Assembly: GCA_005239725.1 (NCBI GenBank)
Contig: SBBM01000036.1
Location: 1 to 44,194 of the forward strand
Reading direction: 5' to 3'
DNA from: Planctomycetales bacterium
GTDB taxonomy: Bacteria > Omnitrophota > Gorgyraeia > Gygaellales > Profunditerraquicolaceae
Length of the DNA stretch: 44,194 nt
Positions 1-44,194 of this stretch are shown here, piece by piece (positions within the stretch are counted from its first letter, which is position 1; every line of letters begins with the position of its first letter). Made by a program: the position numbers and the translations under genes. Below the pieces are notes generated by a model. It searched no databases and was not told the origin of the DNA. It saw only the letters and a list, made by a program, of their open reading frames with translations.

Positions 1-1
1 A

Positions 2-1048
2 CTCCTGCAGGGATACGATGTGGAATTAAGTTTTGTCGACATCGATAAAACGATTATCGACCCCATGCGCAGCCGTGGCCAATATAAGGCAGCTATAACT
101 ACCGACAACGGCTATGCCACCATTGACGTGCCTGTCAAGGCAGCCTTTTTGCTTGGCGAAGAGAACCAGGCCCAGGATTATGACATCCTTTTTTCCTGTG
201 TTGGCCCCAACAATTGTTACGATCTGGCGGAAAGATTCAAAAAGGCCAAGACCGTCGTATCCTGCGAAAATGACGCCTCCAGCGCGCTTAGGCTACGGGA
301 ATTATCCGGGAATCCTCATATTTATTTTGGCATCCCGGACGTCATCACCTCCAATACCGCCTCAACTAGCTTAAAGAAAGAAGATGTCCTGATGACGATA
401 ACAGAAAAAGGAATCCTGGTTATCGAAAAAGGTAACTATGTCCTTCCCAACGATATTCTACAGGTCGATTCCAGCGAATTGCACATGCATTGGATGTGCA
501 AATTCTTTATCCATAACACCCCACATGCCATTGTGGCTTATTTGGGTTGGCTCAAGGGTTACACATATATCCACGAGGCCATGGCGGATCCTGACATCGA
601 AGAGGTGGTGGTTGGCTCGCTAGGCGAAATGACCCAAGGGGTTATTGCGGCTAAATATGCCCCTGAGGAATTTGCCTTGACGTATAAAGAAAAAGAATTG
701 AGGCGTTTTCGTAATCCATTTCTTTATGATACAATTGCCCGGGTTGCCAGAGAGCCGCTGCGTAAAATGCGTCATGATAATCGGATTGTCCTCGGGCTGC
801 GTATCGCGTTTTTTAGCGCAATCTTACCAGAATATACCGCCATCGGTGCCAAGGCCGCCCTGGTTTATGATGACGCTCGGGATAAAGAGGCTAGCTATCT
901 GCAAAGCCTGCGGGCTAGCATGGATGATATCGAAGTGCTGCGTCGGCATTCAGGGATAGAGCCTCTTGATCCCCTGGGGAAATATATCATTAGCCAGGAT
1001 CTCTCAAAATTTAGAAAAAGGAGCTTGGAGTGTCTCAAGAGTATTTAG
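2..1048 (+). CDS. mtlD: Mannitol-1-phosphate 5-dehydrogenase-like protein (5' partial)
   Basis: The product resembles polyol-specific long-chain dehydrogenases that interconvert fructose 6-phosphate and mannitol 1-phosphate with NAD. The frame is open to the left edge, so the N-terminal glycine-rich NAD loop lies outside the window. The GTG at 20 falls inside a Rossmann strand (GYDVELSFVDID) and is not a credible start. The family signature K-x4-N-x2-H is present as KFFIHNTPHA near the middle, followed by the helical C-terminal domain (RFRNPFLYD, REPLRKM). It overlaps the next gene, a phosphatase, by 19 nt, which suggests that an alditol phosphate is made and then dephosphorylated. A divergent dehydrogenase acting on another sugar phosphate remains possible. 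Confidence 0.72.
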   Translation, partial: LLQGYDVELSFVDIDKTIIDPMRSRGQYKAAITTDNGYATIDVPVKAAFLLGEENQAQDYDILFSCVGPNNCYDLAERFKKAKTVVSCENDASSALRLRELSGNPHIYFGIPDVITSNTASTSLKKEDVLMTITEKGILVIEKGNYVLPNDILQVDSSELHMHWMCKFFIHNTPHAIVAYLGWLKGYTYIHEAMADPDIEEVVVGSLGEMTQGVIAAKYAPEEFALTYKEKELRRFRNPFLYDTIARVAREPLRKMRHDNRIVLGLRIAFFSAILPEYTAIGAKAALVYDDARDKEASYLQSLRASMDDIEVLRRHSGIEPLDPLGKYIISQDLSKFRKRSLECLKSI

Positions 1049-1812
1049 CCATCGCCATCAAGGCCGTGCAAACCAGCGGTGATATCTTGATCGATTATTT
1101 TGGTAAATTGCATGACTTTAGGCAGAAGAACCAAAATATTCGTGATTTAGTGACCGAAGTTGATATCCTGTCGGAAAAGAATATCCAGGAAAAGATCAAA
1201 GAGGTTTTTCCCTATCACGCTATTAACGGTGAGGAAGTGAGAGCTCAAAAGACGGATTCTGAGTTTGTATGGCATATCGATCCTCTTGATGGTACAGTCA
1301 ATTATAGCCAGGGGATAACGTTGTGTGCCATCTCTATTGGTCTTGAGAAAAATGGTGAGATTATTGCAGGGGCAACGTATAATCCATTTTCGCAAGAACT
1401 TTTCTACGCCTCCAAAGGTCAGGGGGCCTTTTTAAACGGGAAACAGATTTTTGTTTCGCAGAAAAAAGATGTCCAAGACGGTCTTTATGCCGCAGCCTTT
1501 TCATCAGCACGTTCCACGAAGAAGAAAAACGAATATGAAATATTCGGCCGGATGAATGACACAACACGGGGCGTATTGAGAACCGGTTCTGCAGCGCTGA
1601 ATCTCGCTTATCTAGCGTGTGCCAGGATTGATGGCTTCTGGGCTAAAGAGTTGTTCAGCTGGGACCTCGCTGCGGGGATCCTTCTTGTTAAAGAGGCCAA
1701 TGGCATCGTTGTCTGTGCTAAAGGCCTTGAGTATAAACTCCAAGATGGGGTACTGATTGCCACTAACAGGTTTTTGGGCGAACCCCTGGTAAAAATGCTG
1801 GTCGGATTATAG
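1030..1812 (+). CDS. Inositol monophosphatase family phosphatase
   Basis: This 260-aa protein is a Mg-dependent sugar or alditol phosphatase of the IMPase/SuhB/CysQ superfamily. The metal-binding motifs appear in the right order: DLVTEVD, then INGEE, then DPLDGTVN near residue 83, then WDLAAG near residue 210. Length matches the family (about 260 aa). The GTG start at 1030 has an AAAAAGGAG ribosome-binding site a few bases upstream and lies inside the preceding dehydrogenase gene, implying translational coupling. The substrate cannot be read from sequence. Next to a mannitol-1-phosphate dehydrogenase homologue, an alditol or hexose phosphate is the natural guess. Confidence 0.85.
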   Translation: MSQEYLAIAIKAVQTSGDILIDYFGKLHDFRQKNQNIRDLVTEVDILSEKNIQEKIKEVFPYHAINGEEVRAQKTDSEFVWHIDPLDGTVNYSQGITLCAISIGLEKNGEIIAGATYNPFSQELFYASKGQGAFLNGKQIFVSQKKDVQDGLYAAAFSSARSTKKKNEYEIFGRMNDTTRGVLRTGSAALNLAYLACARIDGFWAKELFSWDLAAGILLVKEANGIVVCAKGLEYKLQDGVLIATNRFLGEPLVKMLVGL

Positions 1813-1829
1813 CCTATAGAGAGCTATCC

Positions 1830-2117
1830 ATGGATCTCGAGAAGCAAGGGCATCATCAAGGGGTTGGAGCGATAGAGGTTGAAGATAGGATGGAAGAACG
1901 GATACAAAAGGTCTTAAGGTCAGTCTTTAGTTCCCATGAAGGAAGTTTTGAGCTATCTTTCGGCCCTCCAGAAATTATTGGTTGGGATTCCCTTAATCAT
2001 TTGAACCTCGTCATGGCCCTGCAGGAGGAATTTAATGTTCAGTTGGGTTTTGAGGAAATGCTTGAGATCAAAGTGGTTGCAGACATCTACCCTATCATCA
2101 AAAGAAAATTAGGATGA
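1830..2117 (+). CDS. Acyl carrier protein
   Basis: A small acidic helical protein with the phosphopantetheine attachment motif G-W-D-S-L at residues 51-55 (Ser54), followed by the amphipathic helix typical of ACPs (ALQEEFNVQL). The 1830 start gives 95 aa. A second ATG at 1890, with AGAGG 11 nt upstream, would give 75 aa, closer to the usual ACP length, and the extra N-terminal 20 residues are not ACP-like. It ends 4 nt into the next gene. In a glycan locus it probably carries an acyl chain or small acid for transfer to a sugar. No ketosynthase or acyl-ACP ligase is visible in the window, so its loading partner is unknown. Confidence 0.82.
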   Translation: MDLEKQGHHQGVGAIEVEDRMEERIQKVLRSVFSSHEGSFELSFGPPEIIGWDSLNHLNLVMALQEEFNVQLGFEEMLEIKVVADIYPIIKRKLG

Positions 2118-3355
2118 CGATGAAAATTATTACCCGCTGTCCTGTCTGTTCTTCCCAAGGGTATTCTGCGGTCTTTAAGGCGGCGCAATACCCCTATTTC
2201 ACAATACCGGTAAAAAGGCAAGATAAGGCCAAGATATTAAAAAGGCATGGCCTAGATCAATTGCACGGTGAGCTGCAACCGGTCGTTTGCACTCGCTGTC
2301 TTCATATCTATTTGCGCCAATGCGCGCCGGTGAAGACTCTTGCGGAATTATACCGTGATTATTACAGTTATCCATCGGCCCTAGAGGGCAGTTTTTCTCC
2401 TGAAAGAGATCAGGCCTTTCTAAGAATTTTTAGGGATAAAATTTCCCGAACCTTATCTAAAAAACAAAATCGGGTATTGGAGATTGGTTGTTATGACGGA
2501 TATGTGTTGTATCATCTAAAGAAAATGGGATTTTCGGTCACGGGCTGTGACCCCAGCCAGGGGGCTAACATCGGCAAACGGTTCGGATTAGATATCAAAA
2601 AGCAGTTTTTTAAAGTGGATGATTTCTTCAAAAGAGGCCTTAAATACGATGTTGTTATTTTTAGACACCTCCTGGAGCATATGCCCAAACCGGTAGATTT
2701 TTTAAAGACGCTCAAGAAGGTGTTAATGCCGACCGGTATATTCGTTTTTGAGGTCCCGGGAGTTGAGTCATATTTGAAGAATGGCAGTACGGGGATTTTT
2801 AGTTTTCAGCATGTGCAGTATTTCTCGAGAGCCTCGATTGCCCGGCTCGTTGAAAACGCCGATTTACAGTTGTTGAGTTGTATAGAGAGTGCCGAAAATT
2901 TGATCATCACTTGTCTCCCTGGCAAGTTACGACCAGCCTACGCTGACAACCATATTGCCGATTTATGTCGATCTTTCTATGCTCACCTGGAGACAAAAAA
3001 GAATCGACTAAACAAAATAGTGAACGAAGTCTCAGGTCAGGGCATGATTATCTGGGGCGCTGGTGGATTTAGCGCCAATGTCCTGGAGCTCTATGGCGTG
3101 CCTGCCAATCGGATCAAATATATCGTTGATTCTGACTCCAAAAAATGGGGGATGGAATATCTTTTGCACTGTATCCCTATTACCTCTCCTAAGGCCCTAA
3201 AACAAAACGATCATGGTTGCCTGATGATCTGCTCAATGTACACCAATGAGATTATCCGTCAGTTAAAGCATCTTCGGTATGACAAACCGGTAATCCGTCT
3301 TTTTCCGGATATTAAACTCCTAAATAAAGATGGTTATAAAATTCAAAGGAATTGA
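2114..3355 (+). CDS. Zinc-ribbon class I SAM methyltransferase (sugar C-methyltransferase-like)
   Basis: This 413-aa protein has the three-part layout of NDP-hexose C-methyltransferases. An N-terminal zinc-binding segment has Cys pairs CPVCSS and CTRC. The SAM-binding Rossmann domain follows, with motif I VLEIGCYDGY near residue 120 and acidic motif II GCDPS. A C-terminal second nucleotide-fold-like domain begins at IIWGAGGFSAN. It is clearly paralogous to the product of 6104-7291, sharing an identical stretch VVIFRHLLEH. In characterised C-methyltransferases as I recall them the catalytic loop reads Y-H-E-H; here the same place reads SFQH, with Gln for Glu. The chemistry could therefore be methylation at a different position or of a different substrate. 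The ATG start overlaps the ACP stop. Confidence 0.82.
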   Translation: MTMKIITRCPVCSSQGYSAVFKAAQYPYFTIPVKRQDKAKILKRHGLDQLHGELQPVVCTRCLHIYLRQCAPVKTLAELYRDYYSYPSALEGSFSPERDQAFLRIFRDKISRTLSKKQNRVLEIGCYDGYVLYHLKKMGFSVTGCDPSQGANIGKRFGLDIKKQFFKVDDFFKRGLKYDVVIFRHLLEHMPKPVDFLKTLKKVLMPTGIFVFEVPGVESYLKNGSTGIFSFQHVQYFSRASIARLVENADLQLLSCIESAENLIITCLPGKLRPAYADNHIADLCRSFYAHLETKKNRLNKIVNEVSGQGMIIWGAGGFSANVLELYGVPANRIKYIVDSDSKKWGMEYLLHCIPITSPKALKQNDHGCLMICSMYTNEIIRQLKHLRYDKPVIRLFPDIKLLNKDGYKIQRN

Positions 3356-3365
3356 GGAATTGAAT

Positions 3366-4463
3366 ATGGAAAAGAAAAGGCAGGACCACGCGGATCATCA
3401 TTATTCTGCGCCCGAAAAAATAAAAATTGGGAATCGGGTTATTGGGCGAGGACAAAAATGTTTTATTATTGGAGAAATCGGCTCTAACCACAATCGCAAT
3501 AAAGGGGTTGTTCGAAAATTAATCGATGCGGCCGCTCAGGCTAAGTTTGATGCAGTAAAATTCCAGATCTATGATCCCCAAGAGGCCTTCAGTAAGAACG
3601 TCACCACGACCGATGTTGGTCTGGAGCATATGTATGGGAAATGCGCTTGGTGGGAAGTTGCCCGTGATCGGATATTAATGCCGCGGGAATGGTTTCCTGA
3701 GATGTTTGACTATGCCAGGGAAAAAGGTCTTATTGTCTTTTCAACGGTCCATCGAGTCGAGGATTTTGATTTTCTATTGAAATTAGGGGTGGACTTATTT
3801 AAGATTGCCTCAATCGATTGCCATCACCTGCCATTGCTTAAAGAAGTAGCCAAGCTCAATAAGCCGCTTATCATCTCAACGGGCATGGCGACGACAAAAG
3901 AGATCGATGAGACCGTTAAGACCTTGGTCGGGGCAGGAAATAAGAAATTGAGCCTTTTACATTGCATCTCGTGCTATCCGCCTAATCCGTCGTTCATTAA
4001 TCTGAAGAATATAATGATGCTCAAGCAAAGATATGGATTTCCAGTCGGATATTCCGATCATTCCATCGGTAATACCTTTTCCGTTGCTGCGGTGGCCTTA
4101 GGGGCCTGTATTATTGAAAAACATATCACCCTTGATCGAAAGACAAAAGGGCCAGATCATCATTTTGCCCTTGAGCCCAAGGACATGCGAGAGCTGGTTG
4201 ATTCTGTTAGAGGGGTTGAATTAGCTTTAGGGGGGTTCGGGCGCATCCTATCGGAGGATGATCTGGCGGCCCGCATAATGATCAGGCGCAGTATTGTGGC
4301 CAGGCGGGATATTAAAAAAGATGACCCCATCACGCTGGAGGCAATAAAATTCGCCCGCCCTGGGGATGGGATATCTCCTAATCTTTTTGCTAAGCTTGAA
4401 GGGTGCAGGGCCAAAAAGGATATAGCTGCCGAGGAGATCCTCTCTTGGGACATGATAAGGTGA
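3366..4463 (+). CDS. neuB: NeuB-family nonulosonic acid (sialic acid-type) synthase
   Basis: NeuB enzymes condense phosphoenolpyruvate with an N-acyl-mannosamine-type sugar to give sialic, legionaminic or pseudaminic acid. This 365-aa product has the NeuB TIM-barrel signatures GEIGSNHN, VKFQ, YSDHSIG and EKHITLDR, and a C-terminal antifreeze-like SAF domain (RRSIVARRDI, RPGDGISP). Length and layout are normal. An in-frame ATG at 3330 also exists, but the ATG at 3366 has GAGGAAT 7 nt upstream and removes a tail lying over the upstream gene. It is followed by VOC, PIG-L and GNAT genes. The exact sugar cannot be told from sequence; no NeuC-like 2-epimerase or canonical NeuA is visible in the window. 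Confidence 0.9.
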   Translation: MEKKRQDHADHHYSAPEKIKIGNRVIGRGQKCFIIGEIGSNHNRNKGVVRKLIDAAAQAKFDAVKFQIYDPQEAFSKNVTTTDVGLEHMYGKCAWWEVARDRILMPREWFPEMFDYAREKGLIVFSTVHRVEDFDFLLKLGVDLFKIASIDCHHLPLLKEVAKLNKPLIISTGMATTKEIDETVKTLVGAGNKKLSLLHCISCYPPNPSFINLKNIMMLKQRYGFPVGYSDHSIGNTFSVAAVALGACIIEKHITLDRKTKGPDHHFALEPKDMRELVDSVRGVELALGGFGRILSEDDLAARIMIRRSIVARRDIKKDDPITLEAIKFARPGDGISPNLFAKLEGCRAKKDIAAEEILSWDMIR

Positions 4464-4466
4464 TCG

Positions 4467-4868
4467 ATGAGATTAGACCATATTGGGGTGGTTGTCGGTG
4501 ATTTAGGGGCGTCCGGGAAATATTATCAAGACCTTTGGGGGGTCCATGAGTTTTCTCCCACGATCGATGAGCCACAACAAAAGGTTAAGATTATGTTCGC
4601 CCGGATGAGAGAGTCGTTGTCTCCCGCCATAGAGCTGATCCAGCCTATTGACGAGAATTCCGCGGTTTATAATTTTTTGAAAAAAACAGGGGGCGGACTT
4701 CACCATATTTGTTATGAAGTCGATGACCTAGATAAGTCTATTGAGCATTTTAAGCGCCAGAAGGCCTTGGTTATTGGGAACATCTATCCAGGGGCCGGGC
4801 ACCAGGGCCGCCGGGTTATCTGGTTCTACACCCGCCTTAAAGAATTAATTGAATTAATTGAAAGGTAA
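4467..4868 (+). CDS. VOC-family protein, methylmalonyl-CoA epimerase-like
   Basis: This 133-aa product is a vicinal-oxygen-chelate protein. Putative metal ligands are spaced as in methylmalonyl-CoA epimerase: His5 (DHIGVVV), Glu56 (IELIQP), His79/80 (LHHICYEVDD) and Glu129 (LIELIE). The gene sits 3 nt after neuB and 5 nt before the deacetylase gene. It could epimerise a 2-substituted acyl group carried on CoA or on the ACP encoded at 1830, or an alpha-proton of a keto-sugar. These are inferences; VOC proteins are functionally broad, so only the fold and metal site are well supported. Confidence 0.8.
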   Translation: MRLDHIGVVVGDLGASGKYYQDLWGVHEFSPTIDEPQQKVKIMFARMRESLSPAIELIQPIDENSAVYNFLKKTGGGLHHICYEVDDLDKSIEHFKRQKALVIGNIYPGAGHQGRRVIWFYTRLKELIELIER

Positions 4869-4873
4869 GAGAG

Positions 4874-5560
4874 ATGTCCCAAAGAAAAAGAGTCTTGATT
4901 GTTGCTGCCCATCCTGATGATGAGATCTTGGGATGCGGGGCAACCATCGTCAGACTAATTGCGTCTGGTTATGAGGCTCATGTGCTGATTTTAGGTGAAG
5001 GGGTCACTTCACGTGACAAACAAAGAGATCCTCAAAAAAGAAAAAAGGGACTGGATGAATTAAAACAACACGTGCATAGGGCCAATAAGATTATCGGCGT
5101 CAAAGATGTTATTCTGGCTAATTTACCTGATAATCGTTTTGACGCGTTGGCCTTGTTGGATGTAGTCAAGATCGTAGAGAAGGTAAAAAAGGATAAAAAA
5201 CCAGATGTTATTTTTACCCATTTCCAGAACGATTTGAACATCGATCATGGGGTCACTCATCGGGCGGTCATGACTGCCACCAGGCCCATGTGGACAGAAA
5301 CGGTTAAAGAAATTTATTCTTTTGAGGTGGCTTCATCTACGGAATGGAATTATCCTTTAACATTTTCTCCAGATATTTTTTATGATGTATCTAAGACTCT
5401 CGAGGTGAAGTTACAGGCGCTTAAAGAATATAAAGTAGAGATGAAAGACCCGCGGCATCCGCGGTCCATCGAAGGCGTGACGCTGCAGGCCCAGCTGTGG
5501 GGCTTAAAGACAGGCGTACGTTACGCTGAGGCCTTTAAGACCGTAAGGGTCATGCGGTGA
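4874..5560 (+). CDS. PIG-L/LmbE family N-deacetylase
   Basis: This 228-aa protein is a zinc-dependent de-N-acetylase of the type that removes acetyl from N-acetylglucosamine derivatives. The hallmark AAHPDDEILGCG is near residue 11 and supplies two metal ligands and the catalytic Asp. The second motif, THFQNDLNIDH near residue 117, completes the site. A GAGAG ribosome-binding site precedes the ATG, and the gene overlaps the following acetyltransferase gene by 4 nt. Deacetylase followed directly by acetyltransferase suggests exchange of an N-acyl group on an amino sugar, possibly on the NeuB product or its precursor. Confidence 0.88.
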   Translation: MSQRKRVLIVAAHPDDEILGCGATIVRLIASGYEAHVLILGEGVTSRDKQRDPQKRKKGLDELKQHVHRANKIIGVKDVILANLPDNRFDALALLDVVKIVEKVKKDKKPDVIFTHFQNDLNIDHGVTHRAVMTATRPMWTETVKEIYSFEVASSTEWNYPLTFSPDIFYDVSKTLEVKLQALKEYKVEMKDPRHPRSIEGVTLQAQLWGLKTGVRYAEAFKTVRVMR

Positions 5561-6114
5561 GCCAGCTTACCTTGATCAATATCTTGGAAACCGATGAAAT
5601 TATTAGAGAAAGAGTTAGGCAATGGCGCAACAAAGAAGAGATTCGTCGATCGATGTTCAGCCAAGGCGTTATTTCTCGGGATGAGCACGCGCGATGGCTG
5701 GCTGGCTTAATTCATCGCGTCGATACTAAGTTTTGGGTGGTCTTTTTAGAAGGTATCCCCATAGGCGCGGCTTATGTGCACCATATGGAGCCTGAGCGCC
5801 GGCGCACACAGTGGGGTTTTTATATAGGAGAAGAGACCTATAAGGCTAAAGGATTGGGCCAGCAAATTCTTTTTGATTTACTAGAAGAGGTCTTTGATCG
5901 GATGGCCTTTGAGGTGCTGGTGACGGAGGTCTTATCCGATAATACACGAGCCATTGGGATTTATCGAAAATTTGATTTTAGTGAACAAAAAAGCTATCGC
6001 ACCAAGGATCAGCGTGAGGTGATTGTCTTTGAATTCACCCGACCTGTGTGGGAAAAGACAAAAGAAAGATTAAGAATGATGTGCCAAGCAAGGCTTGCGA
6101 AATATGTCCAATAA
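5557..6114 (+). CDS. GNAT family N-acetyltransferase (PseH/RimJ-like)
   Basis: This 185-aa protein has the GNAT pattern of sugar N-acetyltransferases. An N-terminal VRQWRNKEEIRR segment is followed by WVVFLEGIPIGAAY, a central WGFYIGE strand, the acetyl-CoA loop KAKGLGQQI, and a C-terminal SDNTRAIGIYRKFDF. This arrangement is like PseH, which acetylates the 4-amino group of an amino-deoxysugar in pseudaminic acid synthesis. The GTG start overlaps the deacetylase stop by 4 nt. Close pairing with PIG-L and NeuB supports a role in nonulosonic or amino-sugar acylation. Other acyl donors, including the ACP, cannot be excluded. Confidence 0.82.
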   Translation: MSQLTLINILETDEIIRERVRQWRNKEEIRRSMFSQGVISRDEHARWLAGLIHRVDTKFWVVFLEGIPIGAAYVHHMEPERRRTQWGFYIGEETYKAKGLGQQILFDLLEEVFDRMAFEVLVTEVLSDNTRAIGIYRKFDFSEQKSYRTKDQREVIVFEFTRPVWEKTKERLRMMCQARLAKYVQ

Positions 6115-7291
6115 TAAATGTTTGATTTGCGCCAATACCTCCTTTGAGGGATTATTGCATCTTGAGCAATTTCCGATCCTATTTGGGGCTATTCCCCTTA
6201 AGCATAAGGACAAGGTCAAGAAGTATCCTTTGACTGTCGCTATCTGTGACCGATGCTCGTTGATCCAGCAGGTTAATCTGCTGCCCGGTAGCGTGCTCGA
6301 TGAGGTGTATCGAGCAGATTATTACAGCTGCCCTGCGCCAACGGGTAACCAGGTCGGCACGCGGGTGATCGATGAATTCTATGCTTTTTTTGGTAAGAAC
6401 ATCGCTGATCGGCGAGGCAGGGTCCTAGAGATCGGGTGTTTTGATGGATATTTATTAACGAAGCTACAGAAGGATCACTGGGATGTTTACGGCTGCGACC
6501 CTGCCGGTCAGACTAGTATCGCGATACAAAATCTAGGCGCAGACAGGATCGTCAATGACTTTTTCACCAAAGATACCTATCCTGGCCATTATTTTGATGT
6601 GGTTATTTTTCGGCACTTGTTGGAACATCTTTATGATCTGCATTCCTTCCTCGATTCCGTTTTGTTGCTCCTCAAAGACGACGGGTGTATTTTTATTGAA
6701 GTCCCTAATATTGATGCCACTCTTCGTTATGGCGGATTTGGATCTTTTTTTCATCAGCATATTTCACATTTTTCCATGGAGACATTGCAACTCCTATTGA
6801 GCCAGCATCATTTAACCATTGAGCGATCTGATGAGACCCATGTCCTTCATGTCAAAGCGGTAAAAAGTAAGAGCAGGCAGCCATTACGCGAGGCCAATCG
6901 TTCGGTAGTCACCAACTCTAAAAAACGAGAATTTCTGGAAAGATACCGCGCAATCGAGAAAGAAATTGCGCGGATATTTACTGATCCCAAAAATAAAAAG
7001 ATCGCTATCTTTGGGGCCAGCGCCATTGCCACTACCATTACTCATATGATCGATGAAAGCGGCCGGCAAAAGATAGGGGGTATTTTCGATAACGATTCTA
7101 CAAAACAGGGGAAGTTTATTGAAGGTATCGATGTCCCGATTTCGTCACCAGAGAAGATAAAGGCTGATCGCTATGATGCCTTCATTATCGGTAGTTACAT
7201 TTTTATCGATGAAATCTTTACTCAACTCCTTAAGCTGGGTGTTGACCAGTACAAGATTATAACGTTGGCACAAGAGGCCCTTGCCCCATAA
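6104..7291 (+). CDS. Zinc-ribbon class I SAM methyltransferase, second paralogue
   Basis: This 395-aa protein has the same architecture as the product of 2114-3355: N-terminal Cys pairs (CLICAN, CDRC), SAM motif VLEIGCFDGYLL, acidic GCDPAG, a VVIFRHLLEH strand and a C-terminal Rossmann-like domain starting at IAIFGASAIA. The catalytic-loop position reads FHQHISHFS, with Phe and Gln where typical sugar C-methyltransferases have Tyr and Glu. I prefer the ATG at 6104 over a TTG at 6095 because the protein then begins just before the zinc ribbon. It overlaps the acetyltransferase gene by 11 nt. Two such enzymes around the NeuB set suggest methyl-branched or C-modified sugars. Confidence 0.82.
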   Translation: MSNNKCLICANTSFEGLLHLEQFPILFGAIPLKHKDKVKKYPLTVAICDRCSLIQQVNLLPGSVLDEVYRADYYSCPAPTGNQVGTRVIDEFYAFFGKNIADRRGRVLEIGCFDGYLLTKLQKDHWDVYGCDPAGQTSIAIQNLGADRIVNDFFTKDTYPGHYFDVVIFRHLLEHLYDLHSFLDSVLLLLKDDGCIFIEVPNIDATLRYGGFGSFFHQHISHFSMETLQLLLSQHHLTIERSDETHVLHVKAVKSKSRQPLREANRSVVTNSKKREFLERYRAIEKEIARIFTDPKNKKIAIFGASAIATTITHMIDESGRQKIGGIFDNDSTKQGKFIEGIDVPISSPEKIKADRYDAFIIGSYIFIDEIFTQLLKLGVDQYKIITLAQEALAP

Positions 7292-7307
7292 AGATAGCAA
7301 ATTATAG

Positions 7308-8768
7308 ATGGACAGTGCGACCGTTAAAAAGAAATTACGTTTGTACCCAGGACAGTTTCCTTTATGGATAATCTTTGGAGTCTGCGGCCTGTATTGGTTA
7401 TATTTATTTTTCTTTAGCCAAATGCGTGTTGTCTTTGATGCGGTTGGTTATGAATATCTAGGCAGGATGGTGTATGAGAAGGGTTGGTCTGAATTTTTTC
7501 GCACTGGGCCACACCGCGAGCCACTTTACGCCTGGCTGATCTCTGTTGCGATGCATTTAGCTGAAGTGTTTTCTTGGCCCTATCAACAAGTCTTGAAGTT
7601 CTTACAAGTAGGGTTATTATTGGGCACTCAATCTTTGCTGTTGATCGTGCTTCGCCAGTTGAAAATCCATCATAGGATTATTCTGGCGATTTTGTTGTAT
7701 GGTGGGTTTTCACCAGCATTGGTGGGTGCGACCTTTAGTCTTTTCTCAGAGATTGTCACTATGCCTTTTGTCCTCTTGAGTTTAATATGCATGATTGAGT
7801 CTTGGCCTGTTGTATGGCGCAGATCTGCCCGGTGGGTCGCGATGATGGCCGTATTGACGACATTGGCGATATGTCTGGTCGCCTTGAGTAAGGCCATTTT
7901 TATTGGGGTATTTCTTTTATATCTGGCGCTGGTCTTTATCGCTGCACTTATTATTAGTCTTAAAGAAAAAGAAAATTATTGGGCGCATGCGGTCGGCTAT
8001 GTTGGTGTATCGTTAGTTTGCCTCTTTGGTTTAATATTCATGTACGGATCTTTGTATAAAAAGTATACCGGTTCCTTCCAGTACACGGATCGATATAATT
8101 ACGCTATCTTGGGCTCGGCCTATAAACGTGCGCAAAAGGTGACGCCAGAAATATTTTGGGCACATGTGGCTAGCATCCCAGGCAAAGGGGTCTGTCGGAG
8201 ATTCTTTAGCGAAGAGGAGTGCGTGTATTGTGAGGCCTATTCTGCTGATCACCTGGGAGGGGTGTTTTTGTCTCAGGCAACCGCCGGGGTGCCGATGGAA
8301 CAACAAGATGCAAAGATCTTGGAGGTGGCCAAAGGATTAATTAAGGCAAACCCTGGGCAGTACTTAATGTATATGCTCTATGAGGCGGCCAGGATGCCCT
8401 TTTGGGAGTCAACCCAGGCGGGATTTGTGGTGTATCCTCCCTGGCTGGAAACTCTATTCGCCCAGGGCATCGTCAAGGATGGGATTCGCTTGTTTATCTC
8501 TTTATTGACTATTGGCGCATTAATCTTTATGTTGTTTCATCTGGCAGGACATTGCCTTTCCTTGTTCCATATCACTGAAAAGCCAAGTCCCTCCCAGGTC
8601 TCATTTTTTATAATTTTTGTAGTGTTAACGTATACAAGCTTTTTCACATTCACGTTTGTCTTGACGCGCTATGCCTTTCCCATAGCGCCATTATACCTGG
8701 CTATGATTGCCTGTTGGCTGAACACCTTGTTGGGGTTAAGTCCTAAGGAGGAAGTTTGCGGAAAGTAA
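7308..8768 (+). CDS. Polytopic membrane protein, GT-C-type glycosyltransferase candidate
   Basis: This 486-aa protein has about 9-11 predicted membrane helices. Its first extracytoplasmic loop, after helix 1 (residues about 18-36), carries FDAVGYEYLGRMVYEKGW with Asp44 and then HREPLY around residue 69. That places an acidic residue where polyprenyl-phosphate-sugar-dependent GT-C enzymes (PMT/ArnT-like) have it. A second large soluble loop at about residues 255-365 has five Cys within roughly 25 residues (KGVCRRFF, EECVYCEAY). It lies directly upstream of a DPM1-like GT2 gene, the usual source of a lipid-linked sugar donor. The family is not firmly recognised; the GT-C role is inferred from topology and partner. 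Confidence 0.6.
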   Translation: MDSATVKKKLRLYPGQFPLWIIFGVCGLYWLYLFFFSQMRVVFDAVGYEYLGRMVYEKGWSEFFRTGPHREPLYAWLISVAMHLAEVFSWPYQQVLKFLQVGLLLGTQSLLLIVLRQLKIHHRIILAILLYGGFSPALVGATFSLFSEIVTMPFVLLSLICMIESWPVVWRRSARWVAMMAVLTTLAICLVALSKAIFIGVFLLYLALVFIAALIISLKEKENYWAHAVGYVGVSLVCLFGLIFMYGSLYKKYTGSFQYTDRYNYAILGSAYKRAQKVTPEIFWAHVASIPGKGVCRRFFSEEECVYCEAYSADHLGGVFLSQATAGVPMEQQDAKILEVAKGLIKANPGQYLMYMLYEAARMPFWESTQAGFVVYPPWLETLFAQGIVKDGIRLFISLLTIGALIFMLFHLAGHCLSLFHITEKPSPSQVSFFIIFVVLTYTSFFTFTFVLTRYAFPIAPLYLAMIACWLNTLLGLSPKEEVCGK

Positions 8769-9517
8769 GAATCAATAAGATGTCGGTTATTGTCCCCGTC
8801 TTTAATGAAAAAGATACGATCCTAGAGGTGATCCGGGACATACAAGGCGTATCCTTGCCAGAAGGGATTGAGAAAGAGATTATCATTATCGATGATGGCT
8901 CGCACGATGGAACCAAGGAACTGCTTAAGACCTTGGAGAATCAGGATAATATCCGCGTCTTTTATCATTCCCCAAACCGCGGCAAGACATATGCGGTTAA
9001 ATTTGGGTTGGAACAAATGACCGGGGATGTGGCGGTGATTCAGGATGCGGATTTGGAGTATTCACCGCGTTATTATCCCCACCTATTGGAGCCGATCTTA
9101 AAAGGCGAAGCCCAGATTGTTTATGGGTCTCGTTTTCTGGGGCGTGTCGAAAATATGGGGATGATCAATCGGATCGCCAATGGCATCTCCAATTGGACAA
9201 TGAACAAATTGTATGGTACCTTGATCACAGATTTTCACACCTGTTTAAAAGTCTTTAGACGTGAAGTTTTAGGTGAGATTAGCATTGTCTCGGAAAGATT
9301 CTCTTTTGATACTGAAATTACGGCAAAGCTGTTGAAGAAAAAGTTTCAGATCAAAGAAATTCCCATTGAATACAAGGCACGTTCGCGCTCACAAGGGAAA
9401 AAGATCACCTGGTTAACCGCCTTGCAGGCGTATGGTGTTTTATGGAGAGTTTATTTTACAAAAGATTCGAAGTTTCTTGGAGAGAAGCAATGCGCAGGTG
9501 GGTTGCATGAACATTAA
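8756..9517 (+). CDS. Glycosyltransferase family 2, dolichol/polyprenyl-phosphate sugar synthase-like
   Basis: This 253-aa protein has a GT-A fold: start MSVIVPVFNE, IIIIDDGSHDGT, NRGKTYAVKFG and the metal-binding IQDADLEY, then YGSRF and the DFHTCLKVFRR acceptor region. This is the DPM1-like subfamily that transfers a sugar from an NDP donor to a polyprenyl phosphate. There is no C-terminal membrane domain. The TTG at 8756 has AAGGAGG four bases upstream, so it is preferred over the ATG at 8780, which lacks a visible ribosome-binding site. It overlaps the GT-C-like gene by 13 nt, supporting a donor-synthase/transferase pair. Confidence 0.85.
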   Translation: MRKVRINKMSVIVPVFNEKDTILEVIRDIQGVSLPEGIEKEIIIIDDGSHDGTKELLKTLENQDNIRVFYHSPNRGKTYAVKFGLEQMTGDVAVIQDADLEYSPRYYPHLLEPILKGEAQIVYGSRFLGRVENMGMINRIANGISNWTMNKLYGTLITDFHTCLKVFRREVLGEISIVSERFSFDTEITAKLLKKKFQIKEIPIEYKARSRSQGKKITWLTALQAYGVLWRVYFTKDSKFLGEKQCAGGLHEH

Positions 9518-10277
9518 TCCATTAAAAAGAGCATTATCACGCCATGAGATAACATATGGGTGTTGGGTGACATTGGCCCATCCACTTATCCCGGAAATCT
9601 TATCTCACGCAGGGTTCGACTGGTTAACCATGGATATGGAACATAGTTCCATCGACTTGGCAGATTTGCTCCCTTTGATTATTTCAACGCAAGCCAATGG
9701 GATGGTGCCGCTGGTACGTATCGGGGAGAATGACCCAAATTTGATCAAACGGGTGATGGATGCCGGGGCCTATGGGGTGATTGTGGCGAATATCCATAGC
9801 GCCCGGGAAGCCCAGCAGGCCATTGATTCGGTTAAATATCCACCTTACGGAAAAAGAGGTGTGGGACTTTACCGCGCCCAACGCTACGGCTGGGGATTTG
9901 AGGCTTACAAAAAATGGTTGGCCAAAGAGAGTGTGGTTATTATTCAGATCGAACATATCGATGCCGTCAACGATATTGAGAAGATATTCGCCGTGGAAGG
10001 AATCGATGCGTTTCTGATTGGGCCCTATGATCTTTCGGCATCGATGGGTAAGCCCGGAGAGTTTCATGATAAAAAGGTCGAAGCCGCCATTGCCAAAGTC
10101 CTCGCTGCAGGCAAACACCACCGAATCCCCGCTGGTTTTCATGCGGTGGCTTTTAACACTCAAGAGGCCATTCGCCGGCGCAGGCAAGGTTTCAAATTTT
10201 TGGGCTTTAGTCTCGATTCTATTATCCTGGGCGAATCGGCTGCTCGGGCATTAAAGACAATCAAAGGAAAAAAATGA
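9507..10277 (+). CDS. HpcH/HpaI-type class II aldolase
   Basis: This 256-aa product belongs to the metal-dependent HpcH/HpaI/GarL family, which reversibly joins pyruvate-type nucleophiles to aldehydes to give 2-keto-3-deoxy acids. Diagnostic segments are WLTMDMEHSSID, VRIGENDPNLIKRVMDAGAYG, YPPYGKRGVG, QIEHIDAVNDI (metal Glu) and FLIGPYDLSASMG (metal Asp). The ATG at 9507 is chosen over an upstream 9432 start because it begins at the conserved N-terminus (NPLKRAL) and overlaps the preceding stop by only 11 nt. Placement beside HAD phosphatase and KdsB-like genes suggests synthesis of a Kdo-like acid rather than catabolism. Confidence 0.88.
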   Translation: MNINPLKRALSRHEITYGCWVTLAHPLIPEILSHAGFDWLTMDMEHSSIDLADLLPLIISTQANGMVPLVRIGENDPNLIKRVMDAGAYGVIVANIHSAREAQQAIDSVKYPPYGKRGVGLYRAQRYGWGFEAYKKWLAKESVVIIQIEHIDAVNDIEKIFAVEGIDAFLIGPYDLSASMGKPGEFHDKKVEAAIAKVLAAGKHHRIPAGFHAVAFNTQEAIRRRRQGFKFLGFSLDSIILGESAARALKTIKGKK

Positions 10278-11185
10278 ACGTTAGTATCAACACGGCAACT
10301 TTTGCCGAATATAACGCTACGCCACTGAACAGATTGAAAAAGGCAAAAATAGCATATTCTTTAAATCCTTTTAAGCGTACCTTAAAAGAAGATGAGGTCA
10401 TCTTGGCTGCCCGGGATTCTGTTGGGATGATCGCAGGAACCGAACCACTGAACCAACGGGTCTTAAGTCAATTGCCACGATTGAAGGTGATCTCGCGTTG
10501 TGGGGTGGGTATCGATAATGTGGATTTAGACTATGCCCAAAAGCAAGGCATTAAGGTTTTTGCTACACCGACGGCCCCTGCGGATGCCGTTGCGGAGTTG
10601 ACCATCGGATTGATCTTGAATCTCTTGCGCCAAGTGGTGGCGATGAGCCAGGATTTGAAAAGCGGGGTATGGAAAAAACAGATGGGCTTTCTTTTGAGAG
10701 GCAAAACCGTGGGGATCATTGGGATGGGGCGTATCGGACAAAAGACTGCGCAATTGCTGCAGCCTTTTGGCGTCGAGGTCCTGTATTACGATATCCGTAA
10801 GGTTCGATTCGTGAGTGGCTGCCAGGCGGTTACACTACCTTTTCTTTTAAGAAAATCGGATATTGTAACTGTGCATGCCGCGTTGGGTCACGATCAGAAA
10901 TCTTATCTAGGATCGACAGAGCTCGCGAAAATGAAAAAAGGAAGCTGGTTGATTAATGTAGCTCGTGGTGGTGCGGTGGATGAACAAGCGCTCTACGATG
11001 CCTTAGTCCGCGGACATCTTTGTGCCGCTGCCCTGGATGTATTTTCTCAAGAACCCTATCAAGGTCCTTTAAAAAATTTACCGCAGGTTATCCTCACGCC
11101 CCATATTGGTTCCTATGCGCTGGAGGCTAGGGTTCAGATGGAATCAGAAGCCGTTGACAATCTTTTAAGAGGATTAAAGAAATGA
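10274..11185 (+). CDS. D-isomer-specific 2-hydroxyacid dehydrogenase
   Basis: This 303-aa NAD-dependent dehydrogenase resembles phosphoglycerate dehydrogenase. It has the N-terminal substrate domain ending in RCGVGIDNVD (catalytic Arg region in SRCGVG), the NAD loop GIIGMGRIGQKTA near residue 148, NVARGGAVDE, the catalytic Glu in VFSQEP and the catalytic His in TPHIGSYALEA. No C-terminal ACT domain is present, so it is the short form. The start overlaps the aldolase stop by 4 nt and its stop overlaps the next SDR by 4 nt. It could reduce a 2-keto acid, or oxidise a 2-hydroxy acid, linked to the aldolase; the substrate is unknown. Confidence 0.88.
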   Translation: MNVSINTATFAEYNATPLNRLKKAKIAYSLNPFKRTLKEDEVILAARDSVGMIAGTEPLNQRVLSQLPRLKVISRCGVGIDNVDLDYAQKQGIKVFATPTAPADAVAELTIGLILNLLRQVVAMSQDLKSGVWKKQMGFLLRGKTVGIIGMGRIGQKTAQLLQPFGVEVLYYDIRKVRFVSGCQAVTLPFLLRKSDIVTVHAALGHDQKSYLGSTELAKMKKGSWLINVARGGAVDEQALYDALVRGHLCAAALDVFSQEPYQGPLKNLPQVILTPHIGSYALEARVQMESEAVDNLLRGLKK

Positions 11186-12084
11186 AAATAAGAGCCATTG
11201 TTTTTGGGGGTTCAGGATTCTTGGGAAGCCATGTCGCCGATGCCTTAAGTCAACGAGGATACGACGTATTGATCTATGATCAGATTCGCTCGAATTATTT
11301 AAGCGGCACCCAGCAAATGATTGTTGGTGATATTCTTGATTTTAAAAAGGTCAAGGAAGCGCTCCGGGGTTGTGATTATGCCTACAATTTTGCCGGTTTA
11401 GCCAGTATTGACAATGCCCCGCTAGACCCCTTAAAGACGATCCAACAAAATGTCTTGGGAAACACCCACATCCTGGAGGCCTGTCGTCAAAACAATATTA
11501 AGCGATTTGTATTTGCATCTTCCATTTATGTCTATAGCAACCTCGCGCCTTTTTACCGCAGTAGCAAGCAGGCCAGCGAATTGATTATCGATGATTATGG
11601 TAAGGTTTTTGGTCTGAAATACACGATCCTTCGTTACGGGTCTTTGTATGGAAAACGTACGAATCAATCCAATTTTATCCATCGCATTATTGAACAGGCC
11701 ATTCGTGAAGGTAAGATCACACGGATAGGAGATGGGGAAGAGATCCGCGATTATATCCATGTCCTGGATGCCGCGAAATGTAGCGTGGATATTCTTCATG
11801 ATGAATACATCAATCAGCATGTACTCTTAACGGGGACCCAATCCACCAAGGTCAAAGACCTATTAATCATGATCGGTGAGATATTGGGCGGAAAGGTGGA
11901 GATTCAATATCTCCCTGGGACCAATAGCGATCATTATACAATGACACCTTATTTCTTCCGTCCCCAATTAGCCAAGAAACTTATTTCATCTACTTATCAT
12001 GATTTGGGGCAAGGTCTTTTAGATGTGATCTATGATATTCATGAAAAGTCGAATAAAGATAAGATGGGAGTATGCCCGCAGTGA
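11182..12084 (+). CDS. NAD-dependent epimerase/dehydratase (extended SDR)
   Basis: This 300-aa product has the extended-SDR fold: cofactor loop FGGSGFLGSHVA at residues 8-19, acidic residue after strand 2 (IYDQ), GDILDF, NFAGLASI, the Ser region FASSIYVYS and the catalytic Tyr-x3-Lys as YRSSK. The substrate-binding half has LRYGSLYGKR and the usual IGDGEEIRDYIHVLDAA. It belongs to the UDP-glucose-4-epimerase/dTDP-glucose-dehydratase class, but the substrate cannot be assigned. It overlaps both neighbours (4 nt and 13 nt), putting it in the aldolase-HAD-KdsB module. Confidence 0.85.
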   Translation: MKIRAIVFGGSGFLGSHVADALSQRGYDVLIYDQIRSNYLSGTQQMIVGDILDFKKVKEALRGCDYAYNFAGLASIDNAPLDPLKTIQQNVLGNTHILEACRQNNIKRFVFASSIYVYSNLAPFYRSSKQASELIIDDYGKVFGLKYTILRYGSLYGKRTNQSNFIHRIIEQAIREGKITRIGDGEEIRDYIHVLDAAKCSVDILHDEYINQHVLLTGTQSTKVKDLLIMIGEILGGKVEIQYLPGTNSDHYTMTPYFFRPQLAKKLISSTYHDLGQGLLDVIYDIHEKSNKDKMGVCPQ

Positions 12085-12734
12085 GATTCATTCAGGCGGC
12101 CTTTCTAGACTTTGATGGGGTGATCTTAGAGTCGGTAGAAGTTAAGACATGGGCGTTTAAGAAACTTTTTGAGGCATATCCGCAACACATTGGTGCCATC
12201 GTTTCCTATCATAGAAAGAACACAGGTATTTCTAGGTTTGTTAAAATTAAATATATATACAAAGAAATTATTAAAATACCATTATCCAATGAACATTTTC
12301 AATATCTTTGCCAGCGATATTCTGGGCTAGTTTTTACGCGTGTGTTGCGGTGCGCATTTGTCAAGGGGGCAAAAGAATTTTTGGCTAAATACTATCGCAA
12401 AATACCTCTTTTTATCATCTCCGGCACCCCTCAAGAGGAAATACGGGAAATTGTTGAACAAAGAAAATTGAGTCAATACTTTCAGGGGGTTTTCGGCTCC
12501 CCTCACCGCAAAGATTATTGGGTCAACAAGATTTTAGGCGATAAAAAAATTCCTGGGCGACAAACAATATTTATTGGTGATGCTCAAAGTGATTATGAGG
12601 CGGCCCAAAAAGGGGGGTGCATTTTTTTTGCCCGCATTCTTCCAGAAAAAGAAGATATCTTTGTTCAGAAGGATATTGACCACCGGATCAAGGATTTAAG
12701 TGAGTTAGACCTTATCTTAGAAAGGAACTATTAA
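12072..12734 (+). CDS. HAD-superfamily phosphatase
   Basis: This 220-aa protein has the haloacid-dehalogenase motifs in order: nucleophile motif FLDFDGVILES (Asp13, Asp15), motif II FIISGTPQEE, a lysine in SPHRKDYW and acidic motif IV FIGDAQSDYEAA. The helical cap lies between motifs I and II, as in phosphoglycolate-phosphatase-like (type C1) members. The start has GGGAG just upstream and overlaps the SDR gene. Within a set containing an aldolase and a KdsB-like enzyme it is a candidate for the phosphatase step that KdsC performs in Kdo synthesis, although it is not a KdsC homologue by layout. The stretch around 12236-12300 is unusually AT-rich for the locus. Confidence 0.82.
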   Translation: MPAVRFIQAAFLDFDGVILESVEVKTWAFKKLFEAYPQHIGAIVSYHRKNTGISRFVKIKYIYKEIIKIPLSNEHFQYLCQRYSGLVFTRVLRCAFVKGAKEFLAKYYRKIPLFIISGTPQEEIREIVEQRKLSQYFQGVFGSPHRKDYWVNKILGDKKIPGRQTIFIGDAQSDYEAAQKGGCIFFARILPEKEDIFVQKDIDHRIKDLSELDLILERNY

Positions 12735-12775
12735 CCCATCATCCGTTATGCTATTAGAAGGCAGAATTTTCGCTG

Positions 12776-13675
12776 GTGATTAAACAAATTTTAAAATTTA
12801 TTTTACCAGCCCCGCAACGTCAGCTGCTTAAGAGGGTTTGTGGCAAAGTTTCTCTTGGCAGTGATCGTCTCGCGGGCAAGTTAATTAATGCCCTGCCTGA
12901 CCGGACCCGACTTTTTCTAAAATCTCAGATTTCTCTAACGCGACGGATGGATTTGACTAAAAAGGATATTTATATGCATGTGGATTCCGCTATTGAGTAT
13001 GATACGCGGCTTTATTCCTGTGCCAAAGAGCCTGAAATGGAAGAATGGTTCGAAAATTTTTTTAAGGAGGGAGAGGTCTTCTTTGACATCGGGGCTAACG
13101 TGGGTTCCTATTCTTTGCTGGCCACTAAATTGCTTGATGGGAAAATCAAGGTGTATGCCTTTGAGCCGGGATTTTTAAATTATGCCCAGCTGAATCGAAA
13201 TATTCATCTTAACGGCTGCCAGGATTCTGTGACGGCGTTGCCTGTTGCTTTATCGGATGCCACCACCTTAAGCCCCTTTAACTACAGCAACCTTGACTGC
13301 GGCGCGGCGAACCATGCCTTGGGTGTGGCGGTCGATTATAAGGGAGATGTCTTTATTCCTGTTTTTCGCCAATTGCTTTTATCCTATCGTCTGGACGATC
13401 TGGTCGAATCATTTCATCTCCCCTTTCCTCATCATATTAAGCTTGATGTTGATGGTATTGAGTTTTCAGTCCTTAAAGGGGCTGAAAAGGTATTGAGAAA
13501 TCCGGCTTGCCGGAGCATGATGGTGGAAATAAATGAAGCGGATCCATCTTTTAGAAAAACAATTGCATTCTTATCAACTCAGGGATTGTCGTTCTATGCC
13601 AAGTATAAATATAACGAGGGAGGCCAAGCAGGACCAGCGTCTTTCTTGTTTAATTATCTTCTTGTAAAGAAATGA
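12776..13675 (+). CDS. FkbM family methyltransferase
   Basis: This 299-aa protein has an N-terminal helical extension of about 80 residues followed by the FkbM-type SAM domain: motif I VFFDIGANVGSYSL near residue 101, AFEPGFLNYAQLNRNIHLNG, and HIKLDVDGIEFSVLKGAEKVL near residue 221. FkbM proteins commonly O-methylate sugars in surface polysaccharides. The start is a GTG at 12776 after a 41-bp gap, the first real gap in a run of overlapping genes; its ribosome-binding site is weak (AGAAGG about 15 nt upstream). It ends with an ATGA overlap to the KdsB-like gene. Confidence 0.85.
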   Translation: MIKQILKFILPAPQRQLLKRVCGKVSLGSDRLAGKLINALPDRTRLFLKSQISLTRRMDLTKKDIYMHVDSAIEYDTRLYSCAKEPEMEEWFENFFKEGEVFFDIGANVGSYSLLATKLLDGKIKVYAFEPGFLNYAQLNRNIHLNGCQDSVTALPVALSDATTLSPFNYSNLDCGAANHALGVAVDYKGDVFIPVFRQLLLSYRLDDLVESFHLPFPHHIKLDVDGIEFSVLKGAEKVLRNPACRSMMVEINEADPSFRKTIAFLSTQGLSFYAKYKYNEGGQAGPASFLFNYLLVKK

Positions 13676-14460
13676 ATTCAACCATTATCGCTATTATTCC
13701 TGCCCGAATGGGTTCCTCGCGTTTTCCCGGTAAGCCCTTGGCTAAGATCCGGGGATTAAGCATGGTGGAGCATGTATACAGACGTTCGACCATGTCTAAG
13801 AATCTTAAAGCGGTTTATGTAGCCACCTGTGACAATGAGATCAAGGAAGCAGTAGAGCGCTTTGGCGGTAAGGTCATTATGACAAGCAATAGCCACGAGC
13901 GGGCCTCTGACCGGGTAGCCGAGGCGATGCTTAAAGCGGAACGTCTTTTAAGAAAGCGAGTGGATATCGTTGTCATGGTGCAGGGCGATGAGCCCATGGT
14001 CTTTCCGGAGATGATTGATGAGTCAGTCAAACCACTACAAAAAGATGCCAGCGTCTTCGTTAGTAATCTGATGGCCCCGATTGCCTCTACCAAGGAACAA
14101 GATGACCCCAATACGATCAAGGTTATCGTTGACAAGAAACATTTTGCTTTATATTTTTCTCGATCACCCATCCCTTATCGCGGTCGCAGTCAAGGGACTG
14201 TCTTTATGTTTAAGCAGGTATGTATTATTCCTTTTAAACGCGATTTCTTGTTAAAGTTTAACAGCCTTGGGCAAACACCTTTGGAGATTGCCGAATCGGT
14301 GGACATGCTGCGGGTCCTCGAGCATGGCGGAAGGGTTCAGATGGTCTTAACTAAATTCCAGACATATAGCGTGGATACACCCGATGACCTTAAAAAGGTT
14401 GAAAGACATTTTAGAAAAGACAGGCTTTTCCCTCGATATCAAAAAATATTGGGTCAATGA
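13672..14460 (+). CDS. KdsB-like CMP-3-deoxy-ulosonate cytidylyltransferase
   Basis: This 262-aa product resembles 3-deoxy-manno-octulosonate cytidylyltransferase, which activates Kdo with CTP. Matching segments are IPARMGSSRFPGKPLA at residues 9-24, VATCDNEI, a HERASDRVAEA region, VMVQGDEPM, FSRSPIPYRG and the C-terminal ESVDMLRVLEHG and SVDTPDDL. It is slightly longer than E. coli KdsB. No Kdo-8-phosphate synthase (KdsA) is visible here. The locus instead has an HpaI-type aldolase and a NeuB, so its natural substrate may be a different keto-deoxy acid. It overlaps both flanking genes by 4 nt. Confidence 0.85.
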   Translation: MNSTIIAIIPARMGSSRFPGKPLAKIRGLSMVEHVYRRSTMSKNLKAVYVATCDNEIKEAVERFGGKVIMTSNSHERASDRVAEAMLKAERLLRKRVDIVVMVQGDEPMVFPEMIDESVKPLQKDASVFVSNLMAPIASTKEQDDPNTIKVIVDKKHFALYFSRSPIPYRGRSQGTVFMFKQVCIIPFKRDFLLKFNSLGQTPLEIAESVDMLRVLEHGGRVQMVLTKFQTYSVDTPDDLKKVERHFRKDRLFPRYQKILGQ

Positions 14461-15389
14461 TGAATAAATATCTTGTCACGGGCGCTGCTGGATTTATCGG
14501 GTCGGCCATTGCCACCAAGCTTTTAGAAAAGGGTCACGCCGTATGGACGATTGATAACTTAACGACGGGCTTTAAAAAAAATCTCCCTGCAGGGATTCAT
14601 TTTATCAAAGGTGACTGCCAGTCACCGGCGAGTATCGCGAAATTAAAAAAAGTTTGTTTTGACGCCATCCTTCATATCGCCGGACAATCATCGGGAGAGG
14701 TGAGTTTTGATGATCCTGTTTATGATCTACGTACCAATACCGAGTCCACCTTGCGGCTGATTGATTATGGATTGAAGACAGGATGCCCTAGGTTTATCTA
14801 TGCCAGCTCCATGTCGGTGTATGGCAAGGTCCCCGCAGATGCGATTGCCGAGACCTTTGCCTGCCAGCCTTTGTCATTTTATGGGGTAGGCAAATTGGCC
14901 AGTGAACATTATCTGCGTATTTACCAATCTCAAGGGTTAAGACCAACCTCATTACGGTATTTTAATGTGTACGGACCTCATCAGAACATGGCAAATCTGC
15001 GTCAAGGGATGGTGAGCATTTATCTCGCGCAGTTTATCACCAATAAAGAGGTGATTGTTAAGGGGGCCAAAGATCGTTTCCGCGATTTTGTTTATATCGA
15101 TGATGTGGTAGATTTTACAACGAGTATTATCCATGATGAGCGCTCCTATGGGGCGATTTATAACTTTGGGGCTGGGCGCAAGACGACGGTAGGGGAATTA
15201 TTAGAGGCCATTGCCCGCTTAAGTGGTCTTAAAAGAAAGATTATCATTGCCCCCGGCACGCCGGGCGACCAAAAGGGTATTTATGCTGATATGTCGTTGG
15301 TGCAAAAGACATTTGGATTTAGATATAAATATGATTTGGAAAAAGGCCTGACCCAAATGATTCATTGGGCCAAGAAAGCGAGCTGGTAA
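14457..15389 (+). CDS. NAD-dependent epimerase/dehydratase (UDP-glucose 4-epimerase-like SDR)
   Basis: This 310-aa extended SDR has YLVTGAAGFIGSAIA at the N-terminus, IDNLTTG after strand 2, a Ser in YASSMSVYG and the catalytic YGVGK. LRYFNVYGPHQN, DRFRDFVYIDDVVD and NFGAGRKTTVGELLEAI complete the family pattern. This is the GalE/WbpP-like C4-epimerase type acting on a UDP-sugar or UDP-N-acetylhexosamine. The ATGATGAAT start overlaps the KdsB-like stop. The following gene starts at the base after its TAA. Confidence 0.87.
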   Translation: MMNKYLVTGAAGFIGSAIATKLLEKGHAVWTIDNLTTGFKKNLPAGIHFIKGDCQSPASIAKLKKVCFDAILHIAGQSSGEVSFDDPVYDLRTNTESTLRLIDYGLKTGCPRFIYASSMSVYGKVPADAIAETFACQPLSFYGVGKLASEHYLRIYQSQGLRPTSLRYFNVYGPHQNMANLRQGMVSIYLAQFITNKEVIVKGAKDRFRDFVYIDDVVDFTTSIIHDERSYGAIYNFGAGRKTTVGELLEAIARLSGLKRKIIIAPGTPGDQKGIYADMSLVQKTFGFRYKYDLEKGLTQMIHWAKKASW

Positions 15390-16307
15390 GTGACTAAAGT
15401 AGCCAGCATTCCTCAGTGCCGTTTTTGTAGCGCGTCCGCAGAGTTTCAGTCGATCAAAGGCCATTACGTTTATGGCGGAGATCCCCAACAGCATTTCTGG
15501 CAGTGTCGTTCTTGCCAGATGATCTACCTTGATCCCCCCATGAGCGAGGCGCAAGAACATCATTTTTATAAACAGGAGTTTGAAAAGTACATGGACCAGC
15601 GTTCGGGAGAAGATACTAACTGGTCAGGGCCAGAGCAACATTTTTGTGCTAATCAGCGAGAAGTCAATCGCCGGATACCGTTTCTAGAACCTTATCTTAA
15701 TGACGTGAAAACCGTCCTTGAGCTCGGCTGTTCATCAGGGTTTATGTTAAGTGCGTTGAAAAGTCATGGTAAAAAGGTCTACGGCATTGACCCCTCGGAT
15801 GGCTTCATTGAGTATATAAAAGGCAAAGGCATTGCGGTCTTTGCCAGTGATGAAGATTTTAAGAAGGCAATCAATATCCCCTTGGATCTCATTATTCATT
15901 ATTATGTCTTTGAGCATATTCGCCATCCTGTTGAGTTCATCAAAAAATATATGACCTGGATCAAGAAGGGCGGCCGGATGATCTTTGAGGTGCCCTGCGC
16001 CACTGATCCGTTGGTGGAGCTTTATAAGGTGCCTGCGTTTGAACAATTTTATTGGTCGGTTGCCCACCATTGGTATTTTACAAAGGAAAGCCTGAGCCGT
16101 GTCCTGGAGAAGACAGATTATGCCTTTCAGCTCTTTGCGGAACAACGCTACGATATCTCCAATCACATGGTCTGGATGCTGGAAGGAAGACCAGGAGGCC
16201 TGGGAAGATATAATCATGTCTTTGATGAAGAATTAAACCGCCAATATAAAGAGCAGTTAAAGAAATATTGGATCTGCGATACTATCGTGGCGGTTGTTGA
16301 AAAATAG
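15390..16307 (+). CDS. Zinc-ribbon class I SAM methyltransferase, third
   Basis: This 305-aa protein begins with a Cys-rich segment (CRFCSA, CRSC) and then a SAM-binding domain with VLELGCSSGFMLSAL near residue 111 and GIDPSDG, then YYVFEHIRHP and GGRMIFEVPC. It lacks the C-terminal second Rossmann-like domain seen in the proteins of 2114-3355 and 6104-7291. At the catalytic-loop position it reads VAHHWYFT, different from both. It starts with GTG immediately after the preceding stop codon. The likely role is methylation of a sugar nucleotide or glycan; the acceptor position is unknown. Confidence 0.82.
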   Translation: MTKVASIPQCRFCSASAEFQSIKGHYVYGGDPQQHFWQCRSCQMIYLDPPMSEAQEHHFYKQEFEKYMDQRSGEDTNWSGPEQHFCANQREVNRRIPFLEPYLNDVKTVLELGCSSGFMLSALKSHGKKVYGIDPSDGFIEYIKGKGIAVFASDEDFKKAINIPLDLIIHYYVFEHIRHPVEFIKKYMTWIKKGGRMIFEVPCATDPLVELYKVPAFEQFYWSVAHHWYFTKESLSRVLEKTDYAFQLFAEQRYDISNHMVWMLEGRPGGLGRYNHVFDEELNRQYKEQLKKYWICDTIVAVVEK

Positions 16308-16308
16308 C

Positions 16309-17049
16309 ATGGTTAAAGCCATCATTAAATATTTTTTAAAGCAACTCGGCTATGAGCTCATCTCTAGGAAGGCCCCGGCCCAACTCTACTATGAGCTCGA
16401 TTGGGAATTTCATGATCTTTATGAGTTGGCACAGGAAAAATGCCAGATGACCAAGACAGATAACACGTTAAGACGTCAGCGGCATTATACACTCAATTAT
16501 CTTTTAAAAAACGCACCATTGGCCAATGGAGAAGTCTGCGAGTTAGGGTGCTGGCGCGGGCTTTCGGCTTATCAAATCGCCTATCATTTAAGGACCGCGG
16601 GCGCTAAGAATGTATTTCATATTTTTGATTCTTTTGCAGGGCTTTCGCCTTTTGAGGCGGCGGATATTGGGCAAGGCGGGCAAGATAGCACAGAGACACG
16701 GCGCAAGCAGTTTGCCTGCCCCTTGGAGACGGTTGCCGATAATCTCAAGGAGTTTTCTTTTATCAAGTATTATAAGGGGTGGATCCCCACACGTTTCTCT
16801 GAGGTCGCAAATCATTTATTTTCTCTGGTGCATATCGATGTCGATATGTATCAGCCCATCGCAGATTCCTTTCGTTTCTTCTATCCCCGTTTGGTCAAAG
16901 AGGGGATTATGATCTTCGATGACTACGGCTGCACCCAATTCCCCGGCGCTAAAAAGGCGGTGGATGAATGTTTAAGGGAATTTCATCAACCCTTTTTTGT
17001 ACCACTGCCATCCGGGCAGGCCTTCTTGATTAAGGGTTTAAGAGACTAG
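16309..17049 (+). CDS. TylF/MycF-type O-methyltransferase
   Basis: This 246-aa protein resembles macrocin O-methyltransferase (TylF), which methylates sugar hydroxyls with SAM and Mg. Visible signatures are EVCELGCWRGLSAYQIA (motif I), HIFDSFAGLSPFE, the metal-binding VHIDVDMYQP and IMIFDDYGCTQFPGAKKAVDE. The start used is the ATG at 16309, one base after the preceding stop; a TTG at 16294 would add five residues inside the upstream gene. No strong ribosome-binding site is visible, so coupling to the upstream gene is likely. Confidence 0.88.
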   Translation: MVKAIIKYFLKQLGYELISRKAPAQLYYELDWEFHDLYELAQEKCQMTKTDNTLRRQRHYTLNYLLKNAPLANGEVCELGCWRGLSAYQIAYHLRTAGAKNVFHIFDSFAGLSPFEAADIGQGGQDSTETRRKQFACPLETVADNLKEFSFIKYYKGWIPTRFSEVANHLFSLVHIDVDMYQPIADSFRFFYPRLVKEGIMIFDDYGCTQFPGAKKAVDECLREFHQPFFVPLPSGQAFLIKGLRD

Positions 17050-18849
17050 ATGCCGAGAGTTTTTCTAACTGATCATGTGGTTGCGAAAGTCCCAGCGGAT
17101 TTTACTCGCCTACGCCTTTTTACCACCAAAAGACTTTCTTTAGCGAAGAGAGATCGCCTGCGTCGGTTAGGAATCAAACGTTTTTATCTCCCAACGTTGT
17201 CATTAGAGGATACCGGGCGTTTTTTTGTTGAATTTGATCGGTTTTGGGACAGGTTGATTAAGGATTTTAGAGAGGACCATGTCTTCTGGCGTAATGGTGT
17301 GTCTTCCAAGATGCAGGAATGGGAAAATTCAGTCGGATATTGGGCCGTTATTTTGTTTGCTTTAACCAAGGCACTTGATCCGCAAGGCGATGTGTGGATC
17401 ATGACCCAGAGCCTGGAAGAGGAAGATTTAATCAAGGCGTGGGGCAAGAAGCAGGGTTGGACAATTGTCGAGCCAACTAGACTGCCCCGCTGGTTAAGGC
17501 GTGGCATTCAGGAGGTCAAGAATTTTGTTTGTTATCTCTATTTGGTTTGTATTGCCTTTCAACGAAAAATATTTTCTGCACAATCACAGAATTCCTCATT
17601 AATGCCAGAGAAGAATGCTGTCTTGCTGGCATCGATGTTTTATCCCGCCTCATTCAATAGAGGGCAATATCAAGATCCTTTTTTCGGGGATTTGCCTGAA
17701 TTTTTATCGAATCACGCAAGACAAGGCGTGTATCTAAGCGATTCGATTCCCCTGCCTGATGCGTCTCTAACTGTAACCGTTAAGGCATGCCGCAACGTTA
17801 TTCTAAAAATGCCTTTAATGTTGCTTAGCTGGATAGAGTGGGGGGGAGTTCTTCTACGGATTTTGGGAAGACGCATTAAATTTGACCGTGCGTTTTTTAT
17901 GGACTGTGATTTCTCCCAGCTTCTGGAGTGGCGGGCACGCTCTTTTCAGTTCCATTTTAATTGGCATGCAGAAGTGTATTATGAGGCGGTGAGAAAAATA
18001 TACCGCCAGCATATTTTTAAAGAATTGATTTTCAATTTCGAAGGCAATGTCTTTGAGCGTGGATGCCTACAGGCCGTTAACGGATCTTCAATATGGACCT
18101 GTGGATATAGTCAGGGAGTTATTTATCCGGCCAATCTGAAGCTCAGACTGTCTTCTCAGGAAAGTAGACGGCGGCCGGAGCCTGCGCGAATTGTGTGCAC
18201 CGGCCCACAGGCCCGGGAATCTCTCTTGAAGGTAAGTCATCGGACAAGTCATCAGTTGGTCGCAGGATGCGCCCTTCGCAAAGCCCCTGCATTCTCAGTC
18301 TATGACCCTGGGGATCGTCAGACGATTTTAATGGCCTTGGATGGGGTTTACAATATCGTGACCGTTCTAGATTGGCTTTTAGAGCATCACCATGTATTTA
18401 AAGATTATCGCCTGCGGTTACGTGCGCATCCCAATGTCTCGTTTGCCAAGATTCAACAGCAATGCCTCGGTGAATTCCCGGAGAATTTTATTATATCTGA
18501 CCGGACTTTGCAGGAAGATATTTCAGAGAGTAGCTGCATATTGTATCGGCACACCTCCATTGGCCTGCAGGCCTTGAGCCATGGAAGGCCTGTAGTACAT
18601 TTGTCTATTGATTGTCCTTTGCCAGGAGATCCATTAGAAGATATTACGTTAGGGAAATGGATCGTTCGCGATGCAGAAGAATTAAAGGACACCTTAAACA
18701 CGATTGCTCGGTTAACGCCCGCACAACACGCATCAATAAGAAACGTTTGCCGTCAGACAGAAGGATATTTTGCCTCTCCTTGCATAGAGGCTATGGGAGA
18801 TTTCCTCCCAGGAGAATCAAGGAAAGAAGAATGTCTCAACCGCGCGTAA
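17050..18849 (+). CDS. Large surface-carbohydrate biosynthesis protein, GT-B-like
   Basis: A soluble-looking 599-aa protein that I do not confidently recognise. The layout and C-terminal half resemble large surface-carbohydrate proteins found in spirochaete O-antigen loci. An FEGN element near residue 330 and an RAHPN element near residue 458, followed by RHTSIGLQALSHGRPVV near residues 500-516, recall the acidic-G and HP elements of GT-B sialyl- and Kdo-transferases. Given NeuB and KdsB-like genes in the same locus, it could transfer a CMP-activated keto-sugar. That is inference. The ATG follows the previous stop directly, and the gene ends 19 nt into the next GT2 gene. Confidence 0.55.
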   Translation: MPRVFLTDHVVAKVPADFTRLRLFTTKRLSLAKRDRLRRLGIKRFYLPTLSLEDTGRFFVEFDRFWDRLIKDFREDHVFWRNGVSSKMQEWENSVGYWAVILFALTKALDPQGDVWIMTQSLEEEDLIKAWGKKQGWTIVEPTRLPRWLRRGIQEVKNFVCYLYLVCIAFQRKIFSAQSQNSSLMPEKNAVLLASMFYPASFNRGQYQDPFFGDLPEFLSNHARQGVYLSDSIPLPDASLTVTVKACRNVILKMPLMLLSWIEWGGVLLRILGRRIKFDRAFFMDCDFSQLLEWRARSFQFHFNWHAEVYYEAVRKIYRQHIFKELIFNFEGNVFERGCLQAVNGSSIWTCGYSQGVIYPANLKLRLSSQESRRRPEPARIVCTGPQARESLLKVSHRTSHQLVAGCALRKAPAFSVYDPGDRQTILMALDGVYNIVTVLDWLLEHHHVFKDYRLRLRAHPNVSFAKIQQQCLGEFPENFIISDRTLQEDISESSCILYRHTSIGLQALSHGRPVVHLSIDCPLPGDPLEDITLGKWIVRDAEELKDTLNTIARLTPAQHASIRNVCRQTEGYFASPCIEAMGDFLPGESRKEECLNRA

Positions 18850-19955
18850 CTATCTTGATGACAGTTTACAACGGGGGAACTTATTTAAGGCCTTGTTTGG
18901 AGAGTATCTTAAGGCAGAGTCTTAAAGATTTTGAACTACTCATTATCAACGATGGCAGCACGGATGATTCGCTTAAGGCTATAGAGTATTTTGATGATCG
19001 GCGTATTAGAATTTATCATAACGCAGTCAATCAGGGGCAGACCAAGTCATTAAATATTGGTCTTCAGATGGCCGCCGGTGAGTATGTCGCTCGCATGGAT
19101 GCCGATGATATTGCCTTTCCTCATTGGCTCGAGGCACAGGTCCATAGCATCAGTCAACACCCCGATTGCAGTGTGATTAGTAGCTACGCCGTTGCCATCG
19201 ATGATAAGAATCGGATTAAAAAATTGTATAAACCTCCATCGGATAGAAAGAACATCATCCTACGTTCACTGATCGCCTCTCCTGTTAATCACGTGGGTTC
19301 TATTCTTAGAAAAAAAGACATCATTGAGAATGGCGGCTATGAGGAACACTACGCCATAGCGGCCGATTATGCCCTTTGGAGCAAACTGCTGAGGAATAAT
19401 TTCAAAATGACAACGACCCCCCGGATACTGGTTGCTATCCGGGAACACGCGCAGTCTTTGAGTAGATCTGAACGCGGCAAGCGCGAATTGGAAGAAATAA
19501 CACAGATTGTTCAAAAGAATATCGATCAATTTGTTGCTACTAGGTTCCTTGGAAATGAAGTTGCCTTATTCTGTCGGGCGAATTATGATGAAGAACATTT
19601 AACCCCCATCGAGCTTAAACAGGCGGTCGCTGTGACTAAAAGAATATATATGAATTTAGCGCCATTTTTGAAAATAGGGCAGCGGCAGACTACCTCGTGG
19701 GCGAGAAGGCGTTGTACAACGATTTATATAAAAAAAATATTTTCTCTTATACGGCACAAAGATTATAAGGGGGCAAGAGGGCTTGCCCAAAGAGGGATAA
19801 AAGAATTGGGACCGTTTAGTATATTGACTATGTTTTGGGTCGTATCTTTTTTAAGTAGAATGGTTACGGCTTTTATCCCACCTTTTTATCATGCGATACT
19901 TAGAATAAGGGCTTGCCTTAGATTGAATCGTCACTCAACTATTGGGTTTTATTAA
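18831..19955 (+). CDS. Glycosyltransferase family 2
   Basis: This 374-aa GT-A protein starts VTILMTVYNGGTYLRPCLES, followed by LLIINDGSTDDSL, NQGQTKSLNIGL and the DxD-type metal motif ARMDADDIAFP. NHVGSILRKK and the acceptor-side AADYALWSKL complete the pattern of O-antigen and capsule transferases. The C-terminal ~100 residues are basic and end in a hydrophobic stretch (ILTMFWVVSFLSRMV) that may attach to the membrane. The ATG at 18831, with AAGGAAAG upstream, begins exactly at the conserved N-terminus; an open frame reaching back to 18612 is only overlap with the upstream gene. Confidence 0.88.
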   Translation: MSQPRVTILMTVYNGGTYLRPCLESILRQSLKDFELLIINDGSTDDSLKAIEYFDDRRIRIYHNAVNQGQTKSLNIGLQMAAGEYVARMDADDIAFPHWLEAQVHSISQHPDCSVISSYAVAIDDKNRIKKLYKPPSDRKNIILRSLIASPVNHVGSILRKKDIIENGGYEEHYAIAADYALWSKLLRNNFKMTTTPRILVAIREHAQSLSRSERGKRELEEITQIVQKNIDQFVATRFLGNEVALFCRANYDEEHLTPIELKQAVAVTKRIYMNLAPFLKIGQRQTTSWARRRCTTIYIKKIFSLIRHKDYKGARGLAQRGIKELGPFSILTMFWVVSFLSRMVTAFIPPFYHAILRIRACLRLNRHSTIGFY

Positions 19956-21952
19956 TGAGTACCTTAAGGAATAAAAAATACTTTATTGATTGCCTTGGGT
20001 TGCTGAGTATAGGCATTATTTCTTGGGGGTATGTTGTGTTTGTCAAGGGATTGGCCGAACAGCACATCCAGCTTCCTTTTCTGAATTTCCCCATCTTTGT
20101 GGGGGAAATACTACTTTTTATTTGTCTTGTCCTATTCTTAGTTAAGTATAGCCAGGATATACTGTTATTCACGAAATGGCACTATATTCTCTTGGGTTAT
20201 TTTATTTTCGTCCTTTTGAAGGCCGTGTATGGCTATGATCATTGGGGCCCATTGGCCTTTCGTCACGCGGCGCTTTTTTATTATCCTGCCTTTGCTATTT
20301 TCGGTTATGCTTTTTTTAGAAGAGAATTCTTTGGTCGGGGACAAAGCGTAATATTGCTGGTGCTTATTGCGGGAACGTTTATGGTAAGGCACTATGAGTA
20401 TACAACGCTAACGTTGACCATTTTGGGGATCATCCTTATTCAATTGCACTGGAGGGGTTGGATACGCTATGGGATGGTCTTGGCCCTGTTGAGTATTATC
20501 CCTTACAAAGAGTTTTTTTCAACAGCCCGTATGATGATCGTAGGTAATTTTGTATCAGGACTCTATTTGGCATGGGCCTTGCCTATTATTTTCAAGATCG
20601 AGCGAAGACTTAAATGGGCGTTAACGATATTGATAGGCGGGGTTGTCCTCATGGGATTATTAAAGTTCGCAGATCACCGTGCCATAAAATCCATCGTTAA
20701 TTTTCAAAAAATGGCAGAGGTGATCCAATCTTCTGATGTCTATATTAACGCTCATCAGGATCATTTTAAAATGGAGGAATATAAACAAGTCAAGTTGTAT
20801 AATCCAGATCAAATGGTCATGAATGTGGCCCAAAATCAGGAATTGAAACAAGTCAATGTGGCCCAAAATCAGGAATTGAAACAAGTCATTGTGGAGCATG
20901 TTCAAGCAAAAATTATGAATTTTGTTTTTGCACCTTTTGAGGAGAAGACACAAGAATCTCTTCTACAAGAGATAAGACAAGAGGCCAAATTAATTCTTGA
21001 TAGGCAGCTACACCAAGTAGATCTCCCGGCTCCCCCAGGGCCAATAGAGATAAGGGCTTCTCAACCCAAGGTTGATTCTCAGGTGGTCATCGTTCAACCT
21101 CGGGAAATACTTCAACAGACCGATCACAAATATCAATTATTATATCCGCCTGATGTTTCTCCAGGGGCTGAACTGTCAGCTCAGGTACAAGATGTTGCCC
21201 AACAGAAGGCAGGGTTGCGACAAATCTTTTTTGAGCGGGTCAGAGGGGAGATAGAAAGAATTCCCATTGAGGAGCTAAGACATGGTGATACGCAGTTTAA
21301 TACACGCGCCCTTGATGAGATAAAGAAGGAAATACAAATGGCTTTTACGCAGGAGATTGAGCAACAGGCGCCCGATATAACGCAGAAGAAAGATTTGACC
21401 GGTTGGGTTGACAATAACAACGCCGTTTTTCGAATTTTAATATGGAGGGACATGTTGAGAAATTTGAAAAAAGAGAAACCGATCTTTGGATTCGATTTCG
21501 GAGATCCCTTTCGGTCGAAAAGTCTTGAAATACTTGACTGGGGAAGGGGGGATTGGGCTCGCGATGGTTGGATTGAGCCGCATAATTCGTATCTGCACAT
21601 CATTTATAGAGCGGGTATAGTGGGGATTTTGTTAATTTTTAGTTTCTTGTTTATTTTGTTTAAGATGATCCTATACTCTCTTCGGATAAAATCCTTCGCA
21701 GGGATCCTCCTGTGCGGTATTATTATCAATTGGTTTACCGCTGCCAATTTCTTGGTCACCTTTGAATTGCCTTACACGGCTATCCCTATCTGGACTATCT
21801 ATGGTATCACATTTGCCTATTGTTATAAGACCCGCGGAATCGAAGGACAGGAACACCTGGCCACTACCTCATCTTTATCTAAGAAAGTTGAGATTCCTGT
21901 GCGTGATAACGGTTCATCCTTTTCAAAATGCTCAGTAAAGACGGTACAATGA
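19955..21952 (+). CDS. Wzy/WaaL (O-antigen polymerase/ligase)-like membrane protein with ~240-aa insertion
   Basis: This 665-aa polytopic protein has several N-terminal membrane helices up to about residue 242 and further helices after residue 540. The Wzy_C-type loop is present near the C-terminus: FRILIWRDML, PIFGFDFGDPF, PHNSYLHIIYRAGIVGIL. Between the last N-terminal helix and this loop lies a highly charged, Gln/Glu/Lys-rich soluble insertion at about residues 245-485. It contains a perfect 11-residue tandem repeat (NVAQNQELKQV twice, residues 290-311) and proline-rich patches. Normal family members are about 400-450 aa. It should polymerise or ligate lipid-linked glycan on the periplasmic face. 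The start overlaps the GT2 stop by one base. Confidence 0.8.
   Translation: MSTLRNKKYFIDCLGLLSIGIISWGYVVFVKGLAEQHIQLPFLNFPIFVGEILLFICLVLFLVKYSQDILLFTKWHYILLGYFIFVLLKAVYGYDHWGPLAFRHAALFYYPAFAIFGYAFFRREFFGRGQSVILLVLIAGTFMVRHYEYTTLTLTILGIILIQLHWRGWIRYGMVLALLSIIPYKEFFSTARMMIVGNFVSGLYLAWALPIIFKIERRLKWALTILIGGVVLMGLLKFADHRAIKSIVNFQKMAEVIQSSDVYINAHQDHFKMEEYKQVKLYNPDQMVMNVAQNQELKQVNVAQNQELKQVIVEHVQAKIMNFVFAPFEEKTQESLLQEIRQEAKLILDRQLHQVDLPAPPGPIEIRASQPKVDSQVVIVQPREILQQTDHKYQLLYPPDVSPGAELSAQVQDVAQQKAGLRQIFFERVRGEIERIPIEELRHGDTQFNTRALDEIKKEIQMAFTQEIEQQAPDITQKKDLTGWVDNNNAVFRILIWRDMLRNLKKEKPIFGFDFGDPFRSKSLEILDWGRGDWARDGWIEPHNSYLHIIYRAGIVGILLIFSFLFILFKMILYSLRIKSFAGILLCGIIINWFTAANFLVTFELPYTAIPIWTIYGITFAYCYKTRGIEGQEHLATTSSLSKKVEIPVRDNGSSFSKCSVKTVQ
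20822..20887 (+). repeat. Perfect in-frame 33-bp tandem repeat
   Basis: Two identical 33-bp units lie head to tail at 20822-20854 and 20855-20887, inside the soluble insertion of the Wzy-like gene. Because 33 is a multiple of three, the frame is kept and the peptide NVAQNQELKQV is duplicated. Perfect identity at the DNA level points to a recent duplication by slippage or unequal recombination. Confidence 0.95.
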
Positions 21953-22941
21953 ATTGGGCTAACACGAAAGTGCTGGTAACTGGTGCAGAGGGATTCATCG
22001 GAAGCCATCTGGTGCAAAGACTTCTTATGGAAGGGGCGCGGGTCCGCGCCTTTGTGTTTTACAATGCTTTTAACCGTTGGGGATGGTTGGATTCTTTCCC
22101 CAAGGGCCAATTGAGCAAGGTGGATGTCTTTTGTGGGGATATCCGCGATCCCGGCGGTGTGGCGCAGGCAATGAATAACGTGGATATTGTTTTTCATCTG
22201 GCCGCCTTAATTGGGATTCCGTTGAGTTATCGTGCCCCGGACAGTTACGTGGATACCAACGTCCGGGGCACGCTCAATGTCTTACAAGCTGCCCGTAGGG
22301 AAGATGTGCGTAAAGTGATTCATACCTCGACGAGTGAAGTCTATGGCACCGCCCAGACCCCTTTGATTAGCGAAAATCATCCTTTAAACCCCCAGTCGCC
22401 CTACGCCGCGACTAAAGCGGCGGCCGACCATCTGGCGCAGTCATTTTGTCTTTCCTTTGGGATGCCCATTGTTACCTTGCGACCGTTTAATACCTATGGC
22501 CCGCGACAGTCCGCGCGCGCGGTTATCCCGACGATCATTAGCCAACTAGCTGCAGGGCAAACGACCATTCATTTAGGGAACATCCAGTCAACACGCGATT
22601 TTAGTTTTGTCTTCGATACCGTTGATGCCTTCATTAAAGTGGCAGAATCCAAAAAGGCAATTGGTCATGTTCTCAATGTAGGCACTGGCCGAGAGATTAG
22701 CGTGAGAGACTTAGCGCAGATGATCGCTAGACTCATGAAGGTCACCCTTAAGATTGCTACCCAAAAAAAGCGCCTGCGCCCGGCGGATAGCGAGGTGGAA
22801 CGACTCTTATGCGATTCCACTGGCCTGCGAGAGATTTGCGGCTGGTCCCCCCGGGTAAGCCTCGAAGAGGGGCTGCGGCAAACTGCCCAGTGGATCAAAA
22901 AAAATCTTCAATATTACAAACCGGAGATATACAATGTCTAG
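21949..22941 (+). CDS. legB: LegB-like NDP-sugar 4,6-dehydratase (extended SDR)
   Basis: This 330-aa SDR matches the subfamily of NAD-dependent 4,6-dehydratases found in legionaminic-acid and related cassettes. Segments are VLVTGAEGFIGSHLVQRL, RAFVFYNAFNRWGWLDSFP, FHLAALIGIPLSYRAPDSY, HTSTSEVYGTAQ, the catalytic YAATK, LRPFNTYGPRQSARAVIPTI and RLRPADSEVERL. The FYNxFNxWGWLD and RPxxSEVERL segments are distinctive for this subfamily. The start is taken at 21949, where ATGA overlaps the stop of the upstream gene. The two following genes, a nucleotidyltransferase and a reductase, suggest a short deoxysugar pathway. A role in legionaminic acid would also need an aminotransferase and a hydrolysing 2-epimerase. 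Confidence 0.82.
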   Translation: MNWANTKVLVTGAEGFIGSHLVQRLLMEGARVRAFVFYNAFNRWGWLDSFPKGQLSKVDVFCGDIRDPGGVAQAMNNVDIVFHLAALIGIPLSYRAPDSYVDTNVRGTLNVLQAARREDVRKVIHTSTSEVYGTAQTPLISENHPLNPQSPYAATKAAADHLAQSFCLSFGMPIVTLRPFNTYGPRQSARAVIPTIISQLAAGQTTIHLGNIQSTRDFSFVFDTVDAFIKVAESKKAIGHVLNVGTGREISVRDLAQMIARLMKVTLKIATQKKRLRPADSEVERLLCDSTGLREICGWSPRVSLEEGLRQTAQWIKKNLQYYKPEIYNV

Positions 22942-23650
22942 GATTCAGGCGGTTATTTTAGCTGGTGGGCAGGGCTCACGGCTGCGGCCGTACACCACTG
23001 TCCTACCTAAGCCGCTTATGCCGGTAGGTGAACTTCCTATTGCCGAAATCATTATCCGGCAACTCAAGCACTATGGCCTGACCCACATCGCGATGACAAC
23101 CGGCCATTTATCCGGATTGATCCAGTCGTTTTTTGCGGATGGCCGCCGGTGGGGTGTTCATATCGAATACATCTTTGAAGATAGGCCCTTGGGAACCGCT
23201 GGGGCTTTAAGACTGGTTAAGAATCTAGCCGATGAGGTGTTGGTTATCAACGGTGACATCCTGAGCAATGTTTCTTTTAATGACCTTTTTGTATTTCATA
23301 AGAGACAAAAGGCACAGGCAACTATTGTGTGCAAGGAACGCATCGTTAAAACGGATTTCGGTGTGGTTAAAATGGATCGCCATGATCATCTGATGGATTA
23401 TATAGAGAAACCCGAACACCGCTCCTATGTCAGCACAGGGATTAATATTTTCCATAAAGAATGTCAGGATTATATCAAGCCTCATGAATTTTTAGGGGTC
23501 CCTGATTTGATACTGCGTCTTAAGAAATCACACGAAAAGATCTGTTGTTTTAAGATCTCCGGGATCTGGCTGGATTTAGGACGTCTTGAGGATCTCGAGA
23601 TGGCTCAAGAGGTCTTTGAAAATAATCGCGAGGATATCTTGCCCTCGTAA
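22934..23650 (+). CDS. Sugar-1-phosphate nucleotidyltransferase
   Basis: This 238-aa protein has the NTP_transferase fold. It has the pyrophosphorylase loop AVILAGGQGSRLRPYT, the lysine in LPKPLMPVGELP, DRPLGTAGALRLV, the metal-site VINGDILSN, and a C-terminal GIWLDLGRLEDLEMA. It resembles mannose-1-phosphate guanylyltransferase, HddC and the catalytic domain of PtmE, but lacks CBS domains and a left-handed helix. It overlaps the dehydratase gene by 8 nt. It probably activates the sugar-1-phosphate used by the adjacent dehydratase and reductase. GTP, UTP or dTTP as donor cannot be decided from sequence. Confidence 0.85.
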   Translation: MSRIQAVILAGGQGSRLRPYTTVLPKPLMPVGELPIAEIIIRQLKHYGLTHIAMTTGHLSGLIQSFFADGRRWGVHIEYIFEDRPLGTAGALRLVKNLADEVLVINGDILSNVSFNDLFVFHKRQKAQATIVCKERIVKTDFGVVKMDRHDHLMDYIEKPEHRSYVSTGINIFHKECQDYIKPHEFLGVPDLILRLKKSHEKICCFKISGIWLDLGRLEDLEMAQEVFENNREDILPS

Positions 23651-23654
23651 TCCT

Positions 23655-24563
23655 ATGCACATCTTGATCACCGGGGTTAATGGATTTATCGGTACGGCTT
23701 TATGGAACTATCTTAAGGGTGAAAAATCTTCTTTAAGGGTCTTTGGCGTTGACATTCAGCAAGGAAATCCTACGCGTAATGTTTATGCCTGTGATTTATG
23801 CGACCCGCGGCAATTTAGAAAAATTCTTCAGCGCACCCGGCCCAAGATTATTTTTCATTTAGCCGGCGGTAGGCCAGCGGATGAAAACGCCCTCTGGCAG
23901 GTCAATTTTATTTCAACCAGGACACTGCTTGAGGCAGTGGCGCAGCTTTCGGGCGATCGCCCGCGCGTTATTATTCCTGGTTCGGCCTCCGAGTATGGAA
24001 GAGTCAAGACACCCCAAAGACCGGTCACGGAGGACTTCCCGCTACAACCCTTGGGCTGGTATGGCTTTAGTAAATACGCCCAGACAAGCTTAGGACTTAT
24101 GTATGCACGCCGAGGAATCGACGTGCGGATTGCGCGTATTTTCAATATCGCGGGGGCGGGGACGCCTCCTAGCCTTGCCATAGGAAATTTCGCCCAAAGG
24201 ATCGTTACTATTGAAAGGGAGTCCGGGCGTCCCATCCTGAAGGTAGGACGCCTGAGTGGTCGCCGTGACTTTCTAGATATCGAGGATGTCTGTTCGGCCC
24301 TCTGGGCGATCGCCCGAAAGGGCAAGAAAGGAGAAGTCTACAATGTGTGTTCTGGCAAAACTTCGGTGATCCGGTTTTTACTGCGGGAATTGATTTCCCA
24401 TGCCCATACGAAGATCAGTGTTCAAGAAGAGCGCAAGGCTGCCTCTACTAGTTTTGACATCATCGGCTCTAATGTCAAGCTCCAACGGGCGACCGGTTGG
24501 CGCCTGCGGGTCTCGTTAGCGCGGAGTTTAGAGAATACGTTACGATATTATCGACAGCAATGA
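23655..24563 (+). CDS. NDP-4-keto-6-deoxysugar reductase-like SDR (Rmd type)
   Basis: This 302-aa extended SDR starts MHILITGVNGFIGTALW. It has YACDLCDPRQ, IFHLAGGRPADEN, PGSASEYGRVK, the catalytic YGFSK, and IARIFNIAGAGTPPSLAIGNFA. RDFLDIEDVCSALW and a C-terminal YNVCSGKTSVI and ATGWRLRVSLARSLENTLRYYR complete the pattern. The last features resemble GDP-6-deoxy-D-mannose reductase, which makes GDP-D-rhamnose. The ATG at 23655 begins at the cofactor strand; a longer frame back to 23586 is overlap with the previous gene. It forms a trio with the LegB-like dehydratase and nucleotidyltransferase and could also use the Gmd product made further downstream. Confidence 0.78.
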   Translation: MHILITGVNGFIGTALWNYLKGEKSSLRVFGVDIQQGNPTRNVYACDLCDPRQFRKILQRTRPKIIFHLAGGRPADENALWQVNFISTRTLLEAVAQLSGDRPRVIIPGSASEYGRVKTPQRPVTEDFPLQPLGWYGFSKYAQTSLGLMYARRGIDVRIARIFNIAGAGTPPSLAIGNFAQRIVTIERESGRPILKVGRLSGRRDFLDIEDVCSALWAIARKGKKGEVYNVCSGKTSVIRFLLRELISHAHTKISVQEERKAASTSFDIIGSNVKLQRATGWRLRVSLARSLENTLRYYRQQ

Positions 24564-25747
24564 GGATCCTTATCGTCCATAACCGTTATCAGCAACCTGG
24601 CGGCGAGGATGCCGTGGTCAAGGCTGAATTTAATCTTTTAAAAAGTTTTGGACAGCAAGTTAGGCTTTATGAGCGTACCAATAGTGAGATCGATGGCCAT
24701 TCCTACTTAAGAAAGATTCATGCCTTTTGGAATATGGATTGGTCTACGCAATCTTACCATGACATCCGCAAGGTATTAAAGGAGTTTGCCCCTCACGTTG
24801 TTCATTTTCATAATATCTTTTTTATCCTTACACCTTCCGTGTACCAGGCCTGCCGGGATGAAGGCGTTGGTATTGTCCAAAGCCTACATAACTTTCGTCT
24901 TTTATGTTCGAACGCACTTTTTTTTAGAAATCACCACATTTGTGAAGAGTGCCTTGAGCATAAAAATTTGTGGCGGGGCGTTTATTATGGTTGTTACCGA
25001 AATTCCAGGCTGATGACGGGTCTTGTCGTGCGCATGCTCAAGGCTCATTGGGATAAAAGGACTTGGCTTGATCAAGTCGATCTTTATATCGCGGCGACTG
25101 AATTTTCTCGGCGTAAACACATAGCCGCAGGGATCCCGCCGGAGCGCATTGTTGTTAAGCCCCATGTTGATGTTGATGGTCTCTTGAGGGAAAATAGCGA
25201 TCAGGGATATGCGCTGTTTGCAGGACGCCTGAGCCCTGAAAAGGGCGTGGAGGTCCTCTTGAAGGCATGGAAAAAAAGATCGCTTCTTCCCCTGAAGATC
25301 TTGGGTGATGGGCCTGCGGCCATTGAGTTAAAAAGACAGTCCCAAGGGCACCCTGAGATTGAATTCCTGGGATTTGTATCACAAGACTGTTATGCGCAGT
25401 ACCTAAGAGGGGCGAAATTCCTGATCGTTCCTTCTTTGTGTTATGAAAATTTTCCTCGCGTAGTGCTAGAAAGTTATTCTTACGGAGTTCCAGTGTTGGC
25501 GAGTTCCTTGGGGGGGTTCCCGGAGATTGTGATTGATCAGGAAACTGGTATGCTCTTTTGTCCTGGCGATGTGGATGATCTCTTAAGCAAGATCGAATGG
25601 CTTCTTTCGCATGAGGACCAGCGTCTTGTGATGCAGCAGAATATCCATAAGCTTTATGCGACAACCTTCAGTGCTCGCAAGAATTATGAAATCTTGATGG
25701 ATATTTATCACCAAGCGATTACCCACCAAAAACTATCAGCCCCATGA
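24560..25747 (+). CDS. Glycosyltransferase family 4
   Basis: This 395-aa GT-B protein begins RILIVHNRYQQPGGEDAVV, the glycine-rich N-terminal acceptor motif. HVVHFHNIF and SLHNFRLLCSN, the donor-domain LFAGRLSPEKGVEVLLKA, and a retaining-type E-x7-E (ENFPRVVLE) follow. The Cys cluster HICEECLEH is typical of one GT4 subgroup in capsule loci. The ATG at 24560 overlaps the preceding stop as ATGA, and its own stop overlaps wzx the same way. The linkage and sugar cannot be told. Confidence 0.88.
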   Translation: MRILIVHNRYQQPGGEDAVVKAEFNLLKSFGQQVRLYERTNSEIDGHSYLRKIHAFWNMDWSTQSYHDIRKVLKEFAPHVVHFHNIFFILTPSVYQACRDEGVGIVQSLHNFRLLCSNALFFRNHHICEECLEHKNLWRGVYYGCYRNSRLMTGLVVRMLKAHWDKRTWLDQVDLYIAATEFSRRKHIAAGIPPERIVVKPHVDVDGLLRENSDQGYALFAGRLSPEKGVEVLLKAWKKRSLLPLKILGDGPAAIELKRQSQGHPEIEFLGFVSQDCYAQYLRGAKFLIVPSLCYENFPRVVLESYSYGVPVLASSLGGFPEIVIDQETGMLFCPGDVDDLLSKIEWLLSHEDQRLVMQQNIHKLYATTFSARKNYEILMDIYHQAITHQKLSAP

Positions 25748-27072
25748 CACTATCCGATCAGGGCCTTGACGAAGGATTAAGAAAATACGCACACAATACC
25801 GGCTATCTTTTTTTGGAAAAAGTCGTCAGGATCCTTGTTGCCGTATTCGTATGGGCCCTGATCGCCCAATTTATTGGTGTCGAGCAATTCGGTATCCTTA
25901 ATTTCGCCATCAGCTTTGTTTATCTTCTGGGGATTATCTCGGATTTGGGGCTGGACCATATTGTTGTAAGAGAATTGGTTAAAAAAAGTTATCAGACCGA
26001 TAGACTGTTGGGTACGGTATTGATGATGAAATTAATGGGCAGTGCCTGCGCCGCGATCCTGATTATTGCTGTTACCGGCCTTCTTTCGCTAGATTTTGAC
26101 ACAAGATTGATTATCTGCCTTTTGTCATTGCGGTTGATCTTTCAGTCCTTCAATGTCATTGATCTTTATTTTCAGTCTCAGGTCCTTTCAAAATATGTGG
26201 TTTATTCTCAGATCACCGCCCTTGCCGTAACGACCCTCCTGGGCCTGTTATTTATCCATTTAAAGCTCGCCTTGATCTATTTTGCGGGTATTATTGTGCT
26301 CGAGATCGCCGTAACGAGTGCATCGAATATTTTTTATATCATGAGATATCAAGACATTTTCCATTGGCAGTTTGATGCTTCCCTCGGCCGAAAATTACTG
26401 CAAGATGCCTGGCCGGTGATGGTGACAGGTGTTGCCGTCGCTGTTTATATGCGCAGCGATCAGATTATGATCAAGGCAATGCTGGATGCCACCTCTCTTG
26501 GTTATTACGCGGCAGCGACACGGCTAAGCGAAATCTTTTATTTTGTGCCGATGGTTGTAACCAGTTCTTTGTTCCCTGCCATCATCAATGCCAAATTAAA
26601 AAGCAAATCTCTCTATGAAAGTCGGTTACGCGCCTTATTTTCTCTACTTTTTGGGCTGGCATTTATACTGTCCTTGCTCACCACATTACTGGCGCGCCCT
26701 ATCATTGCTATTTTTTATGGTCAGGAATTTATGCCAGCCGCACCGGTCTTATCTATTCATATTTGGGCGAGTATCTTTGTTTTTTGGGGGGTCGCCAGAC
26801 AATCATGGATTATCAATGAAAACTTACAGATTTATGCGATGTATTATGCGCTGCTCGGCGCCCTTAGTAATATTTTGTTGAATTTAATCTTCATTCCTTG
26901 GTACGGCATACAGGGCGCCGCGATGGCAACTGTATTTTCTTACTTTATTGCGGCAGTTGTGTCCAATCTTTTAAGCCAGCCTACCAGAGATATATTCGGG
27001 ATACAAATAGGGTCAATGAATATAATGAGGTCTATGCAGAGATTGGGTGTTAAAGAAATAAATGCCGTTTAA
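25744..27072 (+). CDS. wzx: Wzx-type polysaccharide flippase
   Basis: This 442-aa protein has about 12-14 hydrophobic helices in the MOP/Wzx pattern, starting NTGYLFLEKVVRILVAVFVW with IGVEQFGILNFAISF. SDLGLDHIVVREL, the mid-protein LLQDAWPVMVTGVAVAVYMRSDQIM and LGYYAAATRLSEIFYFVP follow. The C-terminal PWYGIQGAAMATVFSYF is characteristic. It should flip undecaprenyl-pyrophosphate-linked repeat units across the inner membrane. It is the only flippase visible, so it probably serves all products of the locus. The ATGA overlap with the upstream GT4 shows tight coupling. Confidence 0.92.
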   Translation: MTLSDQGLDEGLRKYAHNTGYLFLEKVVRILVAVFVWALIAQFIGVEQFGILNFAISFVYLLGIISDLGLDHIVVRELVKKSYQTDRLLGTVLMMKLMGSACAAILIIAVTGLLSLDFDTRLIICLLSLRLIFQSFNVIDLYFQSQVLSKYVVYSQITALAVTTLLGLLFIHLKLALIYFAGIIVLEIAVTSASNIFYIMRYQDIFHWQFDASLGRKLLQDAWPVMVTGVAVAVYMRSDQIMIKAMLDATSLGYYAAATRLSEIFYFVPMVVTSSLFPAIINAKLKSKSLYESRLRALFSLLFGLAFILSLLTTLLARPIIAIFYGQEFMPAAPVLSIHIWASIFVFWGVARQSWIINENLQIYAMYYALLGALSNILLNLIFIPWYGIQGAAMATVFSYFIAAVVSNLLSQPTRDIFGIQIGSMNIMRSMQRLGVKEINAV

Positions 27073-27805
27073 TAAAGATATTAATAATATAAAAGGCCTT
27101 ATTCATCATCATGAGGCACGTTTTTTATATGAACTGGCAGGCAAGACCGTAGCCCAATTTGGGAATAATAGCATCCTATGTGAGATTGGTTGTTTCTACG
27201 GAAAATCGACAGTCTCTATTGCAAGTGCCCTCAAGGAGAAAGGGGCCGGTATTTTATATGCCATAGACTGGCATCAAGGATCCCGTGAGCTGCCGGGATT
27301 CGATACTGGAGAATACCCATCCACTTATGAAGAATTTATGAACAATCTGAAGAAATTTGCCGTTAAGGAGAGGATAAAAATTATTAACAGTAAATCTGAA
27401 GACTCTGTTACGGCGGTTCCCGAGAGGCTTCATTTTTTATGGATTGATGGGGCGCATGACTATGATGCCGTAAAGGCCGATTTTGATAATTATGCCCGTA
27501 AGATAACGAAAGGGGGGTATCTCTTATTTCACGACGCCTGCTGGACAGATTACATAGAGCCCATTGAGGTCATAGAAAATGAAGTTTTGGATAATCCTGA
27601 TTACACCCTCTATGCCTGCGTTGGTAATACCATGGTTTTTAGAAAGACACCCAATAGGTTGCCCGGGTGGAAACGATATCTATTACGTCAACTGTTTCGT
27701 TATACATGCGGGGAATATCGATCATTACCTCAGAAAATTTTAAGCTTTGGCTTGTTTCGTTTGACAACGCTATGGACGACCTGGCGGCATAATGGGCATA
27801 AATAA
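27062..27805 (+). CDS. Class I SAM methyltransferase (Methyltransf_24-like)
   Basis: This 247-aa protein has a Rossmann methyltransferase core: SILCEIGCFYGKSTVSIASAL near residue 37, LYAIDWHQGS, then HFLWIDGAHDYDAVKADFDNY and GGYLLFHDACW. The last pattern (DGAHxYxxVxxD, then a D in the following strand) is typical of metal-dependent O-methyltransferases of the Methyltransf_24 group. The C-terminal 45 residues are basic and aromatic. It overlaps wzx by 11 nt and is the last gene before the only sizeable gap in the locus. Confidence 0.85.
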   Translation: MPFNKDINNIKGLIHHHEARFLYELAGKTVAQFGNNSILCEIGCFYGKSTVSIASALKEKGAGILYAIDWHQGSRELPGFDTGEYPSTYEEFMNNLKKFAVKERIKIINSKSEDSVTAVPERLHFLWIDGAHDYDAVKADFDNYARKITKGGYLLFHDACWTDYIEPIEVIENEVLDNPDYTLYACVGNTMVFRKTPNRLPGWKRYLLRQLFRYTCGEYRSLPQKILSFGLFRLTTLWTTWRHNGHK

Positions 27806-27850
27806 CGATGGCTATGAATTCATAAATCAATATACAATAGACATTTATAT

Positions 27851-27870
27851 TCTTTTCTATATCGAAAAGA
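27851..27870. repeat. Short AT-rich inverted repeat after the methyltransferase gene
   Basis: Seven-base arms TCTTTTC and GAAAAGA are separated by six bases, 46 bases after the stop codon at 27803-27805. The stem is AT-rich and no T-tract follows, so it is at best a weak hairpin and not a convincing intrinsic terminator. Confidence 0.35.
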
Positions 27871-27978
27871 GGAAAAAGGCGGGTTTATGTGAAGTTTCCC
27901 TAAGATTTTGAGATAAAAATTTGTAAGACGAAAGCCAGACATTTTTATTTTGCCTTAACGCTAGGGCGGGTTTATCGT

Positions 27979-28006
27979 TTGCCATTTCTAGACGTTTTGT
28001 TATAAT
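27979..28006 (+). promoter_or_regulatory. Sigma70-type promoter in the 239-bp gap
   Basis: TTGCCA at 27979-27984 (5 of 6 matches to the -35 consensus) and a perfect TATAAT at 28001-28006 are 16 bp apart, close to the optimal 17. The predicted start site is about 28013, giving a leader of about 32 nt before the ATG at 28045. It lies in the only intergenic region over 200 bp in the window and would drive the block from 28045 rightwards. The rest of the gap, 27806-27978, shows no open gene, only an 11-bp direct repeat and an AT-rich inverted repeat. Confidence 0.65.
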
Positions 28007-28044
28007 TGAGTTCCCTATTCTTCTAGTCTGAGTATTTTCAAGGT

Positions 28045-29172
28045 ATGAAAATAGCCTTTGTGACCAATCTGTATGCTCATTATGTTCAGTTACTTTTTAA
28101 GTTGCTTGGTGAGCGACATGATGTTGATTTCTATTTTACCGGGGGATATGAAACATACTGGAACAAAAAGAATAAACTGGTACAGGCCGGCAAGCAGGAC
28201 AAGCAGCTCAAAGGCTTCTTTTTGACGCCTAAATTTAAGATTTCACCAGGATTATTGGAATTGTTCGACAAAAAATATGAGTTGGTTATTAAAACTGTTG
28301 ATGATCGTTTCGCTTTATTGTTCTCTTTCTTGACGGCTAAGACCTTGGGAAGGCCATTTGTCCTTTGGACGGGATTATGGGCCCATCCCACCACTGGGAT
28401 CCATCGGTTGACACGTGGACTCATGGAATTTATCTATAGACATTGCGATGCCATCATTGTTTATGGAGCACATGTCCAGAAGTATCTACTTTCCATTGGA
28501 GTTTCTTCACAGAGATTGTTTTGTGCCCCCCATTCAGTCGATAATGACCTTTTTAATAAACCGGTCACCCATCAAGAGAAAGAAAGCTTAAGAAAAGATT
28601 TGGGGCTAACTCAAGGGAAAGCGATCCTCTTTGTTGGGAGATTAGAGACGTGCAAGGGATTGTCCTATCTGGTGGATGCCCTTGAGAGGATAAGATGGCC
28701 AGATCTCAACATCATCTTTATAGGTAATGGTCCAGAAAAGAAAAGATTAGAACAAAGGTGTCAAATTCTTTTGGGTAAATATTTCTTTTTAGATCACGTC
28801 CCTAATGAAGAGTTATATCGTTATTATGCCTTAGCCGATATTTTTGTGTTACCATCTATCACAACGAAAGATTTTAAAGAGCCATGGGGGTTGGTCGTCA
28901 ATGAGGCCATGAATCAGGGTTGTCCCGTCATCGCCACTGATGCCGTAGGGGCCGCTGCCGGGGGATTGGTCGCTGATGGCGTCAATGGCTATATTGTCCC
29001 GGAAAAAAATAGTAACGCCCTCAAAGAGGCCATTGAGAAAATACTCACCAACGATGAGTTGCGGGCTGTGATGCGTCAAAATTCACGAGAGATGATCAAA
29101 CAATGGGCCCCTGAGCAGACACTGCGAGGGTTTGTCCAAGCTATTGATTTCGTTCATCCATTGAAAGAATAA
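28045..29172 (+). CDS. Glycosyltransferase family 4
   Basis: This 375-aa GT-B protein starts MKIAFVTNLYAHYVQLLFKLL. It has an N-terminal domain with a distinctive LWTGLWAHPT, a HCDAIIVYGAHVQKYLL linker and CAPHSVDNDLF. The donor-binding domain has LFVGRLETCKGLSYLVDAL, FIGNGPEKKRL, and the E-x7-E element EPWGLVVNE near residue 280. It is the first gene after the 27979-28006 promoter. The ribosome-binding site is poor (AAGG only one base from the ATG). Donor and acceptor are unknown. Confidence 0.88.
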   Translation: MKIAFVTNLYAHYVQLLFKLLGERHDVDFYFTGGYETYWNKKNKLVQAGKQDKQLKGFFLTPKFKISPGLLELFDKKYELVIKTVDDRFALLFSFLTAKTLGRPFVLWTGLWAHPTTGIHRLTRGLMEFIYRHCDAIIVYGAHVQKYLLSIGVSSQRLFCAPHSVDNDLFNKPVTHQEKESLRKDLGLTQGKAILFVGRLETCKGLSYLVDALERIRWPDLNIIFIGNGPEKKRLEQRCQILLGKYFFLDHVPNEELYRYYALADIFVLPSITTKDFKEPWGLVVNEAMNQGCPVIATDAVGAAAGGLVADGVNGYIVPEKNSNALKEAIEKILTNDELRAVMRQNSREMIKQWAPEQTLRGFVQAIDFVHPLKE

Positions 29173-29173
29173 G

Positions 29174-29914
29174 ATGGAACTAACATTAAGATATTATTAT
29201 TATTTCGATGTTCAGGCCCCTGAGCTGGTCGATGGCCTTAATAATAGGCTTGAGTCCTGGGATGTGTTGAGGACAAAAGGGGCAGGGATTAACAGGCCTT
29301 TTTATATAAGCGATAATCGTGACATTTGGCAAAAGGGATGCCTGAGCAATGGATTGTTAAGATCACGGGCCATCAAGATTGCTGAGTTTTTGAAGGGCCG
29401 TTTTCATAATATTTATTCTTTTGGGGTGGGCAGTGCTCAACTGGAATTCTTGATTAAAAAAGAAAATCCATTATTTCAAATCAGGTGCTCTGATTTCGCC
29501 CCCAAAGGGGTCGAGCGCCTTAAGAAAGTCTTTTGGGAGGCCGATGCCATTACTGTCTTTGACATAATAAATGGCAATTGGGGTACGATTGAATCAACGG
29601 GCATCTGTTTGTTTTATCGTGTGGATGCTGAATTCGAGGATGAAGAATGGGAGGCTATCTTTAGAAAAATGACATCCGCAGGGGTAAGGCACGTCCTCTT
29701 TATTCCCTCGGAGATGATCAGCCTTAAACGGATTTTATATCTTTCAACCAAATACCTTATCTTTAAGTTATTAAGAAAGAAAATGACTTTTTGCGGATTT
29801 GTAAGAACTAAAGAGCGATTTATATCTTTATTCACGAAATATTTTAATATTGTTACGATGGCTCAATTTCATGATATGCAAGGATTTTTATTGTCCTCCC
29901 ACCAGACCCCATGA
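29174..29914 (+). CDS. Divergent methyltransferase-like protein of unknown role
   Basis: A 246-aa protein I do not firmly recognise. The middle has a Rossmann-like order resembling a class I SAM domain: an IYSFGVGSAQLEFLI loop near residue 80 in place of the usual E/DxGxGxG, then IRCSDFAPKGVERLKKVF, GICLFYRVDAEFEDEEWEAIF and VRHVLFIPSEM. The usual glycine loop is degenerate, so it may bind a different ligand or be a non-catalytic partner. It starts one base after the GT4 stop and overlaps the cupin gene by 4 nt. The C-terminal region (FKLLRKKMTF, FISLFTKYFNI) is hydrophobic and basic. Confidence 0.5.
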   Translation: MELTLRYYYYFDVQAPELVDGLNNRLESWDVLRTKGAGINRPFYISDNRDIWQKGCLSNGLLRSRAIKIAEFLKGRFHNIYSFGVGSAQLEFLIKKENPLFQIRCSDFAPKGVERLKKVFWEADAITVFDIINGNWGTIESTGICLFYRVDAEFEDEEWEAIFRKMTSAGVRHVLFIPSEMISLKRILYLSTKYLIFKLLRKKMTFCGFVRTKERFISLFTKYFNIVTMAQFHDMQGFLLSSHQTP

Positions 29915-30312
29915 ACGTAGAAGATATATTGAGTAACGGCACGCTGGTCGCGAAGATTTTCTATAATCAACCGATTGCCCCTGGCGTACATTTTTATGTG
30001 GAGAACGAAAGCACACTTCAGGTAGGCAAACAACTTCGCTTGAAGGGTGAACAGATTAAGCCTCACCGGCATCTGTCCATTAAGATGTGCAAAGAAGAGA
30101 CGTTAAAAGAAGTTTTATATATTGAAAAAGGTTCGGTCAAGATCAATTTTTATAATGACGACTGGAAAGAAATCAATTCCAGGGTCCTTCGTCCCGGGGA
30201 CATGGTCCTTTTAATTAAAGGGGTCCATGGATTCGAGATGTTGGAAGAAACAGTGATGGTCGAGATTAAAGAGGGCCCTTATAATCCGGCCAGCACACAA
30301 AGAAAAGTTTAG
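29911..30312 (+). CDS. Cupin-fold protein
   Basis: This 133-aa single-domain protein has a cupin double-stranded beta-helix pattern. Motif 1 is IKPHRHLSIK, with paired His, then EVLYIEKGSVKINFYND, the RPGDMVLLIKGVHGFEM turn carrying the motif-2 His, and a final strand VMVEIKEGPY. It could be an isomerase, an epimerase or a metal-binding regulator of sugar metabolism. It overlaps the upstream methyltransferase-like gene by 4 nt and lies 11 bp before the aminotransferase gene. The substrate is unknown. Confidence 0.8.
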   Translation: MNVEDILSNGTLVAKIFYNQPIAPGVHFYVENESTLQVGKQLRLKGEQIKPHRHLSIKMCKEETLKEVLYIEKGSVKINFYNDDWKEINSRVLRPGDMVLLIKGVHGFEMLEETVMVEIKEGPYNPASTQRKV

Positions 30313-30323
30313 ATGAAAACGGC

Positions 30324-31448
30324 ATGATACCGGTCTGCACACCGCTATTGGGGAAAAATGAAAAGAAATACGTCGATGAATGCATCGCGACAAACTGGAT
30401 TTCTTCTTCAGGAAAATATATCAAATTATTTGAAGAAGGCTTCAGCCATTATTGCGGCAGGAAATATGGCGTCACGACCACCAACGGCACAACCGCCCTG
30501 CATCTGGCCTTGGCGGCATTAGGGATCGGGCCCGGCGATGAAGTCATTATGCCCACCTTTACCATTGCCGCAACGGCCTTTGCTGTGATGTATTGCGGCG
30601 CTAAGCCCGTTTTTATTGATTCAGAGCCTGCAACCTGGAACATCGACCCCGACCAAATCAGGGCCAAGATCACCCAAAAGACCAAGGTGATTCTTCCGGT
30701 TCATATCTACGGGCACCCTTGTGCGATGTCGGTGATCATGAGTCTGGCCAGTAGGTACAATTTATGTGTTGTTGAAGACGCTGCTCAATCTCATGGGGCC
30801 CAATATCAAGATAAGAAGGTGGGGGGCATCGGAGATATCGGCTGTTTTAGCTTCTATGGAAATAAGATCATCACCTGCGGGGAAGGAGGGATGGTGGTCA
30901 CAAATAACCGACGGATTGCCCAGCGTTGCCGCGATCTTCGCAATATGGCCTTTATTGAATCCAAACGGTTCTGGCATAAAGAGATCGGTTTTAATCACCG
31001 AATGACGAATCTGCAGGCTGCCTTGGGGTTAGCGCAGTTTGAACAGATTGATCAGCTCATTGAAAGACGCCGGCGCAATGCCGTCTTATATTCCGCCCTG
31101 CTCTCTGGTGTTGAAGGATTAAGACTTCCCATCGAACGATCTGATGTGAAGAATGTCTATTGGATGTATGGCATTCTGGTTGAGGACGATTTTGGGTTAA
31201 GCCGTGATCGTCTTATGAGAAAATTAAAAGAAAAAGGCGTTGAAACAAGGACTTTCTTTATTCCCCTACATAATCAACCTTTTCTTAAAAAACAGGGCAT
31301 GGCCTCAAAGGAGCGCTTCCCGGTCGCTGAAGATATTGCCCGCAGGGGATTGTATCTTCCCTCAGGGAGCGGTTTGACGAAGAAAGAAATTGAATATATC
31401 TGTGATTGTATCAAAGAAATTAAGGATGCCTCCTCCCATGATATTTAA
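30324..31448 (+). CDS. DegT/DnrJ/EryC1 aminotransferase, perosamine synthase-like
   Basis: This 374-aa PLP enzyme resembles GDP-perosamine synthase, which aminates GDP-4-keto-6-deoxymannose at C4. It starts IPVCTPLLGKNEKKYVDECI and has NWISSSGKY, TTNGTTALHLAL (PLP phosphate site), FIDSEPATWNID and VEDAAQSHGA with the PLP-pairing Asp. The catalytic Lys181 lies in SFYGNKIITCGEGG. Further on are RMTNLQAALGLAQ and a C-terminal LPSGSGL. Gmd, encoded at 36911, would supply the keto substrate. A role with the LegB-like dehydratase, as a LegC-type enzyme, is the main alternative. Confidence 0.88.
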   Translation: MIPVCTPLLGKNEKKYVDECIATNWISSSGKYIKLFEEGFSHYCGRKYGVTTTNGTTALHLALAALGIGPGDEVIMPTFTIAATAFAVMYCGAKPVFIDSEPATWNIDPDQIRAKITQKTKVILPVHIYGHPCAMSVIMSLASRYNLCVVEDAAQSHGAQYQDKKVGGIGDIGCFSFYGNKIITCGEGGMVVTNNRRIAQRCRDLRNMAFIESKRFWHKEIGFNHRMTNLQAALGLAQFEQIDQLIERRRRNAVLYSALLSGVEGLRLPIERSDVKNVYWMYGILVEDDFGLSRDRLMRKLKEKGVETRTFFIPLHNQPFLKKQGMASKERFPVAEDIARRGLYLPSGSGLTKKEIEYICDCIKEIKDASSHDI

Positions 31449-32196
31449 TCGCTACGCGCAGTATTACGACGTTTTTTATCAAAATAAACGTTATACAGAA
31501 GAGATTGTCTATCTGGAGTGGCTATTCAGGAAATACCGAAAAATTGAGACCAGGACAGTCCTGGATCTAGGCTGCGGCACCGCCGGCCACATGACCCCGC
31601 TGCTTAGAAATGGCTATCGCGTGACCGGTTTGGATGCCTCGGGCCAGATGCTGGAAATTGCCAGAGACAAACTTATCCGCGAAGGATTAAGAGGAGATCT
31701 TGTTCATGGCACCTGCCAGGATTTTACCCTCAACAAAAAATTTGACGCTGTTATATGTCTATTTTCCGTTATTAACTATGCCGCTGCCAATGGCGATATC
31801 ATAAGGACCCTAAGGAATATTCACACGCACATGAAAAAGACCTCAATTTTTATATTTGATTTCTGGAACGCCACCACCGTTGTTGATTATTATAACCCCA
31901 AAAAAAGAAGGAATTTTCGCAAGAATGGCATGGAGGTGGAGCGAAATTCAGCTACAAAAATTTATCCTTCTCAGAGAAAATGTGAAGTCCATTATACATG
32001 CATCTTGAGGCGCAAAGGACGCTTAATCCGGCGTGATAAAGAACGGCATGTCTTAAGATATTTCTCCATTGAGGAAATGGCCGACTACCTGTGCCGCTCG
32101 GGTTTTCAGGTGGTGAATATGCATCCATTCCTTAAACCCGAAGGGAAAATCCGCAGAGACTCCTGGGATGTGACGGCGGTTGCCAGAAGAGCATGA
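31438..32196 (+). CDS. Class I SAM methyltransferase
   Basis: This 252-aa protein has a clean SAM motif I, VLDLGCGTAGHMTPLLRNGY near residue 45, followed by TGLDASGQMLEIA, a KFDAVICLFSVINYA strand and SIFIFDFWNATTV. The C-terminal half is an antiparallel insertion with VHYTCILRRKGRLI. This is the broad Methyltransf_25 type. ATGs at 31426 and 31438 are both possible; the second is 11 bases after AAGGA and begins at the conserved FNRYAQYYDVFY, so it is used. It overlaps the aminotransferase gene by 11 nt. An N- or O-methylation of the new amino sugar is plausible but unproven. Confidence 0.85.
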   Translation: MIFNRYAQYYDVFYQNKRYTEEIVYLEWLFRKYRKIETRTVLDLGCGTAGHMTPLLRNGYRVTGLDASGQMLEIARDKLIREGLRGDLVHGTCQDFTLNKKFDAVICLFSVINYAAANGDIIRTLRNIHTHMKKTSIFIFDFWNATTVVDYYNPKKRRNFRKNGMEVERNSATKIYPSQRKCEVHYTCILRRKGRLIRRDKERHVLRYFSIEEMADYLCRSGFQVVNMHPFLKPEGKIRRDSWDVTAVARRA

Positions 32197-33455
32197 AAGT
32201 CATTCTTGCGGCCAAGAGCGTCTATCCCTTTCATCCGTTTGGGGGTGTTCAGAAATATATTTATTATTTTGCGAAAAATCTAGTTCGTTGTGGTATTAAT
32301 GTGGAGATCGTCGCTCCCCAAGATGCCAGGGCCGCTAGGGTCGAAGAGTATGAGGGTCTTTCCTATAGGCTTTTGAGGCCGGCCATTTATCAATACCTGG
32401 AATACCCGGTGGGATGGTGGGGGGTTCATCTATTTAGTCGTTCTTTGGCAAGATATTTAAAAAAGACTCGCTTTGACTTACTGCATAGCTTTGACCTGAC
32501 CGGTTATCAATATTTAAAAATAAAATCAAGGAAACCTGTCATTGCCCATATCTTCACGGATAATTATTTAAGCAATCCCATCTCTTTGACCAATATCTCT
32601 AATATTTGGAACTTTACGGCGGCCCGTTTTGATAAGATCAAAGAAAAAAAAGTTAAGATATCTCCCTTTGATGACCTGTCAGTCAAGGCGCAATATCTGG
32701 GCCAATATATGTTTAAAGTAAGGCCTCTCCATGAAAGTTTGCGACGTTGTGACGCGGCGTTTTTTGAGGATGAGATCTTTCGGGGCGATGTCGCCAAGCT
32801 GTATCGTATCAATCTCCAGAAATGTTCGGTGGTTCCCGTTGGCATCGATATTCCTTGTGTCGAGCAAGCGCTTACCCGGACCTCTATTTCAAGGCCAGGA
32901 CTCGGATTGGGCAAAGAGGATATTGTCTTGATTAGCGTTAATCGTCTGGCGGCGGATAAAGGGGTCGATAAAATAATCACGGCCTTGGAAAGGATCGTGA
33001 AAGATATCCCTAAGCTAAGGCTTATAATGATCGGTGGTGGATATCAAGAGAGGGAGTTGCTTGAGATGATACGGCAGAAAGACCTGACCCGATATGTCCG
33101 GCATTTGAAGAATGTTCCCGAAGAAGATTTATATCAATACTATCGATTGTCGGATATTTATGTGTGCGCATTTTCATACCCTGGATCCAGCATAAGTACT
33201 CTCGAGGCGATGGCGTGTTCTTTGCCTATTATTACAACAGCCCAGCCCTGGCTCGTTGAAGAGGGAAGAAACGGGTTGTTCTTAAAAGACAACGAGCCGG
33301 GAACTATTGGCGATGCGGTTATACGGCTCATCAGGGAAAATAAATTGAAATCTCAGGGGGTCTTGTCACGGACAATGGTCCAAAAGTTTTCGTGGGATAA
33401 TATCGCCCGAGAGGCTGTCAGAAGATACCAGGATATTCTTAAGCTCGACAACTAA
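32193..33455 (+). CDS. Glycosyltransferase family 4 (atypical E-x7-E site)
   Basis: This 420-aa GT-B protein has an N-terminal HPFGGVQKYIYYFAKNLV acceptor loop, LLHSFDLTGYQ, a VVPVGID turn, the donor domain LISVNRLAADKGVDKII and MIGGGYQERELL. At the usual retaining-site E-x7-E it reads PGSSISTLEAM: the second Glu is kept but the first is Pro. That is uncommon though known in divergent members. It has a longer than usual central linker (residues about 120-200). ATGA overlap with the upstream methyltransferase gene. Confidence 0.85.
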   Translation: MKVILAAKSVYPFHPFGGVQKYIYYFAKNLVRCGINVEIVAPQDARAARVEEYEGLSYRLLRPAIYQYLEYPVGWWGVHLFSRSLARYLKKTRFDLLHSFDLTGYQYLKIKSRKPVIAHIFTDNYLSNPISLTNISNIWNFTAARFDKIKEKKVKISPFDDLSVKAQYLGQYMFKVRPLHESLRRCDAAFFEDEIFRGDVAKLYRINLQKCSVVPVGIDIPCVEQALTRTSISRPGLGLGKEDIVLISVNRLAADKGVDKIITALERIVKDIPKLRLIMIGGGYQERELLEMIRQKDLTRYVRHLKNVPEEDLYQYYRLSDIYVCAFSYPGSSISTLEAMACSLPIITTAQPWLVEEGRNGLFLKDNEPGTIGDAVIRLIRENKLKSQGVLSRTMVQKFSWDNIAREAVRRYQDILKLDN

Positions 33456-33463
33456 GCGATAAA

Positions 33464-34237
33464 ATGTCAAGGCAGGCCTTAAAGACCGTCAATATATTGG
33501 GAGTTAATGTCTGCGTCGTTAACCTTCGGCAGGCATGTTTATTTGTTGAAGAATGCATAAAACACAAGAAAAAGACTTATGTGTGTGTGGCCCCTGTCTC
33601 TACCATTGTGGACTGTCAGAAAGACCCGGAGTATAATAAGATCATTAATGGTGCCGGGATGGTGACCCCTGACGGAATACCGGTTGTTTGGTTGGGTAAA
33701 TTAAAGGGTGAGAAGGGCATGGAACGGACGTACGGTCCCGATCTTATGCTTTCCTTATGTCAATTAAGCGAGAAAGAAGGACATCGGCATTTTTTTTACG
33801 GGGGCAGGCCAGAGACAAACTCTTTATTGGCCAGAAAACTGCAGGGATTATTCCCCAAGATGAAGATCGCAGGGAGCTTTGCCCCCTCGTTGATGGCTAA
33901 GGGACAATTGGAACAAGGGGATGTCCTTCGGCGCATTGATGATGCCCGCCCCGATGTCCTGTGGGTAGGGCTGGGAAGTCCTAAGCAGGATTATTGGATG
34001 CATCGTCATCGTGACCACCTAGATGTCCCCGTCATGGTCGGTGTTGGCGCCGCATTTGATTTTATCGCAGGGACCAAACCCCAGGCGCCCCCTTGGATGC
34101 GTAATAGCGGTTTAGAGTGGTTGTTTAGGTTGTGTTGTGAGCCGCGCCGGCTTTGGAAACGCTATCTGATTGGCAATACCCAGTTCATTTACTATTGCCT
34201 GCGCGATATGCTTTTTAAAAAGGACCTTGGGGCATGA
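33464..34237 (+). CDS. WecG/TagA/CpsF family glycosyltransferase (GT26)
   Basis: This 257-aa protein matches the family of membrane-associated transferases that add the second sugar, often N-acetylmannosamine or its uronic acid, to undecaprenyl-PP-linked sugar. Signatures are ILGVNVCVVN, GAGMVTPDGIPVVWLGK (Asp70), the YGGRPETN turn, VLWVGLGSPKQDYWM and VGVGAAFDFIAGTKPQAPPWM, and the C-terminal basic membrane-binding segment LEWLFRLCCEPRRLWKRY. It sits directly before the initiating transferase gene (4-nt overlap), as expected for enzymes acting in sequence. Confidence 0.93.
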   Translation: MSRQALKTVNILGVNVCVVNLRQACLFVEECIKHKKKTYVCVAPVSTIVDCQKDPEYNKIINGAGMVTPDGIPVVWLGKLKGEKGMERTYGPDLMLSLCQLSEKEGHRHFFYGGRPETNSLLARKLQGLFPKMKIAGSFAPSLMAKGQLEQGDVLRRIDDARPDVLWVGLGSPKQDYWMHRHRDHLDVPVMVGVGAAFDFIAGTKPQAPPWMRNSGLEWLFRLCCEPRRLWKRYLIGNTQFIYYCLRDMLFKKDLGA

Positions 34238-35661
34238 TTAAGGTGACCCAGCGTACGATGATTACGGCCTGTTATATCTTGATTGATATTATCTTTATCG
34301 TCCTTGCCATGGGACTTGCCTGTGAGATAAGGAAGGAAACCCTGCCATTTACAGTCGGCCTCAACAATCTATTCCTGAATCCGGCCAATCCATTTCGTCT
34401 TATATTTCTATTCTGGGGTCTGGTAGCCATTTTTTTTAACAGCATGTCCCAGCTCTATCAGACCCGCCGTGAGATATTTGAGGCAGCCGAGATCTGGGAG
34501 GTGATTCGGTCGGTTTTCTTGTCAATGACAATCATCATTGTCGCCATCTTTTTAGCTAAGGTCACTGCCTTCCCCCGTGCGGTTCTTTTTCTGACGACTT
34601 TTTTTATGATCCTCTTTTTTTCGTTATGGAGGATCGTTAAGCGTATCTTGGTGGGATATCTCGTGGCGCAAGGCTATCACAATTTTAACGCCTTGATTAT
34701 CGGTGCGGGAAATATCGGCATGGCCCTAGAGAAGGAGATCGCCAAGCGCCCAACCCTGGGGATTCATGTCATCGGCTACCTCGATAACCTCAAGGAAGAG
34801 TCCCCAAATAAAAACGGGCCAAAAGTCTTAGGCAAGATAACAGACTTTGCGACGATCGCTCGGCGGGAATTTATCAATAAGATTTTTGTGACGACCCACC
34901 ATGACGACCGCACCTTTTTGCGATTATTGGAAGAGGCGCAGGAATTGGGGGTGGCGATCCGTGTCGTGCCTTCTGGATTTGAATTGATTTCCGGAGAGTT
35001 CGTCAAAAATAATATTGGGCTTATTCCTATCTTAGAATATGGGGACATTACCACCCCCTCCCATCACCAGTTAGGTAAGAGGATATTCGATTTTACGATG
35101 GCCCTCTGCGGGTTGATTATCTTGTCTCCCGTATTTTTAATGACCGCCATTATTATTCGACTGGATAGCCCAGGACCTATTTTCTTTCGATCGCGTCGCT
35201 ATGGGCGTAGAGGCCATATCTTTCATATGTATAAATTTCGGAGCATGGTGCAGAACGCCGAGGCGATCTTAGATGAGGTGCGCGATCAAAACGAAGCGGA
35301 TGGCCCGATTTTCAAAATACGGGGAGATCCGCGCGTGACAATGGTAGGTAAGTTCTTGCGCAAATACAGTCTCGATGAATTGCCGCAGCTATTGAATGTA
35401 TTGTGGGGACAAATGAGTCTGGTTGGCCCGCGGCCTTTGCCGATAGAGCAGGTGCATAAAGAAGACCTCCGTCAGCTCAAGAGGCTCGAGGTTAAGCCTG
35501 GCATTACGGGGCTCTGGCAGATTAGGGGCCGCAGCGATATTTCTTTCTCACGATTAGTCAGATGGGATGTCTGGTATATCAACAACTGGTCGTTCTGGCT
35601 GGATTTAAACATCCTCTTTCAGACGATTCCAGTGGTGATTAAGGGAAAAGGGGCCTATTGA
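34234..35661 (+). CDS. Initiating undecaprenyl-phosphate sugar phosphotransferase (WbaP/WcaJ-like)
   Basis: This 475-aa protein is a polyprenyl glycosylphosphotransferase that starts repeat-unit synthesis. The N-terminal half has about four membrane helices, then a Rossmann-like domain ([17 protein letters not shown]) near residues 155-250. One more hydrophobic hairpin ([19 protein letters not shown]) is followed by the catalytic domain with [11 protein letters not shown] near residue 332, [17 protein letters not shown] near residue 380 and LVGPRPLP. The product is a lipid-PP-hexose or HexNAc. The gene overlaps the TagA/WecG-type transferase gene and the following polymerase-like gene by 4 nt each. 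Confidence 0.94.
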
Positions 35662-36910
35662 TCTGGCTCGTCTCTGCTCAATGCGCTATTAAACATAAAA
35701 TCGATTCCCTAATCAGGTTCTTTCTGTGTCTTCTCATTTTTTGGCTGCCCTACAGTCCGGCTATCATCGAGACCTGTGTTATCATCTTATCTTTCCTGTG
35801 GGCTATCAAACGCGGCATCATGTCTTATCAGGACAAAAGGGGCCTGCAAGCCTTTTGTCTTCCTGCCACAGTTCTCAATAAACCCATCCTTGTCTTTGGG
35901 GTTGTTGCTGTCTTTTCCTCTTTGGCCAGTCCGTTTTGGGAACAGTCTTTACCCAATTTCTTGACAAAGACATTAGAATGGTTTATTGTGTATTTTCTTG
36001 TTATTGAAGGCATTAGGACAAGAAAACATATTTATCTCATCTTGGGCGTCTTCTTGGTAACGCTATTGGCGACGGTCCTAGATAGTCTTATTCAGTATTA
36101 TATTACCTCTAAAGATATTTTCTTGGGCCACACGATCGACCCGGGGACACGGGCGACAGCGGGATTTAAGACACCCAATGGTCTGGGCGCGTATTTAACG
36201 TTGGCTATACCTCTCATTTTTAGTGGGATGGTGATTAAGGGGGGATTTTTTAAGTATCGCTTGACAGCGATCGGTATTTTCTTTCTAGCCATTTGGTCAT
36301 TGATACTGACATTTTCTCGTAATGCCTGGGCCACGACATTGTGCGGCCTAATATCTTTTGTTGCCTTATTTTTCTTCCGTCAACAGCGTATCAAACTATA
36401 TTTTATATTAGGCATTTTATCGATCTTGGTTCCTTTATGGGTCTATGGGATTTTCATCTTGGCCAATGGTTTGGATATCCCTGCATGGAGATCCGTTACA
36501 GCCTTATGGCGTCTGGGCGTCTGGGCGGATACGATGACCATGATCAAAGACAGCCCATTTTTAGGCCATGGGGTCAACACCTTTATGCAACTTTTCGAAA
36601 CATACCGCACCGATATAGGGAATCCGACCTATGCCCACAATAGTTATCTGCAATTAACCGCAGAGACCGGGGTATTGGGTTTAGCCGCTTTTCTATGGAT
36701 ACTTGTAACACTCTTACGATGGGTTCTTACTGGTCTGGCGAGTGATGAAACAAGAGAAGACCCTCTGGTCCCTCTCGTTATGGGGCTGGGGGCAGGGATA
36801 TTTGCCTTTTTAGTGGAAAGCGCCTTGGATAATCATTTTTATTCGTTGCAACTGTGTGTCTATTTATGGTTTATGATCGGCGTCTTGGTTGTCATGACAA
36901 AGGAGTTACC

Positions 36911-36935
<25 letters not shown>
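35658..36935 (+). CDS. O-antigen polymerase/ligase-like membrane protein (Wzy/WaaL)
   Basis: This 425-aa protein has about 10-12 membrane helices. The large periplasmic loop carries the Wzy_C-type signature: FSRNAW upstream, [21 protein letters not shown], then [18 protein letters not shown]. The end, [20 protein letters not shown], closely parallels the end of the protein encoded at 38877-40406 (SSVDTNFYSVQLGSLMWLMM), so the two are paralogues. The start is a TTG whose TTGA overlaps the stop of the initiating transferase gene. Whether it polymerises or ligates cannot be told from sequence. Confidence 0.88.
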
Positions 36936-38873
<1,938 letters not shown>

Positions 38874-38876
38874 TAT

Positions 38877-40406
38877 ATGGTGACCACCGCTAGAATCGAA
38901 CAATGGATTAAGCAATGTGATGGGGCGATGGCATTTTCTTTCTATGCCATGATTTATTTTTTGCCCATTTCGATTGCCCTCTGTGAGATCTTTACTTCCT
39001 TGGCCTTTATCATTTGGCTTCTAAAAAGAGGAGCCGTCTTCTACCAGCGCTTAAGGGAGACCACAACGGATGGCGCTCATTGTTCATTTTGCCAGAGAAT
39101 AAAACTTTTTTTGCGGTCCTTCAAGCCCATAGCCAATCCCCTTAATATCCCCATCGCCCTTTTTTTATTGTTTAATTTTATCTCCATGCTTTTAAGTCAA
39201 CATCGGATGGTGAGTATAGAGGGGTTTCTAGGAAAGACCTTACAAAATTCCTTTCTGTATTTTAATTTTATCGAGTGCATAAATTCTCGGGGACGGTTTA
39301 AGATATTTTTCAGAGTATTTTTTGTATCGATTGTCCTGATCTCTGTCAATGGCATTTATCAGTACTTTGTCGGTCATGAATTCATTCATGGCAGCAGTTT
39401 TGATGGGAGAATTTCCTCAAGCTTTCGTCATGCCAACGATTATGCTGCCTATTTAGTCGTTGTTAGTCTTATATTGCTTGGTAGCGTCTTTTCCCTTTTT
39501 GCGTTTGGGAAAAAGGCTGTTTCTGGTCAGGAATTCTTTGTATCTCGACGCAGCGCCTTGTTCTGCTTGTCCCTATTTGTCTTGACCTCTTTTTCTCTGG
39601 GGCTCACCTATTCGCGGGGCGCATGGCTTGGATTTTTATTTGCCATGCTTTATCTTTCTTGGCGTAGGAGAAATTTGACCTTTTTTAATCTCTTGATAAT
39701 CATTGTATTCTTTGGAATCTTTTATCCTCAGCTGAAGTCATATCGTCATGTGGAGCTGTGGGGGGATAGCTGGATTGAAGTCGTCAAGACGCCGCAACAG
39801 CCAACGACCCTGGAGTCGGCATTGGCACCCACCGGATCTTCTCTGGGCCCAAGCGAAGGGACTCTCTCAGAGCCTTCTTTAGAGACCGAAAGTCTCTTAC
39901 CACCCACGCAGGCAGTTATTGTAAAAGAGCAAAGACGCGCTTCATTCTTCGGGGACATTAAGGAAATATTCCTGTTACAGGTATCTCAGATGAATGCCTC
40001 CGGAAGGCGGGCTTATTGGCAAGAGGCTATACACATGATTAGGGATTATCCTGTATTTGGTGTTGGTATCAACGCCTATTCATTGGTAGCCCCGCGCTAC
40101 AAGATCACGTGGGGAGGGTATCCGCATAATTGTTATTTGCAAATGTTGGTAGAAATAGGCATCGTTGGATTCTTGCCTTTTCTGTGGATACTTTTCAGAA
40201 TATTTCGCGTTGGGATAATCCATGAGTCTCGCGTCCAGGACCCATCTTTGGTGTTGATCTTGGTGGGGGCCATGTCTGGTTTTCTTGGCTTTCTTGTTCA
40301 TAGTTCTGTGGACACGAATTTCTATTCAGTCCAACTAGGAAGCTTGATGTGGCTTATGATGGGGCTCATCACCGTCATAAGGGAGGTCGGAAGCCGTACT
40401 GCCTAG
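38877..40406 (+). CDS. O-antigen polymerase/ligase-like membrane protein (Wzy/WaaL), second paralogue
   Basis: This 509-aa polytopic protein is paralogous to the product of 35658-36935: both start with an aromatic helix followed by an L-x-KRG turn and end in D-x-x-FYS-x-QL. Signature parts are LTYSRGAWLGFLFAM, YWQEAIHMIRDYPVFGVGINAYS and YPHNCYLQMLVEIGIVGFL. It carries an extra segment rich in Pro, Ser, Thr and Glu at about residues 300-350, inside the periplasmic loop just before the catalytic region. It follows fcl by 3 nt and is followed by a TPR gene. Confidence 0.87.
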   Translation: MVTTARIEQWIKQCDGAMAFSFYAMIYFLPISIALCEIFTSLAFIIWLLKRGAVFYQRLRETTTDGAHCSFCQRIKLFLRSFKPIANPLNIPIALFLLFNFISMLLSQHRMVSIEGFLGKTLQNSFLYFNFIECINSRGRFKIFFRVFFVSIVLISVNGIYQYFVGHEFIHGSSFDGRISSSFRHANDYAAYLVVVSLILLGSVFSLFAFGKKAVSGQEFFVSRRSALFCLSLFVLTSFSLGLTYSRGAWLGFLFAMLYLSWRRRNLTFFNLLIIIVFFGIFYPQLKSYRHVELWGDSWIEVVKTPQQPTTLESALAPTGSSLGPSEGTLSEPSLETESLLPPTQAVIVKEQRRASFFGDIKEIFLLQVSQMNASGRRAYWQEAIHMIRDYPVFGVGINAYSLVAPRYKITWGGYPHNCYLQMLVEIGIVGFLPFLWILFRIFRVGIIHESRVQDPSLVLILVGAMSGFLGFLVHSSVDTNFYSVQLGSLMWLMMGLITVIREVGSRTA

Positions 40407-40415
40407 GAGGACCCT

Positions 40416-41183
40416 GTGCGTCCAGGAGCCGTTTCTGCCATACCCATTGCCCATGTGGGCCCAACGATGGTGCGTATCTGCTTGGTCGCATTAGTCTCTT
40501 TTCTCTCTTTTATTTTTTATACCATACGCACAACGCTCAATCCGCAATACGGCAAACTTTTTTATAATATCGGGATGCGCTGCGCAGACTGTTCTCCACA
40601 GAAGCGTTGGCATTATTTCACCAAGGCACTTTATTATGATCCTGGTCTTAGTGAGGCTTATTATCGGTTGGGCAAGATAGCCGCAGCCGATGGCCAGGAG
40701 GATAAAGCTTTTGAGTTTTACAAAAAAGCAGCTACCTTGGATTATCGCCATTGGCAGGCCTACGTTCAAGTAGGTTATTATTATTTTCACCATGGTGAGC
40801 CGGAGGCGGCCTTCCGCTATTTAAAACAGGCGTATCGATACAATCAGGAGGTTGCAGAGGCTAGGCATAAGTATTATTTAGGGATTTTGTACGAGTTAAA
40901 AAAAGATTATGAAGCGGCAATTTCTTGTTATAACGGGATTCCGGGTAGCGACCCGAAAGTAGCTGAGATTATGGCCCGGAAAGGATCCTTGTGTCACTTA
41001 ATAGGCTGGGACGAGGGAGCTAGGGACATCGAAAGATATTTATATCATATCGATAGAGACGATTTGGCGGACCCATTAAAACGTTTTATAGAAATAAATC
41101 AACTGCCTGAATATATGAAGACGATCCCTGAGTTTGAATGGATCACTGATATAGAATTCAAAAATCTTAAGCTAAATCCATAG
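40416..41183 (+). CDS. TPR protein with N-terminal membrane anchor
   Basis: This 255-aa protein has one hydrophobic helix (VRICLVALVSFLSFIFY, about residues 19-35) followed by three or more tetratricopeptide-like units. Examples are WHYFTKALYYDPGLSEAYYRLGK, DKAFEFYKKAATLDY and EAAFRYLKQAYRYN. Two Cys (CADC) lie just after the anchor. The GTG start at 40416 has a strong AGGAGG five bases upstream; an ATG at 40467 would drop 17 residues. Its place directly after a Wzy-like gene suggests a periplasm-facing scaffold for polymerisation or ligation. That role is inferred from location only. Confidence 0.75.
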   Translation: MRPGAVSAIPIAHVGPTMVRICLVALVSFLSFIFYTIRTTLNPQYGKLFYNIGMRCADCSPQKRWHYFTKALYYDPGLSEAYYRLGKIAAADGQEDKAFEFYKKAATLDYRHWQAYVQVGYYYFHHGEPEAAFRYLKQAYRYNQEVAEARHKYYLGILYELKKDYEAAISCYNGIPGSDPKVAEIMARKGSLCHLIGWDEGARDIERYLYHIDRDDLADPLKRFIEINQLPEYMKTIPEFEWITDIEFKNLKLNP

Positions 41184-41198
41184 AGACGGGAAGTTATA

Positions 41199-42902
41199 AT
41201 GGAAAAACTCAAGCACCATCAGGCCACAGGGTGGGATGTACTTGTCCTATCTTTTTTTGCGGTAATGATTACCTTCCATCCTTTTTATCTGCATGGAGAA
41301 TTGAATTTTTTTGAATTAGGGATTTATCTTCCGGGCATCAACGCCCTGTTGGATGGGGCGGTGCCTTACCGCGATTTCTTTCACTTGCGTGGCCCGCTTG
41401 AATTGTATGTCCCTGCCTTTTTTATGTCCCTTTTGGGAGAAAATGTCGCTATCTTAACGACGTATTTTTATATTGGTAGCGTTATAACGCTTTTAATCGC
41501 CATTGGGATCGCTCAAGGCATTTTTCGGACACGTTTTATCCTATATCTTATGGTGCCTGTTCTCATCGGCAGGACCTTTCCCCGCGTTGCCTTCACCTAT
41601 TGGGGTGGCATGCGGTATGCCCTAGGGTTATTGGCTATTTTTTTCGCCGTTTATTTCTTTCAACGCAAGAAATACCGCTGGATTGTTTATTCAGGCATAG
41701 TAACGACCTTAGCCTGGTTGACCAGTATCGAGATCGGCGTCTGCGCGTTGGCCGCTATCAGTATTGCTTGTGTCATGGGGTGGTTTTTTAAAGTTTACAA
41801 CAGTCATTTTATCATTAGGGCGATTGGTATGTACGTCTTGGGGATTGCCATGATCGCTGTACCGTATTGTGTGTATTTAGCCAAGATGCGCGCCTTGGGC
41901 GAATATATTGAGTCAACGTGGGCGGTTGTGACCCAGCTGACAAAGATATTTCCTGATCGTTTATTGGAAAACTATCCTGGCACCCTAGGAGAGATTTTAA
42001 GCGCTATGCTCCCGTGGGGAAATTATTTTAAATTACTGACCCCAGCCTATTGTTTTTTATTTCTTGCCGTTTATACAGCAATCAAGATTAGGCGCAAGGC
42101 GTTTGACCAGCGCCTATTGGCAGTCCTATGTGTTGGGGCGTATGGTGCGATCATGTACATGACGGCCTTCCGGAAGCTCATGGCAAGCCAATTTGAAATG
42201 GCACTCCAACCCGAGAAGATAATCTTATTTTTCATGCTGGAAGAGGCTTTTTTGCTCCTATGGGGCCAAAGAAGTTGGATTCGTATGTCGCTGGTAAGGC
42301 GGCCCGATAGATTCGACCAATGGAAACTGGCGGGGATTTATTTCTTGATCTTTGGTCTGGTCATTTCTTCTGTCAATTACGCCCTTATGCGCTACGACCG
42401 ACGTTTTTTTGCCTTTCAATATATAAAATCGGTTGTGCTCGGTCAAGATACGAGACGATTATATCCTTTAGTCAATCAGAAATCCGAGAGGATGCGCTTG
42501 AGTCGCCTTAAAGGGATCGTCGTCCCCTCTTGGCAGGCCGAAGATTTCAAACAACTCACCGATTTCTTTGAGCAGAATACGCCCCCTGGCGAAACAGTCT
42601 TGATGTACCCTGAGGTGGGGCTGTACAGTTTTATTATCGACCGTCCATTTGTGGGTCGATTTCCCATGGCCACCTTTTCCTGGATAGGAGGCTGGCATCG
42701 GGAATTTATGGAAGATTTATTGGTGGCTAGACCACGGTTTGCTGTCTTGTCCAAAGACCCCGGACCTACTTTTGAAAAGGCCTATTTCAAGATTCCATCC
42801 AATAAACAACATTATGAAGAAGCGATGCGTTACATCCATGATTATTACGTGGCAGTAGATTCAACGCCGAGTTTAGTAATTTACAGACGAAAAACCCCCT
42901 AA
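41199..42902 (+). CDS. Polytopic membrane protein, GT-C-type glycosyltransferase candidate
   Basis: This 567-aa protein has about 10 helices in its first 420 residues and a soluble C-terminal domain of about 140 residues. The first extracytoplasmic loop carries ELNFFELGIY and DGAVPYRDFFHLRGPLELY (residues 52-70), a pattern seen in bacterial PMT_2/ArnT-like proteins that use polyprenyl-phosphate sugars. The C-terminal part (GETVLMYPEVGLYSFIIDRP, ARPRFAVLSKDPG) is also common in such proteins. The GT2 encoded at 8756 could supply a lipid-linked donor. The precise family is not certain. It is the last gene of the polysaccharide block. Confidence 0.62.
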   Translation: MEKLKHHQATGWDVLVLSFFAVMITFHPFYLHGELNFFELGIYLPGINALLDGAVPYRDFFHLRGPLELYVPAFFMSLLGENVAILTTYFYIGSVITLLIAIGIAQGIFRTRFILYLMVPVLIGRTFPRVAFTYWGGMRYALGLLAIFFAVYFFQRKKYRWIVYSGIVTTLAWLTSIEIGVCALAAISIACVMGWFFKVYNSHFIIRAIGMYVLGIAMIAVPYCVYLAKMRALGEYIESTWAVVTQLTKIFPDRLLENYPGTLGEILSAMLPWGNYFKLLTPAYCFLFLAVYTAIKIRRKAFDQRLLAVLCVGAYGAIMYMTAFRKLMASQFEMALQPEKIILFFMLEEAFLLLWGQRSWIRMSLVRRPDRFDQWKLAGIYFLIFGLVISSVNYALMRYDRRFFAFQYIKSVVLGQDTRRLYPLVNQKSERMRLSRLKGIVVPSWQAEDFKQLTDFFEQNTPPGETVLMYPEVGLYSFIIDRPFVGRFPMATFSWIGGWHREFMEDLLVARPRFAVLSKDPGPTFEKAYFKIPSNKQHYEEAMRYIHDYYVAVDSTPSLVIYRRKTP

Positions 42903-42950
42903 TCTTCTTTTTCTCTTGATTTTAAAGCAAGATTAATTAAAATGGGGGTT
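42893..42950. repeat. Two-part inverted repeat at the end of the polysaccharide block
   Basis: Outer arms AACCCCC (42893-42899) and GGGGGTT (42944-42950) enclose adjoining inner arms TAATCTT (42900-42906) and AAGATTA (42929-42935), with an eight-base bulge on the right. The structure begins over the last codons of the upstream gene. No T-tract follows, so a classical intrinsic terminator is not shown; a transcription-end hairpin or regulatory leader before fbaB is possible. Confidence 0.45.
42917..42943 (+). promoter_or_regulatory. Possible promoter for fbaB
   Basis: TTGATT (42917-42922) and TAAAAT (42938-42943) are 15 bp apart, a below-optimal spacing, and match 4 of 6 and 5 of 6 consensus positions. 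It lies in the 77-bp gap before fbaB. It overlaps the inverted repeat, so the two could compete. Weak support. Confidence 0.3.
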
Positions 42951-42979
42951 ACTTCAATTGATACAAAAGGAGGCCTGTC

Positions 42980-44032
42980 ATGCCTGATGTTGGCGAACTT
43001 TTATTAGCGCAAGAGTCCAAAACGCTACTAGAGCATCGTTGCACCACTATCCCCAAGGAAGCCCTAACGCTCCCTGGGCCAGATTATATCGATCGTGTCT
43101 TTGTGCATTCCGACCGGTCGAATAGTGTGCTGCGCAATCTTCAGTCGATGTTCAATCATGGGCGATTAGCTGGGACGGGGTATCTTTCTATCTTGCCGGT
43201 TGACCAAGCGATTGAACACTCCGCCGGGGCCTCCTTTGCGCCAAACCCCATCTATTTTGACCCAGAAAATATCATAAAACTCGCCATTGAAGGTGGGTGC
43301 AATGCCGTTGCCTCAACGTTGGGCGTTCTTGGCATCACCTCCCGTCGTTACGCACACAAGATTCCATTTATCGTTAAAATCAATCACAATGAATTCTTAG
43401 TCTATCCGAATAAATACGACCAGCGGCTTTTCGCCAGCGTAGAACAGGCCTATGATATGGGGGCGGTCGCGGTAGGGGCAACGATTTATTTTGGTTCGGA
43501 AGAATCCCACCGCCAGATTCAAGAAATCTCCCAGGCTTTCCAACAGGCGCACGAATTAGGAATGTTTACCATTTTGTGGTGTTATCTGCGCAATGCCGCC
43601 TTCAAAAAAAGTGACTACGATTATCATGTGGCAGCCGACCTCACAGGGCAGGCGAACCATCTGGGCGTCACGATTGAAGCGGACATCATCAAACAAAAGA
43701 TGCCGGAAAATAATGGTGGGTATACCGCACTTAAATTTGGGAAAACGCACCCCATCGTTTACGAACAACTTACCTCCAACAACCCCATTGACCTGTGCCG
43801 TTATCAAGTCGCCAACTGCTACATGGGAAAGATTGGTTTAATTAATTCCGGAGGGCCTTCTGGGGCAAACGACCTTCAAGACGCCATTCATACAGCCATC
43901 ATCAATAAACGCGCTGGAGGGATGGGATTAATCTCGGGACGTAAGGCCTTTCAGAAACCCATGCGCGATGGCATCAAGCTGCTCAACAGCATTCAGGATG
44001 TTTATCTATCGACCTCAATTACCATTGCCTAG
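42980..44032 (+). CDS. fbaB: Class I fructose-bisphosphate aldolase, FbaB/DhnA type
   Basis: This 350-aa enzyme cleaves fructose 1,6-bisphosphate to triose phosphates through a lysine Schiff base. The length equals E. coli FbaB and the sequence follows that family: [97 protein letters not shown] and LINSGGPSG, and the C-terminal [13 protein letters not shown] strong AAAGGAGG lies seven bases before the ATG. It is a central-metabolism gene, not obviously part of the glycan pathway, so it marks the likely right boundary of the locus. Confidence 0.96.
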
Positions 44033-44045
44033 GACGCACTCGTCC
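44032..44045. repeat. Small hairpin at the fbaB stop codon
   Basis: GGACG and CGTCC form a five-base stem with a four-base loop, beginning on the last base of the TAG stop. No T-run follows closely, so it is a weak terminator candidate only. Confidence 0.3.
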
Positions 44046-44085
44046 CATCAGAAATTCCTTAAAACTGTCCACTTTTAACTCATAA

Positions 44086-44104
44086 ATTACACCGGGCCGG
44101 TAAT
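44086..44104. repeat. GC-centred imperfect palindrome downstream of fbaB
   Basis: ATTA-(CA)-CCGG-G-CCGG-TAAT forms an eight-base inverted repeat with a two-base bulge and one central base. The near-zero spacer suits a DNA-binding site or element end better than an RNA hairpin. The flanking tail 44046-44194 holds no supported gene. Confidence 0.4.
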
Positions 44105-44194
44105 GTCAAATAAATTGTGTAAATTGGGTTAAGGGTTTAGCCTTCCAGTTTGTGTTTAAGCGAAAAAAGACAGCATAAATAATGCGTTGAAGGC

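Follow-up and report, generated by a model that had tools for sequence, protein, structure and literature searches.

The gene run and its aldolase

The window (the whole stretch of DNA that was analysed, 44,194 nucleotides) carries on its plus strand, between positions 9507 and 14460, a run of six ordered genes that we identified by domain and profile searches (Table 1). A sequence-only reading had placed six consecutive enzyme families at these coordinates, with most ends overlapping, and this description holds: all six are present in the proposed order, and the successive junctions are -4, -4, -13, +41 and -4 bp, i.e., every junction overlaps except that between the HAD and FkbM genes.

Table 1. 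Genes of the six-gene run and those that follow it downstream.
Feature	Position	Strand	Evidence and remarks
HpcH/HpaI-type class II pyruvate aldolase	9507..10277	+	PF03328, E 3e-35; ATG at 9507
D-2-hydroxyacid dehydrogenase (2HDH), phosphoglycerate dehydrogenase-like	10274..11185	+	PF02826, E 4e-54; PF00389
Extended SDR (SDR1), NAD-dependent epimerase/dehydratase family	11182..12084	+	PF01370, E 9e-43
HAD-family phosphatase candidate	12072..12734	+	PF13419, E 3e-15
FkbM methyltransferase, probably accessory	12776..13675	+	TIGR01444, PF05050
KdsB-like CMP-ulosonate synthetase (predicted), second paralogue	13672..14460	+	PF02348, E 1e-45; PRK13368; TIGR00466
Second extended SDR (SDR2), accessory	14457..15389	+	PF01370; 4-bp overlap with KdsB-like gene
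Methyltransferase, accessory	15390..16307	+	PF13489
TylF-like methyltransferase, accessory	16294..17049	+	PF05711
Protein of about 600 aa, candidate glycosyltransferase for the CMP sugar	17050..18849	+	TIGR04326 family matches; (K/R)xHP motif

The closest solved structures to the aldolase are the sugar-acid aldolases GarL and YfaU, and the catalytic residues His46, Arg71, Glu149 and Asp175 are conserved. The protein scores 136-169 bits against the HpaI, GarL and RhmA models, compared to curated cut-offs of 369-441. Judged by its sequence, it belongs to the HpcH/HpaI class II pyruvate aldolases and lies outside the characterised HpaI, GarL and RhmA subfamilies. The catabolic enzymes HpaI, GarL and YfaU/RhmA share with the cassette aldolase the fold family and the catalytic His/Arg/Glu/Asp set, whereas the cassette aldolases form a clade apart from GarL, YfaU and HpaI (95/88 and 100/99), carry the cassette-specific residues Gln125, His150, Tyr174 and His212, and occur in a polysaccharide context. 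Plasmid-borne HpaI homologues were considered as cassette carriers and rejected, save that of Acuticoccus; the other three inspected are catabolic homologues in degradation operons without a cytidylyltransferase. A virus-borne cassette was also rejected, with no relatives in viral contigs and none that were convincing in phages.

Conservation and variation of the cassette

The sequence-only reading had proposed a search for co-occurrence of the aldolase and KdsB-like genes in other genomes, and this search found the two linked. A KdsB-like gene is present in 33 of the 38 neighbourhoods of window-type (type-A) aldolases and in 46 of 61 aldolase loci overall, with a median gap of about 1 kb. Loci with both genes come from at least eight phyla in two domains (Omnitrophota, the window's phylum, and seven others). 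The pair is found in Methanoperedens archaea and in Nealsonbacteria (CPR), and KdsA was absent from the pair-carrying genomes of these two groups that were searched. At the genome level, in a hand tally of 384 Omnitrophota genomes, 34 of the 46 that have a non-canonical KdsB encode the aldolase too, versus 19 of the 338 others (odds ratio about 48). The distance matrices of the aldolase and KdsB-like proteins are correlated (r 0.74, compared to a permutation maximum of 0.34); it should be noted that these linkage statistics overstate independence, because the loci were picked by similarity to the window genes and the lineages share ancestry and transfer. The gene set is far from a chance arrangement: dozens of further genomes carry the pair, in every case with both members in the same orientation. 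Some loci with KdsB-like and 2HDH genes (G266, G246, G218 and G053) have no aldolase, suggesting that it may be dispensable; in one aldolase-less locus a gene of the fumarylacetoacetate-hydrolase family lies near the SDR1 and HAD genes instead.

In conservation the 2HDH, to which the sequence-only reading had assigned no role, comes close to the KdsB-like gene (26/38 type-A and 10/14 type-B loci). SDR1 is present in 14/38 type-A loci, never alongside a GmhA-like gene, and a HAD or IMPase gene in 19/38. The predicted core consists of the aldolase, the cytidylyltransferase, the 2HDH and a phosphatase, together with the SDR or, in its place, a GmhA-like isomerase and a Gfo/Idh oxidoreductase. The FkbM methyltransferase, which the sequence-only reading had included in the set, is present in the window; it was rejected as a core member on its frequency (only 4/38 type-A loci). 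SDR2 relatives occur in 10/38 type-A loci, and a PF13489 methyltransferase is found near the KdsB-like gene or SDR2 in loci L037, L038, L043 and L121.

Variant cassettes contain enzymes of sugar-phosphate metabolism (GmhA-like, FSA-like and IMPase), which fits with an aldose-phosphate acceptor. The cultured alphaproteobacterium Acuticoccus sp. I52.16.1 has an independent, equivalent five-gene cassette with a different, NeuA-type cytidylyltransferase; its aldolase gene lies on a plasmid (40686-41477 of the record), and its 2HDH and SDR1 are 45% and 43% identical, respectively, to those of the window.

The KdsB-like paralogue and the candidate transferase

The KdsB-like protein scores above the curated cut-off of NCBIfam PRK13368 and barely over that of the TIGR00466 kdsB equivalog model, and it matches KdsB models, not PseF/NeuA models. 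The CTP/metal residues R10, R15, K19, R78, Q98, D100 and D235 (E. coli numbering, here and below) are kept. The window protein has the changes H181Q, Y185I, E210D and Q211M, at four positions that we take to be those contacting Kdo in KdsB. These residues are swapped in 30-37 of the 37 members of the KdsB-like group (37/37 at position 181) and are invariant in 17/17 kdsA-linked KdsB, KpsU and E. coli KdsB. The near-uniform replacement suggests that ordinary Kdo is an unlikely substrate of this paralogue, and the group falls apart from KpsU and the kdsA-linked enzymes. The C-terminal domain of KdsB is the Kdo-binding domain (PMC3149649).

All 248 Omnitrophota genomes with at least 90% completeness keep KdsA, and almost all near-complete genomes of the phylum keep a canonical KdsB, the KdsB-like gene being a second paralogue there; the canonical kdsA of the relatives sits elsewhere, with canonical kdsB. 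The separate kdsA/kdsB set sought by the sequence-only reading exists in relatives. The window's own metagenome-assembled genome (80% complete) yielded no KdsA and no KdsB besides the KdsB-like protein, and this is most simply due to missing sequence. The phylum-wide KdsA and KdsB searches led us to reject the interpretation of this protein as the only KdsB of the organism, and hence as an enzyme for Kdo.

The protein encoded at the end of the tabulated region (17050-18849) has homologues among 38 proteins from the fetched loci. TIGR04326 is matched by 17/20 members of this family, and 19/20 aligned members have the (K/R)xHP motif, which is the motif of CMP-sialic and CMP-Kdo transferases (PMC12887879). 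The family profile finds KpsC and WbbB as its best PDB matches, with weak scores (E 0.2-0.5), the AlphaFold model of the protein is poor (pLDDT 40), and profile A3, built for one GT subgroup, returned nothing relevant from PDB. The family shares its CMP-binding motif with sialyltransferases and with the retaining Kdo transferases KpsC, WbbB and KrkA; however, a QXXXD nucleophile motif was not found as a conserved feature of the family, and the sequence similarity to these enzymes is not significant. We consider the protein a candidate transferase of the CMP sugar.

Proposed pathway and alternatives

We think it probable that a surface-polysaccharide locus has its biosynthetic core in these genes, and that the product is a CMP-activated 2-ulosonic acid distinct from Kdo. 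The gene set, its linkage, the catalytic residues and the altered KdsB residues are read from the sequences themselves, as is the fact that the aldolase and KdsB-like proteins group apart from their catabolic and canonical counterparts; from these, we infer the substrate, direction, step order and product. The HpaI-type aldolase would most likely hold pyruvate as its enolate through a divalent metal and add it to an aldose, free or phosphorylated, to yield a 2-keto-3-deoxy sugar acid. Phosphate would be removed by the HAD enzyme (IMPase in some relatives), the KdsB-like enzyme would convert the free acid and CTP to the CMP-activated acid, and its transfer to a glycan would fall to a glycosyltransferase encoded downstream, perhaps the RxHP protein. 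The carbon skeleton could be prepared or tailored by the SDR, or by the GmhA-like isomerase and Gfo/Idh oxidoreductase, and the 2HDH may set its redox state or provide a 2-oxo acid. The aldolase-based route to a CMP-activated acid suggested by the sequence-only reading is supported by the linkage, by the second KdsB paralogue, and by its sugar-side residues, which are not of the Kdo type; neither of the two outcomes that this reading had named as refuting it was observed. Against the proposal, the 2HDH is hard to fit into a simple route of aldolase, phosphatase and CMP activation, and the HAD annotation leaves the substrate unfixed. No characterised pathway with this set was found in the literature searched, which was open-access only and so provides weak evidence.

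The conservation of a phosphoglycerate dehydrogenase-type enzyme almost to the level of the KdsB-like gene would be accounted for if the nucleophile were not pyruvate but hydroxypyruvate, produced by the 2HDH from D-glycerate or phosphoglycerate, so that the product kept its C3 hydroxyl (Ko-like) instead of being 3-deoxy. HpaI-family aldolases can take hydroxypyruvate as a donor; however, the 2HDH is missing from some aldolase/KdsB-like loci (L046, L052, L057-L060), and we regard this scheme as unlikely. Less likely still is that the KdsB-like enzyme activates a nonulosonic acid from a PEP-dependent NeuB-like synthase (3330-4463), with the aldolase serving another process. The NeuB-like gene lies 5 kb upstream and NeuB recurs in 7/38 type-A loci, but it is not within the stretch read in 31/38, compared to a KdsB-like gene in 33/38; moreover, contig C57 of the window's genome encodes another cytidylyltransferase, of the NeuA-like kind, and the model scores place the enzyme with KdsB.

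That the enzyme is a capsule-type (KpsU-like) CMP-Kdo synthetase for ordinary Kdo, with an incidental aldolase neighbour, would agree with the score just over the TIGR00466 cut-off and with its being the sole KdsB found in the incomplete genome. This seems highly improbable to us, given the replaced residues (nearly all at 185, 210 and 211, as well as 181), the separation from KpsU, the archaeal and CPR carriers without KdsA, and an aldolase linkage that is not incidental. Similarly, we give very little weight to a cleaving aldolase, acting in sugar-acid salvage or degradation and placed in a polysaccharide locus for regulation of sugar pools. GarL, YfaU and HpaI, its relatives of known function, act in catabolism, but the cassette clade is separate from them, and its neighbours are cytidylyltransferases, glycosyltransferases, a flippase and methyltransferases, not degradation genes such as those around the catabolic homologues.

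The proposed biosynthetic route has in common with the Kdo pathway (KdsD-KdsA-KdsC-KdsB) an isomerase (in variant cassettes), a C-C bond-forming step, a HAD-type phosphatase, and CMP activation by the KdsB family. It differs in that a pyruvate-type HpaI aldolase replaces the PEP-dependent KdsA, the KdsB paralogue has altered sugar-side residues, an SDR and a 2HDH are added, and canonical kdsA/kdsB co-exist in relatives. Nonulosonic pathways (NeuB/PseI/LegI with NeuA/PseF) also produce a CMP-activated 2-keto-3-deoxy acid for surface glycans; however, they use PEP-dependent synthases and NeuA-type enzymes, whereas the cassette has an aldolase and mostly KdsB-type enzymes (NeuA-type in Acuticoccus). 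To our knowledge, PEP-dependent synthases serve in the synthesis of every CMP-activated 2-keto-3-deoxy sugar characterised so far (Kdo and the sialic, legionaminic and pseudaminic acids). By gene annotation alone, the cassette resembles a run in Campylobacter coli 76339 (BN865_07090-07140), with an aldolase, PGDH, NAD epimerase/SDR, cyclase and HAD, located next to a sialyltransferase and close to capsular genes, which was listed merely among accessory genes with no function proposed (PMC3928612).

A wider interpretation, to which we give slightly less than an even chance, is a widespread, horizontally moving family of aldolase pathways in bacteria, including CPR, and methane-oxidising archaea, producing several CMP-ulosonic acids through interchangeable precursor modules, with the KdsB pocket changing with the module. 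The modules in such a family would be SDR with cyclase and HAD; GmhA-like with Gfo/Idh and IMPase; FSA with GmhA-like and SDRs; and an HMGL-like aldolase.

If the proposed pathway is real, it would provide an aldolase alternative in archaea and CPR that lack KdsA, pointing to acidic sugars that await discovery on many microbes not yet in culture, and it would account for a large set of genes currently annotated as "KdsB" and "HpaI".

Gene order and linkage of the cassette genes

The window contig, from an Omnitrophota MAG of 1.46 Mb (80% complete), is a surface-polysaccharide locus. The six genes that the sequence-only reading had described as consecutive (HpaI-type aldolase, 2-hydroxyacid dehydrogenase (2HDH), SDR1, HAD, FkbM and KdsB-like) lie where it placed them, with junctions of -4, -4, -13, +41 and -4 bp. 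A second SDR and two methyltransferases follow, overlapping or abutting; further along are a ~600-aa protein, glycosyltransferases, a ligase-like gene and a flippase-like gene. The genes at 3330-6114 make up a nonulosonic acid set of unusual composition.

Coordinates of features in the window and in comparison loci
Locus	Position (strand)	Feature
Window	20-1812	Mannitol-dehydrogenase family protein, then inositol-monophosphatase (IMPase) family gene
Window	3330-6114	In order: NeuB/PseI-like synthase, VOC-fold protein (methylmalonyl-CoA epimerase-like), PIG-L/BshB-type deacetylase, PseH-like acetyltransferase
Window	9507-14460 (+)	Six-gene cassette
Window	17050-18849 (+)	~600-aa protein
L002 (contig C57, window's genome)	1207-1926 (-)	NeuA-like cytidylyltransferase adjoining amidotransferase-like and radical-SAM-like genes
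L121	8193-8963 and 12781-13443 (-)	Two distinct cytidylyltransferases, KdsB-like and another CTP_transf_3; the second adjoins a 2HDH
L124	11245-12018 (-)	Fumarylacetoacetate-hydrolase family gene between SDR1 and HAD in an aldolase-less cassette

The aldolase was searched through 384 genomes of the phylum (53 positive) and 40 neighbourhoods were read, supplemented with KdsB-selected loci and 18 named genome loci; all were picked for their resemblance to genes of the window. Co-occurrence of the aldolase and the KdsB-like gene is conserved, as proposed: within the stretch read, the latter is found in 46 of 61 distinct aldolase loci, on the same strand every time (median gap ~1 kb), and in 33 of the 38 loci with a window-type aldolase (type A). 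Several of the other 15 are cut off by contig edges. The remaining type A companions are 2HDH (26), the ~600-aa family (19), HAD (15), SDR1 (14), Gfo/Idh (12), a GmhA-like isomerase (9), a putative cyclase (8), IMPase (6) and FkbM (4). IMPase is a cassette member in L040, L045, L047 and L154 (compare the window's IMPase-family gene). In the genome-level table for the 384 genomes, tallied by hand from ranked lists, the aldolase is present in 34/46 genomes with a non-canonical KdsB versus 19/338 of the others (p = 4e-25, to be read as "strong" rather than literally, since genomes are non-independent). Aldolase and KdsB-like protein distances are correlated (r 0.74, permutation maximum 0.34), which common descent would also yield. 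KdsB-like/2HDH loci without the aldolase were found as well (L121, L122, L124, L136).

Residues and relationships of the two enzymes

KdsA is present in 248/248 phylum genomes that are at least 90% complete, and a KdsB match, usually canonical and in several cases adjoining kdsA, in 366/384; therefore, the window-type KdsB-like gene is a second paralogue. The separate kdsA/kdsB set is thus found in relatives; in the window's own MAG neither KdsA nor canonical KdsB was found, which we attribute to missing sequence, given an 80% complete assembly and the presence of both genes in relatives.

We aligned 37 type A proteins with 17 canonical rows: 15 kdsA-linked KdsB, E. coli KdsB and KpsU (the last typed from a printed alignment, with provisional termini). 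Of the CTP and metal residues checked, none is lost in the type A set. His181, Tyr185, Glu210 and Gln211, which we take to be Kdo contacts in the E. coli KdsB complex, are each invariant in the canonical rows; type A has Gln (37/37), Ile (30/37), Asp (36/37) and Met (35/37), respectively, and in the KdsB-like proteins of the other aldolase groups, types B and C, these positions are consistently replaced by different residues again. Judged from this alignment, the KdsB-like enzyme is one without these four residues, invariant in Kdo-type enzymes. The KdsB C-terminal domain is known to bind Kdo (PMC3149649), and Gln98, Asp100 and Asp235 bind metal (PMC2901514). In the tree, canonical rows stand apart from cassette-linked rows, with modest support at the base of the split. 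A further KdsB group (L128, L130, L132, L133, L137; motif KQ[IV]GLYAF or close), has no aldolase nearby; three of these loci have an adjoining HAD gene, and in L137 a Kdo-transferase-like gene is adjacent. This group may serve yet another sugar.

The window aldolase scores well under the cut-offs of characterised equivalogs, its nearest solved relatives being the sugar-acid aldolases GarL and YfaU. His46, Arg71, Glu149 and Asp175 are conserved across all aldolase groups, and type A is marked by Gln125, His150, Tyr174 and His212, some of them common to other cassette types. Types A and B and Acuticoccus form one set (support 95/88), outside which fall type C and GarL, YfaU and HpaI (100/99).

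Breadth and variant cassettes

The pair also occurs in Thermodesulfobacteriota, Bdellovibrionota, Ignavibacteriota, Nitrospirota, Elusimicrobiota, one Nealsonbacteria (CPR) genome and two Methanoperedens genomes; KdsA had no match in the latter three. In the cultured alphaproteobacterium Acuticoccus sp. I52.16.1, a plasmid carries, in order, aldolase (41% identity to the window), an acylneuraminate-type cytidylyltransferase, PGDH (45%), HAD and SDR (43%). Its cytidylyltransferase, however, belongs to a different subfamily from the window's, and a swap of this kind, for an enzyme of analogous function, speaks for a pathway and against neighbourhood by chance. In the gene list of Campylobacter coli 76339, aldolase, PGDH, NAD epimerase, cyclase, hypothetical and HAD are consecutive, beside a sialyltransferase, with no function proposed for the run (PMC3928612).

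SDR1 and the GmhA-like isomerase are mutually exclusive in the type A loci and look like alternative precursor modules on a common aldolase/2HDH/KdsB-like core. The more distant type B combines an FSA-like aldolase, GmhA-like isomerase, Gfo/Idh, two short SDRs, HAD, KdsB-like and 2HDH; in type C the partners are an HMGL-like aldolase, an Fe-S protein and HAD. These sugar-phosphate enzymes fit an aldose-phosphate acceptor, followed by dephosphorylation. The 2HDH may supply hydroxypyruvate as the aldolase's nucleophile, in which case the product would keep its C3 hydroxyl; alternatively, its substrate may be an aldonate, or it may modify the product. In five loci (L138, L140, L143, L144, L145) an HMGL-like aldolase with a fused MptE-like domain lies beside an HpaI-type aldolase, accompanied in most by an LdpA-like Fe-S protein and often by a KdsB-like gene.

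Candidate transferase and revised putative pathway

Homologues of the ~600-aa protein lie beside many cassettes, often adjoining the KdsB-like gene. The family resembles TIGR04326 (17/20 members), and 19/20 aligned members have a (K/R)xHP motif, described for CMP-sialic acid transferases and retaining Kdo transferases (PMC12887879). Its best PDB profile matches, KpsC and WbbB, are not significant (E 0.2-0.5), and the AlphaFold model is of very poor quality. We regard the protein as a candidate transferase for the CMP sugar.

Comparison of the loci supports the central proposal, an aldolase route to a new CMP-activated sugar acid, except for FkbM, which is dropped; the putative pathway now includes precursor modules that alternate between loci, as well as a candidate transferase.
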